The notes beneath the pieces were generated by a model. That model had not been told where the DNA came from. It saw only the letters and a program-made list of their open reading frames with translations, and searched no databases. From positions 1 through 57,545 of the forward strand of contig JACQZI010000030.1 of assembly GCA_016207825.1 (NCBI GenBank): 57,545 bases of DNA. Reading direction: 5' to 3'. The translations under genes and the position numbers were made by a program. This DNA comes from Planctomycetota bacterium (lineage in GTDB: Bacteria > Planctomycetota > MHYJ01 > JACQXL01 > JACQZI01). Of this stretch, positions 1-57,545 are shown one piece after another (positions within the stretch are counted from its first letter, which is position 1; each line of letters opens with the position of its first letter).

Positions 1-411
1 AGGGCAGATTTGGGAAGCTTATAAATCTCGCACCCTACCAGACAGATAAAAACACCCCCCCCTACCCATCCCCCCTATACCCCCAGGGGTATCCCTCTCC
101 GGGGTATACCGAGAACGAAAAGGGAGTATATAGAATTTCTATTTAAGGGGAACAAAAATAGTTATGCCCTCCTTACAGGGTATCACTACCCCCTCTACCC
201 ACCTCCCCTATACCCCCCTCCCTACCCCCATTCTGGGGGAGTAGAAAAACTGGAATAGGGGGTGCGACGGTAAAACGAATCCGCGTCTTTGCGTTGGGAC
301 GGCTAAAGCTCGTATATTGATTAAATCAGAATCAAAATGCCAAGGGGGATTTTTAGGTAATTACTGAACTCTTGCGAAAGCGTTCCCTCTGTCATTCCCA
401 CCCAGCTCCTC
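1..411. repeat. C/G-run-rich intergenic region
   Basis: No gene is supported here. Positions about 50-265 are dominated by short runs of C or G broken by TATAC/GTATACC blocks, for example GGGGTATCCCTCTCCGGGG around 86-104. The texture resembles the 22-bp array at 56976-57239 and the C-rich stretch at 23440-23480, but I could not fit a clean period. It may be a decayed or partial member of the same array family. The stretch 270-411 shows nothing recognisable. Confidence 0.4.
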
Positions 412-612
412 TTACTTAAACACAAACAAAGAGAGTGTTAGAACACCGCCGACGATATAGAGCATAAGCGTATTGGGCATGGCATAAGGATAACCCATGA
501 GGAGAAATCCGGTGAGCATAAGCTTGGCATCGGAACGCTTCTTGCCGACCATGAATGCGGACAAACCGACACATCCGAATATCAACGCTCCAAACAAATC
601 AGCTGCGGTCAT
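412..612 (-). CDS. Small two-helix membrane protein, hypothetical
   Basis: A 66-residue protein with two predicted membrane helices (about residues 5-22 and 45-64) joined by a short basic loop (KKRSDAK). Its ATG overlaps the TGA of the upstream BNR-repeat gene in an ATGA junction, and an AAGGTG Shine-Dalgarno lies 5 nt upstream, so it looks translationally coupled. It is the last gene of a three-gene minus-strand unit (2708-3154, 609-2681, this gene). I do not recognise a family. Small size and hydrophobicity fit an integral inner-membrane protein, function unknown. Confidence 0.6.
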   Translation of the reverse strand: MTAADLFGALIFGCVGLSAFMVGKKRSDAKLMLTGFLLMGYPYAMPNTLMLYIVGGVLTLSLFVFK

Positions 613-616
613 TTAT
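600..616. repeat. 17-bp direct repeat at gene junction, copy 1
   Basis: CAGCTGCGGTCATTTAT occurs here and again at 2699-2715. Both copies cover the ATGA stop/start overlap between consecutive genes of the same operon, so both downstream frames would begin Met-Thr-Ala-Ala. Confidence 0.8.
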
Positions 617-2681
617 CACCTTCCGGCTTAGGAGGTATTTTCATCGAATAGACCGCTCCGGAGGCGGACAGATGGATAATTCCTTCTTTGCTTACCGCCA
701 TCGCATTGATGTGGCCCTTGGGCAAATTGCAATTCATTTCAACCCAACTTTTCCATTTATCATAAGAGACAAAGACGCCTGCCCTCGCCTCCGCCACGAC
801 CATGGTATAGTCATCAGAATTGACGAATGCAATGCCGACAATCCCGGACGGCATATTCGGGGTGACTTTTTGAAATATGCATTCCGTAGCATTAGTTTTT
901 AAATCCACCCGGTAAACATATTGGGTGAATTTTTCCCTCCGCGAACCGCCGATATACACAACATCCGGATTAGCCGGATCAAAACAAACAGCAGCAATGA
1001 ATAAAAACGATTCATCGCCAAAGGTAATATCCTTCTTTTTCCATGTCTTGCCCTTGTCACCGCTAAAGGCAATTCCTTCAGTGCCGATAGCCAGGGCTGA
1101 ATTGCCGTTTCTTACGATAAATTGAACGCCTTCGCCGATATCGCCCGGCAATTCTCCGGCTTTTTCCCATTTGTTCCCACCGTCAGCGCTTTTGAGCGAT
1201 TTTTTATCATTCCAAGTGAGGCAATATATTTCATCTTTCCCGCAATAAACCGCGTTATAGGGTGTTTTATCTTTTAACGATTCTATAAGCGACCAGCCCT
1301 TGCCGCCGTCCGTACTGCGGCAAAACCCCACATCCGTTTCGGCTATCAACAAATCGTCCGTCCCGACTATATTATATGTATTGCTGAAAGGCCGCTTGGG
1401 CTGGATAGGCTCCCATGATTCACCGCCATTGCGGCTGATTCTGATTCCGGAAGTATACTCGGCCAGATAAATATCTTTCGGATTATCAGGGTCAATATAT
1501 ATTTTTTGCGCCTGGTTTGCCGCGAACCCTTCTCCGCTCCACTGCCATTCTTCGCCGCCGTCGGTGGTTTTGAAAATGCCGTGCTGAGTGCCGCAATACA
1601 TCACGTTTTTATCCGAAGGGTCAAAAGCGATTGCGCTGACGCTCATGTTATGCAATCCGGTATTAAGTGTTTCCCATTTTTTGCCGTTATCGCGCGAGAC
1701 AAAAAGCCCGTATTCATGCGAACCGACGTAAATATCAGCCGTTTCCAGGTGGAAAGCAATGAACCTTATCGCCCGGTCTTTAAACTTTTCATCCAAAAGC
1801 TTCCAAGTCGCGCCGCCGTCGACCGATTTAAATATCCCTCCCTTGTCAGATTTATCAGAACTTAAGAAAGATATGCCGAAGAGCGTTTTGGCGTCCCGCG
1901 GCGAACAGACGATTCTCTTGTTGCCGATGACAATATCTTTCATCCAGGTCTTGCCGCCGTCTTTTGAGGTCAATAAAATGGAATCGTGCAAAGTGCTGTC
2001 CATATCGCTCGCCATCTGGCTTATGGAGATGACAAGCGTATCATCGCCGATAAAATTCAGCGACTTATTAAAGAACAGCGGCGCCGAATAGTAATAACTG
2101 CTATACGAAAAAGGGCCTATTTTAAACTGTTCCCATTCGGTTTTGTCGGAAGGCAAACACGCCAGGAAACAATCGTAGGTATGCCGGAATTCCGGTTTTT
2201 CCGCGTTATCCACCTGCTCAATCTGGCAGGAAAACAACAGGCAATAAACGCCCTTGGGCCCGCTTTCCATCAGGCCTATTTTCAGGTTATTTTTAAAGGT
2301 GTGGATTTTATTCCATGTTTTGCCATGGTCCTTGCTTTGATAAACGGACGAATCGCTATAGATATACAAAATATCTTTTACAAGGTGCACCGGCTGGTCT
2401 TCAAGAAACACTTCCGGAGGAATTATCCGGTTCCAGGATTTTCCACCGTCGGAACTGACATAATTGCCGCCGCCCGGTCCATAGGCGTAAACAATTTGTG
2501 AATCGACGGAATCAACCTCTAAATCGAAAACCAAACTCCCCCAAGGACCATGGGTCACCCAGAGATTTTCTTTGTTGCCGGCAGGCTCATCCCCGGCATA
2601 AATAAATGAAAATAACATTAAAACACATAGGATAAGAATTGCGGATGTCGCGTATCGATTCTCTTTTAACATCTGTTTCAT
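609..2681 (-). CDS. Exported BNR/Asp-box repeat protein (Ycf48/sortilin-like propeller)
   Basis: About 690 residues. An N-terminal hydrophobic segment (ATSAILILCVLMLFSFIYA) acts as signal peptide or anchor. The rest carries eleven Asp-box motifs of the form S-x-D-x-G-x-x-W: SSDGGKSW, SKDHGKTW, SKDGGKTW, SVDGGATW, SRDNGKKW, TTDGGEEW, SRNGGESW, STDGGKGW, SADGGNKW, SGDKGKTW and a degenerate SYDKWKSW. This is the signature of BNR beta-propellers, so one or two extracytoplasmic propellers are expected; ligand unknown. The frame opens at 2711 (overlapping the previous stop), but AGGAG 5 nt before the ATG at 2681, followed directly by the signal peptide, makes 2681 the better start. Sialidase catalytic residues are not evident. 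Confidence 0.85.
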   Translation of the reverse strand: MKQMLKENRYATSAILILCVLMLFSFIYAGDEPAGNKENLWVTHGPWGSLVFDLEVDSVDSQIVYAYGPGGGNYVSSDGGKSWNRIIPPEVFLEDQPVHLVKDILYIYSDSSVYQSKDHGKTWNKIHTFKNNLKIGLMESGPKGVYCLLFSCQIEQVDNAEKPEFRHTYDCFLACLPSDKTEWEQFKIGPFSYSSYYYSAPLFFNKSLNFIGDDTLVISISQMASDMDSTLHDSILLTSKDGGKTWMKDIVIGNKRIVCSPRDAKTLFGISFLSSDKSDKGGIFKSVDGGATWKLLDEKFKDRAIRFIAFHLETADIYVGSHEYGLFVSRDNGKKWETLNTGLHNMSVSAIAFDPSDKNVMYCGTQHGIFKTTDGGEEWQWSGEGFAANQAQKIYIDPDNPKDIYLAEYTSGIRISRNGGESWEPIQPKRPFSNTYNIVGTDDLLIAETDVGFCRSTDGGKGWSLIESLKDKTPYNAVYCGKDEIYCLTWNDKKSLKSADGGNKWEKAGELPGDIGEGVQFIVRNGNSALAIGTEGIAFSGDKGKTWKKKDITFGDESFLFIAAVCFDPANPDVVYIGGSRREKFTQYVYRVDLKTNATECIFQKVTPNMPSGIVGIAFVNSDDYTMVVAEARAGVFVSYDKWKSWVEMNCNLPKGHINAMAVSKEGIIHLSASGAVYSMKIPPKPEGDK

Positions 2682-2698
2682 TTTTTCTCCTGTCTGCT

Positions 2699-2715
2699 CA
2701 GCTGCGGTCATTTAT
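2699..2715. repeat. 17-bp direct repeat at gene junction, copy 2
   Basis: Identical to 600-616. It spans the stop codon of the gene at 2708-3154 and an in-frame ATG that is probably not the main start of the BNR gene. Confidence 0.8.
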
Positions 2716-3154
2716 TCTCTCCGGGTTTTAGTAATGATTCATCCTTAACATCAGCCAGCCATTTCATAAGGTCATCAGCTATATATTCCCTGTCCTGGGG
2801 GTTTTTAGTCTCGCCGGCCCATAAATATTTATCATCCGGATTATCGGCGAAATCCAATATTTTATGCTGGCCGCTATCCGGAAGCCCGACAATACTTAAG
2901 ATGCAGACAATCCTGACCCATTCATCATCGCTTAAAACGCCGGATATTAACTCTCGTATCCCTTGTTTCCCCAAACCGGAAAGATTTTTTCCCGCTTTCA
3001 TCACCGCTTCCTTATCCCAGGTATTATTAATTTGGGTATGATTCAACTTATACGCGTAATATTTGACTTTAAGATACGTTATCGGATTGCCTATTAAGAT
3101 GACTAACCCGACCAAAGCGGCTATTATGATTACGGCAATTATTATCTTTTTCAT
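2708..3154 (-). CDS. Hypothetical membrane-anchored HEAT-like protein
   Basis: 148 residues. Residues 3-30 form one hydrophobic anchor (IIIAVIIIAALVGLVILIG); the remainder is soluble and helical. The segment GKQGIRELISGVLSDDEWVRIVCILSIVGL resembles a HEAT repeat pair, with a D-x-x-VR motif typical of HEAT helices. The start has a good SD (GAGGAG, 8 nt before ATG). It is the first gene of the operon with the BNR protein and the 66-aa protein, so it may scaffold with them at the membrane. Function is not assignable. Confidence 0.6.
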   Translation of the reverse strand: MKKIIIAVIIIAALVGLVILIGNPITYLKVKYYAYKLNHTQINNTWDKEAVMKAGKNLSGLGKQGIRELISGVLSDDEWVRIVCILSIVGLPDSGQHKILDFADNPDDKYLWAGETKNPQDREYIADDLMKWLADVKDESLLKPGENK

Positions 3155-3247
3155 ATTATTTACTCCTCTTATTTATATTCGGTTATTTATTTCCCTTAAC
3201 GTTTTTAATAGTCATTTTCCGTGTGTATTTGCGGCTAAAATCACGTA

Positions 3248-5412
<2,165 letters not shown>

Positions 5413-5513
5413 TTAAACCTTTATATTTTGATAGTTCGCATTATACCAGATATGGGTTTTTAGTCAAAGAGATTATCTACAGATTTAAGAAGGTTTATTC
5501 CGATAGACTTACT

Positions 5514-6431
5514 ATGCCTGATTTATCAAATTACATAGCTGGTTTCATGGAATACCTAACGGCTAGGAATGTTTCCGTGGAAACCATCCGCGCGTATAAA
5601 TCGGATTTGGCACAGTTTATTGATTTCTTTAAGGGGAAGAAAATAACGCTCGACCCGAAATCGCTCGATACGCTCCAGATGAGGGAATACATTATCCATC
5701 TAAAAGAGCTAAACAAGCTCAAGACCTCTGTGGCACGCAAGGTGGCTTCGCTCAAGGCGTTTTGCCGCTTCCTTAATAAAAAAGGCATCATGGATAAAAA
5801 CCCGGCGCTGATATTGCGCTCGCCGAAACTGGATAAGCGGCTACCATCATTCCTGACCGAGACAGAAACTTCCGGATTACTGGATAAAATAGACCTTTCA
5901 ACGCTGGCCGGCAAGCGCGACAAGGCAATTATCGAACTGCTTTACAGCACGGGATGCCGGGTAAGCGAACTAGCCGGATTATACATCAGAGATATTGATA
6001 CGGGAGGCGCCATAGTCAGGTTAAGAGGAAAGGGGAAAAAGGAGCGGTTGGTGCCATTGGGTAATTTCGCGATAAAAGCTATCGAGGATTACCTTAATTC
6101 GCGCATCAAGGAAAACCAGTTGGCAACTCCGAATATACCGCTTTTCTTAAATCACCGCGACGGACATAAGCTAACCGACCGCAGCGTCCGGAGAATTATC
6201 AAACTGCATACCAGGATGGCCGGACTGGAAGGCAAGAAAATCAGCCCGCACACCTTGCGGCACACCTTTGCCACGCATCTATTAGACCACGGGGCGGATT
6301 TGAGGAGTGTGCAGGAATTCCTGGGGCATAAGAGTTTATCCACCACGCAGATTTATACGCACGTAACAACAGCGCGTTTGAGGGATATTTACAGTAAAAG
6401 CCATCCGCGGGCAAAAACCAAGACAGGATAA
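5514..6431 (+). CDS. xerC: Tyrosine recombinase XerC/XerD
   Basis: 305 residues. It catalyses site-specific strand exchange that resolves chromosome dimers. An N-terminal SAM-like core-binding domain (about 1-95) is followed by a catalytic domain with all expected residues: Arg in STGCRVSEL, Lys in RLRGKGKKERLVP, HxxR in SPHTLRHTFATHLL, the second His in EFLGHKSL and the nucleophile Tyr in TTQIYTHV. Length and motifs fit XerC/XerD; I cannot separate the two by eye, and a single-Xer system is possible. It is monocistronic on the plus strand, convergent with the exported protein at 6458. There is no sign of integron or phage context. Confidence 0.93.
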   Translation: MPDLSNYIAGFMEYLTARNVSVETIRAYKSDLAQFIDFFKGKKITLDPKSLDTLQMREYIIHLKELNKLKTSVARKVASLKAFCRFLNKKGIMDKNPALILRSPKLDKRLPSFLTETETSGLLDKIDLSTLAGKRDKAIIELLYSTGCRVSELAGLYIRDIDTGGAIVRLRGKGKKERLVPLGNFAIKAIEDYLNSRIKENQLATPNIPLFLNHRDGHKLTDRSVRRIIKLHTRMAGLEGKKISPHTLRHTFATHLLDHGADLRSVQEFLGHKSLSTTQIYTHVTTARLRDIYSKSHPRAKTKTG

Positions 6432-6457
6432 TTTCGGCTATTCTAGAAAGACAAAAT

Positions 6458-7408
6458 TTATTCTTTTACCTTCTTCACTTCCGAAGTGATCGTAATAAGC
6501 CCTTCAACCTTTATAATGGATTTAGTTTTTTCTTCGGCCTTGCTTTTTTTATCCAGAGTAAATTTGCCGTCTAATTTGACATAATGGACTATTTTATTCT
6601 CCAAATCAAAGTAACAAACGCCGGTTAATTCCACAGTCGCCTGCGGTGTATCAGCAGACTGCTCACGGGCCGCCGAGATTTTAACGGCTATCTTGGCGCA
6701 GGTATATCCTTTGTAATCGGTTATTTCCTCTAATGACGCATCCCCTATTATCGAACATTTATCGGAATCGTAATCTTCCCGGAAAATAATCATCCCGAAA
6801 TCGTCTTCCCTTATTTTCCATGAATCGCCCACTTTAACCTGGGCCGGGGCAATAAATCCGTCGAATTCATTAGAAGGGATAACATACGGGACATCCCTCG
6901 ATAAAATCATATCCTCTTCTTTGCTTATCACCCTGGATTCAGCAACTTTGCTATCTTTTATTTTTAATCCTAATTTCCGGTCTTTCAGGGAGGTGTCTTC
7001 GTCTTTAATCGAAGCTTTCGAATCGCTGGTAGGCAAACCGCTCTTTTTGACATGGGAGGCCGTATACACCCTCTCGGCTTCCACGGTTTCCCCGGTTGAA
7101 ATAATATTTTCCGTATATTTATTCTGTATGGATTGGACAAAGGTGTAAGTTGATGGTTTCTTACCTTCGGTTTCCAAGGTAAGATTCCCTTTCCATTCCT
7201 GCGATTGATAGACCTCAAATTTATCACCGGCTTTCATTTCCGGGGTCAATTGATAAAGGTTATCAGCGGAATAATCCGTCTTCTTTGTATTGGCAACATC
7301 ACCGCCGACAGGCAGATCGGATTTTGCCGCCGGTTTATCCTGCGTCCAGATTACGCCCGTGATTAAAAGCAAAAGACTCAAAGAAACGATGATGTATTTC
7401 ATGTTCAT
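6458..7408 (-). CDS. Exported protein of unknown function
   Basis: 316 residues with a clear signal peptide (YIIVSLSLLLLITGVIWT) and a soluble mature part rich in Lys, Glu and Asp. The body begins LYQLTPEMKAGDKFEV and contains alternating beta segments. This is loosely like the DUF6263-type proteins of planctomycetes, but I am not certain. AAGGAGG 7 nt before the ATG at 7408 fixes the start, and a perfect promoter lies upstream (7439-7466). Expected in the periplasm or outer envelope; no enzymatic motif seen. Confidence 0.7.
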   Translation of the reverse strand: MNMKYIIVSLSLLLLITGVIWTQDKPAAKSDLPVGGDVANTKKTDYSADNLYQLTPEMKAGDKFEVYQSQEWKGNLTLETEGKKPSTYTFVQSIQNKYTENIISTGETVEAERVYTASHVKKSGLPTSDSKASIKDEDTSLKDRKLGLKIKDSKVAESRVISKEEDMILSRDVPYVIPSNEFDGFIAPAQVKVGDSWKIREDDFGMIIFREDYDSDKCSIIGDASLEEITDYKGYTCAKIAVKISAAREQSADTPQATVELTGVCYFDLENKIVHYVKLDGKFTLDKKSKAEEKTKSIIKVEGLITITSEVKKVKE

Positions 7409-7438
7409 AATACAGCCTCCTTTCACAATGCTATTTAG

Positions 7439-7466
7439 ATTATATTAACCCTTGGGATTATGTCAA
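7439..7466 (-). promoter_or_regulatory. Sigma70-type promoter of the exported-protein gene
   Basis: Reading the minus strand: TTGACA (7466-7461), 16-bp spacer, TATAAT (7444-7439). Predicted start near 7432 gives a leader of about 24 nt that contains the AAGGAGG site. Confidence 0.8.
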
Positions 7467-7494
7467 GAAAATCGCTTCGCGATAACTTTAATGT

Positions 7495-7575
7495 GATTTT
7501 CCCCTTCCCCCCGCAAAGCGGGGAAGGGACTCCCTATCAGTCCCCGCAGTATAACGGAGCAGGGCAGTGGTTAGG
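7495..7575. repeat. Palindromic GC-rich dispersed repeat
   Basis: Contains the hairpin CCCCGCAAAGCGGGG and the phrases GGGACTCCC and AGTCCCCGCAGT seen in other elements (5274-5412, 13679-13722, 55508-55612, about 57280-57350). It occupies most of the gap between the exported-protein promoter and gatC. No coding function. Confidence 0.65.
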
Positions 7576-7695
7576 AAAGTTTAAACTTTTCTATACCACA
7601 AGATATGTTTTATTTAAAATAATTATTAAACAGCGCCTGTAAAACGACTGATTTTTCTGGAAGATGCATTGTGATTTTGATATTTGTAATGTATT

Positions 7696-7983
7696 ATGAA
7701 CATTAATGAAAAGCTGATAAACCATATCGCACATCTGGCGCGGCTGGAACCCAATCTTGAGGAAAAAGAAGCACTCCGCAAAAACCTCGCCCAAATCCTG
7801 GATTATATCGGGAAGCTTAAAAGCATTGATACGGATAAAATTGAGCCGTTAATCCATTCAATTGAAATGAATAACGTCTTAAGGGAAGATAAAACAAAAC
7901 CGGGCATTACGCGGGAGCAAGCATTAAGCAATGCTCCAGAAAAGGAAGCGGGCTTTTTCCGCGTTCCTAAAATCATAGAATAA
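7696..7983 (+). CDS. gatC: Asp-tRNA(Asn)/Glu-tRNA(Gln) amidotransferase subunit C
   Basis: 95 residues, normal for GatC, the belt that wraps GatA and GatB in the tRNA-dependent amidotransferase. Typical GatC features: N-terminal HIAHLARLE helix, the [12 protein letters not shown] helix, the linker with [12 protein letters not shown], and the C-terminal [19 protein letters not shown]. No SD is obvious before the ATG. One base separates its stop from gatA, so gatCAB is one operon. With AspRS (26941-28785) in the same window, the complex may make Asn-tRNA as well as Gln-tRNA. Confidence 0.95.
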
Positions 7984-7984
7984 T

Positions 7985-9454
7985 ATGGAATTATATAAGC
8001 ATACCGCCCTGGAAATAAGGGACATGGTTTTAGACAAAAAAGTTTCCTCCACAGACGTGGTTAAAGACACTTTTAAGCGCATTGATTCGGTTGAGCCGAA
8101 AATCAAGGCGTATCTCACCCTCTGCAAGGAAACCGCTTTAGCCCAGGCTGGGAAAATAGATGAGAAAATACGTAAAGGCGAAAAAATCGGACAGCTTGCC
8201 GGCATCCCGATAGCCATCAAAGATAATATCTCTACGCAAGGAATAAAAACCACCTGCGCATCCAAAATACTTAGCAATTTCACCCCGCCTTATGATGCCT
8301 ATGTAATAAAGCGCATCAAGGAAGAAGATGGCATTATCATAGGGAAAACCAATCTGGATGAATTCGCCATGGGTTCTTCCTGCGAGAATTCCGCTTTCGG
8401 CCCGACCCATAACCCGCACGATTTATCCAGGGTTCCGGGTGGTTCAAGCGGCGGCTCGGCAGCGGCAATTGCTTCTGATATGGCTTTTATTTCTCTGGGT
8501 TCGGATACGGGCGGCTCTATCAGACAACCGGCGGCTTTATGCGGAGTGGTTGGACTGAAGCCAACTTATGGCGCTGTTTCCAGATACGGATTGGTTGCCT
8601 TTGCGTCTTCGCTTGACCAAATCGGACCGATAACCAAGGATGTCCGTGATGCGGCTTTGATGATGAACGTCATTGCCGGATACGACCCGCAGGATTCGAC
8701 ATCGGTAAAAGAGTTCAATAGTTCAAAAGTTGAATGGTTCAAAAGGCTGGAAGATGGAGTAAAGGGATTAAAAATCGGCATACCAAAGGAATACTTCGCA
8801 GAAGGAATAGATAAAGATATCAGTAAATCAGTATATCAGAGTATCGGATTATTAGAGAAATTGGGAGCAAAAACCATAGATATTTCGTTACCGCATACCG
8901 AATACGGAATCGCCACTTATTATATCATTGCGCCGTCTGAGGCAAGCTCTAACCTAGCTCGTTATGATGGAGTGCATTATGGATACCGAACCACAGATTA
9001 CACAGATTTAATGTCTATGTATCATAAGAGCCGGAGCGAAGGATTCGGCCCCGAAGTAAAACGCCGGATTATGCTCGGCACATTTGCGCTTTCCAGCGGA
9101 TATTACGATGCATATTATCTCCGTGCTTTAAAAGTAAGGCGTTTAATCAAGAACGATTTCGATGAGGCATTTAAGAAAGCGGATGTCATCCTCTCCCCCA
9201 CCTCGCCGATACCGGCTTTTAAGATGGGAGAAAAACTGGATGACCCCTTGCAGATGTATTTATGCGATGTGATGACCGTCTCCGCAAACCTGGCAGGAAT
9301 CCCGGGTATTTCCATCCCATCAGGCTTTACTAAAAGCAAGCTTCCGGTTGGCTTGCAGATATTGGGAAAACCATTTGAAGAAGAGACAATATTACGAGTC
9401 GCCAGAACGTTTGAACGGGAAACCGATTATCATAAAACAAAACCAGTTATTTAA
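7985..9454 (+). CDS. gatA: Asp-tRNA(Asn)/Glu-tRNA(Gln) amidotransferase subunit A
   Basis: 489 residues, full length. GatA is the amidase-signature subunit that frees ammonia from glutamine. Seen: the catalytic Lys in GIPIAIKDN, the amidase signature [13 protein letters not shown] with the cis-Ser, and the nucleophile Ser in [11 protein letters not shown]-terminal [17 protein letters not shown] is typical. Between DSTSV and LEDGVKGLK it has about nine extra residues (NSSKVEWF region, around 8711-8743) that look like a short repetitive insertion. Only three bases lie between its stop and gatB. Confidence 0.97.
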
Positions 9455-9457
9455 TAT

Positions 9458-10930
9458 ATGGACTACGAAATAGTTATAGGGTTAGAAGTTCATCTTCAGC
9501 TTAAGACTGATTCGAAGATGTTCTGCGGCTGCCGCAATAAATTCGGGGCGGAGCCGAATACCTTAACCTGCCCCGTCTGCCTGGGAATGCCCGGAATACT
9601 GCCGGTTATCAATAAACAAGCCTTTGATTACGCCTTGCGCGCCGGACTGGCATTAAACTGCAAGATTGATTCATTTACTAAATTCGACAGGAAGAATTAT
9701 TTCTATCCGGACCTGCCTAAAAATTACCAGATATCACAATACGATCTCCCCTTTGCCAAAGACGGATGGCTTGATATTAAACTAACAACTGATAACAAAC
9801 CACTAACAACTAAAAGAATCGGCATTACCAGAGTGCACCTGGAAGAAGACACGGGAAAACTTATCCACCCGGAAGTAAGGCAGGAAGCCGGGGCAGAAAA
9901 GACACAATTAGGCTATAGCTTGGTCGACCTAAACCGCGCCGGAGTGCCACTTTTGGAAATCGTCAGCAAGCCGGAGATTAACTCGCCGGAAGAAGCCTAT
10001 GCGTATCTGGGAGCTTTAAAGGAAATTATGCAATACCTGGAAATATCCGATTGCGATATGGAAAAAGGGTCGTTGCGTTGCGACACCAATCTGTCCGTCC
10101 GCCCGAAAGGCGACAAGAAATTAGGCACCAAAGCAGAGATAAAAAATATCAACTCATTCAAGTTTGTCAAGAACGCCCTGGTATATGAAGCGAAACGGCA
10201 GACAGAACTCCTTAAGAAAGGCGAACCTGTTATCCAGGAAACACGACTCTGGGATGAAAAGGAAGAAGTGACAAAACCGATGCGTTCCAAAGAAGAAGCT
10301 CATGACTACCGCTATTTCCCGGAACCTGACCTCGTTCCGGTAATAATAGACGCCAAATGGCTGGAAGAAGTCAAAAAAAACATGCCAGAATTGCCGGAGA
10401 CACGGCGCAAACGGCTTATTAACCAGTATCAAATCTCTGAACACGAAACAAATGTATTAACGCAAGAAAAGGCTATGGCTGATTATGCCGAATCCGGTCC
10501 CGTGAGAACAAAAACCGCCCGGAATCTTATGCTGGGAATAGTCCTGCAGATTATTAATGAGCGGAAGATAGAGTTCGGTGAATTCGCACGGAAAGTGCCG
10601 CCGGAAAATCTCTTAGAGCTGGCAGAACAATTAGACAAGAAAATAATTGTCTCTACAATGGCAACAACCGTTCTCGGTAAAATGCTGGATAGCGGGAAAA
10701 CCGCCGCCGAGATTATCAAGGGACAAGGATTGGAACAGGTATCAGACAAAAGTTCGCTTGAACCGATTATCAAGGAAGTGATTAAGAATAATGCCAAAAT
10801 CGTGGCTGATTATAAAGGCGGCAAGAAAACCGCCATCCAATCGCTTATCGGACAGGTAATGAAAGCCAGCCGAGGCAAAGCCAATCCGCAGATTGTAAAA
10901 GAATTGCTTGCTAAATTGTTAGACAATTAA
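9458..10930 (+). CDS. gatB: Asp-tRNA(Asn)/Glu-tRNA(Gln) amidotransferase subunit B
   Basis: 490 residues. GatB phosphorylates the misacylated tRNA and completes transamidation. The N-terminal catalytic cradle starts YEIVIGLEVHLQLKTDSKMFCGC and includes the metal/zinc cysteines (CGC...CPVC), the NYFYPDLPKNYQISQYD block, GITRVHLEEDTGK and DLNRAGVPLLEIVS. The C-terminal YqeY-like domain ends NPQIVKELLAKLLD. A short extra stretch (TTDNKPLTT) interrupts the usual strand before KRIGITR and is encoded by a tandem decamer at 9781-9811. Last gene of gatCAB. Confidence 0.97.
   Translation: MDYEIVIGLEVHLQLKTDSKMFCGCRNKFGAEPNTLTCPVCLGMPGILPVINKQAFDYALRAGLALNCKIDSFTKFDRKNYFYPDLPKNYQISQYDLPFAKDGWLDIKLTTDNKPLTTKRIGITRVHLEEDTGKLIHPEVRQEAGAEKTQLGYSLVDLNRAGVPLLEIVSKPEINSPEEAYAYLGALKEIMQYLEISDCDMEKGSLRCDTNLSVRPKGDKKLGTKAEIKNINSFKFVKNALVYEAKRQTELLKKGEPVIQETRLWDEKEEVTKPMRSKEEAHDYRYFPEPDLVPVIIDAKWLEEVKKNMPELPETRRKRLINQYQISEHETNVLTQEKAMADYAESGPVRTKTARNLMLGIVLQIINERKIEFGEFARKVPPENLLELAEQLDKKIIVSTMATTVLGKMLDSGKTAAEIIKGQGLEQVSDKSSLEPIIKEVIKNNAKIVADYKGGKKTAIQSLIGQVMKASRGKANPQIVKELLAKLLDN
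9781..9811 (+). repeat. Decamer direct repeat inside gatB
   Basis: ACTAACAACT occurs at 9781-9790 and 9802-9811, 21 bp apart, encoding LTTDNKPLTT at a place where GatB proteins usually have a short hairpin. Confidence 0.6.
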
Positions 10931-10946
10931 TAGAAAGGAGCTAACC

Positions 10947-11885
10947 ATGGACCCCATGAAAGAATTTTTCCTGTTTCTTTCACGGCAGAAGTCACTGCAC
11001 AAGATGTTGTCATCATCCGGTCCATTTTGCGTCATTACCAGAAGGTTTGTTTCCGGAGATACCATCGAAGAAGGCGTCAAAGCCAGCAAGGAACTAAACC
11101 AGAAAGGCGTAATGGTGTCACTGGATTGCCTTGGCGAAAGCGTCCTGGATGAGAAAATGGCTGATGCGGTCGTCCAGGAATACCTAAAAATCATGGAACA
11201 TATAAAAGACGAAGAGGCGTTTAAAATCAGCGTCTCCCTGAAATTAACCCAGCTCGGACTGGATATCGGCAAAGAGCTATGCCTTAAAAACCTGCGGCAG
11301 ATACTGCAAAAGGCAAAAGATTACGGCAAACTGGTCACGATTGATATGGAAGATACGCCTTACACGGACCGCACCATAGATATCTATAAATCAATGCTTG
11401 CCGAAGGCTTCAAGGGAACCGGAATCGTTATCCAATCCTATTTAAGGAGGACAGAAAGCGATATCCGGAACATGCTTCCTTTGGGGCCGCGGGTGAGGCT
11501 ATGCAAAGGCGCCTATAAAGAACCGGCCACCGTCGCTTTCCCGGATAAAAAAGATGTTGATAAAAACTATCTTAACATCCTTTCCATACTACTGAGCAAA
11601 GAAGCGTTAGGCTACGGCACTTACCCGGAAGTGGCCAGCCACGACGAAAAGATAATCAACTGGACATTGGATTATGTTAAGAAAAACAATATCGCGCACG
11701 ATAAATTCGAATTCCAGATGCTTTACGGAATCCGGCGCGATTTGCAGGAAAAACTTGCCAAGCAGGGCTACAGGATAAGGGCATATGTGCCCTACGGAAC
11801 GCATTGCTATCCGTATTTTATGCGGCGTCTGGCCGAACGTCCGGCAAATGTGCTGTTTATGGCAAAGAATATGCTCTATAGATAA
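10947..11885 (+). CDS. Proline dehydrogenase (PRODH domain)
   Basis: 312 residues, close to monofunctional PutB/FadM-type proline dehydrogenases. It would oxidise L-proline to pyrroline-5-carboxylate with FAD, passing electrons to quinone. The (beta/alpha)8 barrel shows VTIDMEDTPYTDRTID, VIQSYLRRTESDI, the flavin-site RLCKGAYKEP, EVASHDEKII, FEFQMLYGIRRDLQ and the C-terminal RAYVPYGTHCYPYFMRRLAERPANV, with the substrate-binding arginine pair RRLAER. AAAGGAG lies 7 nt before the ATG. It is 16 bp after gatB, possibly cotranscribed. No P5C dehydrogenase gene is in the window. Confidence 0.92.
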   Translation: MDPMKEFFLFLSRQKSLHKMLSSSGPFCVITRRFVSGDTIEEGVKASKELNQKGVMVSLDCLGESVLDEKMADAVVQEYLKIMEHIKDEEAFKISVSLKLTQLGLDIGKELCLKNLRQILQKAKDYGKLVTIDMEDTPYTDRTIDIYKSMLAEGFKGTGIVIQSYLRRTESDIRNMLPLGPRVRLCKGAYKEPATVAFPDKKDVDKNYLNILSILLSKEALGYGTYPEVASHDEKIINWTLDYVKKNNIAHDKFEFQMLYGIRRDLQEKLAKQGYRIRAYVPYGTHCYPYFMRRLAERPANVLFMAKNMLYR

Positions 11886-11898
11886 AAGGAGATTTATT

Positions 11899-12258
11899 AT
11901 GATGGTTATCGGTTATGTCTTGGTGGGATTGGTTGCCGGCGTGGCAGGCGGAATGCTTGGAATAGGCGGAGGACTGATTATTATCCCGGCCCTTGTTTAT
12001 ATTTTCGGATTCGGGCAGCACATCGCGCAGGGCACGACCTTGGCGCTGATGGTCCCGCCTATCGGCATTTGGGCAGCTTATATATATTATCAAAAGAATT
12101 TCATAGACTTCCAAGCAGCGCTTTTTATCTGCCTGGCTTTTTTTCTGGGCAGTTACTTCGGCGCTAAATGGGCAGTATCAATTCCGGCTCCGCTATTAAA
12201 GAAAATATTCGCGGTCTTCCTGGCTGCAATCGCAGTCAAGATGTTTACAGAAAAATAA
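11899..12258 (+). CDS. Half-size TauE/SafE family permease
   Basis: 119 residues, about half a normal TauE/SafE transporter, so it probably works as a dimer. Four hydrophobic segments are visible. The N-terminal Gly-rich motif GVAGGMLGIGGGLIIIPALV followed by GTTLALMVP is the family hallmark of one repeat unit. AAAGGAG precedes the ATG at 11899; the frame is open further upstream but that part overlaps the PRODH gene. Substrate (sulfite, sulfonate or other anion) cannot be read from sequence. The downstream kinase starts 4 bp later. Confidence 0.85.
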   Translation: MMVIGYVLVGLVAGVAGGMLGIGGGLIIIPALVYIFGFGQHIAQGTTLALMVPPIGIWAAYIYYQKNFIDFQAALFICLAFFLGSYFGAKWAVSIPAPLLKKIFAVFLAAIAVKMFTEK

Positions 12259-12262
12259 TTCC

Positions 12263-13645
12263 ATGCAAACAGAAACGTTAGGCGATTTTGAATTATACCG
12301 CGACCAGCCGATAGGCAAAGGCGGCGGCGGCGAGGTCTACAAAGGCAGGCAGATTTCGCTTAACCGGCCGGTAGCCATAAAGTTCCTTTCTTCAGAATTG
12401 ACCGATGACGAATCATTTGTCCTGCGTTTCCGGCGGGAAGCTGAATGCCTTGCCAAGCTTAATGATGAGCATATCATCCAGGTTTACGGGGCGGGCGAAT
12501 ACAAAGGCTCCCATTACTTTGCCATGGAATACGTGCCGGGCGTGCCGCTTGCCAAGTTTCTGGAACGCAAGTATAAATTCTCGCTTGACGATATCATTTA
12601 TATCGGCGCTGCCGTTGCCAAGGCATTAAAAGCCGCCTGGGAATGCGATGAGCAAATCATCCACCGCGATATCAAGCCATCCAACGTCATGGTAGCTTTC
12701 CCAACCGCCGTATTGGAATCAAAGAAACTCGATATGAAAGAGGCGAAAATCAAGGTAATGGATTTCGGGCTGGCGCGCGCCATCAAAACACAAGCTTCGG
12801 CGCAGGACCTGACCATGACCGGCACGATTATGGGCACGCCCAGATACATGTCGCCGGAACAGGGGCTTGGAAAACCTTTGGATATCCGCTCTGACTTATA
12901 TTCATTAGGAGTCGTCCTTTACGAGCTTGCTTCAGGAAAGGCTCCTTTTGAAAGCGATACCTCAATGGGCTATATCAATATGCATATAAACACCGACCCG
13001 ATTTCCATCCATAATATAAAACCAAATATCCCGAAAGAAATGGAAATGGTCATAATGAAGTGCTTGAGAAAAGAACCTGCGGAACGATATCGCAATCCAA
13101 CTGAACTGATAGACGATTTTGAGGCTATTAAACAAAAGCACGCGCCATTTTATGCCAAAACTCAAATGATCACGACAGAATCGCCTGCCCAGCCAAAACC
13201 CGCGCCAAAAAGCAGGCGTTTCCCAATTGGATTAAGCATCCTTCTTATACTCGCCATACTGGGATATATCGGCTATAGAATTGCCATGAATAACCCGGAT
13301 GTCCAGCGTTATATCAAGCCGAATATTGAACCGGCCATAATCGGCCAGCCTTCTCCGGAAACCATCCTAGGAGACGAACAGATGAAAATCATCAATCATA
13401 CGGGAAAGGATATAAACAATCCCTTTGATTACGGCATCCAGATTATGTCCTTTATAGAAAATACTTCCGGCGAAATACAGACGCGGAAATTACGGGTTGA
13501 AATTGACTGGCAGGGAAAAACTTATATCAAGGAAAAGGAAATAACGCTTTCTCCGAAAAGCTCCAGCACATTCACGGTAGATTTCTACGAACCGACTGAA
13601 AGCGAAGATTTTTACAAGTACCGGGTTTTATTAACCAAGCCGTAA
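12263..13645 (+). CDS. Membrane-anchored Ser/Thr protein kinase (PknB-type)
   Basis: 460 residues. Kinase domain about 8-290: Gly loop GKGGGGEVYKG, VAIKFLS with the ATP Lys, HRDIKPSNVM catalytic loop, DFGLARA, the GTPRYMSPEQ activation-segment end and DIRSDLYSLGVVLYELASG. A single membrane helix follows (about 323-343, LSILLILAILGYIGYRIAM). A roughly 115-residue C-terminal domain of beta character (IQTRKLRVEIDWQGKTYIKE) lies outside the membrane and resembles no PASTA repeat. It may sense an envelope signal. It is the last gene of the TauE-kinase pair. No SD is visible at the ATG. Confidence 0.93.
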   Translation: MQTETLGDFELYRDQPIGKGGGGEVYKGRQISLNRPVAIKFLSSELTDDESFVLRFRREAECLAKLNDEHIIQVYGAGEYKGSHYFAMEYVPGVPLAKFLERKYKFSLDDIIYIGAAVAKALKAAWECDEQIIHRDIKPSNVMVAFPTAVLESKKLDMKEAKIKVMDFGLARAIKTQASAQDLTMTGTIMGTPRYMSPEQGLGKPLDIRSDLYSLGVVLYELASGKAPFESDTSMGYINMHINTDPISIHNIKPNIPKEMEMVIMKCLRKEPAERYRNPTELIDDFEAIKQKHAPFYAKTQMITTESPAQPKPAPKSRRFPIGLSILLILAILGYIGYRIAMNNPDVQRYIKPNIEPAIIGQPSPETILGDEQMKIINHTGKDINNPFDYGIQIMSFIENTSGEIQTRKLRVEIDWQGKTYIKEKEITLSPKSSSTFTVDFYEPTESEDFYKYRVLLTKP

Positions 13646-13678
13646 AATCACTTCGCCACCCCATTCCAGAATTTTCTA

Positions 13679-13722
13679 TAATCGGGTGTCCCCGAACCCC
13701 GCTTCAGCGGGGGGAGAGGGGC
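13679..13722. repeat. Palindromic dispersed repeat
   Basis: Starts with TAATCGGGTGTCCCCGAA, identical over 18 bp to 55553-55570 inside a coding gene, followed by the hairpin CCCCGCTTCAGCGGGG. It fills the convergent gap between the kinase and the B-box protein gene and could also act as a bidirectional terminator. Confidence 0.7.
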
Positions 13723-14882
13723 ATCAGTCGCCGTATCCAGTCAACCGTTCCCGCGCCGAACATAAATAAAAGCGACCCTATTATAAACGCCAGGCGATAT
13801 ATGAAAAACACAAGCCACCCTCCGCCTATAAGTTCAAGCATTTCACTGTGTTCAAAGTAGCCAATAAGAACTATCAGCAATGTCCAGCCGATTATGATAA
13901 AGAACGAGATGAGCCCTGTCTTGAAACTTGCGTTAGCTATTGATTTGCTGCCGTCAAATCCGCCTAAATTAATAGCCGAAAGAATTGCCGAAACAATGAC
14001 ACAAAGCAAACAAATAACATAGATAATCCACGTCAAAGTGCCCAGAAAGCCAAGCGTTTCCGTATTGAATGGAATAGACAATAATTTCCCGATATCGGCT
14101 ATTGATGCCGTTTGAACGATTTGGATTGCCGCAATTATCAGAAAAGCAATCGCCGCAACCCCTCCAAGGAAACGCGCAATATCGTTTTTCTCATAGAACA
14201 TCCTGAGCCGCGCGCCTGCTAACATAAGTATAAAAGCCAGTACTCCGAAAACCATCAGCAGGTTATTGCTTTCAAATGAATTAGACATATTTGAAGACAT
14301 GTTGGTATTAGAGGATTTTGCCGTATAAATCAGGAAAACGATCAAACCAACTATGCTAATAGCTACCCCGCGGAAAATACCGTGGCTTAGCATCGGAAGC
14401 ACAAGCAATATCACGCCGCATAACGCAGGTAACAACGAAACAAAACCATCCCAAAATGATATCTCGAAAGAGCCCCAGCTCATGTCTGTTTGTCCCATAA
14501 AAGATTTTAATGGGATGAAATAGTTGATGATTAAAGCGACACCGATAATCTTAGCCCACTTATCAATAGCGCCGGCGCCTTTATGGCTTAAAAACTGGGA
14601 TGTGCTGACAACCCCGGTCCTCCGGCATGCCGGGCAAAGCCGCCTGCGGTCAACTACCATAAGGCATTCAGAACAAAAATCTTTCCGGCAGGCATCGCAG
14701 AAGCCGGCAATAGGTTTCCCCGGATGGTTTGGGCAGGTTTTTCCGCCATGATGCAAACTATCCTCGCCGCGATGGTGGACATCAAATTGATCCGGATCCG
14801 CATCCTTCTTAAGCATTTCGCCGCACAGGTTGCACGTCAAAGCGCCTTCTTTATTTTCATACTGACACTTCGGGCATTTCAT
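13704..14882 (-). CDS. Zinc-ribbon/B-box multi-pass membrane protein
   Basis: 392 residues. N-terminal zinc ribbon (CPKCQYENK...CNLCG, residues 3-21), then a B-box-like zinc finger (CPNHPG...GFCDACRKDFCSECL...RLCPAC, about 50-88). Some 8 hydrophobic segments fill the rest (from IIGVALIINYFIPL to the C-terminal LAFIIGSLLFMFGAG). AGGAG lies 7 nt before the ATG. The layout, two cytoplasmic zinc modules plus a membrane domain, resembles uncharacterised planctomycete proteins. The protein at 54469 has the same plan in miniature. Function unknown. Confidence 0.75.
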   Translation of the reverse strand: MKCPKCQYENKEGALTCNLCGEMLKKDADPDQFDVHHRGEDSLHHGGKTCPNHPGKPIAGFCDACRKDFCSECLMVVDRRRLCPACRRTGVVSTSQFLSHKGAGAIDKWAKIIGVALIINYFIPLKSFMGQTDMSWGSFEISFWDGFVSLLPALCGVILLVLPMLSHGIFRGVAISIVGLIVFLIYTAKSSNTNMSSNMSNSFESNNLLMVFGVLAFILMLAGARLRMFYEKNDIARFLGGVAAIAFLIIAAIQIVQTASIADIGKLLSIPFNTETLGFLGTLTWIIYVICLLCVIVSAILSAINLGGFDGSKSIANASFKTGLISFFIIIGWTLLIVLIGYFEHSEMLELIGGGWLVFFIYRLAFIIGSLLFMFGAGTVDWIRRLMPLSPR

Positions 14883-14914
14883 AATGCTTCTCCTATAAAA
14901 TATTGGCTTAACGA

Positions 14915-15763
14915 TTATTTACACTCTGCCGGAAGGACCTCTATTTTATCTCCTTTTCGCTCCAAGTAGCCGCAATTAATTTTTGGGTCATGCTCCCAAA
15001 AGCAAATCCATTTTTCTTTCACGGCCTGTTCGATAAGGAATCCTTTTGATTCCATGGTTTCTTCCGGGTAGAGGTCATAACTCATCGCGTAAGGCAAATC
15101 AAGATGCGCGGTCGTCGGGATGAGGTCGCTCCAGAAAACACCCTTTTTCCCTCCGGAGCTAAACAAGATAACCTGATGCCCCCTGGTATGTCCGCCGGTC
15201 GGTTTCACTTTCACTCCAGGGGCAATCTCTTTTTCCCCGTCAATCAACTCCAGGACGCCGTATTCTTTCAAAGGCATGATATTTTCCGGGCGGTAGCTGG
15301 CGCGGGTGCGGACGGTCGGCGCAACCGCTTTTTCCCACTCCGCTTTCTGCACGATGTATTTCGCATTCGGGAAAGCCGGTTTGAATTTATTATTGCCATC
15401 GGGAACGGTATTATATCCGGAGTGGTCAAAATGAAGATGGGTATTAACCACCATATCAATATCTTCCGGCTTTAAGTCACAGGCGGCAAGACTGGAAAAA
15501 AGGTCAGGCGGGTGCTGAATGGCGTAAATCTCCAGGAAACGCTTGTTATATTTCTCATTCGGCCCGACGCCGGTATTAATCAGGATGTTTTTACCGCCTG
15601 CTTGTATGGCAAGGCACCACAGCCCCATTTGTATCCTGTTTTGTTCATCGGCGCTAATGCGTTTTTCCCACAAGGCTTTCGGGACAATCCCGAACATCGC
15701 CCCCCCGTCAAGCCTGAAAAACCCGTCGCTGACTATATTAATATTTACGCTTCCGAGTTTCAT
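14915..15763 (-). CDS. MBL-fold metallo-hydrolase
   Basis: 282 residues. The metallo-beta-lactamase metal motif HLHFDHSGY is near residue 108, with later ligands in GGHTRGHQVILF and FWSDLIPTTAH, and a terminal His in FWEHDPKI. The N-terminal part (KLGSVNINIVSDGFFRLDGG) is like lactonase/quorum-quencher or hydroxyacylglutathione-hydrolase relatives; substrate not assignable. The ATG at 15763 has GAGGGAG just upstream. The frame extends upstream only into the dispersed repeat at 15771-15799, so the longer version is an artefact. Confidence 0.88.
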   Translation of the reverse strand: MKLGSVNINIVSDGFFRLDGGAMFGIVPKALWEKRISADEQNRIQMGLWCLAIQAGGKNILINTGVGPNEKYNKRFLEIYAIQHPPDLFSSLAACDLKPEDIDMVVNTHLHFDHSGYNTVPDGNNKFKPAFPNAKYIVQKAEWEKAVAPTVRTRASYRPENIMPLKEYGVLELIDGEKEIAPGVKVKPTGGHTRGHQVILFSSGGKKGVFWSDLIPTTAHLDLPYAMSYDLYPEETMESKGFLIEQAVKEKWICFWEHDPKINCGYLERKGDKIEVLPAECK

Positions 15764-15770
15764 ATCTCCC

Positions 15771-16197
15771 TCACCACAGAGACACAGAGACCACAAAGAT
15801 TATACAATAAATCTCCTGAGCCCATCCTTTAAAAGGGGAACATTAAAATTAATTAATAATCCAATACGTATCTTTGTTAATTTCAAATACGTTATCAACT
15901 GGGCTTCATGAATCGGTAATATTTCATCTACGGATTTAATTTCTACAATTACCGATTTTTCTATAAGTAAATCTAAACGGTATCCACAATCAACTTTTAA
16001 GCCCTTATATTCAACAGAAAACGGGAGTTGGCTTTGAAATTCAATATTACGCAATTTTAATTCTTTACACAGGCATGCTTCGTAAGTACTTTCCAGCAAT
16101 CCCGCACCTAAATGACGGTGGACTTCAATAGCGGCTCCGATAATCTGTTCCGTAATCTTATTATCCACTTTGTGTCCTCTGTTTCTCTGTGGTAAAA
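15771..16197 (-). mobile_element. Putative mobile unit: GxxExxY gene between terminal inverted repeats
   Basis: Left end 15771-15799 reads TCACCACAGAGACACAGAGA then CCACAAAGA. The right end, read on the minus strand from 16197, is TTTACCACAGAGAAACAGAG then GACACAAAG. The two are inverted and match over most of about 28 bp. The only gene between them starts one base inside one repeat and stops at the edge of the other. Similar inverted pairs without a gene occur at 24774-24904 and 26902-26977. Mobility is inferred from architecture only; no transposase is present. Confidence 0.55.
15800..16168 (-). CDS. GxxExxY family protein
   Basis: 122 residues from a GTG start at 16168. The family name motif is visible as [27 protein letters not shown] (G-x-x-E-x-x-Y), with downstream PD-(D/E)xK-like features: [34 protein letters not shown] carries D, E and K spaced as in restriction-endonuclease-like folds (my inference). 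The upstream in-frame ATG at 16201 is inside the repeat, whereas known members begin at about this GTG. Cellular role is undetermined; a nuclease-like part in a repeat-borne unit is plausible. Confidence 0.85.
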
Positions 16198-16653
16198 TCA
16201 TCCGTTTTTCCGCTCCCAGTTATATGGGATTTCCGGCGTATCAAACGGCAAACGGTATTCATCCGGTTCTTTCGGATTATACGGCTGGGTCGGGCAATTA
16301 AGCATTATCGCTTCTTCTTCGCTGATGCATTTAAACCCGTGGTAAACAAATGGAGGAATCTGGACGAGAATCGGGTTATATGCGCCCATGAAAAATTCGT
16401 TAACCTCGCCCTTGGTCGCGGAGCCTTCCCGGGAATCGTATAAAACCACTTTCATCATCCCGTGCACAACGCAAAAAGAATCGGCCTGTTTTTTATGGTA
16501 ATGCCAGGCTTTAACCACGCCCGGGTAAGCGGTAGTAATGTATACCTGCCCGAATTTGATGAATAAATCATCGTCCGAACGCAGGATTTCCATAATACGC
16601 CCCCGTTCATCCGGAATCGGCTTTAACTGCTTAATCTTAACATCTTTTATCAT
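16198..16653 (-). CDS. RmlC-like cupin, dTDP-4-dehydrorhamnose 3,5-epimerase family
   Basis: 151 residues, shorter than RmlC (about 180). N-terminus [22 protein letters not shown] is typical of the family; the catalytic His lies in [14 protein letters not shown], followed by [17 protein letters not shown] and the cupin strand [14 protein letters not shown]. It likely epimerises or isomerises a nucleotide-linked keto sugar for glycan synthesis. It follows the epimerase gene by 3 bp, so the two act in one pathway. The downstream end abuts the inverted repeat of the GxxExxY unit (16169-16197). Confidence 0.85.
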
Positions 16654-16656
16654 ATA

Positions 16657-17625
16657 TTAAGCCCCTGTCTTTCTCGTATATGCGATTACCTCATCCAGTA
16701 TCTGGTCAATATTCTTGGTCGGCTTATAGCCGATGGTTTTATTTATTTTCTTTAAATCCGGGACACGCCTTAGCATATCTTCAAATCCTGATTCGTAGGC
16801 TTTATCATAAGGAATATGTTTTACGGTAGATTTGCTGTTGGTTTTGGCTTTTATCTTGCGTGCAAGTTCATTTATGGTGATCTCATTTTTACTGCCGATA
16901 TTAAAAACCTCTCCCACCGCCTTATTGGTATTAACTAACTTAATAATTGCGCCGACCACGTCCGTCACCGCGGTGAAACAGCGCGATTGTTTCCCGTTTC
17001 CGTAAACCGTCATAGGCTCACCGCAAAGCGCCTGCTGGACAAAGCGCGGGATGACCATTCCGTAACTGCCGGTTTGCCTCGGTCCGACCGTGTTAAACAA
17101 GCGGGCGATGACCGTGGGCGTTTTTTTCTCGCGCCAGTAAGCGATTGATAAAAACTCGTCTATCGCCTTGGAGCAGGCGTAACTCCAGCGGCTACGGCAA
17201 GTGGGGCCAAGAATCGTGTCATCCGATTCCTTAAACGGAATCTTATTGCTTTTGCCGTAGACCTCTGATGTGGAAGCGATAAAAACCTTCTTCTTTTTCT
17301 TGGAGGCATGCCTTAAAACCACTTCCGTTCCGGAGATATTCGTCTCGATAGTCCGGACCGGGCTTTCCACAATCAACCGCACCCCGACCGCCGCCGCCAG
17401 ATGGAAAATGACATCGCTCTGGTCAATCAATTCCGCCAGGACCGGCTCGTTGAAAATGGTGTCTATCGCGTAATAAAACCGCGGATTATTCCTGATATGC
17501 TCGATATTTTTTATGGAGCCGGTTGAAAGGTCGTCTATAACGAATACTTCGTGTTTCTTATTAAGCAAAGCCTCGGCAAGATGCGACCCGATAAAGCCGG
17601 CGCCGCCCGTGATTAAATAACGCAT
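16657..17625 (-). CDS. NAD-dependent nucleotide-sugar epimerase/dehydratase
   Basis: 322 residues, extended SDR family. Rossmann motif GGAGFIGSHLAEAL at the N-terminus, DDLSTGS, the catalytic Ser/Thr in IASTSEVYGKS and the YxxxK pair in WSYACSKAIDEF, then RLFNTVGPRQTGSYGMVIPRF. This pattern suits UDP-glucuronate decarboxylase or UDP-glucose 4-epimerase relatives; the exact substrate is open. It sits between thioredoxin (14 bp upstream) and the RmlC-like gene, suggesting a surface-sugar operon. Confidence 0.9.
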   Translation of the reverse strand: MRYLITGGAGFIGSHLAEALLNKKHEVFVIDDLSTGSIKNIEHIRNNPRFYYAIDTIFNEPVLAELIDQSDVIFHLAAAVGVRLIVESPVRTIETNISGTEVVLRHASKKKKKVFIASTSEVYGKSNKIPFKESDDTILGPTCRSRWSYACSKAIDEFLSIAYWREKKTPTVIARLFNTVGPRQTGSYGMVIPRFVQQALCGEPMTVYGNGKQSRCFTAVTDVVGAIIKLVNTNKAVGEVFNIGSKNEITINELARKIKAKTNSKSTVKHIPYDKAYESGFEDMLRRVPDLKKINKTIGYKPTKNIDQILDEVIAYTRKTGA

Positions 17626-17639
17626 TGTTTTCCTGACTC

Positions 17640-17966
17640 TTAAATATAATTATCCACCAGCTTGGCTAGTTCATCCTTGGAACGCATCCCGACAATCTGT
17701 TCCATTAATTTGCCGCCTTTAAATATCATCAGGGTCGGGATGGCCGAAATCCTGTATTTCGTCGCGGTTTCCGGATTATCGTCTGTATTAACCTTTCCTA
17801 CCTTGACTTTGCCCTTATAATCATCGGCAAGCTTTTCAACTATCGGGCCCAACATCCGGCAGGGGCCGCACCAGGGCGCCCAAAAATCCAACAACACCGG
17901 CAGGCTGCTTTTGGTCACTTCGTTTTCAAAATTACTATCTGTTATCGCTACAACATTTTCTGACAT
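17640..17966 (-). CDS. trxA: Thioredoxin
   Basis: 108 residues. Classic thioredoxin: FENEVTKSSLPVLLDFWAPWCGPCRMLGPIVEKLA with the WCGPC redox site, KVGKVNTDDNPETATKYRI, the cis-Pro in SAIPTLMIFKGG, and Asp in the LLDFWA strand. It reduces protein disulfides. AGAGGTG lies 4 nt before the ATG at 17966; the longer open frame upstream (to 18026) is not needed. It is divergent from the glutaredoxin gene at 18070, so two thiol-redox genes share one intergenic region. Confidence 0.95.
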   Translation of the reverse strand: MSENVVAITDSNFENEVTKSSLPVLLDFWAPWCGPCRMLGPIVEKLADDYKGKVKVGKVNTDDNPETATKYRISAIPTLMIFKGGKLMEQIVGMRSKDELAKLVDNYI

Positions 17967-18013
17967 ACAGCACCTCTCATTTTTAACTTGTTCGTCATCA
18001 TTACCAAATCTTA

Positions 18014-18041
18014 TTGACAAACGCAAGAAAATATTTATATA
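18014..18041 (+). promoter_or_regulatory. Sigma70-type promoter of the glutaredoxin gene
   Basis: TTGACA (18014-18019), 16-bp spacer, TATATA (18036-18041) in an A/T-rich tract. The leader of about 20 nt carries AAGGAG before the ATG at 18070. Confidence 0.65.
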
Positions 18042-18069
18042 TATTGTATAACTTATATAAGGAGAATGT

Positions 18070-18300
18070 ATGAAACAAGTTAAGGTCTATTCGACCCCGA
18101 CCTGCCCCTGGTGCCGGAAGGCAAAAGAGTATCTGCAAAACAAGGGAATCCAGTTCGAGAATTGCGATGTCTCCTCTGACCGCGCCAAAGCCGATGAAAT
18201 GGTCAAATTAACCGGGCAGATGGGAGTTCCGGTAATCGTAATCGACAAGGAAATCATAATCGGTTTTGATACGGCCAAGATTGATAAATTGCTGTCTTAA
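18070..18300 (+). CDS. Glutaredoxin (NrdH/Grx-like)
   Basis: 76 residues. The thioredoxin fold starts VKVYSTPTCPWCRKAKEYL with a CPWC redox site, followed by DVSSDRAKADEMVKLTGQMGVPVIVID (cis-Pro in GVPVIV) and IIGFDTAKIDKLL. Typical of short glutaredoxins that reduce ribonucleotide reductase or act in thiol repair. AAGGAG precedes the ATG. It is followed by the amidase gene at 18338. Confidence 0.92.
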   Translation: MKQVKVYSTPTCPWCRKAKEYLQNKGIQFENCDVSSDRAKADEMVKLTGQMGVPVIVIDKEIIIGFDTAKIDKLLS

Positions 18301-18337
18301 TAAAACCACGTCCCTGAATAAATAAGGAGCTTGTGAT

Positions 18338-19207
18338 ATGGCAAGAATTGTCAGATGCGGATTGATTCAAGCGGCTAATGCCAAAGGGCCCAAGGAATCC
18401 AATAGCGCCATCAAAAAAGCAATGGTGGATAAACACGTCAGGCTAATCGCCGAAGCGCACCGTAAAAAGGTCCAGGTTTTATGCCTGCAGGAATTATTCT
18501 ACGGGCCGTATTTTGCCGCCGAGCAGAATCACCGCTGGTATGATATGGCGGAAAAAGTCCCTTCGGGTGCGACCACCAAACTCATGCAGCAGCTTGCCAA
18601 GAAATATAAGATGGTTTTGGTTGTTCCTTTAATGGAAGAAGTGATGAAAGGCGAATATTACAACACCGCCGTAGTGATTGACGCGGACGGCAAATACCTC
18701 GGTAAATACCGAAAGTCCCATATCCCCCATTGCTTCCCGGGCTTCTGGGAAAAATTCTATTTCCGCCCCGGTAACCTCGGATACCCGGTATTTGAAACGG
18801 CTTACGCCAAAATCGGCGTTTATCTTTGCTACGACCGCCACTTCCCGGAAGGGCCGCGAATCATGGGATTAAACGGCGCGGAAATAGTTTTTAACCCCAA
18901 CGCGACCGTCGCGGGATTATCCGAACACATCTGGAAACTGGAAATGCCCGCCCATGCCGCATTTAACCAATACTATGTCGGCGTAATCAACCGCGTAGGA
19001 AAAGAATATTGGGATATCGGCGAATTCTACGGCACAAGCTTCTTTGCCGACCCGCGCGGGCAGATTATCAGCCAGGCCTCGCGCACTAAAGAAGAACTGC
19101 TGGTTGCCGATTTGGACCTCGATAAAATAACCGAAGTCAGGGACAAATGGCAATTCTACCGGGACCGCCGCCCGGAAACTTATATCGAAAGGACGCCATG
19201 CTTATAA
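18338..19207 (+). CDS. Beta-ureidopropionase-like carbon-nitrogen hydrolase
   Basis: 289 residues, nitrilase superfamily. Catalytic triad: Glu in CLQELFYGP, Lys in KYRKSHIP, Cys in GVYLCYDRHFPEG. The blocks GNLGYPVFET, IVFNPNATVAGLSEHIW, VINRVGKE and FYGTSFF match the beta-ureidopropionase (N-carbamoyl-beta-alanine amidohydrolase) branch better than N-carbamoylputrescine amidase, so reductive pyrimidine catabolism is a likely role, though no DHP dehydrogenase or dihydropyrimidinase gene is here. SD AGGAG precedes the ATG. Its last codons overlap the start of the PDZ lipoprotein. Confidence 0.88.
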   Translation: MARIVRCGLIQAANAKGPKESNSAIKKAMVDKHVRLIAEAHRKKVQVLCLQELFYGPYFAAEQNHRWYDMAEKVPSGATTKLMQQLAKKYKMVLVVPLMEEVMKGEYYNTAVVIDADGKYLGKYRKSHIPHCFPGFWEKFYFRPGNLGYPVFETAYAKIGVYLCYDRHFPEGPRIMGLNGAEIVFNPNATVAGLSEHIWKLEMPAHAAFNQYYVGVINRVGKEYWDIGEFYGTSFFADPRGQIISQASRTKEELLVADLDLDKITEVRDKWQFYRDRRPETYIERTPCL

Positions 19208-22131
19208 AAAATATCTGCCGCGGCATATTAATCCCGCTTGTCTTTGCTTTGATTTCGTGCCAGACGACCACTTTCGTCCCCACCCCGGATAAACAACTGC
19301 CGCAACCAAAGCAGCCGGAAACAATGGTGCTGGTAAAAGAAAACCTATGGCTCGGGATATTGCTGGAAGAATCCGGCAACAAATTATTAATCAAGGATTT
19401 GTTCTGGAATTCTCCCGCCGAACATGCCGGCATTAAAGCAGGCGACCAATTAACCGTAATAAACGGGAAAAAGACAAGCACGCTGGCTGAAGCAAAAACA
19501 TCGCTTTATTCATTGCCCACGAACGCCCCTGTCAGGCTAAACCTTATCCGGGAAGAAGAAAAAATCACGCTTTCAGCCGGAGATAAGAAAGAAGAACTTT
19601 CCACCCCTGATTTACCATCCAAATACCGTGAATTCTGGAACGGCTTAAAGCACGGCGAAACCGTTTCGCTTTTCGTAAGCAAGAAACTTACTCCGCTTGA
19701 GTTTTCTATAAAAGCAAAAAATATACCACCCGCTTACCCTTTGCCCGTTGAGGAAACGCCGGCAGAACCGATTACCCCAACCGCGCCATCGGCGTGGATG
19801 GGCGTCCAACTGTCTGATGTCAACGATTTAGAACCATTTGGCGAACCTAAAGGGCAAAAAGGCGTCAGGATAGACCAGGTCGTTCCCGATACTCCGGCGC
19901 AAAAAGCCGGGTTGCAGGATAAAGATATCATTATCAATTACGACTCCCAATCATTCAAAACCGATGAAACATCTCCCCTGGCAACCCTTTCCGAATCCAT
20001 CAAAAGCAAAAAGCCCGGAACGACGATGAACGTAACCGTCTTGCGCGAAAACCATATATTAAGCACCATGCTTAACGGCAAGCCTATGAATATATCAATA
20101 GACAAGCTTATGGAAAAAATAGAAAAACTGAATATCCCTTCCGAACTCCAGGCGACTCTTACCAAAAAGCATGATAAGCTTATCATCCCGGTAATACTGG
20201 GCGCCCGGCCGGAATTCGCCTCCGCCAAAGAACCTCAAGACTGGGATAATGAAACGCTCCACCCGGAACTAAAAAATTACAAGCACCCGATTGAAGAATC
20301 CATAAGCCAAATAATGGAATGGACCGCAATAACGGATAAATACGCCGACCTTCTGAAACGCTATACCGATGACGAGAAATGGGAGGACGCATTCAGGCTT
20401 AAAGAAATAAAATACCTGCACCGCGACCCGTTTAAGATGGAGAAAATATCGGCTGATTTCCTAAACCAGCTGCAAAGCACTTCAAATATCTCCGTCCTGC
20501 CTTTGCTTATCTCTTATATCGGGCGGGAAATGGATATGTCCGAATATCCGCATAAAATACCCGCGGAAATACCGTCCCTCAAAACAGGGATATCACTGGA
20601 AGAACATGTTAAGCAGATAGAATCCGTCCTGGAAACTGCCTCTAAACTGCGTGACGAGGCGTTTGAAGGGCTGACTAAATCGGAAATGAAATTCCTCTCC
20701 GAAAATATCTTCGGTTTTACCAACCGTTATATCCGCGATTTCCATTTCTCCGACCCCGAAGAGATTAAAAAACGCAATGATATCGACCGTGAAATACTCG
20801 CGCTGGCAGAACGCGTGGATTATGCCAAGCTCTTGAAATCAGCACAAGTCGTCGCCTCGCTCTTTGACGAAGCTTACCTCAAAGGATTGTCCGAAGACGC
20901 CGGCGATAAAGACATCGCCAAAGACACCAAATGGGGAAAAATCATCATCGGCAACAGGGATAACGACCAATACCTGGAGTTTCACGCGGTGATAATAGAT
21001 TTAGGCGGAAATGATTTCTATGCCGATACCGGCGCGTCATCGCTGGAAAGGCCGTCCTCGATAATTATAGACTACAAAGGCAACGATACATATTCATCCT
21101 ATAATTACGCCTGCCAGGGAACCGGTATTTTAGGCTCGGCTTTTGTGGTTGACCTTGCCGGGAACGACGCCTATGTCGCCCAGGATTGGGGACAGGGCTC
21201 GGGATTTTTCGGTATCGGCGTGCTTTATGACAAAGAAGGTAATGACATTTACCGCGGAAAGGAATACGTCCAGGGCGCCGGATTCTTCGGGCTCGGCATC
21301 CTTATAGATAACGACGGCGATGACCGCTACCAGGCAAACATGTTCGCCCAGGGATTCGCCTCGACCAAAGGTTGCGGGCTTCTGATGGATAAAAACGGGA
21401 ATGACGATTATTACGCCACCGCCAGCCAGCCCAACAGCTACCCGGAAAACATCGGGACATTCAACGGATTTTCACAGGGCTCCGGCACAGGCATCCGCTG
21501 TTACGCGGATGGCGGGATGTCACGCTCGGGCGGAATCGGGATACTCATTGACGCAAACGGCCGCGACCGTTATGAAGCCGGGACATTCTCCCAGGGCGGC
21601 GGCTATTTCTTCGGCTGGGGCTTGCTTTACGACGGAGGCGAAAATAGCGATACTTACATCGGCACGCGCTACGCCCAGGGATTCACCGCCCATTCCGCGC
21701 TCGGGTTCTTCATGGATGAGGCCGGCGACGACCATTATGCTTCTTACTGCGGCGTACACGCCGGTTTATCCTGGGACTTGACCGCCACCGTATTCATTGA
21801 TAAAGCAGGCAACGATACCTATGACTATGAAGGCGGCTTTTCCGTGGGCGCGGTTGCCCACAACGGGTTTTGCCTTTTCTACGACGCCGCAGGGAAAGAT
21901 ACATATAATTCTGTCCTGGGCAAAAACGGCGCCGGCAACAGCTACCACGGCGGCTACAGCCTTTCCATATTCCTGGACGAGGATTCAAAGGAAGACAAAT
22001 ATCACCAAAAAGGAGAAATTTCGCCGGTTGAAGTTGAAAAAGAATATGCGATTACCATTCGCCTCAATAAAAAGCTGTCCGAACTTTCCGAGGAAGAATT
22101 ACAGTCCGGCATAAAAGATTTAACTAAATAA
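19198..22131 (+). CDS. PDZ lipoprotein with GND-Y tandem repeats
   Basis: 977 residues. The ATG at 19198, inside the last codons of the amidase gene, is followed by a lipoprotein signal (IPLVFALISC), which is why I prefer it to the ATG at 19147. Two PDZ domains: about 40-100 (SPAEHAGIKAGDQLTVINGKK) and about 195-285 (DTPAQKAGLQDKDIIINYDS). A helical middle (about 330-590) follows. Residues about 598-935 hold roughly eleven repeats of about 27 residues marked D-x-x-G-N-D-x-Y, each followed by a Gly-rich QG-x-G-F-F-G strand. These look like metal-binding beta-repeats (inference). No protease triad is present. Stop and next start overlap (TAATG). Confidence 0.8.
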   Translation: MLIKNICRGILIPLVFALISCQTTTFVPTPDKQLPQPKQPETMVLVKENLWLGILLEESGNKLLIKDLFWNSPAEHAGIKAGDQLTVINGKKTSTLAEAKTSLYSLPTNAPVRLNLIREEEKITLSAGDKKEELSTPDLPSKYREFWNGLKHGETVSLFVSKKLTPLEFSIKAKNIPPAYPLPVEETPAEPITPTAPSAWMGVQLSDVNDLEPFGEPKGQKGVRIDQVVPDTPAQKAGLQDKDIIINYDSQSFKTDETSPLATLSESIKSKKPGTTMNVTVLRENHILSTMLNGKPMNISIDKLMEKIEKLNIPSELQATLTKKHDKLIIPVILGARPEFASAKEPQDWDNETLHPELKNYKHPIEESISQIMEWTAITDKYADLLKRYTDDEKWEDAFRLKEIKYLHRDPFKMEKISADFLNQLQSTSNISVLPLLISYIGREMDMSEYPHKIPAEIPSLKTGISLEEHVKQIESVLETASKLRDEAFEGLTKSEMKFLSENIFGFTNRYIRDFHFSDPEEIKKRNDIDREILALAERVDYAKLLKSAQVVASLFDEAYLKGLSEDAGDKDIAKDTKWGKIIIGNRDNDQYLEFHAVIIDLGGNDFYADTGASSLERPSSIIIDYKGNDTYSSYNYACQGTGILGSAFVVDLAGNDAYVAQDWGQGSGFFGIGVLYDKEGNDIYRGKEYVQGAGFFGLGILIDNDGDDRYQANMFAQGFASTKGCGLLMDKNGNDDYYATASQPNSYPENIGTFNGFSQGSGTGIRCYADGGMSRSGGIGILIDANGRDRYEAGTFSQGGGYFFGWGLLYDGGENSDTYIGTRYAQGFTAHSALGFFMDEAGDDHYASYCGVHAGLSWDLTATVFIDKAGNDTYDYEGGFSVGAVAHNGFCLFYDAAGKDTYNSVLGKNGAGNSYHGGYSLSIFLDEDSKEDKYHQKGEISPVEVEKEYAITIRLNKKLSELSEEELQSGIKDLTK

Positions 22132-23108
22132 TGCTCTTACAAGTCCACTACCCGTTTTACATCATCTTTGTTGCCGTAATAATTCTCTTGATAATAAACC
22201 TGCTGATTGCCTTCCGGCGAATCCGGAAAAACATTCTTAAGCGAACGCTCACTGCTTCGCGCCTGGACAACAAAGCCTTATTTATTTCCGTCTTGTCAAT
22301 AGATGCTATCCTGATTTTATGCGTCCTTTACGGCCACTTGATTGAGCCGAACCTTGTGGAAATCAATTCATTCAGTTACACCTCTAAAAAGATAACCGGC
22401 CCGCCTGCCGGCGAGGCAGTCTCCCCTATCCGCATAGTCCATTTATCAGACTTGCATATTGAGAGCGAAGGTGAACGCGAGCTGACCGTGCCGGAGATGG
22501 TCAACAAACTCAATCCGCATATTATCGTCATAACCGGCGATTATTTAAACGAAGGGACGCCGGATGAACCATTGAAAAACTTCTTATCAAAACTGAAAGC
22601 GCCTTTCGGCATTTACGCGGTCAGCGGCAACTGGGATACGAAACACACTATGGCAGTCCTTAAAGAATCCGGCGTTACCATACTGGATAACCGTAAAATA
22701 ATATTGAATATCCACGGCTCGCAAATCAGCTTACACGGCATCTCCTGCCCGGGCGCCTGGTATAACCCGGCCAAAATGGTCGAGGAACTCGAACCGGAAA
22801 AAGAAGGGCTTAATATCCTGCTTTCCCACCTGCCGGATATCCTGCCTGATGTCAAGGAGGTGGGATTTGATTTCCTGCTTTGTGGGCATACGCACGGCGG
22901 GCAGGTAAGGATTCCATTTTACGGCGCGCTGGTGACCATCTCCAGATACGGCAAGCTCTTTGAAGCCGGCTGGTATAAATCCGGCGAGACAATGATGTAT
23001 GTTAACCGCGGAATCGGATTGGAAGGAATAAAACACGCCCCGCGTGTCAGGTTCTTGTGTAAACCGGAAATAATGCTCTTGGAAGTATCCGGAATGGCGC
23101 TCCCTTAA
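22131..23108 (+). CDS. Membrane-anchored metallophosphoesterase
   Basis: 325 residues. Two N-terminal membrane helices (about 8-28 and 48-70), then a calcineurin-like domain with VHLSDLHIES, VITGDYLNEG, VSGNWDTKH, LLSHLPDI and GHTHGGQVRIP, the full set of dimetal ligands. Architecture matches the YkuE/YaeI family that removes lipid-linked or nucleotide phosphates; substrate unknown. Residues about 90-99 (GPPAGEAVSP) are encoded by a palindromic repeat (22398-22427) and separate the membrane part from the catalytic domain. The start overlaps the stop of the PDZ lipoprotein, so the pair is translationally coupled. Confidence 0.9.
   Translation: MLLQVHYPFYIIFVAVIILLIINLLIAFRRIRKNILKRTLTASRLDNKALFISVLSIDAILILCVLYGHLIEPNLVEINSFSYTSKKITGPPAGEAVSPIRIVHLSDLHIESEGERELTVPEMVNKLNPHIIVITGDYLNEGTPDEPLKNFLSKLKAPFGIYAVSGNWDTKHTMAVLKESGVTILDNRKIILNIHGSQISLHGISCPGAWYNPAKMVEELEPEKEGLNILLSHLPDILPDVKEVGFDFLLCGHTHGGQVRIPFYGALVTISRYGKLFEAGWYKSGETMMYVNRGIGLEGIKHAPRVRFLCKPEIMLLEVSGMALP
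22398..22427 (+). repeat. Palindromic repeat inside phosphoesterase CDS
   Basis: GGCCCGCCTGCCGGCGAGGC is a near-palindrome like GCCCGCCTGACCGGACGGGC at about 23230 in the following intergenic repeat. It lies in frame and adds about ten residues. Confidence 0.55.
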
Positions 23109-23127
23109 GATTAAACTTAACATCACC

Positions 23128-23350
23128 GATTGCGGGACGGGATTCGGGGACACCCCTCTGGCGATGACGCCCGATTATGCTGACGTAGGGGCAGCCGATA
23201 ATAGGAACCTTCGGCAGAGTGGGGCGAAAGCCCGCCTGACCGGACGGGCAGGCAGGAATCCATCCCGCCGAGGCGGGACTTTATCTGACTGGATTCTCGC
23301 TGGAGTTTATCCCGCTGGACTATAGTGACAAGCGGGGCGGGAATGACAGT
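23128..23350. repeat. Composite of palindromic dispersed repeats
   Basis: Consecutive palindromic blocks: GCGGGACGGGATTCGGGGAC, GCCCGCCTGACCGGACGGGC, ATCCCGCCGAGGCGGGA, and a GCGGGAATGACA end. The phrases recur at 54330-54378 and in aspS. It is non-coding and directly follows the phosphoesterase gene. Confidence 0.7.
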
Positions 23351-23543
23351 CAAAGTGATTCTCTTAGGACATTAATGTGGTGAGTATCAATTAATGTACA
23401 ATTCGGGGAAAATAGCCTGACCAATAGAGGGGATAGGGGTTTTGAAACGGGGGTAGGTAGGGTATATACCCCCCGCTTAATTGCTTATATTCATTTTAAC
23501 CCCTTAATTCTGCGTTATATTGAGTTTGGCGGGTTCTACAAGC
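23351..23543. other. Intergenic spacer before the first 21-bp array
   Basis: No gene seen. It contains GGGGGTAGGTAGGGTATATACCCCCC (split here as GGGGGTAGGTAGGG and TATATACCCCCC) at about 23451-23477, a C/G-run texture like the window start and the lead-in of the 22-bp array at 56976. Confidence 0.4.
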
Positions 23544-23774
23544 TTTCTATTCTCAGGGCTAAAACTTTCCGACCCAGGGATAACTTTTTCCGCCTTGGGG
23601 ACAAACCTTTCATCCCTTGGGCTGAACCATTCATCCTTTGGGATAAACCATCTATCCCGCGGGCTGAACCATTCATCCTTTGGGATAAACCATCTGTCCC
23701 ACGGGCTGAACCATTCAGCCTTAGGGATGAATCATTCATCCCGCGGTATAAATCATTCAGGGAAATTCGGACAC
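23544..23774. repeat. Tandem array, 11 units of exactly 21 bp
   Basis: Eleven consecutive 21-bp units without a single indel (23544, 23565, 23586 ... 23754). Consensus in two parts: C-A-T-T-C-ATCCC then NNGGGATAAAC. Each unit has a dyad (ATCC...GGGAT) at its centre. Odd and even units alternate GGGATAAAC and GGGCTGAAC. Because 21 is divisible by 3 and units lack stops, frames stay open on both strands, but there is no SD and no family resemblance, so I treat it as non-coding. It lies between two convergent genes. Confidence 0.9.
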
Positions 23775-23902
23775 TTCCTGTTTTTCTTTGAGTAATATAC
23801 CCCTCCTACGGAGGATTATAACTTTTCGCTTAGTTACTGACAAGGGAAAAATCTTACTCTGTTTAATCGGTGTAATCCTGTTGTCTGTTAATTGGAATGT
23901 AT

Positions 23903-24763
23903 TTAGAATTGACTCGCGAATAACTCGCCTGCCCCGTAGGAACTGCGGACAAACGGGCCCGAAGCAATCGCCTTAAAACCTATTTCATATCCGGCTTTTT
24001 CGTAGCGCTTGAACTCATCCGGATGGACAAACCTTACCACGTCAAGGCATCTCTCATCCTTCTTGGGTTTCAGGTATTGCCCGATGGTTACCATATCGCA
24101 CCCGATTGCCTTTAAATCCGATAACACATTAATCACTTCTTCTTCCGTCTCGCCAAGGCCGAGCATCAAACCGGATTTAACGATTATATCAGGCGATATC
24201 TTTTTCGCCATGCCTAAAAGATTAAGCGAACGGTAATAATCCGCGCCGGGCCTGACTACCGGATAAAGCCGCGGAACGGTTTCAAGATTATGGTTAAAGA
24301 CATGCGGCTTGGCATTAAGCACTTCCTTCAACGATTCTTCATTGCCCTTGAAATCCGGAGTAAGCACTTCCACTTTCGCTTCCGGCTGGCCTTTACGGAG
24401 AGTTCTTATAGTCTCGGCGAAATGCCTGCTCCCGCCATCATGTAAATCATCGCGCGTTACCGAGGTGACCACCACGTGTTTTAATCCGAGCTTCCTGCTG
24501 ATTTCGGCGATGCGTTCGGGCTCGGCATGGTCAACCGGTTTGGGCGCGCCCCCATCAATAGCGCAGAAACGGCATGAGCGCGTGCAGGTATTTCCGAGAA
24601 TCAGGAAGGTCGCCGTTCCCTTGCCGAAACATTCCATCAGGTTCGGGCAACGGGCGCTTTGGCAGACTGTATGCGCGGAATGTTTTTCCAACAGCTGGTT
24701 TGTCTTAAGGCTTTCGCCCAAAGGAGGGGTTTTACGCTTAAGCCATTCGGGAAAATTACTCAT
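23903..24763 (-). CDS. lipA: Lipoyl synthase LipA
   Basis: 286 residues, normal length. Radical SAM enzyme inserting two sulfurs into octanoyl groups. The auxiliary cluster cysteines lie in TVCQSARCPNLMECFGKG and the radical-SAM CxxxCxxC in GNTCTRSCRFCAI; the C-terminal RSSY motif (PFVRSSYGAGE) is present. Other family blocks: VVVTSVTRDDLHDGG, NHNLETVPRLYPVVRPGADY, KSGLMLGLGETEEEV. It lies downstream of lipB and efp on the minus strand, separated from lipB by a repeat pair (24774-24904). Confidence 0.97.
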   Translation of the reverse strand: MSNFPEWLKRKTPPLGESLKTNQLLEKHSAHTVCQSARCPNLMECFGKGTATFLILGNTCTRSCRFCAIDGGAPKPVDHAEPERIAEISRKLGLKHVVVTSVTRDDLHDGGSRHFAETIRTLRKGQPEAKVEVLTPDFKGNEESLKEVLNAKPHVFNHNLETVPRLYPVVRPGADYYRSLNLLGMAKKISPDIIVKSGLMLGLGETEEEVINVLSDLKAIGCDMVTIGQYLKPKKDERCLDVVRFVHPDEFKRYEKAGYEIGFKAIASGPFVRSSYGAGELFASQF

Positions 24764-24773
24764 TCAAGGCCTC

Positions 24774-24904
24774 TTGCCACAGAGGCACAGAGAACACCGA
24801 GAAATGCAAAATCCTATAATAACTCTGGAATATCCGAACCTTGTCTTCTTTTCATAACTTTATTATAATAATTTCTCTCTGTGAACTCTGTGTCTCCGTG
24901 GCTA
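24774..24904. repeat. Inverted pair of CACAGAG-type repeats (MITE-like)
   Basis: The left arm at 24774-24804 (TTGCCACAGAGGCACAGAGA...) and the right arm at 24872-24904, which is its approximate reverse complement (...TCTGTGTCTCCGTGGC), enclose about 67 bp of A/T-rich DNA. Arm sequence matches the ends of the GxxExxY unit at 15771-16197, so this may be an emptied or non-autonomous copy. Confidence 0.65.
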
Positions 24905-24927
24905 ATTAGTAGTTTTTGCCGGAACCA

Positions 24928-25623
24928 CTAAAGCATCGCCACTTTTTGGGGAATATACGAAAGGTGCGTCTTTACCACCGTCGGCTCGACATCGAATATC
25001 TTATTATAACAACTGACGAACTCTTTCGTCACATCGCTCATCACCGGGTTCTTACCTGTCAGCTTTCCGATTGACGTAATCTTACAGCCGTTTATCCCGC
25101 AAGGGTTGATATAATTGAAATAATTCAAATCCGGATTGACATTCAGCGCGAAGCCGTGGTAAGTGACGCCTTTGGAAACGCGCACGCCGACAAATCCGAT
25201 TTTCTCATTATTCACCCAGGCGCCGATATATTTGGGCTTCCTCTCGGCTTTAACACCGAAGTGCTCCAGCGTTTGAATCATCGCTTCTTCCAGGAGCTCC
25301 ACATACTGGCGGATTGTTTTCTTATGGTATGCCAGGCTGATTATCGGGTAGCCGACCAGCTGCCCGGGCCCGTGATAGGTCACATCTCCCCCGCGGTCTA
25401 TTTTCCGTAAGGCAATCCCCTTCTTCTTCAGCTCGTCTTCGTTGACAAGAATATTTTTGGCGTTTCCGTTCCTGCCGACTGTTATGACCGGAGGATGTTC
25501 CAGTAATACCAGGTAGCTGTCCTTACCTTTATGCTCCCTGATTCGCTCGACCAGCTCGAACTGGAAAGATAATGCCTCGTCGTAAGGGATAAGTCCCAGT
25601 TTAAATACCGTGCATTGCTTCAT
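24928..25623 (-). CDS. lipB: Octanoyltransferase LipB
   Basis: 231 residues. It transfers octanoyl from ACP to lipoyl domains, supplying LipA. Signature RGGDVTYHGPGQLVGYPI, the LLEHPPVITVGRNG block, the catalytic Cys in NPCGINGCKITS and Lys in NNEKIGFVGVRVSKG. Start MKQCTVFKLGLIPYDEAL is family-like. It sits between efp (33 bp upstream) and lipA, a plausible efp-lipB-lipA operon. Confidence 0.96.
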   Translation of the reverse strand: MKQCTVFKLGLIPYDEALSFQFELVERIREHKGKDSYLVLLEHPPVITVGRNGNAKNILVNEDELKKKGIALRKIDRGGDVTYHGPGQLVGYPIISLAYHKKTIRQYVELLEEAMIQTLEHFGVKAERKPKYIGAWVNNEKIGFVGVRVSKGVTYHGFALNVNPDLNYFNYINPCGINGCKITSIGKLTGKNPVMSDVTKEFVSCYNKIFDVEPTVVKTHLSYIPQKVAML

Positions 25624-25656
25624 TTCTAAACCCTAAATCAAAAAGGAATCCGGAAA

Positions 25657-26235
25657 TCAGAATTTATTTCCGCCTTCCCTGACTCTTTCGAGATATTTGC
25701 CTTCGCGCGTATCCACGCGGATGACCTCGCCGTTTTCCACGAAAGGCGGCACCTGGATGATAATCCCTGTCTCGACCTTTGCCGATTTATAAACATTGGT
25801 GACCGTGGCGCCTTTAAGTCCCGGCTCGGTTTCTATGACTTTCAAATCAACCGTATTGGGCATCAGGATGCTGATGGCTTCCCCGTCGTAATAATTCACC
25901 AGCACTTCGGTATTCGGTTTTAAATAGCCAAGACCATCGCCGATAACCTCCTTGTTAAGCATTATCTGGTCGTAGGTCTTAAGGTTCATAAAGACGAAAT
26001 GTTCGCCGTCCTGATAAAGGTATTCCATGGCGATGCCTTCGACAAAAACCTGTTCCACTTTATCTTCGGAGCGGAAACGGTTCTCTTTGACATGCCCGAG
26101 TTTCAGGTGGCGCATCTTGACCTGCACCATCGCCCGCCAGTTGCCGGGCGCGACGTGCTGGTAATCCATGACGACGTACGGTTCGCCTTCGAACTTGATA
26201 ACCATTCCTTTTCTGATATCCGTTGAACTTATCAT
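25657..26235 (-). CDS. efp: Elongation factor P
   Basis: 192 residues. EF-P relieves ribosome stalling at polyproline. Domain I MISSTDIRKGMVIKFEGEPYVVMDYQHV, then the tip loop APGNWRAMVQVKMRHLKLG, OB domains II and III, and the C-terminal RVDTREGKYLERV. The tip position that is Lys or Arg in modified EF-Ps (KPGKG) appears to be Asn (APGNW), so the lysylation and rhamnosylation routes would not apply. No epmA, epmB or earP is in the window. A good promoter lies at 26267-26294; the start lacks an SD. Confidence 0.95.
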   Translation of the reverse strand: MISSTDIRKGMVIKFEGEPYVVMDYQHVAPGNWRAMVQVKMRHLKLGHVKENRFRSEDKVEQVFVEGIAMEYLYQDGEHFVFMNLKTYDQIMLNKEVIGDGLGYLKPNTEVLVNYYDGEAISILMPNTVDLKVIETEPGLKGATVTNVYKSAKVETGIIIQVPPFVENGEVIRVDTREGKYLERVREGGNKF

Positions 26236-26266
26236 AAACTATTTCTATAGTGACGAAAGGCTATAG

Positions 26267-26294
26267 ATTATATGATTAATTAAAACCAAGTCAA
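26267..26294 (-). promoter_or_regulatory. Sigma70-type promoter of efp-lipB-lipA
   Basis: Minus strand: TTGACT (26294-26289), 16-bp spacer, TATAAT (26272-26267). The leader of about 24 nt holds no evident SD. Confidence 0.8.
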
Positions 26295-26305
26295 GAAAAT
26301 ATTCT

Positions 26306-26346
26306 CACCGCAAAGACGCAAAGAAAAACACGAATTTCACGAATGG
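26306..26346. repeat. CGCAAAGACGCAAAG-type dispersed repeat
   Basis: CACCGCAAAGACGCAAAG followed by CACGAATTTCACGAAT. A related copy, CACCGCAAAGACGCGAAG, occurs at about 54191-54208. Non-coding. Confidence 0.55.
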
Positions 26347-26364
26347 AACAAATCAGACGAATTA

Positions 26365-26880
26365 TTAAAACCGGTTTTCTATGACGATATCTTTCAATTC
26401 TTTTCTCGGCTTGGGCGCGGGGGTTTCATCCGGGAAGCCGAGCGGCGTCAACGCAACCACCCGCAGATTAGACGGCACGTTCAAAATCTTCCTGACATCA
26501 TTCTCGTTAAACGCGCCTATCCAGCAGGTGCCTAATCCTTCTTCCGTAGCGGCGAGCACAAGGTGCTCCATGGCTATCCCGATATCCAGAACCATGCTCG
26601 TCATATAACCGCCCTGCTTCTGGTAAGATTCGGCATCCGAGCCGCAGGCAATAATTGCAACCGGCGCTTGGATAAAATATTTCTGCCCCTTGCAGGCATC
26701 GACCAGCGCCTCGCGGATTTTCTTATCCTTCACCACGACAAAACGCCAGGGCTGTCCGTTCTTGCCGGAGGGCGCCAGACGCGCGGCTTCCAATACATTC
26801 ATCAGCTTTTCTTCCGGAACCGAATCGGCTTTATAATTCCTTATACTCTTACGCGTTTTGATAATTTCGTAGATATTCAT
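26365..26880 (-). CDS. Nitroreductase family protein
   Basis: 171 residues. FMN-dependent nitroreductase fold: N-terminal YEIIKTRKSIRNYK, RLAPSGKNGQPWRFVVV (FMN-binding), AIAMEHL-like helix IGIAMEHLVLAATEEGLGTCWIGAF and C-terminal GFPDETPAPKPRKEL. Physiological substrate not assignable. AAGGAGG lies 8 nt before the ATG at 26880, whereas the ATG nine codons upstream has no SD. A repeat pair directly upstream (26902-26977) separates it from aspS. Confidence 0.9.
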   Translation of the reverse strand: MNIYEIIKTRKSIRNYKADSVPEEKLMNVLEAARLAPSGKNGQPWRFVVVKDKKIREALVDACKGQKYFIQAPVAIIACGSDAESYQKQGGYMTSMVLDIGIAMEHLVLAATEEGLGTCWIGAFNENDVRKILNVPSNLRVVALTPLGFPDETPAPKPRKELKDIVIENRF

Positions 26881-26901
26881 TATTTCACCCTCCTTATAAT
26901 T

Positions 26902-26977
26902 AGCCACTGAGGCACAGAGGACACAGAGTAAGAACTATAATTATTTTTCTCTCTGAGCGCTCCGTGGCTCTGTGGCA
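26902..26977. repeat. Inverted CACAGAG-type repeat pair overlapping the end of aspS
   Basis: The left arm AGCCACTGAGGCACAGAG and the inverted right arm (GAGCGCTCCGTGGCTCTGTG) are separated by about 20 bp. The right arm encodes the last residues of AspRS (ATEPRSAQREK), so the stop codon of aspS lies inside the element. Confidence 0.65.
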
Positions 26978-28785
26978 GAAATTGATTGTATCCCCAATTC
27001 TTTCAACTGTTTCTCATCCACTTCACTCGGCGCATTGGTCATCAGGCACCTTGCCTGTGTGGTCTTGGGGAAGGCAATCACATCGCGGATGGAATCCAGG
27101 CCTAATAGCAGCATTACCATCCTATCCATTCCGAGCGCAATCCCGCCGTGCGGCGGCGCGCCGTATTTTAATGCCTCCAGAAGGAATCCGAATTTCATAT
27201 TCGCATCCTCAGGCGTAATCTTTAAGAGGTTGAATATCCTCTGCTGCAGCTCGGTCGTATTGATACGGATGCTTCCACCGCCCAATTCTGTCCCGTTCAG
27301 AATAACATCATACGCCTTTGCCTTGGCTTCCAAAGGCTTTTCTTCCAGATTCGCCATGGATTCATCCGTCGGCGAGGTAAAAGGATGATGGGTGCTCGTC
27401 AACTGCTTGTCTTCTTTACTATATTCAAACAGCGGGAAATTCACAACCCAGCAGAATTTATAGTCATCGCGCTTGATTAATCCTAACTTACCGCCCAGAT
27501 AAACCCTGACTGCAGAAAGCGCGGCGTTAACGATAGAATCTAACCCGGCAACAATCAGGATTAAATCACCCTCTTTGGAACCGGCCTTGGCGATGATTTC
27601 CTTCTGTAGCTCCGGCGAAAAGAACTTGGCAACCGGTCCGGTCAAGGCGTCCTTTTCCAGCTTGAACGGAACCACCCCGGCCGCGCCGTATTCCTTGGCG
27701 ACTTCGGTGATTTTATCTATATCCTTGCGTGAGAAGGCAGCGCATTTCTCGGCATTAAGGCATTTGACTATCCCGCCCGACTGTATTATTTCCTTAAAGA
27801 CCTTGAATTCGCTCTTCCCCGCGATATCCGTAATATTATGTAAGAGCATCCCGAACCGCAAATCCGGCTTATCCGTCCCGTAAGAGCCCATCGCTTCTTT
27901 ATAATCCAGCCGCTTGAACGGAATCTCTATCTTCTTATCAGCCCCGCCTCCGTCCCGCAAGGCGGGACTTCGGGGACTTCGCTGCAGTTCAGCCTTTTCA
28001 AAGACCTCGACCAGCAGGCCTTCTATCAGATTGATGATATCATCCTCTTTGATAAAGGACATCTCGATATCAAGCTGGGTGAATTCGGGCTGGCGGTCGG
28101 CGCGCAAATCCTCATCGCGGAAACAGCGGACTATCTGGTAATATTTATCCATCCCGGCAACCATCAGGAGTTGCTTGAATAATTGCGGTGACTGAGGAAG
28201 CGCGAAGAAATGTCCGGGGACGGTGCGGCTGGGCACGAGGTAATCCCGCGCGCCTTCCGGTGTGCTCTTAGTGAGAAACGGAGTTTCTATATCAAGGAAA
28301 CCCTGCTTATCCAGATAATTCCTGATAGCCTGCGTTATCTTATGGCGCATGATAAAGCACTTCTGCATCTCGGCGCGCCTGAGGTCAAGGTAGCGGTATT
28401 TTAAGCGGATATCCTCCGCAGGCAGTTTATCTATTTCATCGAGCATAAACGGAGGCGTCTCGCTTTTGGCAAGAATCGTAAGCTCATTGGCAAAGACCTC
28501 TATCTCACCTGTCGCCATTTTGGGGTTGACCATACCGTCCGGGCGCTTATTGACCGTGCCTTTTATGAGCGCGACGTATTCGGGCTTGAGTTGTTCGGCT
28601 AATTTATGGACGTCTTTATTCCGTTCGGGGTTGAATACCACCTGTGTAAACCCGTAGCGATCGCGCAGGTCTATGAAGATAAGCCCGCCGTGGTCACGGC
28701 GCGTCTTCACCCAGCCGGCTAAGGTAACGTCTTGCCCGACTGCCTTGGCATTAAGCTCTCCGCAAGTGTGCGTCCGGTAATTCAT
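26941..28785 (-). CDS. aspS: Aspartyl-tRNA synthetase
   Basis: 614 residues, bacterial type with GAD domain. OB-fold anticodon domain (NYRTHTCGELNA...GWVKTRRDHGGLIFIDLRDR), class II motif 2 (CFRDEDLRADRQPEFTQLDIE) and motif 3 (GIALGMDRMVMLLLG). The ATG at 28785 is the family start and lies 7 nt after a -10 box (28793-28821), implying a leaderless mRNA. About 15 residues (SPRSPALRDGGGA) before IPFKRLDYKEAMGSYG are encoded by an in-frame palindrome (27941-27984), and the last eleven residues by another repeat. With GatCAB present it may be non-discriminating. Confidence 0.97.
   Translation of the reverse strand: MNYRTHTCGELNAKAVGQDVTLAGWVKTRRDHGGLIFIDLRDRYGFTQVVFNPERNKDVHKLAEQLKPEYVALIKGTVNKRPDGMVNPKMATGEIEVFANELTILAKSETPPFMLDEIDKLPAEDIRLKYRYLDLRRAEMQKCFIMRHKITQAIRNYLDKQGFLDIETPFLTKSTPEGARDYLVPSRTVPGHFFALPQSPQLFKQLLMVAGMDKYYQIVRCFRDEDLRADRQPEFTQLDIEMSFIKEDDIINLIEGLLVEVFEKAELQRSPRSPALRDGGGADKKIEIPFKRLDYKEAMGSYGTDKPDLRFGMLLHNITDIAGKSEFKVFKEIIQSGGIVKCLNAEKCAAFSRKDIDKITEVAKEYGAAGVVPFKLEKDALTGPVAKFFSPELQKEIIAKAGSKEGDLILIVAGLDSIVNAALSAVRVYLGGKLGLIKRDDYKFCWVVNFPLFEYSKEDKQLTSTHHPFTSPTDESMANLEEKPLEAKAKAYDVILNGTELGGGSIRINTTELQQRIFNLLKITPEDANMKFGFLLEALKYGAPPHGGIALGMDRMVMLLLGLDSIRDVIAFPKTTQARCLMTNAPSEVDEKQLKELGIQSISATEPRSAQREK
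27941..27984 (-). repeat. Palindromic dispersed repeat inserted in frame in aspS
   Basis: Contains TCCCGCAAGGCGGGAC (27953-27968), identical to 54348-54363 in an intergenic copy. Its length keeps the reading frame and adds about 15 residues at a surface-loop position of AspRS. Confidence 0.75.
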
Positions 28786-28792
28786 AAAACCT

Positions 28793-28821
28793 AATCTATA
28801 AACATTTCGCCGATAAGTCAA
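28793..28821 (-). promoter_or_regulatory. Promoter of aspS, predicted leaderless
   Basis: Minus strand: TTGACT (28821-28816), 17-bp spacer, TAGATT (28798-28793), then only 7 nt to the ATG. Transcription should begin at or next to the start codon. Confidence 0.7.
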
Positions 28822-28844
28822 AATAAAATCGGTAACAATTACAT

Positions 28845-28872
28845 TTGACCTGTAATGAAAGGATGGTATACT
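28845..28872 (+). promoter_or_regulatory. Promoter of the 28882 gene, predicted leaderless
   Basis: TTGACC (28845-28850), 16-bp spacer, TATACT (28867-28872), then 9 nt to a GTG at 28882. It overlaps the upstream in-frame ATG (28855), which therefore could not be on the transcript. Confidence 0.65.
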
Positions 28873-28881
28873 TATCTTATC

Positions 28882-29367
28882 GTGAAAAAAGTCATTATTG
28901 TATCAGGCATCATTATAGCAGCATTATTTGTGTTTATCCTCGTCACCCTTATTATAAATCCATGGTCACATATAGCTTGTACAGAACATTACTTTGATAT
29001 CAATAGCGGGAAAATCAAGATAGAGAATTATTTTTTATACATAAAAACAAAGGAACAAATCTGCGACACAAAATTCTCCTTGTTATATAAGAATTTTTAT
29101 CCAGAGGCAAAAGAGCCTAAGTGGCACGCAACAAATACAACTTCGCCAATGATTAACTATGGGCCTCACTATGCTTTTCATGGGGCAGCCGCTTGGGCAG
29201 CATTGTTAATTCATTACTTTGAAAACAAAAAGGATATATATGAAAACAGGAAAAAAGAAGTAGTAAAAGGATTTATAGACGCTTTGAATTCAGAGAATAG
29301 TGATAATAAAGCTTACGAATATGTGAAAAAAGTAATGGAGGAAACCTCAAGCCCAGATGTGAAATAA
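28882..29367 (+). CDS. Hypothetical single-pass membrane protein
   Basis: About 161 residues from a GTG start chosen from the promoter at 28845-28872; an ATG at 28855 would add nine residues. N-terminal anchor (VIIVSGIIIAALFVFILVTLII), then a soluble domain with little family signal (NYGPHYAFHGAAAWAALLIHYF). It is more A/T-rich than its neighbours. It ends before a terminator-like hairpin (29466-29504) and the second 21-bp array. Function unknown. Confidence 0.55.
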   Translation: MKKVIIVSGIIIAALFVFILVTLIINPWSHIACTEHYFDINSGKIKIENYFLYIKTKEQICDTKFSLLYKNFYPEAKEPKWHATNTTSPMINYGPHYAFHGAAAWAALLIHYFENKKDIYENRKKEVVKGFIDALNSENSDNKAYEYVKKVMEETSSPDVK

Positions 29368-29465
29368 AGAAGAGGCGCCCAAACTTAACGCCCTCCCACC
29401 TGTTAGCACCTTCAATGACCCTATTAGCTCAAAAGACCCAATTACCCATAGGCAAGGGTTATTGC

Positions 29466-29504
29466 CCCCTCCGACCTACCTCGCCGGTAGGCGGGAGGGG
29501 TTTT
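29466..29504 (+). terminator. Terminator-like hairpin
   Basis: CCCCTCC-GA-CCTACC pairs with GGTAGG-C-GGGAGGGG across a 5-nt loop, followed by TTTT. It stands 100 bp after the stop of the gene at 28882-29367 and just before the second 21-bp array. Confidence 0.6.
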
Positions 29505-29519
29505 AAGCACCTTTTAGGT

Positions 29520-29813
29520 GGTTTTAACCCATGTCGGAACCGTTCAGCGCATGCGATAACTCATTCAGCTCATGCGATATACCGTTCAGCGCATGCGATA
29601 ACCCGTTCAGCGCATGCGATAACCCAATCAGCGCATGCGATATACCGTTCAGCGCATGCGATGAAACATTCCAAGCATGCTACGAAACATTCATCCATTG
29701 GAATAACTCATTCATCCCTGGGTCTAAGCCCTTGCGACCTTGGTCGGAAACCTTCAGCCCGTGGATTGAGCCCTTCGCTCCCCAGTATAAACCGTTCGTT
29801 CCTCCCCGCGTGG
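29520..29813. repeat. Tandem array, about 12-14 units of exactly 21 bp
   Basis: Units begin at 29541, 29562, 29583 and so on through 29792 with no indel; weaker units extend to 29520 and 29813. The first seven share C-R-TTCAGC-GCATGC-GATA with a central GCATGC palindrome; later units drift to CCATTGG, CCCTGGG and similar but keep a dyad core and period. The 5' part of each unit (CATTCA) matches the array at 23544-23774. Open frames here are a by-product of the 21-bp period. It lies between convergent genes. Confidence 0.9.
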
Positions 29814-29863
29814 GCGGGACTCCCTGCCTGTGGCGAGGCTCGTCCCGGCGAACGTCGGGGCGG
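29804..29863. repeat. Palindromic dispersed repeat
   Basis: CCCCGCGTGGGCGGGAC followed by GGCGAGGCTCGTCCC and CGAACGTCGGGGCGG. Related to the block that encodes the PgeF C-terminus (34832-34860). It immediately follows the 21-bp array. Confidence 0.55.
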
Positions 29864-29918
29864 CAAAGGGGCTAAGGGGTAGGTAATGCCATTGTTAGAA
29901 TGCTTAAGCGTTGAAATC

Positions 29919-31106
29919 CTACTCATACCGCAGGGCTTCCATGGGGCTAAGGCGCGCGGCGCGGACCGCCGGAAAGACTCCGGCAACCAGTCCGATTCCG
30001 GTGCAGAAAATAAGAGCGGAGACTATTATCCACCAGGGAATCCAGACCGGCATTCCAATCAGCGTTAATACCACAAAGGAAACCGCACTGCCGCAACCGA
30101 CCCCGATAATGCCGCCGATGATGCCGATGAATCCGGCTTCCAGAAGGAACTGGCGGCGGATATCCGAATCTTTGGCGCCCAGCGCCTTCCTTATCCCGAT
30201 TTCACGCGTCCGGTGCGCCAGAGACCCGAGCATGATATTGGTTATCCCTAAGGCACCCACGAGCAATGACAATGCCGCCATTGCCACGATAAATCCGGTC
30301 AGGGCATTGATAATCGTCCCCAGTATGGAAAGCATTTCATCCTGCGTGTGGAAATGGAAATCATCCTCGCCCTTATGGCGCTTCATCAGCATATCCTTAA
30401 TCTTTTCGCGGATGATTGGCAGGTCTTTTTCCTCTTTTGCCCAGACAACCATTTCCAGTATTTTCTTGGTTCCTAAAAGGCTTTGGGCAGTAGTAATGGG
30501 GATAAGAATGATATCATCCATATTGAAACCGAGCATCTCGCCTTTTTCCTCCATCTCGCCGATGCAGGTAAATTTGGTTGTGCCTATCCAGATTTTTTCC
30601 CCTATAGGGCTAAAGGCGCCGAAGAGCTTATTCCGGATGGTCTTGCCAAGGACGCAGACCCTTCTGCGGCTGTCCACGTCGATATCGCTGAAGAATTTAC
30701 CTTCGGCAACTTTATGGTTTACCAGACGCGGGTAATTGGCAGTGAGGCCCTGGACCATGGTCCGGTCTTCCTTGTTGCCGAACCGGGCGTTGCGGGAACC
30801 GATGACAACCGGGATGACGTCTATTACTTCTGGTATCCTATTTTTGACCTGTTCGGCATCGTCATAGGTCAGTTTGCTGGGTTCTATGGGAGGGTCCATC
30901 TCGCCCGGATGGACAACCAGGGCATTGGAGCCGAAACCCATGGATTGAATCTGCGCGGTAATAAAGCCCTGGGCGCTCTGCCCCATTGAAACGAAGATGA
31001 TGGTAATGCCGATTCCGACCGCGATTCCGACCATGGTCAGGACGGAGCGGAACTTGTTCAGAAGAAGCGTCTGAACGGCGATATTAAAATTTCTCGGCAG
31101 TTCCAT
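29919..31106 (-). CDS. MacB/FtsX-type ABC transporter permease
   Basis: 395 residues. N-terminal membrane helix (SVLTMVGIAVGIGITIIFVSMG), a periplasmic MacB_PCD domain (about 45-265), then three C-terminal helices with the FtsX motif ALGITNIMLGSLAHRTREIGIRKALGA, and the terminal VAGVFPAVRAARLSPMEALRYE. Together with the ATPase at 31178 and the adaptor at 31943 it forms a MacAB-like tripartite or lipoprotein-export system; substrate unknown. Confidence 0.93.
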   Translation of the reverse strand: MELPRNFNIAVQTLLLNKFRSVLTMVGIAVGIGITIIFVSMGQSAQGFITAQIQSMGFGSNALVVHPGEMDPPIEPSKLTYDDAEQVKNRIPEVIDVIPVVIGSRNARFGNKEDRTMVQGLTANYPRLVNHKVAEGKFFSDIDVDSRRRVCVLGKTIRNKLFGAFSPIGEKIWIGTTKFTCIGEMEEKGEMLGFNMDDIILIPITTAQSLLGTKKILEMVVWAKEEKDLPIIREKIKDMLMKRHKGEDDFHFHTQDEMLSILGTIINALTGFIVAMAALSLLVGALGITNIMLGSLAHRTREIGIRKALGAKDSDIRRQFLLEAGFIGIIGGIIGVGCGSAVSFVVLTLIGMPVWIPWWIIVSALIFCTGIGLVAGVFPAVRAARLSPMEALRYE

Positions 31107-31113
31107 AGTTTTT

Positions 31114-31173
31114 AGCCACCGATTAGACAGATTTATTTAAAACATTAGCATTTAATCAGTGAAATCTGTGGCT
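31114..31173. repeat. Inverted dispersed repeat (AATCTGTGGCT type)
   Basis: Arms AGCCACCGATTAGACAGATT (31114-31133) and AATCAGTGAAATCTGTGGCT (31154-31173) are imperfect inverted repeats. They sit between the ABC permease and ATPase genes inside one operon. Confidence 0.6.
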
Positions 31174-31177
31174 CTCT

Positions 31178-31867
31178 TTATATAAATCTCCCGTCTTTCA
31201 TATTGATAACCCGGTTGCCGTATCTATGGACATCCGGATTATGGGTAACCAGGAAAATAGTTACCGATTTACGGTTTAGTTCCGCAAAGAAGTCCATAAT
31301 ATCCCCCCCGCTTTTGGAATCAAGATTTCCCGTTGGCTCATCTGCCAGGATAAAGGTGGGGTTATTGATAAGGGCGCGGGCAATGGTTACGCGCTGCCTT
31401 TCACCGCCGGATAACTGGGCGGGTTTATGGGAAAGGCGGTGTTGCATATTGACGTCCTTAAGCAATTTCAGGGCGCGTTCCTCGCGTTCATCCCTGGCGA
31501 TATCCGCGTAAACCAGCGGCAGCTGGACATTCTGGAAGACGTTAAGCTCAGGCAGGAGATTATACATCTGGAAAACAAACCCGATTTTGGAGTTTCTTAA
31601 ATCCGCAATCCGGTCTTTATCCAGGCTGGAAACATTGATGCCATCCAGGAGTATATCACCACCGGAAGGCATGTCCAGGCATCCGATAAGACTAAGCAAG
31701 GTTGATTTACCGCAACCAGACGGGCCGGAAAGGATGACGAATTCGCCGCGTTTGATGGTAAGGTTTATATCTTTAAGCGCCTCGACCTTAACCGTGCCAA
31801 TATCATAATTTTTGGACAGCGCTTTGGTTTCAACAACGGGTTTGTCATCTACCCCCATATACTCCAT
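31178..31867 (-). CDS. MacB/LolD-type ABC transporter ATP-binding protein
   Basis: 229 residues. Walker A GPSGCGKSTLL, Q-loop FVFQMYNLLPELNVFQNV, signature LSGGERQRVTIARAL, Walker B FILADEPTGNLDSKSG, and the H-loop LVTHNPDVH. Sequence is typical of the MacB/LolD ATPase branch that drives mechanotransmission by FtsX permeases. It lies 75 bp after the adaptor gene and 71 bp before the permease. Confidence 0.95.
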   Translation of the reverse strand: MEYMGVDDKPVVETKALSKNYDIGTVKVEALKDINLTIKRGEFVILSGPSGCGKSTLLSLIGCLDMPSGGDILLDGINVSSLDKDRIADLRNSKIGFVFQMYNLLPELNVFQNVQLPLVYADIARDEREERALKLLKDVNMQHRLSHKPAQLSGGERQRVTIARALINNPTFILADEPTGNLDSKSGGDIMDFFAELNRKSVTIFLVTHNPDVHRYGNRVINMKDGRFI

Positions 31868-31942
31868 ATGATAACATCTTCTAAAATAATACTATGTATA
31901 ACTTGTCATTCCGTGCCTGATACGGAATCTAAGCATTTTTTA

Positions 31943-33079
31943 CTATGGAGTAACGGGGTGAACATTAACCCTTTTTCCATCCTTCAGTTTTTCCAATTCG
32001 GTTATGGCAACGGTTTCGCCATCTTTCAAGCCTTCGGTTATTTCGACTTTTTCTGATTCTTTTATGCCTACTTCGACATTGCGCTTTTGGGCATAGCCGT
32101 CTTTTACGACATAGACATAGAACTTCCCGCTTTCGGAAAGGACGGCTTCACGTGGAATCACAAGGACATTTTCCTTGGGCTCGATAATGATATCCGCGTA
32201 AAGGGACATTCCAGGCCTCAGGCATTCGGGATATTCCTGCATTTTTACTATGCCGCGGAAGATACGCTCTTCACCGATTGTCGAAACATCTATCCGCTCG
32301 CCTTTGAGTTCGGCTTCGGCGATAATCTGGTCCAAGACGCCTTTGAATTCCGCACCCGGGCAACCGTCAGCCGTAATGCGGACGCTTTGCCCTATTTTAA
32401 CATCGCCGATATCGGAATCCGCGATTTCTATTTCGATATAAGCGCTTTTCGGATTGACGATGCGGACCAGAGGAGTTCCCGGCACCACGGTTTCGCCTTG
32501 TTTTTTATAGACAATAGTTATAACACCGTTAATCGGGCTTTTGATAGTTGCTTTATCCAGAAGGTCTTTGGCGGATTTCAAAAGCGCATTTAACCCGTCG
32601 TTTGCCAGCTGGGCGGTTTCATAGTTTTTCCGGGCGCTTTTATAGGAAATTTCAGATGCCTCCAGCTTATCTTGAGAAACCGCGCCTTCTTTTTCCAGGG
32701 ATTGCATACGCTCGAAATCAGTTTTGGTTTTCTCGTAAATCGATTTCAGGTCTTTTATCAGCTTCTCATTGGCAGATAGTTCTGTTTCAGCCTGGGTAAC
32801 GCGGCTGGAAAGCTGGGTTTTTTCCACCTCGGCAATGATATCGCCTGCATTGACCGGTTTGCCTTCCTCCACCAGAAGTTTTTCTATCTTGCCGGAAACT
32901 TCCGAGCTGATATTGGCATCTTCTTTGGTCCTGACCAAACCGTCTTGAGGGACAATTTTGCTGATTATCCCCCGTTTAACCACGGTAGATTGGACAGTAA
33001 CCGGCCACATAGAATACACTACGCCAAGTGCAACAAGGATTACCGCGATGACTGCAATGATTAATCCTATCTTTTTCAT
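31943..33079 (-). CDS. MacA/HlyD-like periplasmic adaptor
   Basis: 378 residues. N-terminal membrane anchor (IGLIIAVIAVILVALGVVYSM), split lipoyl/barrel-sandwich domain (DANISSEVSGKIEKLLVEEGKPVNAGDII ... INGVITIVYKKQGETVVPGTPLVRIV), a coiled-coil hairpin (about 92-180) and C-terminal beta-barrel and MP domains. It is first in the macA-ATPase-permease operon. The ATG lies 9 nt after a -10 box, so the mRNA is predicted nearly leaderless. It should bridge the ABC pump and an outer-membrane channel; no TolC gene is present in the window. Confidence 0.92.
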   Translation of the reverse strand: MKKIGLIIAVIAVILVALGVVYSMWPVTVQSTVVKRGIISKIVPQDGLVRTKEDANISSEVSGKIEKLLVEEGKPVNAGDIIAEVEKTQLSSRVTQAETELSANEKLIKDLKSIYEKTKTDFERMQSLEKEGAVSQDKLEASEISYKSARKNYETAQLANDGLNALLKSAKDLLDKATIKSPINGVITIVYKKQGETVVPGTPLVRIVNPKSAYIEIEIADSDIGDVKIGQSVRITADGCPGAEFKGVLDQIIAEAELKGERIDVSTIGEERIFRGIVKMQEYPECLRPGMSLYADIIIEPKENVLVIPREAVLSESGKFYVYVVKDGYAQKRNVEVGIKESEKVEITEGLKDGETVAITELEKLKDGKRVNVHPVTP

Positions 33080-33088
33080 AACGATTTA

Positions 33089-33117
33089 ATAATACAAAAG
33101 AAGCGTTGAGAGGTCAA
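33089..33117 (-). promoter_or_regulatory. Promoter of the MacAB-like operon, predicted leaderless
   Basis: Minus strand: TTGACC (33117-33112), 17-bp spacer, TATTAT (33094-33089), 9 nt to the ATG; no SD. Confidence 0.7.
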
Positions 33118-33175
33118 ATCAAATGGTATTTGGTCTCCACCAGTCTTCAATTATCTACGGAATTATAATATTCTC

Positions 33176-33205
33176 TTGACAATATGAATTCCTGGTGGCT
33201 AAATA
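33176..33205 (+). promoter_or_regulatory. Promoter of the MshEN-protease gene, predicted leaderless
   Basis: TTGACA (33176-33181), 18-bp spacer, TAAATA (33200-33205), 6 nt to the ATG at 33212; no SD. Confidence 0.65.
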
Positions 33206-33211
33206 CTTATT

Positions 33212-34804
33212 ATGTCTTTTAAACCTGAACAAAAACTGGAAGTATTTGATTTAACCAACGCGATGCTGCCGCCCGGCATACTGGAAAAAGTGCCGGTTGA
33301 TTTAATTAATAAACACCATTTTGTCCCCATCGGCATTAAGGATAATATTCTCACAGCCGTTTTCGGAGAAGTGCCTGACGAAGCGGCCGTAAACGAGATT
33401 AAAACCGCCGTAAAGTACGACATTAAACTCGCCCTTGCCCCGAAGCATACGGTAAGGGATTATGTCAAATCCATAGTCGAAGGCAAGGACACTCCCTACC
33501 AACAGTCTTCAGCCGGTATATCCGAAACAGTCATCCAGGTAACCCGGTCGCAGATAACCAGATATAAGAATTTCGCTAATGAGGTTCTTTCAACCAAGAA
33601 AAAGCTGAACTACATCATCATAGGCGGGATTATATTCGCGGTGGTCTTTATCGCGGGACTTCTCATTATCCCCAAAATGTTCAGCGAGACCGAAAAAGAA
33701 GAAACGATGAAAAGCCTTGCGGAACAACAAAACAGGCTAAAAATGTTGGAACAGGACATCTCAACCCCCAAGGCTTCGCTCGGAGAAACGATATACGATA
33801 ACAATCATAATGCGGTTGTGCTTATCTATATTTATGATGAAAACGGCAAGAGGTCTTCCCAAGGCAGTGGCTCGATAGTCCGTAGCGACGGCGTGGTACT
33901 AACCAATAACCATGTGGTGGAAGGGGCTCATTCCATAAAAATAACGAGGGACATTTCTTCCACAAACCATGCCAATGCCCAGGAAGAAGTAGAAGCCGAA
34001 GGCATTATCTTTGTTGATGGGGAAAACGACCTGGCTTTGGTAAAAATCAAAAGGGATAACTACCCGACCGTAAAAATCGGCGATTCGGATAAGATTAAAA
34101 ATGGGGAAGACATATTTGTCATCGGCAGCCCCTTGCACATAATATTATCGCAGGGAAAATTAAACACCATGAATACAATATCTAAAGGCGTCGTTAGCAA
34201 CCAGAAAGACAACAAAATCCAGATAACCGCACAAATCTCAGGTGGGAGCAGCGGAGGCCCTGTTTTCAACGCCAAAGGCGAACTTATCGCGGTTGTCGTA
34301 TCCACCATTATTTACACACCGGATATAAACGCCCAGAATATAAATTTCGCCGTGCCTGTTAATTTTATAAAGGACAAGATACAATTGAAGAAATTCACTC
34401 CGGCTGCCGAATATTTCGAAAATGCCTGGGACACAGACGACGGCTACTGCCTGCGCCAAGGCAACAGGGCAATGGATGCAAAAAGATATGATGAAGCTTT
34501 TGAATACTTTAAGCAAGCTGTAAACATCAACCAGGATTGCGCCGATGCACACTTCAAATTAGGGGCTTTCTATTTGCAGATGGAACCGCCGGATTTCCAA
34601 AGTGCCATAAGTTCCTATAAAGAAGTAATTCGCGTCCAACCGGAAAATATAGACACGCATTATTGGCTGGGAATTTGTTATTGCAATGTCAACAAACTTG
34701 AAAGCGCCAGAAGAGAATACAGGGCTCTTAAAAAACTGGATAAAGACGCAGCTGAACAATTGCTTGCCGTCATAAATAAACTTGACCCGGAAGACGAGGA
34801 ATAA
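33212..34804 (+). CDS. MshEN-transmembrane-trypsin-TPR protein
   Basis: 530 residues with an unusual layout. Residues about 8-92 resemble an MshEN (GspE N-terminal) domain (PGILEKVPVDLINKHHFVPIGIKDNILTAVFGE), the c-di-GMP-binding module of pilus ATPases. One membrane helix follows (about 130-152), then a trypsin-like domain with His in VLTNNHVVEGAH, Asp in ENDLALVKIK and Ser in QISGGSSGGPVFN. Residues about 410-525 are TPR repeats (AMDAKRYDEAFEYFKQAVNINQDCADAHFKLG). The protease side is presumably extracytoplasmic. It is divergent from the MacA-like gene and predicted leaderless. Confidence 0.85.
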   Translation: MSFKPEQKLEVFDLTNAMLPPGILEKVPVDLINKHHFVPIGIKDNILTAVFGEVPDEAAVNEIKTAVKYDIKLALAPKHTVRDYVKSIVEGKDTPYQQSSAGISETVIQVTRSQITRYKNFANEVLSTKKKLNYIIIGGIIFAVVFIAGLLIIPKMFSETEKEETMKSLAEQQNRLKMLEQDISTPKASLGETIYDNNHNAVVLIYIYDENGKRSSQGSGSIVRSDGVVLTNNHVVEGAHSIKITRDISSTNHANAQEEVEAEGIIFVDGENDLALVKIKRDNYPTVKIGDSDKIKNGEDIFVIGSPLHIILSQGKLNTMNTISKGVVSNQKDNKIQITAQISGGSSGGPVFNAKGELIAVVVSTIIYTPDINAQNINFAVPVNFIKDKIQLKKFTPAAEYFENAWDTDDGYCLRQGNRAMDAKRYDEAFEYFKQAVNINQDCADAHFKLGAFYLQMEPPDFQSAISSYKEVIRVQPENIDTHYWLGICYCNVNKLESARREYRALKKLDKDAAEQLLAVINKLDPEDEE

Positions 34805-34816
34805 ACCGGATTAATA

Positions 34817-35668
34817 TTATTTAGCCGGTTTTCGCCCGCCCGCATGGGCGAGATTCGCCAAAGGTGACAGACTGATAAGCGCCCCAAAACGCCCGGTTCT
34901 GGCGCCATCGCGCCGGAAGGAGTAAAACCATTCCGGATGGCATTTAGTGCAGATATTGGCGGATTCTATATGGGAAAGCCACAACCCGGCATGATGGAGC
35001 AGGTTGCGGTTGAATGACCACAAATCAAAATATGTTTTGCCTTTTCGTTTGATAATGGAATGGCGGCCTATCGGCGCAAGCGTGGTGATTACATTAATGA
35101 AATCTTTTTTGACCTCGTAACAACACGGCCCGATGGAAGGTGAAATAACCGCATGGATATTTTTGGGCTGTGAGCCGAACTGGACACGCATCCGTTTAAT
35201 CATCCTGGCACAAACGCCTTCTACCGACCCGCGCCAGCTGGCGTGAATTACGGCAACGGCTTTTTTCTCGGAATCGTAACACAGGACCAGGGGACAATCA
35301 GCCGAAAGCGCCATAAGAACCACTTCTCTATTATCCGTAAGCATACCGTCAATTGATGCAATCGGATTTTTATCCAAAACCCCTCCCCTGCCTTTTTCAT
35401 TATTAGTAATGACCTTGATATTGCAACCGTGCACTTGCTTGCCTAGGGTCAGGTTTTCAATTTTTATTCCCAAAGTCTGGCACATCCGCCGGCGGTTTTC
35501 CAAGACATTAGCAGGGTCATCTCCGGTGGTGAAAGATAAGTTTAAAGAATCAAACGGTTTCGAACTAACCCCGCCAATGCGAGTGGATACCGCCTGTATA
35601 ACATCCATAAAACCATTCAGGGCATCAGACTGAAAAAACAATAAGTTACCAATATGTTTCTGGTGCAT
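34817..35668 (-). CDS. pgeF: Peptidoglycan editing factor / multicopper-oxidase-like PgeF (YfiH)
   Basis: 283 residues. DUF152/laccase-domain protein with purine-nucleoside phosphorylase activity in characterised relatives. Zinc-site motifs: LGKQVHGCNI, ADCPLVLCYD, VIHASWRGSVEGV and SPSIGPCCYEV. Start STRIGGVSSKPFDSLNLS region is typical. The C-terminus runs on past the normal TGRFGALI end into about 20 residues (LANLAHAGGRKPAK) encoded by a palindromic repeat. It follows purD by 8 bp as the second gene of the operon. Confidence 0.9.
   Translation of the reverse strand: MHQKHIGNLLFFQSDALNGFMDVIQAVSTRIGGVSSKPFDSLNLSFTTGDDPANVLENRRRMCQTLGIKIENLTLGKQVHGCNIKVITNNEKGRGGVLDKNPIASIDGMLTDNREVVLMALSADCPLVLCYDSEKKAVAVIHASWRGSVEGVCARMIKRMRVQFGSQPKNIHAVISPSIGPCCYEVKKDFINVITTLAPIGRHSIIKRKGKTYFDLWSFNRNLLHHAGLWLSHIESANICTKCHPEWFYSFRRDGARTGRFGALISLSPLANLAHAGGRKPAK
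34832..34860 (-). repeat. Palindromic repeat forming the PgeF C-terminus
   Basis: CGCCCGCATGGGCGAG forms a hairpin and resembles the block at 29804-29863. It supplies the last coding residues of pgeF and may double as the transcript end. Confidence 0.5.
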
Positions 35669-35676
35669 AATCCGCT

Positions 35677-36978
35677 TTACCCATACTGACCCGCGGCAAA
35701 CGCTTTTATGCGCGGGGCTTTTATTCCGATATCCTTACGGTAAAATGAATTCTCAAAGGTGATGGCTTCAACGGCTTGATAGGTAATTTTACGCGCTTCT
35801 TCTATATTTTTACCGCGGCCGGTTACACCGAATACACGACCGCCGGTAGTTACAACCTGCTCATTTTTCCAAGCAGTCCCTGAATGGAATACCTGGATAT
35901 TTTTAATCTTCTCTGCTTCGGCTAATCCGTTGATGACAAACCCTTTTTTATAATCACCGGGATAGCCGCCTGAAGCAATCACCACGCATAAAGCCGTTTC
36001 CGGATACCATTCAGGAGATGCAACCTTATGAAGTTCCTGTTTTATGGTAGCCAACATCAAAGGTATAATATCACTTTTCAATCTGACCATTAACGGCTGT
36101 GTTTCCGGATCGCCGAATCTTACATTATATTCGAGCACTTTAGGTCCGTTTGAAGTTAATATCAATCCGGCATAAAGAACACCCTGATACGGGACACCGC
36201 TTCTTTTGAGCCCGTGGACAGTTGGGATAATGATTTCCTTGATAATCTGGTTTATCATTTTGGGAGAAACAAAAGGGACCGGCGAATAAGCCCCCATCCC
36301 CCCTGTATTGGGACCCTGGTCGTTATCCAAAACGCGTTTATGATCCTGCGCCGGCTCCAAGACAAGTATGGAATTTCCGTCAGTAATTGTCAAAATCGAA
36401 ACCTCTTCACCCTGCAGGAATTCTTCGGCAACGACGATTTTGCCCGCCTCTCCGAAAGAGCGTTTTTCCATTACATTTTTAAGCCATTCTTCAGCCGATT
36501 CGATGGTTTCGCAAATAGCCACGCCTTTACCGGCTGCCAGGCCGTCCGCTTTAAAAACAACTGGGAATTTAGCCTGTTTCATAAAGGCACGTGCTTCAGT
36601 AAAAGTCTTCAGAATGCTGAAATGTGCAGTCGGCACTCCGTTCTTTTTAAGTATATCCTTGCAAAACGCCTTGCTGCCTTCGAGTTGGGCAGCCGCCTTG
36701 CTCGGACCGAATATTTTAAGGTTATCTTCCCTGAATAAATCAACGATACCATCAACCAGAGGCGCTTCCGGACCGACCACGGTAAGGTCTATTTTATTCT
36801 TAAAGACAAAATTACGCAAGGCCAAAATATCGGTGGCGGGAATTTCCAGGCATTCAGCAATTTTACCGATACCGGCATTGCCCGGCGCGCAGTAAATCTT
36901 TTTAACCATGGGCGATTGGGCGATTTTCCAAACCAAGGCATGCTCCCGACCGCCACCTCCGATTACCAGAATTTTCAT
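35677..36978 (-). CDS. purD: Phosphoribosylamine-glycine ligase
   Basis: 433 residues, normal PurD. It makes glycinamide ribonucleotide from phosphoribosylamine, glycine and ATP. N-terminal VIGGGGREHALVWKIAQSP, ATP-grasp central domain with VFKADGLAAGKGV, the DQGPNTGGMGAYSPVP motif, EYNVRFGDPETQ, and C-terminal GYPGDYKKG. The ATG lies 7 nt after a -10 box, predicting a leaderless mRNA. Confidence 0.97.
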   Translation of the reverse strand: MKILVIGGGGREHALVWKIAQSPMVKKIYCAPGNAGIGKIAECLEIPATDILALRNFVFKNKIDLTVVGPEAPLVDGIVDLFREDNLKIFGPSKAAAQLEGSKAFCKDILKKNGVPTAHFSILKTFTEARAFMKQAKFPVVFKADGLAAGKGVAICETIESAEEWLKNVMEKRSFGEAGKIVVAEEFLQGEEVSILTITDGNSILVLEPAQDHKRVLDNDQGPNTGGMGAYSPVPFVSPKMINQIIKEIIIPTVHGLKRSGVPYQGVLYAGLILTSNGPKVLEYNVRFGDPETQPLMVRLKSDIIPLMLATIKQELHKVASPEWYPETALCVVIASGGYPGDYKKGFVINGLAEAEKIKNIQVFHSGTAWKNEQVVTTGGRVFGVTGRGKNIEEARKITYQAVEAITFENSFYRKDIGIKAPRIKAFAAGQYG

Positions 36979-36985
36979 ACCCTAC

Positions 36986-37014
36986 AGATTAAACAAAGAG
37001 AAAATTCTTGTCAA
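36986..37014 (-). promoter_or_regulatory. Promoter of purD-pgeF, predicted leaderless
   Basis: Minus strand: TTGACA (37014-37009), 17-bp spacer, TAATCT (36991-36986), 7 nt to the ATG. The -35 overlaps the -35 of the divergent promoter at 37008-37036. Confidence 0.7.
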
Positions 37015-37036
37015 GAGTTAATTGCTATGCTATTAT
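37008..37036 (+). promoter_or_regulatory. Promoter of the O-antigen-ligase-like gene
   Basis: TTGTCA (37008-37013), 17-bp spacer, TATTAT (37031-37036). It shares its -35 bases with the purD promoter on the other strand. The leader of about 65 nt contains a palindromic repeat (37053-37093). Confidence 0.65.
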
Positions 37037-37052
37037 CCCTTACCTTCGGTAT

Positions 37053-37093
37053 GGGACTCCCGATTATTCGGGTACCCCCGAAATGAAATGGAG
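37053..37093. repeat. Palindromic dispersed repeat in a 5' leader
   Basis: GGGACTCCCGATTATTCGGG (37053-37072) is the exact reverse complement of 5370-5389. It would fold in the leader of the 37108 gene. Confidence 0.75.
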
Positions 37094-37107
37094 TGGGGTA
37101 AAAAATT

Positions 37108-39681
37108 ATGTCCATTTTAGGAAAACTATGCGAGCAGTTCCTAGAAGCTGGGTGGCTGGCCGCCCTGATATTATCCGCTTTCTTCATGAACATCTACACG
37201 CAGCGGATGTTTGAGCCAGATAAAGCCGCACTGGTTAGATCACTCGCCATTTTGATGGTGATTGCGGTAATAATAAAATTCCTGGAAAAAGGGAAGTCTG
37301 TTTCTAATACGCAAGCCAATACGGCACCAGAAACAATAAAACCAATCGTTTCCGCTTGGAATTCCATCCGTAAATCTATTATCCTGCCAGCCATCATATT
37401 TTATTTTTCTTATCTTATTTCATCTCTGCTTTCGGTCCTGCCGTGGAACAGCTTCCTAGGCTCCTATGACCGTTTGCAGGGTTTATATACAACTTCCGCT
37501 TATTTTGTCATTTTCATCATTGCGGTAATGCATATAAAAACACTTGCCCAGATAAATCGGATAATTAATGCGGTCATTCTTACATCCATTCCGGTGATGG
37601 CTTACGGCTTGACGCAAAAATTAGGATGGGATCCTGTCCCGTGGCAATCCATGGATCCGACTGTCAGAATTTCCTCCACCATGGGCAACCCTATTTTTAT
37701 GGCGGCATATCTTATTATGGTTGTTCCTATTACTTTAGGAAAAATGTTCGGCTTAATCAGCTATAAGGAAAAAAGCAGAGGGTGGATTTTCTGGTTGAAA
37801 ATAAGCCTTTATATTATTGTTATCGCCTTGCAAATACTTTGCATCGCTCTTTCCCAAAGCCGCGGACCGCTTTTGGGACTCATCGGAGGTTTTGTTATTT
37901 TCTTAATCAGCTACAGCATCGTTTATAAGAAGACAAAATTGCTGGTATTATCAATAAGCAGTATCGTGCTTTTCGGAGCTTTTGTTGCGGTCTTGAACTT
38001 GCCTAAAACGCCTCTTGAACCTTTAAAGAAAATCCCTATTCTTGAACGTTTAAGCAAACTTAATCCAAAGGAAGGCTCCGGACGCGTAAGAATGATTCTT
38101 TGGAACACAGCTTTTAAAATGATGAAAGATACCGTTAACCGCCCGGAAAAGTTAGACCCCTATCACTACAGCCAGCCTTGGCGACTGGCCTTAGGTTACG
38201 GGCCGGAAACAATAGGAAATACTTTTTACCGCTACCACACCACTGAACTGGTCGGATTCGAAGGTTCCACGGTACATGCCGATAATTGCCATGACAGCGT
38301 AATCAACACCTTCGTAACCCAAGGACTCTTCGGAGTAATCACTTTCCTTACATTAATAATGGGAATATTGTATCTCGGAATCAAAAGCGCCATGAAAATA
38401 AGCGACCCCGAATCGAAACTTGTCACTATTGGAATTGTTAGCGCCATTTTATCACATTTCATAGAATCACTTTTTGGATTGCAGATTGTAGTAACGCTTA
38501 CTCATTTCTGGATTTTTATCGCAGCGCTTTATTTTATTTCCCAATTAGCAAATACCCGACCGGATGAAACAAAAAATAATGCCAAACCGGATAATGCCGA
38601 TTTAGAAATAAAGAATAAAAAGAAAAACCAGATAAAACCACCTGAACACGAAATAGAAAGTTTTGGGATGTTCCTATTAAGAAGCATATTCTGGACATAT
38701 ATCGGCGTAACGATAGTGGTTGTTATCATGGTCGTCAAATTTGACTGGCCGAACATGGAAACCGTTATTGTAAATTGGATTGGAGGAACTTATTTATATA
38801 TCCTACTGGGTTTATTAATGGGAGCTTTAAGCCTTACCGGGGCAAATAAAGACGCAACAGAAAAGAAAAACACGATAGCCCGATTCATGAACACATCATC
38901 ATTCAATATTATTCCTTACGGAATATTAATCACCGCCGGGTTTATCCTGATATTCCTGACTAATCTAAAACCAATCCTAGCGGATGGGTTTTATAAATTC
39001 GCCTTTTCGGCTGATTCGGAAATAACCAAAAGCCTAGTCCCTGAATATATGAGAGCAAAGAATTTATGGTATCAGTTATATTACCAGGAAGCAACCGGCA
39101 AAACACTAACCCCTGACCAGCAAAAACAAAAAGAATCAGCCTATAAACACTTCAAACAAAAGCTGGGAGAAACCTTAAATTTAAGGATCCATAGCCTGTT
39201 GCAATTACAGAAATGCCTGAAACTTTCACCGAATGAACCGACTTATCTTAACGGAATGGGAAGGCATTATATGGAACTCGCCATGCGACAATGGGATGAT
39301 CTGGCACAAACCGGTATTATAAATATGAACGAGAGAACTAACCAGCTTTCAAAAATACCTGATATTCATGAAATAATCAATTTTACAGGAAAAGACTATA
39401 TTGATAAATTTACCAAGCACGACCTAATGCTGTGTTGCCGGGCGGTAATTGAGCGCGCTTACAAAGTTGAACCAACCAATTTTGAAAGATTAATCGCAAT
39501 GGCACGTGTGTATCAATCATTAATCGGCATTTCCGCCCCTAGTGAACAAAATTTTTACAGGGAAAAAGCTGCTGAATTTTACCAAAAGTCTTACGACGTA
39601 GCCCCATCACACCCGACTGCACAGGAAGGTTTAAAACTAAGGCAGGAACTACTCAAAACACAACAACCAATAACCCCTTAA
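37108..39681 (+). CDS. O-antigen ligase/polymerase-like (Wzy_C) membrane protein with C-terminal TPR-like region
   Basis: 857 residues. Ten or more membrane helices in the first 470 residues, including the Wzy_C-type ALSQSRGPLLGLIGGFVIFLISY helix and the large loop with SSTMGNPIFMAAYLIM and a Pro/Arg-rich segment. A second helix group (about 520-640) and a soluble C-terminal TPR-like region (SLLQLQKCLKLSPNEPTYLNGMGRHYMELA ... AAEFYQKSYDVAPSHPTAQEGL). The O-antigen ligase or protein-glycosylation role is inferred from the fold. No SD; promoter at 37008-37036. It is monocistronic and convergent with mutL. Confidence 0.8.
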   Translation: MSILGKLCEQFLEAGWLAALILSAFFMNIYTQRMFEPDKAALVRSLAILMVIAVIIKFLEKGKSVSNTQANTAPETIKPIVSAWNSIRKSIILPAIIFYFSYLISSLLSVLPWNSFLGSYDRLQGLYTTSAYFVIFIIAVMHIKTLAQINRIINAVILTSIPVMAYGLTQKLGWDPVPWQSMDPTVRISSTMGNPIFMAAYLIMVVPITLGKMFGLISYKEKSRGWIFWLKISLYIIVIALQILCIALSQSRGPLLGLIGGFVIFLISYSIVYKKTKLLVLSISSIVLFGAFVAVLNLPKTPLEPLKKIPILERLSKLNPKEGSGRVRMILWNTAFKMMKDTVNRPEKLDPYHYSQPWRLALGYGPETIGNTFYRYHTTELVGFEGSTVHADNCHDSVINTFVTQGLFGVITFLTLIMGILYLGIKSAMKISDPESKLVTIGIVSAILSHFIESLFGLQIVVTLTHFWIFIAALYFISQLANTRPDETKNNAKPDNADLEIKNKKKNQIKPPEHEIESFGMFLLRSIFWTYIGVTIVVVIMVVKFDWPNMETVIVNWIGGTYLYILLGLLMGALSLTGANKDATEKKNTIARFMNTSSFNIIPYGILITAGFILIFLTNLKPILADGFYKFAFSADSEITKSLVPEYMRAKNLWYQLYYQEATGKTLTPDQQKQKESAYKHFKQKLGETLNLRIHSLLQLQKCLKLSPNEPTYLNGMGRHYMELAMRQWDDLAQTGIINMNERTNQLSKIPDIHEIINFTGKDYIDKFTKHDLMLCCRAVIERAYKVEPTNFERLIAMARVYQSLIGISAPSEQNFYREKAAEFYQKSYDVAPSHPTAQEGLKLRQELLKTQQPITP

Positions 39682-39778
39682 TTATCTGCTAATCACACTC
39701 GCAAAAAAGCCACAACGACGTACTGGTGGAATAGACAATTCTATTAAGAAGTTAGATAATACAAGAAAATACGTTAGT

Positions 39779-41584
39779 TCACCTTGCAAAAAAGCGCGCT
39801 AATTGGCTGTTAGTCAACTTATAAACGGAAGGGCGCCCGTGCGGGCAAGTCAGTTCCCCTTTAAGATTAACCCCACGCTGGTGGTATTGCTCTAGCAAAG
39901 CACTTATTTCGCCGTCCGAAAGCCGCATCCCTGATTTAATGGCCGCCTTACATGCGACTAATTTTAAAATACTGCTTTTATTAAATGATTTGCCAGAAAC
40001 ATCTCCTTCTTCGGAAACCGATTGCACTATTTCAACAATTATATCCTTTATGTTTTGGCCACCGATGAAACCAGGCACGGCGCGTATGATTATGTTATCA
40101 CGCCCGAATTCCTCTATCTGAAAACCTAACTCCGTTAAATGAGGCAAGGCGTCTTTGATAATCGTCATCTGCCCTGCTCCTAATTCAAGCGTTTCAGGTA
40201 TTAATAATTGTTGCACGATGGTGCCTTTATTTTTATCATCCTCCAGCAAACGCTCGTAAATCAAACGCTCATGCAAAGCATGCTGGTCTATTATTATAAG
40301 CCCATCGACAACCTCCTCTATAATATATGCATTATGTATCTGGATATAACGCTTTGAACTAATAACATTCTGTCCGTAAAACTCTTTTGCGGGATAAGTT
40401 AATAAAGGGCCTTTGGATAAGTTATCAGTATAAATATCCGATTTACCGTTAAGCTCTGTATCAACACCTATAGCCGGATCTTTATTAGGGTGTGCACCAA
40501 AGAAATCCACCATCGCCTGCAGAATGCGATTGTCTGCAAACACGGCCGTTTTGTTTGCAGCTAACCCATTGCTTTCACCCTTCGCCTCAATGAAATCAGA
40601 AGAAGTCAATACCTTCCTTATTGATGCGGTAATCATGTTATGCACCTGCCATGTATTACGGAAACGGACCTCTATTTTAGTCGGATGGACATTGACATCA
40701 AAATCCTGCGCGGGCAAATCTAAAAACATAATCACTACCGGGAAACGATGAGGCGGAATAAAATCGCTATAAGCCTGTATAATGGCACGGCTGATAATAC
40801 GGTCGCGGATATAGCGCCCGTTAAGATAAATCCACTGCATCTTCATTGTAGATTTTGTATGAACAGGAGTAGACATATAAGCTGTAAGAAACCAATCATT
40901 TTCCCTGTTTTCTGTTTTGACAAATGAAGATACCAGTTCCTCCCCCAGAATATATTTAAAGCGATTAGTTACATCATTTGTTTCCGGTAAATTTATAACC
41001 GGCTCATTATTATGAACAAGGTCGAATCTGACACAGGGATAAGACAAAGCATAGCGTGTAACAACATCGGTAATATGGCCGAATTCGACGGAATTACTTT
41101 TAAGAAACTTTTGGCGCGCGGGCGTATTAAAAAACAGGTTATTAATCTCTATCATGGTACCGTTTAATCCGGTCGCCGGGCGGGGTAAATCAATATGGCT
41201 CTCCTGCGCGGTAATTTCCCAGGCTTCAGGCTGGCTTTCTGTTTTCGATACAACTTTTATCTGGCTGACTGATGCAATGCTCGCCAAAGCTTCGCCTCGG
41301 AAGCCTAATGATTTAACAGAAAAAAGCTCTTTCTCTGTCGATATTTTGCTAGTCGCATGCCTAACAAAAAGCAGCTTTAAATCTTCCTGAAGCACGCCCG
41401 AGCCGTTGTCTGATATCCGGATAGACCTCTTCCCGCCTTCCGCGATGTCGATTTTTATATAAGAAGCCCCGGCATCAAGAGAATTCTCAATCAGCTCTTT
41501 GACAACTGAGGCGGGACGCTCAATAACCTCACCGGCTGCGATTTTATCTACCAATAATTGTGGTAAAACTTTAATTCGACCCAT
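39779..41584 (-). CDS. mutL: DNA mismatch repair protein MutL (endonuclease type)
   Basis: 601 residues. GHKL ATPase domain: AAGEVIERPASVVKELIENSLDAGA, DNGSGV, GFRGEALASI. The C-terminal dimerisation/endonuclease domain has the metal motif DQHALHERLIYE and the CPHGRPSVYKL motif, so this MutL should nick DNA itself. No mutS or mutH is in the window. The ATG at 41584 (the frame opens at a TTG two codons earlier) is 8 nt after a TATAAT, predicting a leaderless transcript. Confidence 0.96.
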   Translation of the reverse strand: MGRIKVLPQLLVDKIAAGEVIERPASVVKELIENSLDAGASYIKIDIAEGGKRSIRISDNGSGVLQEDLKLLFVRHATSKISTEKELFSVKSLGFRGEALASIASVSQIKVVSKTESQPEAWEITAQESHIDLPRPATGLNGTMIEINNLFFNTPARQKFLKSNSVEFGHITDVVTRYALSYPCVRFDLVHNNEPVINLPETNDVTNRFKYILGEELVSSFVKTENRENDWFLTAYMSTPVHTKSTMKMQWIYLNGRYIRDRIISRAIIQAYSDFIPPHRFPVVIMFLDLPAQDFDVNVHPTKIEVRFRNTWQVHNMITASIRKVLTSSDFIEAKGESNGLAANKTAVFADNRILQAMVDFFGAHPNKDPAIGVDTELNGKSDIYTDNLSKGPLLTYPAKEFYGQNVISSKRYIQIHNAYIIEEVVDGLIIIDQHALHERLIYERLLEDDKNKGTIVQQLLIPETLELGAGQMTIIKDALPHLTELGFQIEEFGRDNIIIRAVPGFIGGQNIKDIIVEIVQSVSEEGDVSGKSFNKSSILKLVACKAAIKSGMRLSDGEISALLEQYHQRGVNLKGELTCPHGRPSVYKLTNSQLARFFAR

Positions 41585-41592
41585 AAGCAAAA

Positions 41593-41621
41593 ATTATATC
41601 TATTCCTACTCAAAGGGTCAA
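41593..41621 (-). promoter_or_regulatory. Promoter of mutL, predicted leaderless
   Basis: Minus strand: TTGACC (41621-41616), 17-bp spacer, perfect TATAAT (41598-41593), 8 nt to the ATG; no SD possible. Confidence 0.8.
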
Positions 41622-41677
41622 ACAAATTCTTTCTGCAAACCCTGCTTGATAAAACCGTGATTCCTGTTTATTATTAC

Positions 41678-41705
41678 TTGACAGTTTATGTAATTTAAGT
41701 AATAT
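41678..41705 (+). promoter_or_regulatory. Promoter of the pilus-associated operon, predicted leaderless
   Basis: TTGACA (41678-41683), 16-bp spacer, TAATAT (41700-41705), 9 nt to an ATG at 41715. The ATG at 41706 abuts the -10 box and should not be transcribed. Confidence 0.65.
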
Positions 41706-41714
41706 ATGTCGGAT

Positions 41715-42137
41715 ATGAAAAATAGATTTGGGGCATATATTTATTTGTTATTGGCTATTTTAGCTTTAATATTACCTGATTGCGCCGGCACCAAAGGTTC
41801 AAGTAGCGTAGAAACAAGCGGCATTAAACAATCATTTAACAAGTTTTCCGATGCCATGGTAAAAGGCGAACTGGAAACTGCTTATAACCTGTTAAGCTCA
41901 TCTTATAAAATGGCACAACCATTTGATGATTTCTGCGCTGAATACAATGAAAATAAAGAGTTTCTAGTCATCCAGTATAAAAATGCCTCGCTGACAACAG
42001 TTGCCATTGAAGGCAATAATGCCACTGCAAGAGTCAGATGGGGAACGGGAGAAGATCAGGTTCTTGATTTTCTTAATGAAAACGATACATGGAAAATAAG
42101 CCGTAAAAGCCAGCGGAGAATTAGGACGACTCGATAA
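41715..42137 (+). CDS. Small exported protein (NTF2/DUF4878-like)
   Basis: About 140 residues from the ATG at 41715 (an ATG at 41706 adds three). Signal sequence YIYLLLAILALILPDCAG with a poor lipobox. The mature part (FNKFSDAMVKGELETAYNLLSSSYKMAQPFDDFCAEY ... RVRWGTGEDQVLDFLNENDTWKI) has the pattern of small NTF2-like lipoprotein domains. First gene of a run to PilB; a link to pili or envelope is inferred from position only. Confidence 0.65.
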   Translation: MKNRFGAYIYLLLAILALILPDCAGTKGSSSVETSGIKQSFNKFSDAMVKGELETAYNLLSSSYKMAQPFDDFCAEYNENKEFLVIQYKNASLTTVAIEGNNATARVRWGTGEDQVLDFLNENDTWKISRKSQRRIRTTR

Positions 42138-42158
42138 TTTACGAGGAGAACAAAAAAT

Positions 42159-43175
42159 ATGCCTTGCTATTTGAAAATAGTTACCTGCTTGATTTTTATA
42201 TTAGCCTTATCTATTATTACTAATCCCCTTATGGCTCAAACACCGGAGACAACAACCACCCCGGTTTCCCCGACTAATACTTCCTCAGATAAACCGGAAA
42301 AACCGACGACTCTAGAAACAGAAACAGACACTCTTATCGACCAGCTTTTGAACGATAATCCACTGGTGGTAGAAGAAGCCAGAAACGAATTACTGGAAAT
42401 CGGGAAAAGAGCCGTCCCTGCGCTCATAATGGCGCTGGAAAACGAAAAGCCAAGGTTGCGTTATATGGTGTGTGAAATACTGACGGAGATACGCGACGAA
42501 AGGGCTTTACCTGTATTCATAAAACTACTTACTGATAAAGAAGAAATCGGGAACAGCATCGCATCGCTAGCGGCCAAAGGCCTGGGCAAACTGGGCGATT
42601 CGACCGCCATCACCCCTCTTGTTTCAAGCTTGCCGACACCTGATGTAGAATTGCGCTATGAAGTAATCAACGCGTTGGGAATATTAAGGGCAGAACAAGC
42701 AATTCCATTGTTACTCTCCGCTATAACCGATACGGCAAAAACATATTCTGATTATCTGGTAAAATGCGCCGCTATCGAAGCCTTGGGAAAATTAAAATCT
42801 AAAGACGCCGTAAAAAGGCTTATCAATATGCTTTCTGATACGGAAACGGAACCAGCAACAGATGCACCGGTGCTTCATTATGCCATTAAAGCCCTGGAAA
42901 AAATAACCGATACTTCATTTGGACAGATTTTATTCAACGACAAAAAGAAAGAAAAAGAAATCGTAAAACAATGGCAGGATTGGTGGGAAAAGAACAAGTT
43001 TTCTTATGGAGAAGTTCCGCCTCCTCCGCCGGAACCGCCAAAACAACCGGAAATACTTAAGCTGCCGGAACAACCAAAGACTCCGGAAAACCCGCCGACT
43101 CCGCCGCCTCCCAAAAACGAACAGGATAAGCCCGAAGAGAAAAAAGATACTCCGGAACAACCTAAAAATCAATAG
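42159..43175 (+). CDS. Exported HEAT-repeat protein with Pro-rich tail
   Basis: 338 residues. Signal peptide (VTCLIFILALSIITNPLMAQ), a Thr/Pro linker, HEAT/PBS-lyase-type repeats about 60-250 (AVPALIMALENEKPRLRYMVCEILTEI, ALPVFIKLLTDKEEIGNSIASLAAKGLGKLG, AIPLLLSAITD), then a Pro/Glu/Lys tail of about 65 residues (PPPPPEPPKQPE). A scaffold role in the periplasm is likely. SD GAGGAG about 9 nt before ATG. Its stop precedes the PilZ-NIL gene by about 20 bp. Confidence 0.8.
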   Translation: MPCYLKIVTCLIFILALSIITNPLMAQTPETTTTPVSPTNTSSDKPEKPTTLETETDTLIDQLLNDNPLVVEEARNELLEIGKRAVPALIMALENEKPRLRYMVCEILTEIRDERALPVFIKLLTDKEEIGNSIASLAAKGLGKLGDSTAITPLVSSLPTPDVELRYEVINALGILRAEQAIPLLLSAITDTAKTYSDYLVKCAAIEALGKLKSKDAVKRLINMLSDTETEPATDAPVLHYAIKALEKITDTSFGQILFNDKKKEKEIVKQWQDWWEKNKFSYGEVPPPPPEPPKQPEILKLPEQPKTPENPPTPPPPKNEQDKPEEKKDTPEQPKNQ

Positions 43176-43195
43176 TGTTAAGAAAGGATATAAAA

Positions 43196-43810
43196 ATGGT
43201 CCAGCAACCACAGCACGAGGAAAGCAAAAGGGATGTCCGCGTGGATGTGAAAGAAGGCAAGGTGCAATTCAAAAATACCGGCGGATTATTTACTTTCCTC
43301 AAAGGCATGTCCGGGGAATACCAGATAATCAATATAAGCCATCGCGGATTAAAATTCCTTAGCAAACAACGCCTTGAGCCAGGTGACAAGCTGTCGTTTA
43401 ACATCGGAATACCCCTCTTGGGTAACGAACCTTTAAAAACAGACGGCAAAGTAGTGTGGGTGGAAAAATCCAAACGCTACGGCGGATATTTGGTGGGTGT
43501 TCGTTTTACCGCCATGACCCGTGATTCGGTCAGCCGTTTAAGTAATCTTATAAACTTCCTTGGCAGCCGCATCCCAATAAAGCAAAAAGTTAAGGTGACC
43601 TTTGCCGAAGAACAACGCAGCCAACCAACCCTATGGGCAATCGCGCGTGATTTTGATGTCACCGTTAATATCAAGGAAGGTCTGGTAACTGATCGCGCCG
43701 GATGGCTCGTATTGGAAATAGAAGGGGAAAGAGAAGAAATCAGAAGGGTTCTGGAATACCTTAAAACTCAGGGGGCAAAATTAGCCTTCCCTAAAAAAGC
43801 TACTTCGTAA
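43196..43810 (+). CDS. PilZ-NIL domain protein
   Basis: 204 residues. N-terminal PilZ-like domain (about 10-125) with basic SKRDVRVDV and NISHRGLKFLS (the N-x-S-x-x-G part of the c-di-GMP site) and KVVWVEKSKRYGGYLVGVRF. The C-terminal part (about 130-200; VKVTFAEEQRSQPTLWAIARDF, NIKEGLV, WLVLEIEGEREEIRRVLEYL) resembles the NIL domain of MetN-type transporters. The ATG at 43196 with AAAGGA upstream is preferred over the GTG at 43175. The fusion suggests c-di-GMP binding linked to small-ligand sensing. Confidence 0.75.
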   Translation: MVQQPQHEESKRDVRVDVKEGKVQFKNTGGLFTFLKGMSGEYQIINISHRGLKFLSKQRLEPGDKLSFNIGIPLLGNEPLKTDGKVVWVEKSKRYGGYLVGVRFTAMTRDSVSRLSNLINFLGSRIPIKQKVKVTFAEEQRSQPTLWAIARDFDVTVNIKEGLVTDRAGWLVLEIEGEREEIRRVLEYLKTQGAKLAFPKKATS

Positions 43811-43828
43811 CCAAGAAATGTAAAAAGT

Positions 43829-44245
43829 ATGGCATGGAGCGGATCAGAAAGAAGAGAAAACAAACGTTTTGGTGTTAAAGGATGTTCTATCCAATATAAA
43901 CACACCAAGTTGTTCGGACTTCTAGGCTCGTTTTCTAACCGTTACCTCGTCTTAAACATAAGCCCTACGGGGCTTTCTTTTATTTCCAAGGAAGAAATTC
44001 ACACGGGCGATAAAATATCCCTATTGATTACCGCCCCTCTTTTGGAAAACGGCGAAATCAATTTAAAGGGTGAAGTCGTCTGGGTAAAAAAATCAGAACA
44101 ACATCAGGCTTACCGTAACGGTGTAAAGTTCATCGATCCATCAAAAAAGGCAAAATTAAAACTCAGGCTTATACTGGATAACGCCCTTCTCGACCAAATC
44201 GATATTTCCACCAGAGTATATTTAAAAGAAGTCAATAAGTTATGA
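43829..44245 (+). CDS. PilZ domain protein
   Basis: 138 residues. A full PilZ signature: RRENKRF (R-x-x-x-R type) near the N-terminus and [11 protein letters not shown] (N-x-S-x-x-G) with [22 protein letters not shown]. It should bind cyclic-di-GMP. Related to the preceding PilZ-NIL protein but without the NIL part. It overlaps the next gene by ATGA, so the set is tightly coupled ahead of PilB. Confidence 0.85.
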
Positions 44246-44451
44246 CGGCCGAAAAAGCTACGTGCCTTAACCAGCTTAATAACACCAAAAATTGTAATTG
44301 CTCCTACAGCAACTGTTCCAGGAAAGGCATATGTTGCGAATGTATTTCTTACCACCGGTCAAATAAAGAATTACCGGCTTGCTTCTTTACGGCAGAAGAT
44401 GAAAAAACCTACGACCGCTCGATACGTAAATTCACCAGCCGCTACCACTGA
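44242..44451 (+). CDS. DUF6485-type Cys-rich small protein
   Basis: 69 residues with seven cysteines in [33 protein letters not shown], followed by [22 protein letters not shown]. This matches the DUF6485 family as I remember it, presumed to bind zinc or an iron-sulfur cluster; no function is known. The start overlaps the stop of the PilZ gene (ATGA), and PilB begins 14 bp after its stop. Confidence 0.8.
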
Positions 44452-44465
44452 ATAAAAAAGAACTT

Positions 44466-46175
44466 ATGGCAGAAGGAAGAAAGTTACTAGGGCAAATCCT
44501 TAAGGAAATGGAACTGGTCAAGGAATCACAAATCCAAGAAGCCCTGAAAGTCCAACGCCAGAAAGGCGGCGCCATAGGGCAAATCCTAATCCAACTTGGC
44601 TACGTGACGGAAGAAGAAGTCCTCCTGGCATTAGGCGCACAAGTGGGGATGGAAGTAGTTAACCTGGAAGAAATAGAAATATCTCCTGAAATCATCGCTA
44701 AAATTCCGCTTTCCCTTGCCAGATTATATAAAATAATCCCGATTAAATCGGAAAATAATATTCTTACCGTAGCCATGGCAAATCCGCTTAATATCAACGT
44801 ATTGGATGACCTGCGCTTTACCATAAACTGCGAAGTGCAAGGCGCGGTCAGCGATGAAAGCGCAGTCAACAAAGCCCTTGCCAAATATTACGCCGAATCG
44901 ACCGACGGCCTGGAAAAGATTTTCAAGGATATGGATACCGGGGCGGATGTTCAAATCGGGGAAAAGAAAAACGACTCAATCGATATTTCAAGCGTGGAAT
45001 CAGCTGCCGACCAGGCACCCGTAAGGAAACTCCTTAACCTGATATTAAACCACGCTATCAAAGACCGCGCTGCGGATATACATTTCGAACCATTTGAAAA
45101 GGAATTCAAAGTCCGTTACCGCGTGGACGGCGTTTTGTATGAAATGTCTCCCCCACCCTTGACCCTGGCACCAGCTATTATTTCGCGTATTAAGGTAATG
45201 GCAAACCTAAATATTTCGGAAACACGGCTCCCCCAAGACGGCAGAATCCCGCTTAATGTCTCGGGACGATCCATTGATATCCGCGTTTCTACCCTGCCTA
45301 CAATGTTCGGGGAAAGCGTGGTCTTGCGTATACTGGATAAAAGCGTGGTCGCGCTGGATATCGATAATCTCGGCATGCGCCCGGATGACAGTAAGCTCAT
45401 CAAAAACCTATTAAATCTACCTAACGGAATTATTGTCGTCACAGGCCCGACCGGTTCAGGCAAAACCACCACTCTTTATTCAGCGCTTAATTTCCTGAAT
45501 GATGTCAAGTGGAAAATAATAACCACCGAAGACCCTGTTGAATATGACCTGCCGGGAATAGTCCAGTGCCCAATCCATGAAGATATCGGTGTCACCTATG
45601 GAGCCTGCTTAAGAAGCATCCTAAGGCAGGATCCGGATGTAATACTCGTCGGAGAAATCCGCGACCAGGAAACAGCCCGCATGAGTATTGAAGCCGCCCT
45701 CACCGGCCACCTGGTATTAACCACGCTTCATACCAACGACGCACCGGCTTCTATTACCAGATTGCTTGACCTTGGAATAGAACCGTTCCTTTTAACCGCC
45801 ACGGTTGAAGCCGTCATCGCCCAGCGACTGATCCGCCGCATTTGCCCCCATTGCAAGGAGGAATATGAACCCTCGCCAGATTTGCTGGCCGAACTAAACC
45901 TTACCACTGATGAAACAAAAGGGAAAAAGTTTTATTACGGCAAGGGATGCAATCAGTGCAATAACATCGGCTATCTGGGAAGGGTCGCAATTTATGAGGT
46001 TATGCTCGTAACCGATAAAGTTGAAACGTTAATCAACGAGCACGCTTCCACGGAAAAAGTCAGAATCACCGCGCGCGAGGAAGGGATGAGAACACTGCGC
46101 GAAAGCGGCATACTTGCCATATACGACGGTATAACAACGATTGAAGAAGTCATCAAGGAAACACTCTTTAACTAA
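44466..46175 (+). CDS. pilB: Type IV pilus/type II secretion assembly ATPase (PilB/GspE)
   Basis: 569 residues. N-terminal MshEN domain (LGQILKEMELVKESQIQEALKVQ ... IPLSLARLYKIIPIK), then the AAA+ core: Walker A GPTGSGKTTTLYS, Asp box ITTEDPVEYD, Walker B DPDVILVGEIRDQETA, His box TGHLVLTTLHTNDA, and the tetracysteine zinc motif (CPHC...CNQCN). It powers pilin polymerisation or secretion. It is the last gene of the PilZ-containing operon, so c-di-GMP control of pilus assembly is likely (inference). No pilT, pilC or pilin gene in the window. Confidence 0.95.
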   Translation: MAEGRKLLGQILKEMELVKESQIQEALKVQRQKGGAIGQILIQLGYVTEEEVLLALGAQVGMEVVNLEEIEISPEIIAKIPLSLARLYKIIPIKSENNILTVAMANPLNINVLDDLRFTINCEVQGAVSDESAVNKALAKYYAESTDGLEKIFKDMDTGADVQIGEKKNDSIDISSVESAADQAPVRKLLNLILNHAIKDRAADIHFEPFEKEFKVRYRVDGVLYEMSPPPLTLAPAIISRIKVMANLNISETRLPQDGRIPLNVSGRSIDIRVSTLPTMFGESVVLRILDKSVVALDIDNLGMRPDDSKLIKNLLNLPNGIIVVTGPTGSGKTTTLYSALNFLNDVKWKIITTEDPVEYDLPGIVQCPIHEDIGVTYGACLRSILRQDPDVILVGEIRDQETARMSIEAALTGHLVLTTLHTNDAPASITRLLDLGIEPFLLTATVEAVIAQRLIRRICPHCKEEYEPSPDLLAELNLTTDETKGKKFYYGKGCNQCNNIGYLGRVAIYEVMLVTDKVETLINEHASTEKVRITAREEGMRTLRESGILAIYDGITTIEEVIKETLFN

Positions 46176-46200
46176 AAACGCCTGGCCAAATGAGTAATAC

Positions 46201-46284
46201 GAGATTGCTTCGTCATTCACGTTGCGATTTCCTCGCAATGACGTCATTGCGAGTCCCGACGTTATGTCGGGACGTGGCAATCTC
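46201..46284. repeat. Dispersed repeat GAGATTGC...GCAATCTC
   Basis: Inverted ends GAGATTGC (46201-46208) and GGCAATCTC (46276-46284) enclose CGCAATGACGTCATTGCG and GTCCCGACGTTATGTCGGGAC palindromes. Separates PilB from the DUF58 gene. Confidence 0.7.
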
Positions 46285-46308
46285 ATTTTATTATAGTATT
46301 TAAACATA

Positions 46309-47202
46309 ATGTTATCCTCCGCATTCAACGATGAATTCCTGCAAAAATTATCCTCGCTTAAGTTAATCGTTAAGAAAATACTGCTTTCCGGCGTTATCGG
46401 GGAAAAAAGCTTCCGGCAAAAAGGCGGGAAAGTGGAATTCAGCGAATATCGCGATTACTCCCCCGGCGATGAAACCAAGCATATCGACTGGAACGTCTTC
46501 GGCAGGACCGAAAAACTCTTTGTCAAGGAATTCGCCCGCGAGGAATCGGTCAATGTTTATCTTATAATGGATTTGACAAAATCAATGGATTATAATCCCC
46601 GTTCAAATAAATTCCTGTTTGCCAAGCAACTACTGGCTGCGCTTTCTTATATCGCGCTTGTTGCCGGGCACCGTGTAAAAACAATCGGCTTCAGCAACGA
46701 AACAATCACGATTTCCCCTGAATTCTACCGTGAACAGGATATATTCGAACTGATGAAGCATATTGATCCATTGAAAGCTGATGGCAGAACAAATTTCGAC
46801 CACATACTCGCCGAGATAGACAAAGAAACCCCTTCCAAAGGAATAATTATTTTCATATCTGACCTAATGACTCAAACGGATTCTCTTAACCCAAAAGAGG
46901 GGTTTATCCGTTTTATCAACCGTGGGTTTGAGGCGAATCTCCTGAATATCCTCTCACCTGAGGAAACAGACATCACCTTAAACGGATGGATAAAACTCAG
47001 GGATTCGGAAACAAACGATATCAAACCGGTATTCGTCACGCGAGCAATCAAAAACAATTACTCGCAAGAACTCAATAAATTCACTGAGGAATGGAACTCA
47101 TTCTGCCTCCAGCATAATATCCGCTATTTCTACATCAAAGCCGATACGCCACTGGAAACTATAGTGCTTGATTTCCTCAGACGAGGCGGATTACTGAGGT
47201 GA
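46309..47202 (+). CDS. DUF58 domain protein (MoxR-associated)
   Basis: 297 residues. Characteristic block EFSEYRDYSPGDETKHIDWNVFGRTEKLFVKEF followed by a VWA-like LIMDLTKSMDYN (MIDAS-like D-x-T/S-x-S). DUF58 proteins usually pair with MoxR ATPases in metallocofactor insertion or chaperoning; no moxR is present here. No SD is clear before the ATG. Confidence 0.9.
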   Translation: MLSSAFNDEFLQKLSSLKLIVKKILLSGVIGEKSFRQKGGKVEFSEYRDYSPGDETKHIDWNVFGRTEKLFVKEFAREESVNVYLIMDLTKSMDYNPRSNKFLFAKQLLAALSYIALVAGHRVKTIGFSNETITISPEFYREQDIFELMKHIDPLKADGRTNFDHILAEIDKETPSKGIIIFISDLMTQTDSLNPKEGFIRFINRGFEANLLNILSPEETDITLNGWIKLRDSETNDIKPVFVTRAIKNNYSQELNKFTEEWNSFCLQHNIRYFYIKADTPLETIVLDFLRRGGLLR

Positions 47203-47252
47203 TTTTGGCGATAAAACCGTCTAAACTACCGGTTATCAGCTTACTCACTTCC

Positions 47253-47280
47253 TTGACAAAAATATATAGTTATATATAAT
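47253..47280 (+). promoter_or_regulatory. Promoter of dciA-gyrB, predicted leaderless
   Basis: TTGACA (47253-47258), 16-bp spacer, perfect TATAAT (47275-47280), only 6 nt to the ATG at 47287; no SD. Confidence 0.8.
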
Positions 47281-47286
47281 AATCTC

Positions 47287-50173
<2,887 letters not shown>

Positions 50174-50178
50174 GGGCA

Positions 50179-50547
50179 ATGAAGCGGACAGAATTTGAAA
50201 AGCTGGCCAGGGAAGCCCTGGAAAACCTCCCTGAATTCTTCCGCAGTAAGATGGAAAATGTCGGCATCGTAATAGAAGACACTCCTTCCAAAAAGCAGCT
50301 AAAAGAACTCTCCGGCGAAAGAAGCGAAATAATACTCGGGCTTTACCAAGGCATCCCCTTAAGCGAGCGCACCCATCTTTACGGAATGGTCCTGCCGGAT
50401 AAAATCACGCTCTTTAAGAAGAATATAGAAAAGACATGCCGCTCAAAGGCCGAGATAAAAAAGACGGTCATTCAAACCGTCAAGCACGAGATTGCCCACT
50501 ATTTCGGCATTTCTGATGAACATCTTGAGGAAATGGGCACTTATTAA
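50179..50547 (+). CDS. Zincin-like metallopeptidase family protein
   Basis: 122 residues. The metal motif HEIAH lies in TVKHEIAHYFGISDEHLEEMG at the C-terminus; the N-terminus FEKLAREALENLPEFFRSKMENVGIVIED is typical of the short minimal zincin family (DUF1025-like) seen next to housekeeping genes. Substrate unknown. It follows gyrB by 5 bp. Its stop overlaps the stop of the convergent GH31 gene in the palindrome TTAA (50544-50547). Confidence 0.88.
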   Translation: MKRTEFEKLAREALENLPEFFRSKMENVGIVIEDTPSKKQLKELSGERSEIILGLYQGIPLSERTHLYGMVLPDKITLFKKNIEKTCRSKAEIKKTVIQTVKHEIAHYFGISDEHLEEMGTY

Positions 50548-52721
50548 ATCTTCCTTTGGCAGGAATAAAGCCTGCCCGCCCCATCATAGATTTCAAACCT
50601 GATATCCTTAATCTTTAAAGGCATGGCATCGGATTGTTTCAGGCTTAATGCGATATCGTAACGCCTGCCTCTCTTCTTTATATCTATCTTGATAGCGGAA
50701 AAATCGCCATTATTGAAATCGTATGTCGCCCCGTCATCCTCGTAATAAGTAAAAGATGCTTTCCCGGTAACAAAAGCAACCACGGTCAGCGACTCGGTTT
50801 CCTTTTCCCCGATATAATTCACCGGCTCTGTTAACGCAATCATGGAATTCTCTTTGATAAAGAGCGGAATACTTTCAAGGGCGCACTTGACATAATAGTC
50901 GCCCGGCTCCATCACTTTCATCTTGCGCTTATTATATTCTGAAGCGTTCCAATGGAGCCACTCATTCTCCGGAAGGTGGACGAACCTGCCTTGGGCGCCC
51001 GGCGCGTGGACCGGCGCCACCATCAATGAATCTCCGTACATAAACTGGTCTTCGATATCTTTTACCCGTTCACCCTTAAAGCTGAACATCAAATGAGAGA
51101 CAAACGGCTTCAATTCCTTTACCGATCGCATAAACTCCGAATAGGCATAGGGGATAAAAGCATAGCGCAGTTTAAGGATATTCCGCATGATACCGGCTGA
51201 ACCCTTATCAAAAGCCCAGGGCTCCTGCGCGCGCGTGGCAAAAGAAGAATGGTTCCTGTAAAGCGGGGAGAACGCGCCCAACTGCATCCACCTGATAAGA
51301 AGCTCCGGGGCAATCTCCCCTCCAAACCCGCCGATATCCGCCCCGTTATAAAAAACTCCCGCCATATTCAAAGCCATCATCATCCGCATCTGGACAAGCA
51401 TATGCTCCCACCAACTGGCGTTATCTCCGGTCCATAAAGCGGCAAAGCGGTGCAATCCGGTGCAACTGCTCCTGGTCAGGAGGAAATATCGCCTGCCTGG
51501 GGCGAACTCGTTAAAGGCTTCGGCAGTGGCACGGCTCATGTTAAATCCGTAAAGGTTGTGGATATCGTGATGCAAAATCATCCGCCCGTCATCCATCCGG
51601 TGGTAAAACTCCTTATAATATTCCCTGCGGTTGGAGAAATTATACATGCTTCGCCTTAACGCCCTTAGGGCAAAGGCATCCTTGCCGTCAAAGGCGCTTA
51701 TGGTCTTATTCAAATCCTTCAGGCTCTGCGGGGTATAGAAAATGGAAGGCTCGTTCATATCATTCCAGAAACCCTCTATGCCCCAATCAATAAAATCCTT
51801 GTGGAAGCCGCCCCACCACTTGCGGACTTCCGGTTCCAGGAAATTCGGGAAATGTGTGAATCCCGGCCAGACCGCCGGCTGGAAAGGCCTGCCGTCTTTA
51901 TGGACGCAGAAACAGCCCTTCTTTTTGCCGTCCTCGTAAACATCATAGCCTTTTTCCACCTTGACACCGGGGTCGATAATCGGGATAAGCTTAAATCCGT
52001 TCTTCTTCATCTTTCCGACGAAATCCTTGAAACGCGGGAACTTCTTCCCATCCACGGTAAAGACCTTGTAGCGTTCCATGTAATCTATATCCATATAAAT
52101 GGCGTCGCAGGGCATCTCGTTTTTACGGAAGCCTTCGGCGATATTCGATACGGTCTTGGCATCCGGATAGCTCCATCGGCATTGCTGGTATCCGAACGCC
52201 CATTTCGGCGGAATATACGGTGCGCCGGTAAGCGTCAGATATTCCTTAATCACCTTCAGCTTATCGGATTCATTAAAGATATAGAAATCGAAGTTATTTG
52301 AAGGAATCCTTATCTCCATGACATCTTTATGCGTAAAGCCAATATCGAAAATAATCTCGGAAGGATAATCTATAAGGAAGGCGAACTTCTCTTCCCCGTC
52401 TATCATGACAAAAGGATAGGAAGTATAAAGCGAGGTCTTGTCGGGCGTGTGGTTGGGGTCGTCCGTGGCGTAAAGCACGTATTTCCTGCCGCGCTTGTTG
52501 AAGCCGCCCAGCGTCCCGCCCAGGCCGTATACCTTGTCATTTTCCGCAAGGTCGTAACGGAAAACCATATCCCCTTTTTCCTTAGTGAACTTGAAATGCT
52601 TAATCTTTGAAACAGGCCTTAATGCCTTGGAGTTAATATCAATAACCGTCGCCTCTGTCTTAAAAGGATTGCCGCTCCTGTATAACGTGGTGAAATCAAG
52701 AAGATTCGAACTCTTAAACAT
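50544..52721 (-). CDS. GH31 alpha-glucosidase-like protein
   Basis: 725 residues. Glycoside hydrolase family 31: N-terminal beta-sandwich with YGLGGTLGGFNKRGRKY, catalytic barrel with the nucleophile in GFWNDMNEPSIF, RSSCTGLHRFAALWTGDNASWWEH (acid/base Asp in WTGDN), and GADIGGFGGEIAPELLIRWMQLGAFSPLYRNHS. It cleaves alpha-glucosides; specificity unknown. No signal peptide, so cytoplasmic. The ATG at 52721 has GGGAGGG 4 nt upstream. A promoter lies at 52754-52782, divergent from the deiminase gene. Confidence 0.93.
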   Translation of the reverse strand: MFKSSNLLDFTTLYRSGNPFKTEATVIDINSKALRPVSKIKHFKFTKEKGDMVFRYDLAENDKVYGLGGTLGGFNKRGRKYVLYATDDPNHTPDKTSLYTSYPFVMIDGEEKFAFLIDYPSEIIFDIGFTHKDVMEIRIPSNNFDFYIFNESDKLKVIKEYLTLTGAPYIPPKWAFGYQQCRWSYPDAKTVSNIAEGFRKNEMPCDAIYMDIDYMERYKVFTVDGKKFPRFKDFVGKMKKNGFKLIPIIDPGVKVEKGYDVYEDGKKKGCFCVHKDGRPFQPAVWPGFTHFPNFLEPEVRKWWGGFHKDFIDWGIEGFWNDMNEPSIFYTPQSLKDLNKTISAFDGKDAFALRALRRSMYNFSNRREYYKEFYHRMDDGRMILHHDIHNLYGFNMSRATAEAFNEFAPGRRYFLLTRSSCTGLHRFAALWTGDNASWWEHMLVQMRMMMALNMAGVFYNGADIGGFGGEIAPELLIRWMQLGAFSPLYRNHSSFATRAQEPWAFDKGSAGIMRNILKLRYAFIPYAYSEFMRSVKELKPFVSHLMFSFKGERVKDIEDQFMYGDSLMVAPVHAPGAQGRFVHLPENEWLHWNASEYNKRKMKVMEPGDYYVKCALESIPLFIKENSMIALTEPVNYIGEKETESLTVVAFVTGKASFTYYEDDGATYDFNNGDFSAIKIDIKKRGRRYDIALSLKQSDAMPLKIKDIRFEIYDGAGRLYSCQRKI

Positions 52722-52753
52722 ATAACCCTCCCTTAAAGAAAATATTGGAATGA

Positions 52754-52782
52754 GTTTTACAACACACACGCGCCTTTGTCAA
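52754..52782 (-). promoter_or_regulatory. Promoter of the GH31 gene
   Basis: Minus strand: TTGACA (52782-52777), 17-bp spacer, TAAAAC (52759-52754, weak). The leader of about 26 nt carries the SD. Confidence 0.55.
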
Positions 52783-52801
52783 AGAATAAGCACATCTCAT
52801 C

Positions 52802-52829
52802 TTGACTTTTCAGCCATTATTTGTATATT
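52802..52829 (+). promoter_or_regulatory. Promoter of the deiminase gene, predicted nearly leaderless
   Basis: TTGACT (52802-52807), 16-bp spacer, TATATT (52824-52829), 9 nt to the ATG at 52839; no SD. Confidence 0.7.
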
Positions 52830-52838
52830 TAGCGCATT

Positions 52839-53768
52839 ATGTTTAATGTCCAAAGCAGTTACAAGCGGTTAAGAAAAGTCCTGATGCATAAACCGGGACC
52901 GGAGATTGAGCTGGTCACCAAATCTAATGCGCATCTGTTTAATTACGCCGGACCGGTAAACGCGCCGAAGTTCATGAGCGATTACGATATCTTCCTCAAA
53001 CGCCTGCGGGAAAACGGCACCGAACCGGTTCTCATTACGGATGTCCTTAAAAACGACAAGGATGCCCTTAACTATATCAGCCGCCGCCCGAATATGATCT
53101 ACACGCGCGATATCGCGGTGGTGGCAGGCAAAGGCATCATTTTACTTAATATGCTCCTTAAAGGCAGAAAATTCGATGAATTAATCATAGAAAAAGCCGC
53201 CAAAAGACTCGGACTGCCGGTCTTAGGGCGCATCGAGCCGCCGGGCCTTGTGGAAGGAGGCGGCGTAATGTTCTTTGACGAGCATACCGTCCTAGCAAGC
53301 CTGTGCGACCGCGCCAATGAGCAGGGCTTGAAGCAGTTAAGGGAAATCCTCTTTGCCAAAACCCCGGTCGACCGCTTTATCATGACCATACCGCCCGAAG
53401 GAAGAATACATATCGACGGCGAATTCATGCTGATAGATGAAAAACTCGCGCTTATCAGCCGTCCGGATTTCGAGCTTTATCCGGCAATGCTTTATGCCAA
53501 AAAGCAGGCAGTAAAACCAACCTGGTTCATGGATTTCCTGGAATCCAATCAGGTCGAGCTGATAGAACTCTCCCGGCAAGAGCACGACAATCTCGGCGCC
53601 AATTACGTTGCTACCAAACCCAGAGAGGTGGTCGGCTACGACCTTAATCCGCGGGTGGATAAGGAAATCACTAAAAGAGGCGGAAAAGTCAGCACCTTCC
53701 CGGCAAGCGAGCTTGTCAAAGGACGCGGCGGCCCGCACTGCATGACCTGCCCCATATGGCGGGAATAA
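52839..53768 (+). CDS. Arginine deiminase/DDAH-like amidinotransferase-family enzyme
   Basis: 309 residues. The fold's catalytic set is visible: Asp in MIYTRDIAVV, Glu in LVEGGGVMFFD, His-Asp in RIHIDGEFML and Cys in GGPHCMTCPIW. It hydrolyses guanidino groups (arginine or methylarginine deimination, or a related transfer). Predicted nearly leaderless. No arc operon (carbamate kinase, OTCase) is nearby, so a dedicated catabolic role cannot be read. Confidence 0.9.
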   Translation: MFNVQSSYKRLRKVLMHKPGPEIELVTKSNAHLFNYAGPVNAPKFMSDYDIFLKRLRENGTEPVLITDVLKNDKDALNYISRRPNMIYTRDIAVVAGKGIILLNMLLKGRKFDELIIEKAAKRLGLPVLGRIEPPGLVEGGGVMFFDEHTVLASLCDRANEQGLKQLREILFAKTPVDRFIMTIPPEGRIHIDGEFMLIDEKLALISRPDFELYPAMLYAKKQAVKPTWFMDFLESNQVELIELSRQEHDNLGANYVATKPREVVGYDLNPRVDKEITKRGGKVSTFPASELVKGRGGPHCMTCPIWRE

Positions 53769-53901
53769 GTTGATACCTGCTAATCGGCATTTCCTAACGG
53801 TAAAATCATAATTATCCGCTAAAGAAACACCCTGTTTGTGACGATGATATATATTAATAGGGGACACTCCCCGAAACATCTTAATAAAAAGGAGGACTTG
53901 C

Positions 53902-54117
53902 ATGGGCAAGAAAATAGGCACGGAAAAAGTTACCCGGGAAAAGGGATACCTGTACTATTTGGGCAAAGACGGCTACGTCTGGAGAGCCCCGATGACCACG
54001 AACAAAAAAGGCACCAAGAAGAAAGTCGGCACGGAAAAAATCACCAGGGAAAAAGGTTACATGTATTATCTGGATAAAGCCGGTTACGTTGCCGAAGCCA
54101 AGATGGCTCGTAAGTAA
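53902..54117 (+). CDS. Small basic protein with internal duplication
   Basis: 71 residues, strongly basic. Two copies of a 29-residue unit: KKIGTEKVTREKGYLYYLGK then KDGYVWRAPM, and KKVGTEKITREKGYMYYLDK then AGYVAEAKM. It resembles a small conserved family I recall from planctomycetes and related phyla, function unknown; the Lys/Tyr pattern could bind nucleic acid or peptidoglycan (inference). Strong SD (AAAAAGGAGGA) and a strong structured terminator after it suggest high expression. Confidence 0.75.
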   Translation: MGKKIGTEKVTREKGYLYYLGKDGYVWRAPMTTNKKGTKKKVGTEKITREKGYMYYLDKAGYVAEAKMARK

Positions 54118-54139
54118 GCTAAACACTCTCATTAACATT

Positions 54140-54184
54140 AAATCCGGGCGTTGAACCTTAGAGATAAGGCCTGCGTCCGGATTT
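54140..54184 (+). terminator. Two-stem terminator after the small basic protein
   Basis: Outer stem AAATCCGGGCG (54140-54150) pairs with CGTCCGGATTT (54174-54184), inner stem CCTTA/TAAGG with a GAGA loop (54156-54169), then TTTTCATTT. Clear intrinsic-terminator form. Confidence 0.75.
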
Positions 54185-54216
54185 TCATTTCACCGCAAAG
54201 ACGCGAAGAAAGAATC

Positions 54217-54277
54217 TTTATAAGGAGACCAAGAAAAAAGGAGTAATTCTCTCCTGCATTCATGGTTCCCTTATAAA
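54217..54277. other. Inverted repeat with possible RNA structure
   Basis: TTTATAAGGAGACC (54217-54230) and GGTTCCCTTATAAA (54264-54277) pair at 12 of 14 positions around an inner AGGAG/CTCCT hairpin. It lies between the terminator at 54140 and the next promoter. No assigned function. Confidence 0.35.
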
Positions 54278-54329
54278 TGCCCCATCTACTTGCTACTCAC
54301 TACTCGCGCCTCCACTTGTTTTATCAATC

Positions 54330-54378
54330 AGGCGTCCCCGAATCCCATCCCGCAAGGCGGGACGGGATAAGTGGGGAT
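54330..54378. repeat. Palindromic dispersed repeat
   Basis: GGCGTCCCCGAATCCC followed by TCCCGCAAGGCGGGAC (54348-54363), the same 16-bp palindrome that sits inside aspS. Non-coding. Confidence 0.75.
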
Positions 54379-54410
54379 ACTGGCTACTCGCTACTATCCG
54401 CTGATTTCGC

Positions 54411-54438
54411 TTGACATTCCGTTTATGTGTGGTATACT
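54411..54438 (+). promoter_or_regulatory. Sigma70-type promoter of the zinc-ribbon membrane protein
   Basis: TTGACA (54411-54416), 16-bp spacer, TATACT (54433-54438). Leader about 24 nt with AAGGAG before the ATG at 54469. Confidence 0.75.
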
Positions 54439-54468
54439 ACCGCTAACTCTTATAAAAGGAGATACGAT

Positions 54469-55098
54469 ATGGAACAACAAAAACAAGCCAGCCAAGAACC
54501 ACAAACACCCCCACCGCCTAAAATGACAGGCACTTGTTTTGGATGCAAAAAGGAAATGCCGAAAACAAACCTGACTTATATTAACGGGCAACCTATTTGT
54601 ATAGGATGCAAGACCAATCTCCTCAATGAAATAGCCGCCCAAAAAGCCACTGGAGCCGATATCATGACCGGCACCTTAGGCGCGGCTGCCGGCGCGATTA
54701 TTGCCGGAGGACTTTGGGGACTGATGGTCATCTTCACTAATTACGAAATCGGGTTTGCGGCCATTGGGGTCGGCATACTGGCTGGCTATGGCGCATTACT
54801 CGGCGCAGCTAAAAAGAGAGGGCTTGAACTCCAGATAATCGCGTCCATCGCCTCCATCACCGGCATTGCCATTGGTAAATATATCTCTTTTTACCATTAT
54901 GTCACGAAAGAATTCGAGGGGGTTTCCTTTTTCAGTTCTGATACAATATCTGTATTTTTCTCCACGACATCGGAATGGTTTTCCGGCTATGATATCCTCT
55001 GGGTAATTCTGGCCGTAGGCGCAGCGTATAAGATACCGGGAATGCTTAAGCTGGAATTAAAAGGGAAAACAGCCACATTACAAAAACCCAATGATTAA
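54469..55098 (+). CDS. Zinc-ribbon small membrane protein
   Basis: 209 residues. N-terminal Gln/Pro-rich tail, then a single zinc ribbon (GTCFGCKKEMPKTNLTYINGQPICIGCK), then about four hydrophobic segments (IMTGTLGAAAGAIIAGGLWGLM, AIGVGILAGYGALLGA, IIASIASITGIAIG, LWVILAVGAAYKI). A smaller cousin in layout of the B-box protein at 13704. AAGGAG 9 nt before the ATG at 54469. Function unknown. Confidence 0.75.
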   Translation: MEQQKQASQEPQTPPPPKMTGTCFGCKKEMPKTNLTYINGQPICIGCKTNLLNEIAAQKATGADIMTGTLGAAAGAIIAGGLWGLMVIFTNYEIGFAAIGVGILAGYGALLGAAKKRGLELQIIASIASITGIAIGKYISFYHYVTKEFEGVSFFSSDTISVFFSTTSEWFSGYDILWVILAVGAAYKIPGMLKLELKGKTATLQKPND

Positions 55099-55145
55099 AC
55101 GCTGCAAGATAAAATAAAGGGTTAACTGATTTAAGGATTTTAAAA

Positions 55146-55796
55146 ATGTCTGAGGGCGTATTCGCGTTATTGATGATAGCGGGCATCTTGTTCTTCGCCT
55201 TTATCATCGCCCCGCCTAAAAGGAAGGATGAGGAAGAGGATAATCCCGCTTCACTGCGTTCCGGGGACGTCGCTTCGCTCCGGGACGGTGAGAAATTGGT
55301 CACGCTGACTGAAAACCTGCATCCGGCGCAAGCCGAATCAATTCAAGCCTATCTTAAATCAGAAGGAATTGAAACATATCGTCATGATAAAAAACCATCC
55401 TTAAAAAACCCATTGGTAGTAACCGAAACCACTCTAATGATAAAGAAAGACGACCTTGAAAAGGTTCTGAGCCTGATGAAACAACAACACGCCCCTACCA
55501 CCACTGACATAATCGGGCGTCCCCGCCCCATTCTGCGTAATGGGACTCCCAATAATCGGGTGTCCCCGAATTCCGCCTTGCGTGATGAGCGGGGAAGCGA
55601 AGCGGATGGGGAACAACAAGAGATACACGGTTGCGCCATGCAAAAGCCGGATAAAGAAGCGGCAGCTATAGTAGTCGACCAGAAATACATCGAATTCAAC
55701 TGCCCCCTATGCCAAGCAAAGGTATCGTTCCCGGAAAGCTTTAAGGGACAGGAAGAACAATGCCCGTTTTGTTTAAAGAATATTATTGTTTCATAA
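55146..55796 (+). CDS. DUF2007-like membrane protein with in-frame palindromic insertions
   Basis: 216 residues. N-terminal membrane helix (FALLMIAGILFFAFIIA). A DUF2007-like domain (about 55-115: KLVTLTENLHPAQAESIQAYLKSEGIETYRHDK ... TTLMIKKDDLEKVLSLMKQ) and a C-terminal zinc ribbon (NCPLCQAKVSF...EQCPFCLKN). Two segments are repeat-derived: ASLRSGDVASLRDGE (about 37-51, near 55234-55290) and the longer block around IIGRPRPILRNG, NNRVSPNSALRDERGSEADGE (about 122-157, 55508-55612). They read like low-complexity linkers. The gene follows the 54469 gene by 47 bp. Confidence 0.7.
   Translation: MSEGVFALLMIAGILFFAFIIAPPKRKDEEEDNPASLRSGDVASLRDGEKLVTLTENLHPAQAESIQAYLKSEGIETYRHDKKPSLKNPLVVTETTLMIKKDDLEKVLSLMKQQHAPTTTDIIGRPRPILRNGTPNNRVSPNSALRDERGSEADGEQQEIHGCAMQKPDKEAAAIVVDQKYIEFNCPLCQAKVSFPESFKGQEEQCPFCLKNIIVS
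55234..55290 (+). repeat. Palindromic repeat in frame in the DUF2007-like gene, copy 1
   Basis: TCCCGCTTCACTGCG-type block followed by CGTCGCTTCGCTCCGGGACG. Its length keeps the frame. Confidence 0.6.
55508..55612 (+). repeat. Palindromic repeat in frame in the DUF2007-like gene, copy 2
   Basis: Contains TAATCGGGTGTCCCCGAA (55553-55570), identical to the intergenic copy at 13679-13696, and TGGGACTCCC as in 37051-37060. The reading frame runs straight through it. Confidence 0.75.
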
Positions 55797-55836
55797 GGTT
55801 AAAACAACGGGATTAAACCGATTAAACGGAGAGGAC

Positions 55837-55868
55837 TCACCACAGAGACACAGAGGACACTAAGAGAG
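55837..55868. repeat. CACAGAG-type dispersed repeat, single arm
   Basis: CTCACCACAGAGACACAGAG then GACACTAAGAGAG. It directly abuts a TATAAT (55869-55874) upstream of the next gene. Confidence 0.6.
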
Positions 55869-55883
55869 TATAATCAAAACATT

Positions 55884-56384
55884 ATGTTCAAGAGAGAAGC
55901 AATTATTAATTTAATCTATTTATTAGCCCCTATCTTATTAGCCGTCATTATCGCGTTATTGCTTCCATTAAGATTTAATCGCCAGAGCCTTATAGAAAAC
56001 TCACCAAACACATCAACTGATTCCATAGCATCTTCAAATATTAACGAAAGAGCTACAGAACCGGCATTTAAAGGAATGGAATTATATAGCTGGAAAAATG
56101 AAAATGATGAATGGTGTTTTGCTTTGATGTATGGAACAAATCGTGATAAATCCTACGATGAAATCACTTCCAAAGAGAACACAATTGTTGGAATCCCTAA
56201 CCTAAAAGAAAAGCTGAAATTACTCGCTCTCGGAGAGCAATTGTTTTGGTTTAATTCTTTACGTAATCCACCAGCAGATGCAAAATATAAATTAGCTTAT
56301 CCCCCAGAAATTGTTATTAAAGATATTAAGAATTATTGCGATGACTTAAATATTAAAATGCATGACGGCAGTATCAATCGGTAA
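55884..56384 (+). CDS. Hypothetical single-pass membrane protein
   Basis: 166 residues. N-terminal anchor (AIINLIYLLAPILLAVIIALLLPL), then a soluble domain (AFKGMELYSWKNENDEWCFALMYGTNRDKSYDEI) without a family I recognise. More A/T-rich than its neighbours. Its ATG is 9 nt after a TATAAT that abuts a CACAGAG repeat; no good -35 is seen and no SD. Confidence 0.55.
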   Translation: MFKREAIINLIYLLAPILLAVIIALLLPLRFNRQSLIENSPNTSTDSIASSNINERATEPAFKGMELYSWKNENDEWCFALMYGTNRDKSYDEITSKENTIVGIPNLKEKLKLLALGEQLFWFNSLRNPPADAKYKLAYPPEIVIKDIKNYCDDLNIKMHDGSINR

Positions 56385-56442
56385 CAAAAACATATCAGCT
56401 TAATCAGCTTACAAAATCTTTAATAAGAAAAGGAGGGAAGCT

Positions 56443-56790
56443 ATGAAAAACGGAAAATGGGTAACCGGGGTATTAATCGGAATTGCTCTGGGAGCGATTC
56501 TTACAGGGAGCCTGGGGAAAGTTATCGGCGCGCCGGAAAAAGATACCGAATACAAATGCGGCAGATTCCAAATCTTCCAGGGAACGGTAAACTTAAACAA
56601 CGAAGTTGATAAGAAAATCGAACCGATTCCCTTGGTCTTTTTATTGGATTCCTGCACCGGCGAGGTAAAATACTATTATATGATGCTGAGCAAGAACGAT
56701 ATGATGGTCGGGGAATGGCTACCCACGCGGTATAACATTCAGATGGTGCGACCGTCAACATCCCCGATTCCCGTGCCGGCATCGAAGTGA
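56443..56790 (+). CDS. Hypothetical membrane-anchored protein
   Basis: 115 residues. N-terminal hydrophobic segment (WVTGVLIGIALGAILTGSL) then a short mature part (YKCGRFQIFQGTVNLNNEVD, FLLDSCTGEVKYYYMMLS). SD AGGAGGG 7 nt before ATG. A palindromic repeat (56792-56851) begins right after the stop. Function unknown. Confidence 0.6.
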   Translation: MKNGKWVTGVLIGIALGAILTGSLGKVIGAPEKDTEYKCGRFQIFQGTVNLNNEVDKKIEPIPLVFLLDSCTGEVKYYYMMLSKNDMMVGEWLPTRYNIQMVRPSTSPIPVPASK

Positions 56791-56791
56791 A

Positions 56792-56851
56792 GCTCCACCC
56801 CGTCCCGATGTACCTGTCTGCCGTCGCACAGGCAGGCATCGGGGCGTGGGT
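56792..56851. repeat. Palindromic dispersed repeat after the 56443 gene
   Basis: CACCCCGTCCCGATG pairs with CATCGGGGCGTGG around CCTGTCTGCC/GGCAGG. A possible transcript end. Confidence 0.65.
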
Positions 56852-56975
56852 AAACTAAATCAAAGCACGGAAAACGAATTAAATGCGGTTTAAAACGTAT
56901 ATATTAATTCGCAAATCAATTAAATGCGGTTTTAGGCTGAGGGGGGTACTGCCCCCCACCCCCTAATTACATCCC

Positions 56976-57239
56976 CCCGGCCTATAAGATACTTCTCCCC
57001 GGTCCATAATACTTATCTCCCCGGTCTACAATATACCTGCCCCCGGACGACAATATACCTCTCCCCGGTCCATAATATACCTGCCCCCGGTCTATAATAC
57101 TTATCTCCCCCGTCTATAGTATACATGCCCCCGGCCTACAAGATAGCTCTCCCCCGTCCATAATACTTATCTCCCCGGTCTGTGATATACTTCTCCCCGG
57201 TCGACAGTATCCCTCTCCCTGGTCTATAATATACCTGGG
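56976..57239. repeat. Tandem array, 12 units of exactly 22 bp
   Basis: Twelve consecutive 22-bp units with no indel (56976, 56998, 57020 ... 57218). Consensus CCCGGTCTATAATA followed by TACCTCTC; the core GGTCTATAATATACC is an imperfect dyad. Units differ at many positions but never in length. The same C-run texture appears at the left edge of the window. No SD or family; non-coding in my view. Confidence 0.9.
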
Positions 57240-57460
57240 CCGGGTGGATAAAGTTAATGGGGGAGGATAAAATTTTACCCCTTGCCTATCGGCAGGGACT
57301 CCTTATTAATTCCGATTTCATCGGGAAACTATGTGGAGCGGGGCAGAGGAGTAAAGAACACAGAGAATGTGAAGGTGATCCTTTATGGAATTCGGTATGG
57401 CGCCCCCCTGCTTTGTTGAATAATTATTTTGAGGAGTGATATAAAAGTTAAAGTAAAACA
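57240..57460. other. Intergenic spacer with repeat remnants
   Basis: A 60-codon frame (57257-57439) has no family and contains phrases of the palindromic repeats (CGGCAGGGACTCC, GGAGCGGGGCAG), so I do not call a gene. Nothing else recognised. Confidence 0.4.
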
Positions 57461-57523
57461 GGGTCATAGACGAAAATACTTGTAGAGAACAGTATTTTTA
57501 TAAGGAGAACCCGTCTATGACCC
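57461..57523 (+). promoter_or_regulatory. Hairpin covering SD and start codon of a gene at the right edge
   Basis: GGGTCATAGACG (57461-57472) is a perfect inverted repeat of CGTCTATGACCC (57512-57523). Inside it AAAATACT (57473-57480) pairs with AGTATTTT (57491-57498). AAGGAG (57502-57507) and the ATG (57517) lie in or next to the structure. It could be a transposon end or a translation-controlling leader. Confidence 0.6.
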
Positions 57524-57545
57524 CTGATTTATTATGTGAATCGGC
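57517..57545 (+). CDS. Partial gene at right edge (start only)
   Basis: ATG with AAGGAG 9 nt upstream, reading MTPDLLCES before the window ends. Too short to assign. Its start is inside the hairpin at 57461-57523. It might be a transposase if the inverted repeat is an IS end. Confidence 0.35.

Follow-up and report, generated by a model that had tools for sequence, protein, structure and literature searches.

What kind of element is a chain of 21-bp units that lies between two convergent genes, and which of its properties is kept: the motif, the symmetry or the spacing? The question is raised by a 57,545-nucleotide stretch of DNA from a Planctomycetota bacterium (assembly GCA_016207825.1, contig JACQZI010000030.1; the whole stretch is called the window). 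In it, a first-pass annotation had described eleven indel-free units, each with a central ATCC...GGGAT dyad, and had read them as phased protein-binding sites facing one side of the helix.

The window array and its setting

The array, assigned to neither strand, lies at 23552-23759 and comprises about 10 units. It occupies a 794-bp gap between a metallophosphoesterase-like ORF on the left (22131-23108, + strand; named by inspecting its translation) and lipA, the lipoyl synthase gene, on the right (23903-24763, - strand). TRF detects a repeat of period 21 at 23604-23742 (6.6 copies, 0% indels) and one of period 42 at 23588-23760 (4.1 copies, 0% indels). Autocorrelation gives an identity of 0.62 at lag 21 and 0.70 at lag 42, whereas 2,000 dinucleotide shuffles did not exceed 0.41 at any lag from 10 to 69. 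The indel-free 21-bp array between convergent genes is thus real and far above chance, and its repeat is better described as a 42-bp dimer in which two units alternate. The exact spacing reported before holds, but the count of eleven was generous at both ends. Similarly, the circular unit is significantly dyad-symmetric (z = 4.0 versus column permutation), but exact ATCC...GGGAT is found in only about half of the units, the others carrying TCCCGCGGGC or TCCCACGGGC. As RNA, the array folds better than dinucleotide shuffles (z = -5.7), and no Rfam covariance model matches the window at the gathering threshold. In G003, a genome from another family of the same order, the sequence adjacent to the lipA orthologue (L132) carries no array.

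The window contains two other arrays. One, at 29541-29804 (21 bp, neither strand), consists of units related to those of the first array (profile correlation 0.78; 99.9% null quantile 0.48), and its dyad centre changes along the array from GCGCATGCG units to ATCC..GGGAT-like ones. The other, at 56950-57261 (+ strand), is composed of about 13 units of 22 bp that are C-rich on the + strand and have no dyad symmetry. A GGGGGGTACTGCCCCCC palindrome (56941-56957, neither strand) marks the C-rich end of this array, as it does at many other 22-bp arrays.

Arrays of 21 and 22 bp in the genome and the order

About 850 kb of the 2.9-Mb genome that harbours the window (G000) were scanned by autocorrelation, in stretches of which neighbours overlap by 200 bp. 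This sample holds 29 noncoding arrays, which extrapolates to about 98 for the whole genome. At a loose threshold (0.55), the 850 kb give 10 cases at lag 21/42 and 27 at lag 22/44, and zero arrays with a period of 19, 20, 23 or 24; the few remaining periods fall mainly at 6-9, and 12, 15, 18 and 29 occur once or twice each. A similar picture emerges from G003, where all 26 arrays retained in 698 kb have a period of 21 or 22; the lag counts there are 12 at 21/42 and 23 at 22/44. Periods of 18-20 or 23-25 are practically absent. Both kinds are present in a genome of the same genus (G001), and arrays occur in G007, too. Small samples from families f2 and f4 of the order and from other classes showed no resembling arrays; a single 22-bp array was found in a genome of f4 (G006), upstream of a gene of family W, described below (L262).

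The first-pass annotation had proposed to look for arrays of this period in the genome and its relatives; many more exist, and the window array is no singleton. Nor do unit lengths vary from genome to genome, the same two lengths recurring in another family of the order. The unit sequences of most arrays are mutually unrelated beyond column-shuffled controls. The earlier view that the period is kept while the sequence drifts is therefore borne out across 55 arrays, all of 21 or 22 bp with largely unrelated units. The window array belongs to a genome-wide, clade-restricted noncoding class that is defined by a two-turn repeat length and not by sequence. A CRISPR array can be dismissed, since the units are contiguous, without spacers.

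A period of 21 bp could also be dictated by translation, the array then encoding a 7-residue repeat peptide. Indeed, 21 is a multiple of 3, some frames are open (a 91-aa ORF on the + strand, 23520-23795, spans the window array) and a few 21-bp repeats of this genome are truly genic (L080:16158, L083:4436, L084:17408). Nevertheless, coding is extremely improbable: the more numerous 22-bp arrays cannot keep a frame, the 21-bp arrays L098, L089, L180 and L195 have stops in all six frames, and the codon-phase pattern of variation is not consistent. Moreover, a Shine-Dalgarno-like sequence lies between the array and the ATG of many genes of family X, also described below. The window array is noncoding, as had been supposed. 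In G003, the 21-bp repeats L141:8367 and L177:1670 lie in or overlap predicted ORFs, apart from most noncoding arrays.

Several loci drew attention in their own right. Four intergenic gaps of G003 (L135, L137, L178, L182) each contain a 22-bp array next to a 21-bp one. The murE-like orthologues of two families both have a 22-bp array at the 3' end, with unrelated unit sequences (L084:703 in the own genome, L185:7712 in G003). In the 16S rRNA gene of the own genome (L175:1501-2982), which looks planctomycetal, the conserved stretch corresponding to E. coli ~1130-1240 is apparently replaced by unrelated A-rich sequence, which is possibly a misassembly and possibly real.

Constraint on unit length

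No internal phase shift was found in 51 of 55 arrays (629 units), and an out-of-phase continuation occurs in about four. Alignment of paralogous arrays, with one poorly aligning pair excluded, gave about 283 substitutions and 2 non-unit gaps, as compared with 132 substitutions and 10 gaps in homologous noncoding flanks. Indels are thus rarer in arrays than in flanks (Fisher p = 0.0004; with the excluded pair restored, 7 per 324, p = 0.013), the ratio being approximate because different aligners were used for arrays and flanks.

Such regularity could, in principle, be produced without any binding function. A satellite process at work in this order, with a built-in two-turn step and driven possibly by slippage, strand switching or a templating enzyme, would make 21-22-bp copies anywhere, and these would survive where they are harmless, at 3' ends and in convergent gaps. 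This is the main alternative, serious though rather doubtful. It fits the locus-specific units, the higher-order dimers and pentamers, the partial edge units and the dispersed paralogues with common boundaries. The half-units of one array (L283) reverse their orientation in situ, an outcome expected from template switching at quasi-palindromes. On the other hand, old arrays, with about 60% identity between neighbouring units, are still free of indels, and indels are rarer in them than in the homologous flanks.

Two classes of arrays

The 21-bp and 22-bp arrays differ in symmetry. Dyad z values of the 21-bp arrays are 4.0, 3.0, 1.0, 1.8, 3.4 and 2.9 in the own genome, 2.15 on average in G003 and 2.09 +/- 0.23 on average upstream of X genes, as against averages of about 0 (own genome) and 0.5 (G003) for 22-bp units. 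The 22-bp arrays are mostly strand-asymmetric, with C over G, and are often bounded by GGGGG-TA-CCCCC palindromes. Phased dyads as the feature common to such arrays had therefore to be abandoned: they are confined to the 21-bp class, and since the 22-bp arrays, which form the majority, on average lack them, the common denominator is the two-turn period. Curvature at 10.5-11 bp within units gave no clear signal and no consistent harmonic.

Dyads invite the alternative that the arrays act as RNA, as transcribed hairpins or rods in the 5' leader of X genes or 3' of other genes, where they would control translation or mRNA stability. Apart from the fold of the window array, 21-bp arrays in general fold better than column-permuted controls (mean z = -2.2), and some lie within 14-25 nt of an X start codon, which leaves no room for a promoter between. 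Their complementary positions also covary beyond column shuffles (mean z = 1.6), but this score ignores the shared ancestry of the units, so that covariation at the dyad positions is suggestive only. However, G-T (0.83) and A-C (0.84) mismatches at dyad pairs are equally depleted, without the G-U versus A-C asymmetry expected of an RNA on the sense strand. Furthermore, folding is limited to the 21-bp class: the 22-bp arrays fold no better than controls (mean z = -0.6), L104 and L106 being nearly unfolded. With no Rfam match in the window and an orientation that is random with respect to genes, an RNA element seems unlikely. One 22-bp array, L075:15441-15739, is exceptional in that its RNA fold on one strand is far above row-shuffled controls (z = -8.0).

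The palindromes, in turn, raise the possibility of MITE- or REP-like mobile elements with an internal 22-bp satellite, whose transposase would recognise the G5...C5 palindrome. Some array pairs are clearly paralogous with common boundaries, over about 310-380 bp in the case of 22-bp pairs, and many 22-bp arrays carry the palindrome, as mobility would predict. Yet Y1_Tnp/RAYT genes number 1-2 in array-rich genomes versus 5 each in G002 and G004, whose samples lack 21/22-bp arrays, and target-site duplications were not demonstrated. Mobility would also leave the 21-bp class, the fixed period and the unrelated units unexplained, and we regard it as improbable. REP/BIME elements proper were rejected, there being no shared unit and no enrichment of Y1_Tnp in array-rich genomes.

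Genomic context and orientation

Intergenic gaps of 300 bp or longer were surveyed in the two sampled genomes. An array is present in 16 of the 34 convergent gaps and in 22 of the 122 tandem ones, whereas the divergent class yields just 2 of 34 (p = 0.0002 for convergent against divergent), each of these two being a 21-bp array that precedes an X gene. This avoidance of promoters fits tolerance of a satellite as well as function. The position between convergent genes, noted in the first-pass annotation, recurs in that about half of the convergent gaps of this size hold an array, but many 21-bp arrays lie directly upstream of X genes instead, and 22-bp arrays upstream of W genes.

In 22-bp arrays, the C-rich strand shows no preference for either gene direction (7:6) or either sign of local GC skew (12:12), and on the latter split an orientation by replication strand was rejected. 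Together with the equal depletion of G-T and A-C mismatches, this randomness argues for a reading at the DNA level rather than a strand-specific one. It also bears on transcription termination. The 22-bp arrays are often C-rich and G-poor and lie at gene 3' ends, as would be expected of Rho-utilisation sites or other terminator arrays. But in only 7 of 13 tandem cases does the C-rich strand coincide with the coding strand, the 21-bp arrays are not C-rich in this way and some arrays lie 5' of X and W, which makes terminators very improbable.

Gene families linked to the arrays

By comparing the neighbours of arrays between genomes, we found three linked gene families, named here X, Y and W. Family X (~225 aa) has several copies in each of G000, G001, G003 and G007; its predicted structure combines an N-terminal helical domain with a C-terminal fibronectin-III-like (Fn3) domain, and neither Pfam nor NCBIfam assigns it above cut-off. 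A 21-bp array is located upstream of 22 of the 23 X genes with enough upstream sequence and, when the five discovery genes are left aside, of 17 of 18, compared with a background of 0.7%. These arrays stop 14-244 bp before the start codon. Nine more distant X homologues belong to two further families of the phylum, and 3 of these 9 have a 21-bp signal upstream. In family Y, all three genes have a 21-bp array directly downstream.

Family W (~260 aa) is strongly expanded: G000 has 44 matches, G003 has 20 and G007 has 30, a part of which are fragments. Its loci (L251-L280) span G000, G001, G003, G005, G006 and G007; the family is restricted to the order, was not found outside it among 294 genomes of the phylum and has no family match. 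Its structural model is confident (pLDDT 94, pTM 0.76), and a search of the model against the PDB copy used and BFVD returned no match. A 22-bp array lies upstream of 12 of 31 W genes, or 7 of 26 without the five discovery genes, against a background of 1.8%. No DNA-binding fold was recognised in the models of X and W, and no match was obtained for X and W in plasmids or for W in phages. Neither X, Y nor W genes were found near the window arrays, and a profile search revealed no remnants of X or Y beside orphan arrays, those of the window included.

The placement of arrays directly upstream of X (21 bp) and W (22 bp) suggests a more specific role than the segregation or domain-boundary one considered in the first-pass annotation. 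A satellite process would attribute this linkage to co-duplication of gene and array. It then has to accommodate an array kept at the same place in 22 of 23 X genes, in two families and down to about 15% identity, as well as the 21-bp signal that precedes 3 of the 9 homologues from more distant families. Collectively, the scarcity of indels and the linkage to X argue that the fate of the arrays is not purely neutral, while being compatible with a fixed-step origin.

Comparison with known repeats

Our search of the openly accessible literature retrieved no matching description of such arrays. The arrays run head to tail with at least 4 copies of a 10-200-bp unit, as established by TRF and autocorrelation, and in this tandem organisation they resemble satellites. 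The free variation of unit length between unrelated arrays that characterises satellites was not observed, only 21 or 22 bp occurring in two families.

Plasmid iterons and partition-site arrays are direct repeats of about two helical turns that place a protein on one helix face, each replicon having one shared motif and a cognate protein. The two-turn spacing is found here as well, but a common binding motif is not: around 100 chromosomal arrays display many motifs. REP/BIME elements are palindromes that lie between genes, at 3' ends and frequently in convergent gaps, with a shared sequence and a RAYT transposase. The location is alike, whereas the present arrays have no shared sequence and no RAYT enrichment.

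Prokaryotic satellites and minisatellites are similar in that their units of 10-30 bp form tandem arrays between genes, and some of these arrays occur as dispersed families (PMC6749651). In the parts of that survey considered here (Subirana and Messeguer 2019), unit lengths are varied and mostly microsatellite-derived or multiples of three, and transposition of noncoding satellites is rare; unlike the satellites described there, dozens of unrelated arrays here have exactly 21 or 22 bp (PMC6749651). Borg tandem repeats also form many genic and intergenic arrays over one genome, with units differing between loci (PMC9879509). However, Borg units are perfect copies rich in A, they vary in length and about half of them lie within ORFs, whereas the units reported here are degenerate, come in just two lengths and are noncoding with few exceptions (PMC9879509). 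The ~11-bp periodicity of bacterial sequences shares the tie to the helical pitch of supercoiled DNA, but it is a weak signal at the level of dinucleotides, spread over the genome and mostly within coding DNA, in contrast to discrete arrays with whole-unit repetition at two turns (PMC4132750).

Discussion

What is common to these arrays is two turns of the helix, and not sequence, strand, coding frame or RNA folding. Spacing appears to be the property kept constant, whether by selection or by the process that makes the arrays. We therefore favour, tentatively and at slightly less than an even chance, a helically phased platform that acts at the DNA level and is occupied by a binding protein. 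Negatively supercoiled bacterial DNA is usually taken to have a pitch of ~11 bp (PMC4132750), and with such a pitch both 21 and 22 are plausible two-turn spacings. One sequence-specific protein cannot explain all arrays, since no motif is common to them.

On such a platform, about 8-18 sites per array would lie on one helix face, and a nucleoid-type or regulatory protein could assemble on them cooperatively. To the candidate protein, exact sequence would matter less than spacing and local shape or symmetry. Symmetric dimers would bind the 21-bp dyad class, and a directional partner the asymmetric 22-bp class. The bound array may silence, insulate or regulate neighbouring lineage-specific genes, and the two 21-bp arrays of the window would be free-standing copies of the same element, with no X, Y or W nearby. 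Several observations count against a platform: about 19 of 31 W genes have no array, higher-order duplications, as in L098, show that ordinary tandem duplication makes the arrays grow, the X and W models lack a recognised DNA-binding fold, and curvature within units gave no clear signal.

It is conceivable, though we put it forward with considerable reserve, that the arrays represent a new class of period-defined chromosomal element. Some 100 two-turn arrays per genome, in one order, would then exist in symmetric 21-bp and directional 22-bp forms and make up a code, for binding or architecture, that is linked to X and W; selection would act on symmetry and helical phase and leave the base sequence free to drift. 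X and W themselves are uncharacterised, lineage-expanded families and likely partners or clients of the arrays. If spacing rather than sequence is what is conserved, motif and homology searches would miss such elements, and periodicity scans would be needed to find them. Furthermore, with these arrays nature itself provides a test of whether helical phase can, on its own, serve as a signal under selection in bacterial genomes.

What the first reader, a model, noticed from the sequence alone, without database searches (positions are those of the whole stretch)
29520..29813. Second 21-bp array with a different core but the same frame
Period and CATTCA half-unit match the array at 23544, but the dyad core is GCATGC and related palindromes. 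The first units are nearly identical and later ones diverge, as if the array grows at one end. It also lies between convergent genes, next to a terminator-like hairpin. Two arrays with shared geometry and different cores suggest address-like sites read by related proteins or by DNA shape.
Basis: partly seen in the sequence, partly recalled or inferred. Interest (0 to 1): 0.75.

Follow-up and report, generated by a model that had tools for sequence, protein, structure and literature searches.

The report
Orphan 21-bp palindrome leader array
A run of twelve 21-base palindromic repeats belongs to a large, so far undescribed class of bacterial repeat arrays that keep their exact spacing but not their sequence, and that elsewhere usually stand just in front of one uncharacterised gene family.

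Summary
The array is real: 29538-29801, twelve-odd units at exactly 21 bp, no indel. Its units share a frame with the array at 23538-23759 but have other palindromic cores. It is not one of two. In 28% of this genome, 61 of 64 periodic segments have lag 21, 22 or a multiple. I find two classes: 22-bp arrays, mostly without dyad symmetry, and 21-bp arrays with dyad units. The 21-bp class is tied to one uncharacterised protein family. In this genome and three relatives, 23 of 25 family genes with enough upstream sequence have such an array in front (16 of 18 without the seed genes, which I had picked beside arrays). So do 10 of 22 genes elsewhere in the phylum. Background is 3 of 572 genes. Sequences differ, but period and dyad persist: 7 indels against 2446 substitutions.

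Read on the minus strand, both window arrays resemble these leader arrays, yet no family gene lies in the window: they are orphans. Best reading: helically phased palindromic sites for a dimeric DNA-binding protein. RNA hairpins and a coding heptapeptide are less supported. One-ended growth is not general. The class link is strong, the mechanism inferred.

The parts
29538..29663 (-). array 2, six nearly identical 21-bp units with core CGCATGCG (AACC linker on the + strand, GGTT on the - strand, which matches the sense strand of the related leader arrays)
29664..29801 (-). array 2, diverged 21-bp units with other dyads (e.g. CGACCttGGTCG), no indel
29466..29500 (.). strong hairpin beside the array; on the + strand followed by TTTT, so possibly a terminator of the + strand ORF
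   Evidence: fold z -3.3 / -4.2; not listed by the terminator scan
29502..29537 (.). AAGCACCTTTTAGGTGGTTT, by eye like one unit of the 21-bp array on contig C10 (L065)
   Evidence: direct reading
23538..23759 (-). array 1, 21-bp units ATCCC-nn-GGGAT with the same linker, 0 indels; closest to array L292 of another family (z 8.5) and to leader array L208
23815..23843 (-). promoter-like TTGTCA-17-TATAAT (11 of 12), 55 bp before array 1 on the strand that matches the leader arrays
   Evidence: 3 sites found in the region, 1.0 expected
28855..29367 (+). flanking ORF, 170 aa, no Pfam match
29919..31106 (-). flanking gene, MacB/FtsX-type permease, convergent

Best explanation
The array is an orphan member of a class of 21-bp-period arrays whose units are palindromes separated by a short linker (AACC/GGTT here). 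In this and related genomes the class stands in the leader, between promoter or upstream gene and the start codon, of an uncharacterised multi-copy gene family. The two window arrays resemble these leader arrays in sense orientation on the minus strand but have no such gene beside them. Shown: period, dyads, fixed register, link to the gene family, resemblance. Inferred: the dyads, repeated every two turns of B-DNA on one face of the helix, are sites for a dimeric DNA-binding protein that coats the array cooperatively; in the gene-family loci this would control transcription through the leader, and orphan copies would be extra binding platforms (nucleoprotein patch, decoy or 3' boundary of the flanking genes).
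For: Period: 61 of 64 periodic segments in 808,548 bp of this genome have lag 21, 22 or a multiple, shuffled control 0. Two classes: 7 of 9 21-bp arrays have dyad p<0.05, against 5 of 23 22-bp arrays. Dyads pooled: 14 of 23 leader arrays p<0.05, Fisher 2e-15; 4 of 7 orphans, Fisher 5e-7. Gene link: 23 of 25 family genes with at least 200 bp upstream, or 16 of 18 without the 7 seed genes; 10 of 22 outside the order at score 20 or more, 12 at 18 or more. Background, same upstream test: 3 of 572 genes here and 2 of 198 in class/phylum samples. Register: 7 indels against 2446 substitutions in 53 arrays. DNA rather than RNA: non-Watson-Crick dyad cells are 100 G-T and 81 A-C in sense orientation, no clear bias; array 2 RNA folds no better than shuffles (z -1.4, -1.1); one family array has a 20-bp period. 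Window arrays resemble leader arrays L208, L207, L206, L212, all in sense on the minus strand. Promoters just upstream of arrays in 6 of 22 loci, perfect TTGACA/TATAAT in L195, L200, L204.
Against: No reader protein was found and no binding is shown. No array lies beside the aspartyl-tRNA synthetase or lipoate-synthase-like orthologs of the order genomes searched, so these array positions are lineage-specific. No family gene or remnant was detected in the window, so the leader model does not explain what an orphan does. Two family genes with enough upstream sequence have no array (L193, L213), nor do about half outside the order. Nine of 23 leader arrays show no significant dyad. The orphan L084 fails the dyad test (p 0.90).
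Confidence: 0.45

Rival explanations
1. RNA-level element: the transcribed array forms a string of small hairpins that tunes stability or translation of the following gene; orphans are 3' UTR elements or small RNAs.
For: Arrays lie between promoter and start codon at several family loci; arms covary within units in array 2; a promoter-like site lies 55 bp before array 1; L209 and L200 have many G-T and few A-C cells (23 vs 2, 10 vs 0).
Against: No clear overall G-T over A-C excess in sense (100 vs 81); array 2 folds no better than shuffles and not as one hairpin per unit; several cores have almost no loop (CGCATGCG); a fixed 21-bp period is not needed for RNA hairpins; no Rfam match in the window or over the leader arrays (whose only match is a tRNA elsewhere in L204).
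Confidence: 0.22
2. Neutral minisatellite: arrays arise by slippage or unequal crossing-over and keep their period by descent, with no function.
For: Arrays expand and shrink in whole units: L168 is 126 bp (6 units) shorter than its near-copy L167/L187; higher-order 42, 63, 105 and 110 bp repeats are common; array positions are not conserved.
Against: 7 indels against 2446 substitutions; dyad symmetry kept while sequence changes; link to one gene family across the phylum.
Confidence: 0.15
3. Coding: 21 bp = 7 codons, so the array encodes a heptapeptide-repeat protein or N-terminal extension.
For: Open frames cross array 2 (115 and 190 aa stop to stop) and array 1; L167/L187 and L097/L196 are open in frame with the gene.
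Against: In the window arrays' + strand open frames synonymous codon changes are few (array 1: 4 vs 35 and 6 vs 44; array 2: 7 vs 38 and 9 vs 37); some 21-bp arrays have no open frame on either strand (L082/L195, L065) and L170/L190 has none in sense; one family array has a 20-bp period. A 21-bp repeat is open in some frame by chance.
Confidence: 0.05
4. Arrays spread by themselves, copied between loci as mobile satellites, and landed in front of the gene family by preference.
For: Unit sequences recur at unrelated loci and in two families: array 1 and L292 z 8.5; L065 and L275 z 4.2.
Against: No shared ends or target duplications seen: the longest flanks shared between 21-bp arrays look like duplicated upstream genes and family genes. 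Upstream-only placement in distant loci.
Confidence: 0.13

Closest known systems
Minisatellites / VNTRs and prokaryotic satellites (Subirana and Messeguer 2019, PMC6749651; parts 1 and 2 of 5 of the text read)
   Same: Tandem repeats of 10-200 nt; in that survey about 40% of satellites have sequences unrelated to any other; copy number changes in whole units.
   Different: In the parts read no class with fixed 21- or 22-bp period, dyad units or a link to a gene family is described.
Iterons and centromere-like site arrays of plasmids (recalled, not looked up)
   Same: Directly repeated protein sites spaced by about two helical turns.
   Different: Those are one array per replicon with one sequence; here there are many arrays with private sequences, and the 21-bp units are palindromes.
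REP / palindromic extragenic repeats (PMC3733652; search listing only)
   Same: Short palindromes, intergenic.
   Different: REPs share sequence genome-wide and are not strict tandem arrays (recalled); here the sequence is array-specific and the spacing exact.
CRISPR arrays (recalled)
   Same: Regular repeats with dyads.
   Different: No spacers: the whole unit repeats.

Membership tests
21-bp leader-array class (defined here) | exact 21-bp period with almost no indels | tested here: met
   array 2: 0 indels, 72 substitutions in 263 bases
21-bp leader-array class (defined here) | unit is a dyad, arms covary | tested here: met
   p 0.006, arm match 0.67 vs 0.52 z 3.3
21-bp leader-array class (defined here) | sequence resemblance to leader arrays in sense orientation | tested here: met
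   L207 z 4.7, L208 4.6, L206 4.0, L212 3.8, all same strand
21-bp leader-array class (defined here) | stands in front of a gene of the A1/A2 family | tested here: not met
   no match in the window or contig C30; hence 'orphan'
CRISPR array | unique spacers between constant repeats | tested here: not met
   whole 21-bp unit repeats
coding repeat | excess of synonymous over non-synonymous change | tested here: not met
   syn/non 7/38 and 9/37 in the open frames of array 2
Rfam RNA family | covariance-model match | tested here: not met
   no match in the window at gathering scores
protein-bound site array (iteron-like) | binding by a cognate protein | not testable with these tools
   needs a binding assay

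The most novel reading that the evidence does not exclude
A phylum-wide 'ruler' element: arrays in which selection keeps the helical spacing and the palindrome but lets the sequence drift, each array being a private address that coevolves with its own reader, possibly the paralog encoded behind it; orphan arrays such as this one extend the network to other chromosomal sites.
Probability: 0.2. Interest if true: 0.9.

Novelty: new variant of a known kind. Interest (0 to 1): 0.7.

Why it matters
It gives an uncharacterised gene family, found here in 17 of 392 genomes of the phylum sampled, a conserved cis-element whose conserved feature is spacing, not sequence. That makes a question testable: can a cell read a repeat array by helical phase and dyad symmetry while the letters change? 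It also explains why this genome is full of 21- and 22-bp arrays that sequence searches would not group.

Tried and rejected
Rejected: tRNA-Leu call over the hairpin, since Rfam finds no tRNA there. Only-two-arrays: the CATTCA frame itself is confined to the two window arrays in this genome, but the period class is not. Coding reading. RNA reading weakened. One-ended growth. 22-bp arrays: no neighbour family was found that marks them as A1 marks the 21-bp arrays; the largest shared neighbour group had 8 of 39 arrays, six of period 22 and two of period 21, and nothing was concluded from it. A1 and A2 had no confident Pfam match (with 3 sequences, 78), A1 no NCBIfam match, A2 only weak PHROG matches, A1 only weak PDB matches; no match of one family protein in plasmids or of A1 in viral contigs. 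Read: PMC6749651 parts 1-2 of 5; passages of PMC4060949, PMC5854607 and PMC4210602; listings otherwise.

Bias to know: the 7 rows of alignment A1 were chosen because they lay beside arrays; counts without them are given. Rows dropped: 3 of 28 family loci with under 200 bp upstream (L197, L199, L205); L202 left out of the promoter scan; L084 left out of the indel count. The upstream test outside the order used a lower threshold (18) and all lags from 9 to 69; counts at 20 are given too. Array finding uses ungapped lags merged over up to 30 bp, which somewhat favours indel-free arrays. Shuffles keep base counts only.

Full report
What is there. Between 29538 and 29801 the window holds twelve and a half units of exactly 21 bp. 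The first six are nearly identical, with core CGCATGCG; the others have different palindromes in the same place. On the + strand a unit starts AACC or a variant of it. The unit is more palindromic than column-permuted versions of itself (p 0.006) and its arms match within a unit better than between units (0.67 vs 0.52, z 3.3). The array at 23538-23759 has the same frame (profile similarity z 6.6-7.9) and the core ATCCC-nn-GGGAT.

Not two arrays but a genome-wide habit. I sampled the window plus 40 further stretches, 808,548 bp or 28% of the 2.89-Mb genome. Of 64 segments with periodic self-match at lags 8-70, 61 have lag 21, 22 or a multiple; block-shuffled sequence has none. In the same genus (231,531 bp) it is 23 of 26, in a mix of other genomes of the order 21 of 40. 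In class (143,666 bp) and phylum (157,292 bp) samples it is 1 of 11 and 0 of 6. Strong arrays in the unbiased sample: 5 of period 21 and 16 of period 22, which extrapolates to very roughly 18 and 57 in the genome. Nearly all strong ones are intergenic.

Two classes. In one search, 7 of 9 arrays with period 21 have dyad symmetry at p<0.05, against 5 of 23 with period 22. A 22-bp unit cannot keep a reading frame over successive copies. The flanks of strong arrays are enriched in runs such as GGGGGTA (which pooled both classes: 21 strong arrays, 16 of them 22-bp); that this belongs to the 22-bp arrays is by eye. No neighbour family was found that marks the 22-bp arrays as the one below marks the 21-bp arrays.

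The gene family. Several 21-bp arrays end just before a ribosome-binding site and start codon of one protein family. Alignment A1 (7 rows) finds 8 loci in this genome and 28 in four of the 40 genomes searched. Of 25 loci with at least 200 bp of upstream sequence, 23 have a periodic array within 900 bp upstream, and the best lag is always 21 or a multiple, never 22. The seven seed rows had been picked beside arrays; without them it is 16 of 18. Alignment A2, of the other subfamily, finds the family in 17 of 392 genomes of the phylum. Of the 22 loci outside the order that I held, 10 have a 20-, 21- or 42-bp array upstream at score 20 or more (12 at 18 or more), and no 21-bp array was listed elsewhere in these loci (which prints up to three such hits per locus). 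The same upstream test on ordinary genes gives 3 of 572 in this genome (one of the three being a family gene), 3 of 224 in the genus sample, 0 of 155 in G003 and 2 of 198 in class/phylum samples. Dyads hold in 5 of 12 of the distant arrays at p<0.01. The family has no confident Pfam, NCBIfam or PDB match.

Where the arrays sit. In 6 of 22 loci the stretch before the array has a better sigma-70-type site than any of 40 shuffles, with perfect hexamers in L195, L200 and L204. There the array would be transcribed as a leader. In others the array follows an upstream gene on the same strand.

What is conserved. In 53 arrays I count 7 indels and 2446 substitutions (23 leader arrays 4/862, 6 orphans 0/276, 24 22-bp arrays 3/1308). 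Indels are usually several per cent or more of substitutions in non-coding bacterial DNA (recalled, no call). So spacing is held while letters drift. Reading frame is not the reason: some 21-bp arrays have no open frame on either strand, one family array has period 20, and 22-bp arrays are as rigid.

The window arrays are orphans of this class. On the minus strand, array 2 resembles leader arrays L207, L208, L206 and L212 (z 4.7, 4.6, 4.0, 3.8) and array 1 resembles L208 (z 7.0), in the sense orientation. Array 1 is also very like an orphan array in another family of the order, L292 (z 8.5), where three 21-bp sub-arrays with different cores stand in a row. No family gene is detectable in the window. 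Orthologous tRNA-synthetase and lipoate-synthase-like loci in order genomes carry no 21- or 22-bp array, so these positions are lineage-specific. Array 1 has a promoter-like site 55 bp before it on that strand; array 2 has none.

How it may work. RNA hairpins are not favoured: in sense orientation the non-Watson-Crick dyad cells are 100 G-T and 81 A-C, array 2 folds no better than shuffles, and some dyads have hardly any loop. Palindromes repeated every two helical turns are what a row of dimeric proteins on one face of the DNA would need. That is the reading I put first, as an inference (0.45). For an orphan, the effect on neighbours is unknown.

Against my reading: no reader is known, two in-order family genes and about half of the distant ones lack an array, 9 of 23 leader arrays show no significant dyad, and array turnover (L168 126 bp shorter than L167) shows that slippage or unequal exchange is active.

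Novelty. Nine literature searches listed nothing that I recognised as such arrays; the library lacks most subscription papers. I call it a new variant of a known kind, tandem-repeat arrays, with unusual conservation.

Noticed in passing
56949-57250: A third array, period 22, about 13 units without dyad, next to G-rich runs; one of 16 strong 22-bp arrays in the sampled 28% of the genome.
   Followed up: partly
57409-57545: A 137-bp stretch at the window's end is identical to one near the end of contig C16 (L031), so a repeat, perhaps an insertion element, may break the contig here.
   Followed up: no
29469-29541: ARAGORN calls a tRNA-Leu over the hairpin next to the array; probably false, Rfam finds none.
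   Followed up: partly
L167 2213-2553 and L168 2132-2346: Near-copy of one leader array and its upstream flank, 126 bp (6 units) shorter and followed by another gene: unit loss or gain in whole units.
   Followed up: partly
L292 1166-1917: Three 21-bp sub-arrays with three different cores in a row in one intergenic region of a genome of another family.
   Followed up: partly
L177 457-554: CRISPR-like repeats at 66-bp spacing close to two 22-bp arrays in the genus relative.
   Followed up: no
L020 2408-3235 and L023 9002-9325: 150-bp tandem repeats, by eye of RCC1-like coding type.
   Followed up: no

Follow-up and report, generated by a model that had tools for sequence, protein, structure and literature searches.

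The window, meaning the whole stretch of DNA analysed here (contig C30, 57,545 bases, of the 2.89-Mb, 42-contig planctomycete genome G000), carries near its right end a tandem array of twelve 22-bp units that is flanked by a leader and a tail (Table 1). The original prediction had placed twelve units without an indel at 56976-57239. Unit number, length and absence of indels were borne out both by TRF (period 22, 12.4 copies, 0% indels) and by a unit listing from 56973 that gave twelve 22-mers ending at 57236; the location thus stands, but its register was displaced by 3 bp. The C-rich linker described there (CTCCCC/GCCCCC) is also present. TRF scores for this array were higher at periods of 66 and 88 bp than at 22, and therefore three- or four-unit blocks have probably been duplicated. 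The entire unit recurs without spacer, which is not the arrangement of a CRISPR, and no open frame runs through 56973-57236 as a coding repeat would require. The four ORFs of 54427-56790 matched no Pfam family.

Table 1. Array-related features of the window, and orthologous loci at which an array of the sister species is missing from G000
Feature	Position	Strand	Remarks
Whole dispersed element	56931-57262	+	Similarity to L004 begins and ends here; flanks unmatched
Leader	56940-56972	+	GGGGGGTACTGCCCCCC hairpin, then ACCCCCTAATTACAT; end block of G/C runs, as usual for 22-bp arrays
Inverted-repeat left arm, imperfect	56959-56982	+	Pairs with 57238-57261 at 17 of 24 positions
Tandem array, 12 units of 22 bp	56973-57236	+	Consensus CTCCCCGGTCTATAATATACCT; 0 indels
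Tail, GGGCCGGGTGGATAAAGTTAATG	57237-57262	+	Exact match only twice in genome
Inverted-repeat right arm	57238-57261	-	Partner of 56959-56982
21-bp array of the palindromic second class, 8 units	23583-23750		Dyad z 5.9
21-bp array, 6 units	29538-29663		Directly after tRNA-Leu gene 29469-29541; dyad z 0.8
Dispersed G/C-run module, left contig edge	1-274		Copies in L127 and L070
Orthologous loci without the array in G000	L135 vs L063; L174 vs C37; L165 vs C1		L165 vs C1 compared by position only

A search of the same genome revealed one other locus of this family, C5:83161-83478 (L004 5129-5504), which has 14 units and the same layout of leader, units and tail without spacer. Over 315 bp, leader and tail included, the two copies differ by 50 substitutions and no indel, and their units are 84% identical on the main diagonal as against 69-79% off it. 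The units hence match in order and the array was copied whole, a difference of two units notwithstanding. Among 23 genomes of the class the family was found at these two loci only, and searches of phages, plasmids and viral contigs returned no match, on which ground a phage, plasmid or viral origin was rejected. The stem of the leader hairpin consists of six G-C pairs, with a fold z of only -1.4. Leader and tail form the inverted repeat of Table 1 (p 0.005, a figure inflated by G/C-run composition; rank 3 of 27 tails), but with only four of 27 22-bp arrays at p < 0.05 inverted-repeat ends were rejected as a general feature. Further right, the contig end holds an inverted repeat at 57459-57526 (CAGGGTCATAGACG ... 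CGTCTATGACCCCTG), and positions 57399-57489 match the end of a sister-species contig (L147) at 97% identity, resembling the end of an insertion sequence.

Unit symmetry and boundary blocks

REP/BIME sequences are short intergenic palindromes, and the window unit had been credited with a dyad, GGTCTATAATATACC. This is exact in one of the twelve units and in none of the C5 paralogue. Complementarity at the centre of this dyad (51% of the seven pairs) is the highest among 22 odd centres, but across units the best dyad of the array reaches only z = -1.0 (p = 0.87 against column-permuted controls), and the array is thus not of the palindromic, REP-like kind. The 22-bp units tested folded no better than shuffles, and permutation, together with folding of the window array under DNA parameters, led to the rejection of dyads and hairpins in units of this class. 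When columns were permuted within arrays and all 45 arrays were kept, dyads proved frequent in 21-bp arrays (median z 2.15, n = 15; five at p < 0.01) and lacking in 22-bp arrays (median z -0.17, n = 30; one at p < 0.01), a difference with a Mann-Whitney p of 8e-5. There are two separate classes, one of 21 bp and palindromic, the other of 22 bp, non-palindromic and set beside a G/C-run block. REP/BIME is nearest to the former, the latter being without dyad; RAYT-driven REP was rejected, the genome having a single partial Y1_Tnp hit. The prediction that the window array extends an array class to a different length therefore holds, with the qualification that the arrays at 23583-23750 and 29538-29663 belong to the 21-bp second class.

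Each 22-bp unit comprises one G block and one C block (first-harmonic z 5.2 and 7.1, in counts that omit arrays of fewer than five units and two probably coding 21-bp arrays, L118 15731 and L136 435). Several arrays show further organization. The 21-bp array after tRNA-Leu (29469-29663 with the gene) has GCGCATGCG cores, and similar hairpin series lie beside other 21-bp arrays in L112 and L145. Higher-order structure is seen in L121 4571-4843, where 5-unit blocks are duplicated, and in L133 15127-15280 and 15346-15557, where dimers alternate. Different arrays adjoin within a single intergenic region in L093 12478-13278, L112 4072-4435 and L133 15127-15557, with 21- and 22-bp arrays mixed in L093 and L133.

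Runs of at least five G or C were found within 80 bp of 26 of the 30 22-bp arrays and 7 of the 15 21-bp arrays, against 11.4% of randomly chosen places. The 8-mer GGGGGGTA occurs in the flanks of ten of the 30 22-bp arrays where 0.09 would be expected, and in these flanks enrichment is at least hundredfold for words like GGGGGGTA and CCCCACCC. Adjacency of this kind favours an account in which a polymerase or repair footprint of about two turns duplicates 21-22 bp at stalls on G/C-run hairpins and leaves functionless arrays, and arbitrary unit sequences, the higher-order periods of 66 and 88 and rapid turnover agree with it. Such structure-driven slippage is nonetheless unlikely, as it does not explain why indels are avoided after an array's birth or why two symmetry classes exist; moreover, the G/C-run regex is not enriched genome-wide (G000 has 54 occurrences per Mb, controls have 289), yet the controls, where it is commoner, have no 22-bp arrays.

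Sixteen places with such a block have no called array nearby. In five of them (L067, L120, L126, L228 and L070) lag 22 is the best lag on one side, and these are probably decayed arrays; in L122 lag 22 is also best on one side, but a called array lies about 170 bp away. Lag 22 is not the best in the remaining ten, two of which adjoin known 21-bp arrays. The left edge of the window (50-265) had been suspected of being another array. It is not one, lag 22 not being outstanding there, but the hunch of kinship gains some support because the L070 copy of the left-edge module abuts a decayed 22-bp array.

Period and length across genomes

An ungapped diagonal scan for periods of 8-60 was applied to sampled stretches, with low-complexity calls excluded by rule and three arrays called at 42 or 44 bp taken as twice 21 or 22. 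With these doubles included, 46 of the 51 arrays called in G000, G001 and G004 have a period of 21 or 22, against two of 24 outside these genomes. G000 contributed 12 of 13 and 7 of 10 in two samples, with a further array at 44. In G001 the scan gave 11 of 13, alongside one at 42 and one at 44, and 7 of 9 in a second sample, and all six arrays called in G004, which lies in another family but the same order, have such a period. In the remaining material the counts were none of six in 38 loci from other taxa, one of eight in genomes of the class and one of five in genomes of the phylum (both exceptions being 21 bp), and none of five in small samples from the fragmented assemblies of six further genomes in the order. 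No array was called at any period in shuffled copies of the samples.

A second scan, which took the best lag between 13 and 40 in 250-bp windows, placed lag 22 at the top in 87 of 148 passing windows of the three genomes (36 of 70 in G000, 36 of 59 in G001 and 15 of 19 in G004) and in none of 34 outside. The top lag was 21 in 26, 14 and 4 of these windows, respectively, and in seven elsewhere, five of which came from other genomes of the order. Array density is about 25 per Mb in the less biased own-genome sample (16 in about 627 kb). Samples chosen by search hit comprised L004 and, in G001, contigs C88, C13, C24, C86, C12, C11 and C96 and further C22, C26, C69, C73, C80, C85 and C44, so that density in G001 is biased upward. 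Among named organisms the closest relative is Candidatus Brocadiia isolate DeMMO3_52 (L005), of the same genus, whose genome is represented as G002 and also, with identical places, as G001; in longer blocks of syntenic DNA, G000 and the relative are about 85-88% identical. The original prediction had staked itself on the period being kept in relatives, and 22-bp arrays are indeed abundant in the own genome, the sister species and a genome from another family of the order.

Unit length is held more closely than sequence. Five pairs of array copies differ by 247 substitutions and no indel, where about 17 indels would be expected at the ratio of intergenic syntenic DNA between G000 and G001 (370 substitutions and 25 indels in 2,654 aligned bases), a contrast that is partly selected because the scan which found the arrays was ungapped and an indel can bring a local alignment to an end. 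The array-free module at 1-274 of the window differs from its two copies by 100 substitutions and nine indels. Within the 45 arrays alignment to consensus gave 1484 substitutions and ten indels; whole-unit differences are excluded from the indel counts. Units of different 22-bp families have a mean best-rotation identity of 10.46 of 22, against a null of 10.27 (with the same arrays omitted as for the harmonics), the exceptions being copy pairs and a few families alike at 15 of 22 positions, among them the window family with the G001 array of L131. With pairwise identity at the null a common ancestral unit of the 22-bp families was rejected. Near-absent indels and chance-level unit identity together mean that length is kept and sequence is not, and fixed spacing with varying letters suggests that spacing is what the cell reads. 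Homogenisation alone could also keep length. Conservation inside units lacks an 11-bp face periodicity, such as a ligand binding one face might leave, and a pattern of contacts on one face was rejected for that reason.

Placement relative to genes and turnover

Most arrays are intergenic, and three 22-bp arrays lie within ORF calls that are possibly spurious. Where both neighbours of a 22-bp array are known (20 arrays), 15 pairs are tandem, four convergent and one divergent; the rarity of divergent placement (1 of 20 against 27 of 136 gene pairs) is suggestive only, as is the closer placement to the end of the upstream gene (median 156 bp) than to the start of the downstream one (226 bp; p 0.054). 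C exceeds G on the sense strand in 8 of 25 arrays, so the arrays have no strand preference with respect to transcription; the strand and distance counts omit the two probably coding 21-bp arrays.

These data bear on the proposal that TATAAT-like cores repeated every 22 bp act as a tandem -10 cluster or RNA-polymerase trap. Exact TATAAT occurs in two of the twelve window units and five times in the 14-unit paralogue, far from a sigma-70 cluster with TATAAT in most units and a -35 at 16-18 nt, and the units of other 22-bp families are unrelated; together with the single array between divergent genes and the unbiased strand this tells against either role, and a promoter cluster was rejected on the scarcity of TATAAT. 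A promoter scan gave five sites against 1.4 expected, two of them wholly inside the window array (57047-57076 and 57201-57230, the latter with 11 of 12 matches), and there may be a weak promoter at the right end of this array. More broadly, the arrays might be transcribed RNA elements or terminators, working as hairpin arrays, Rho-binding C-rich sites or promoter clusters. Apart from the promoter-like sites, this idea draws on the position of most arrays downstream of a gene, on the C-richness of the window array on the sense strand (skew 0.5) and on several hairpin-capable 21-bp arrays. It is very improbable given that the 22-bp units tested fold no better than shuffles and that strand is unbiased, and no Rfam family matched; a Rho-type C-rich site or transcript-level role was rejected on the lack of strand bias.

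At all three orthologous loci that could be anchored on both sides, an array of the sister species is missing from G000, in intervals that differ otherwise as well; the remaining orthologue comparisons are one-sided or reach a contig edge. Neither target duplications nor clean empty sites were found at the compared loci, and the C5 neighbourhood in G001 reaches a contig edge. G001 is incomplete and lacks most orthologues of window 20001-32000. In L174 of G001 an open frame of at least 5461 codons (3617-19999) lies to the right of a 22-bp array, and a dispersed repeat of about 60-95 bp occurs within about 500 bp of an array at window 23134-23225, L166 8948-9042 and L134 3774-3834, in two species.

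In anatomy the closest known system is BrickBuilt of Porphyromonas gingivalis, a minisatellite-MITE which, in the portions of its description used here, has 23-nt units, 19 copies and internal indels of 0-6% (PMC4596501). Like the window element it is intergenic and dispersed and consists of a leader, imperfect tandem units of about two turns and a tail, but it has one unit sequence and small inverted-repeat ends (PMC4596501), while the arrays here comprise many unrelated families at exactly 22 bp with a G/C-run hairpin end and almost no indels. By analogy the arrays could be passengers of a MITE mobilized by a transposase in trans, their fixed period reflecting common descent. The outline of leader, 22-bp array, tail and weak inverted repeat, the two to three dispersed copies in several array families and the absence of arrays at orthologous loci all speak for this. 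We regard it as rather unlikely: the families share no unit sequence, so descent alone would have to keep length and lose all sequence, inverted ends are not general, no target duplication was seen, and the genome offers one partial Y1 transposase hit.

Spacing as a candidate signal

Among wider comparisons, the parts consulted of a survey of 261 species describe prokaryotic satellites and minisatellites which, like the arrays here, are non-coding tandem repeats of 10-30 bp, species-specific and in some cases dispersed, but for which those parts describe no fixed period of 21 or 22 bp, the short repeats being mostly related to microsatellites (Subirana and Messeguer, 2019, PMC6749651). The anammox planctomycete Kuenenia stuttgartiensis MBR1 has 260 short tandem repeats, again in a planctomycete, for which the portion of the source used gives no period or sequence (PMC5854607). 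In open-licence literature no description of such fixed 21/22-bp arrays was recognised.

The window array forms the core of a small non-coding repeat element and belongs to a lineage-specific 22-bp class bounded by a G/C-run hairpin block. The arrays are most likely copy-dispersed DNA platforms selected for two-turn spacing, to which a putative factor would bind. As a main explanation, held tentatively and with somewhat less than even confidence, we propose that a small non-coding repeat element is copied, that its spacing is selected while its bases drift, and that it provides a platform for protein assembly. The window element has been copied as a whole to another locus, its G/C-run block possibly serving as the end or target used in copying. 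At the DNA level the array would act as a series of sites set at intervals of two turns of the helix. Each site would consist of a G/C block and an AT block, and a predicted protein could assemble side by side along the series. Spacing would be under selection, with the drifting bases presumably homogenised by duplicated blocks of units. Plasmid iterons are non-palindromic direct repeats about 22 bp apart that are read by spacing; unlike them, the arrays here are many per genome and have unrelated, family-specific sequences, and the window array, with no Rep gene found beside it and no plasmid or phage match, does not have the makings of a plasmid iteron origin.

A doubtful but conceivable extension of this explanation is a lineage-wide system that inherits only spacing, in which a two-turn ruler or spacing-reading protein makes or maintains dozens of sequence-free arrays in two symmetry classes, the 21-bp one palindromic and the 22-bp one directional. 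Its logic would be comparable to that of eukaryotic satellite arrays, in which the period is linked to the nucleosome. Tandem repeats in bacteria are commonly regarded as by-products of slippage with an arbitrary period. The arrays described here, about 25 per Mb, hold one of two periods despite drifting sequence and with almost no indels. Should the spacing truly be under selection, an unknown architectural or copying machinery would operate in these planctomycetes and read DNA through its geometry.
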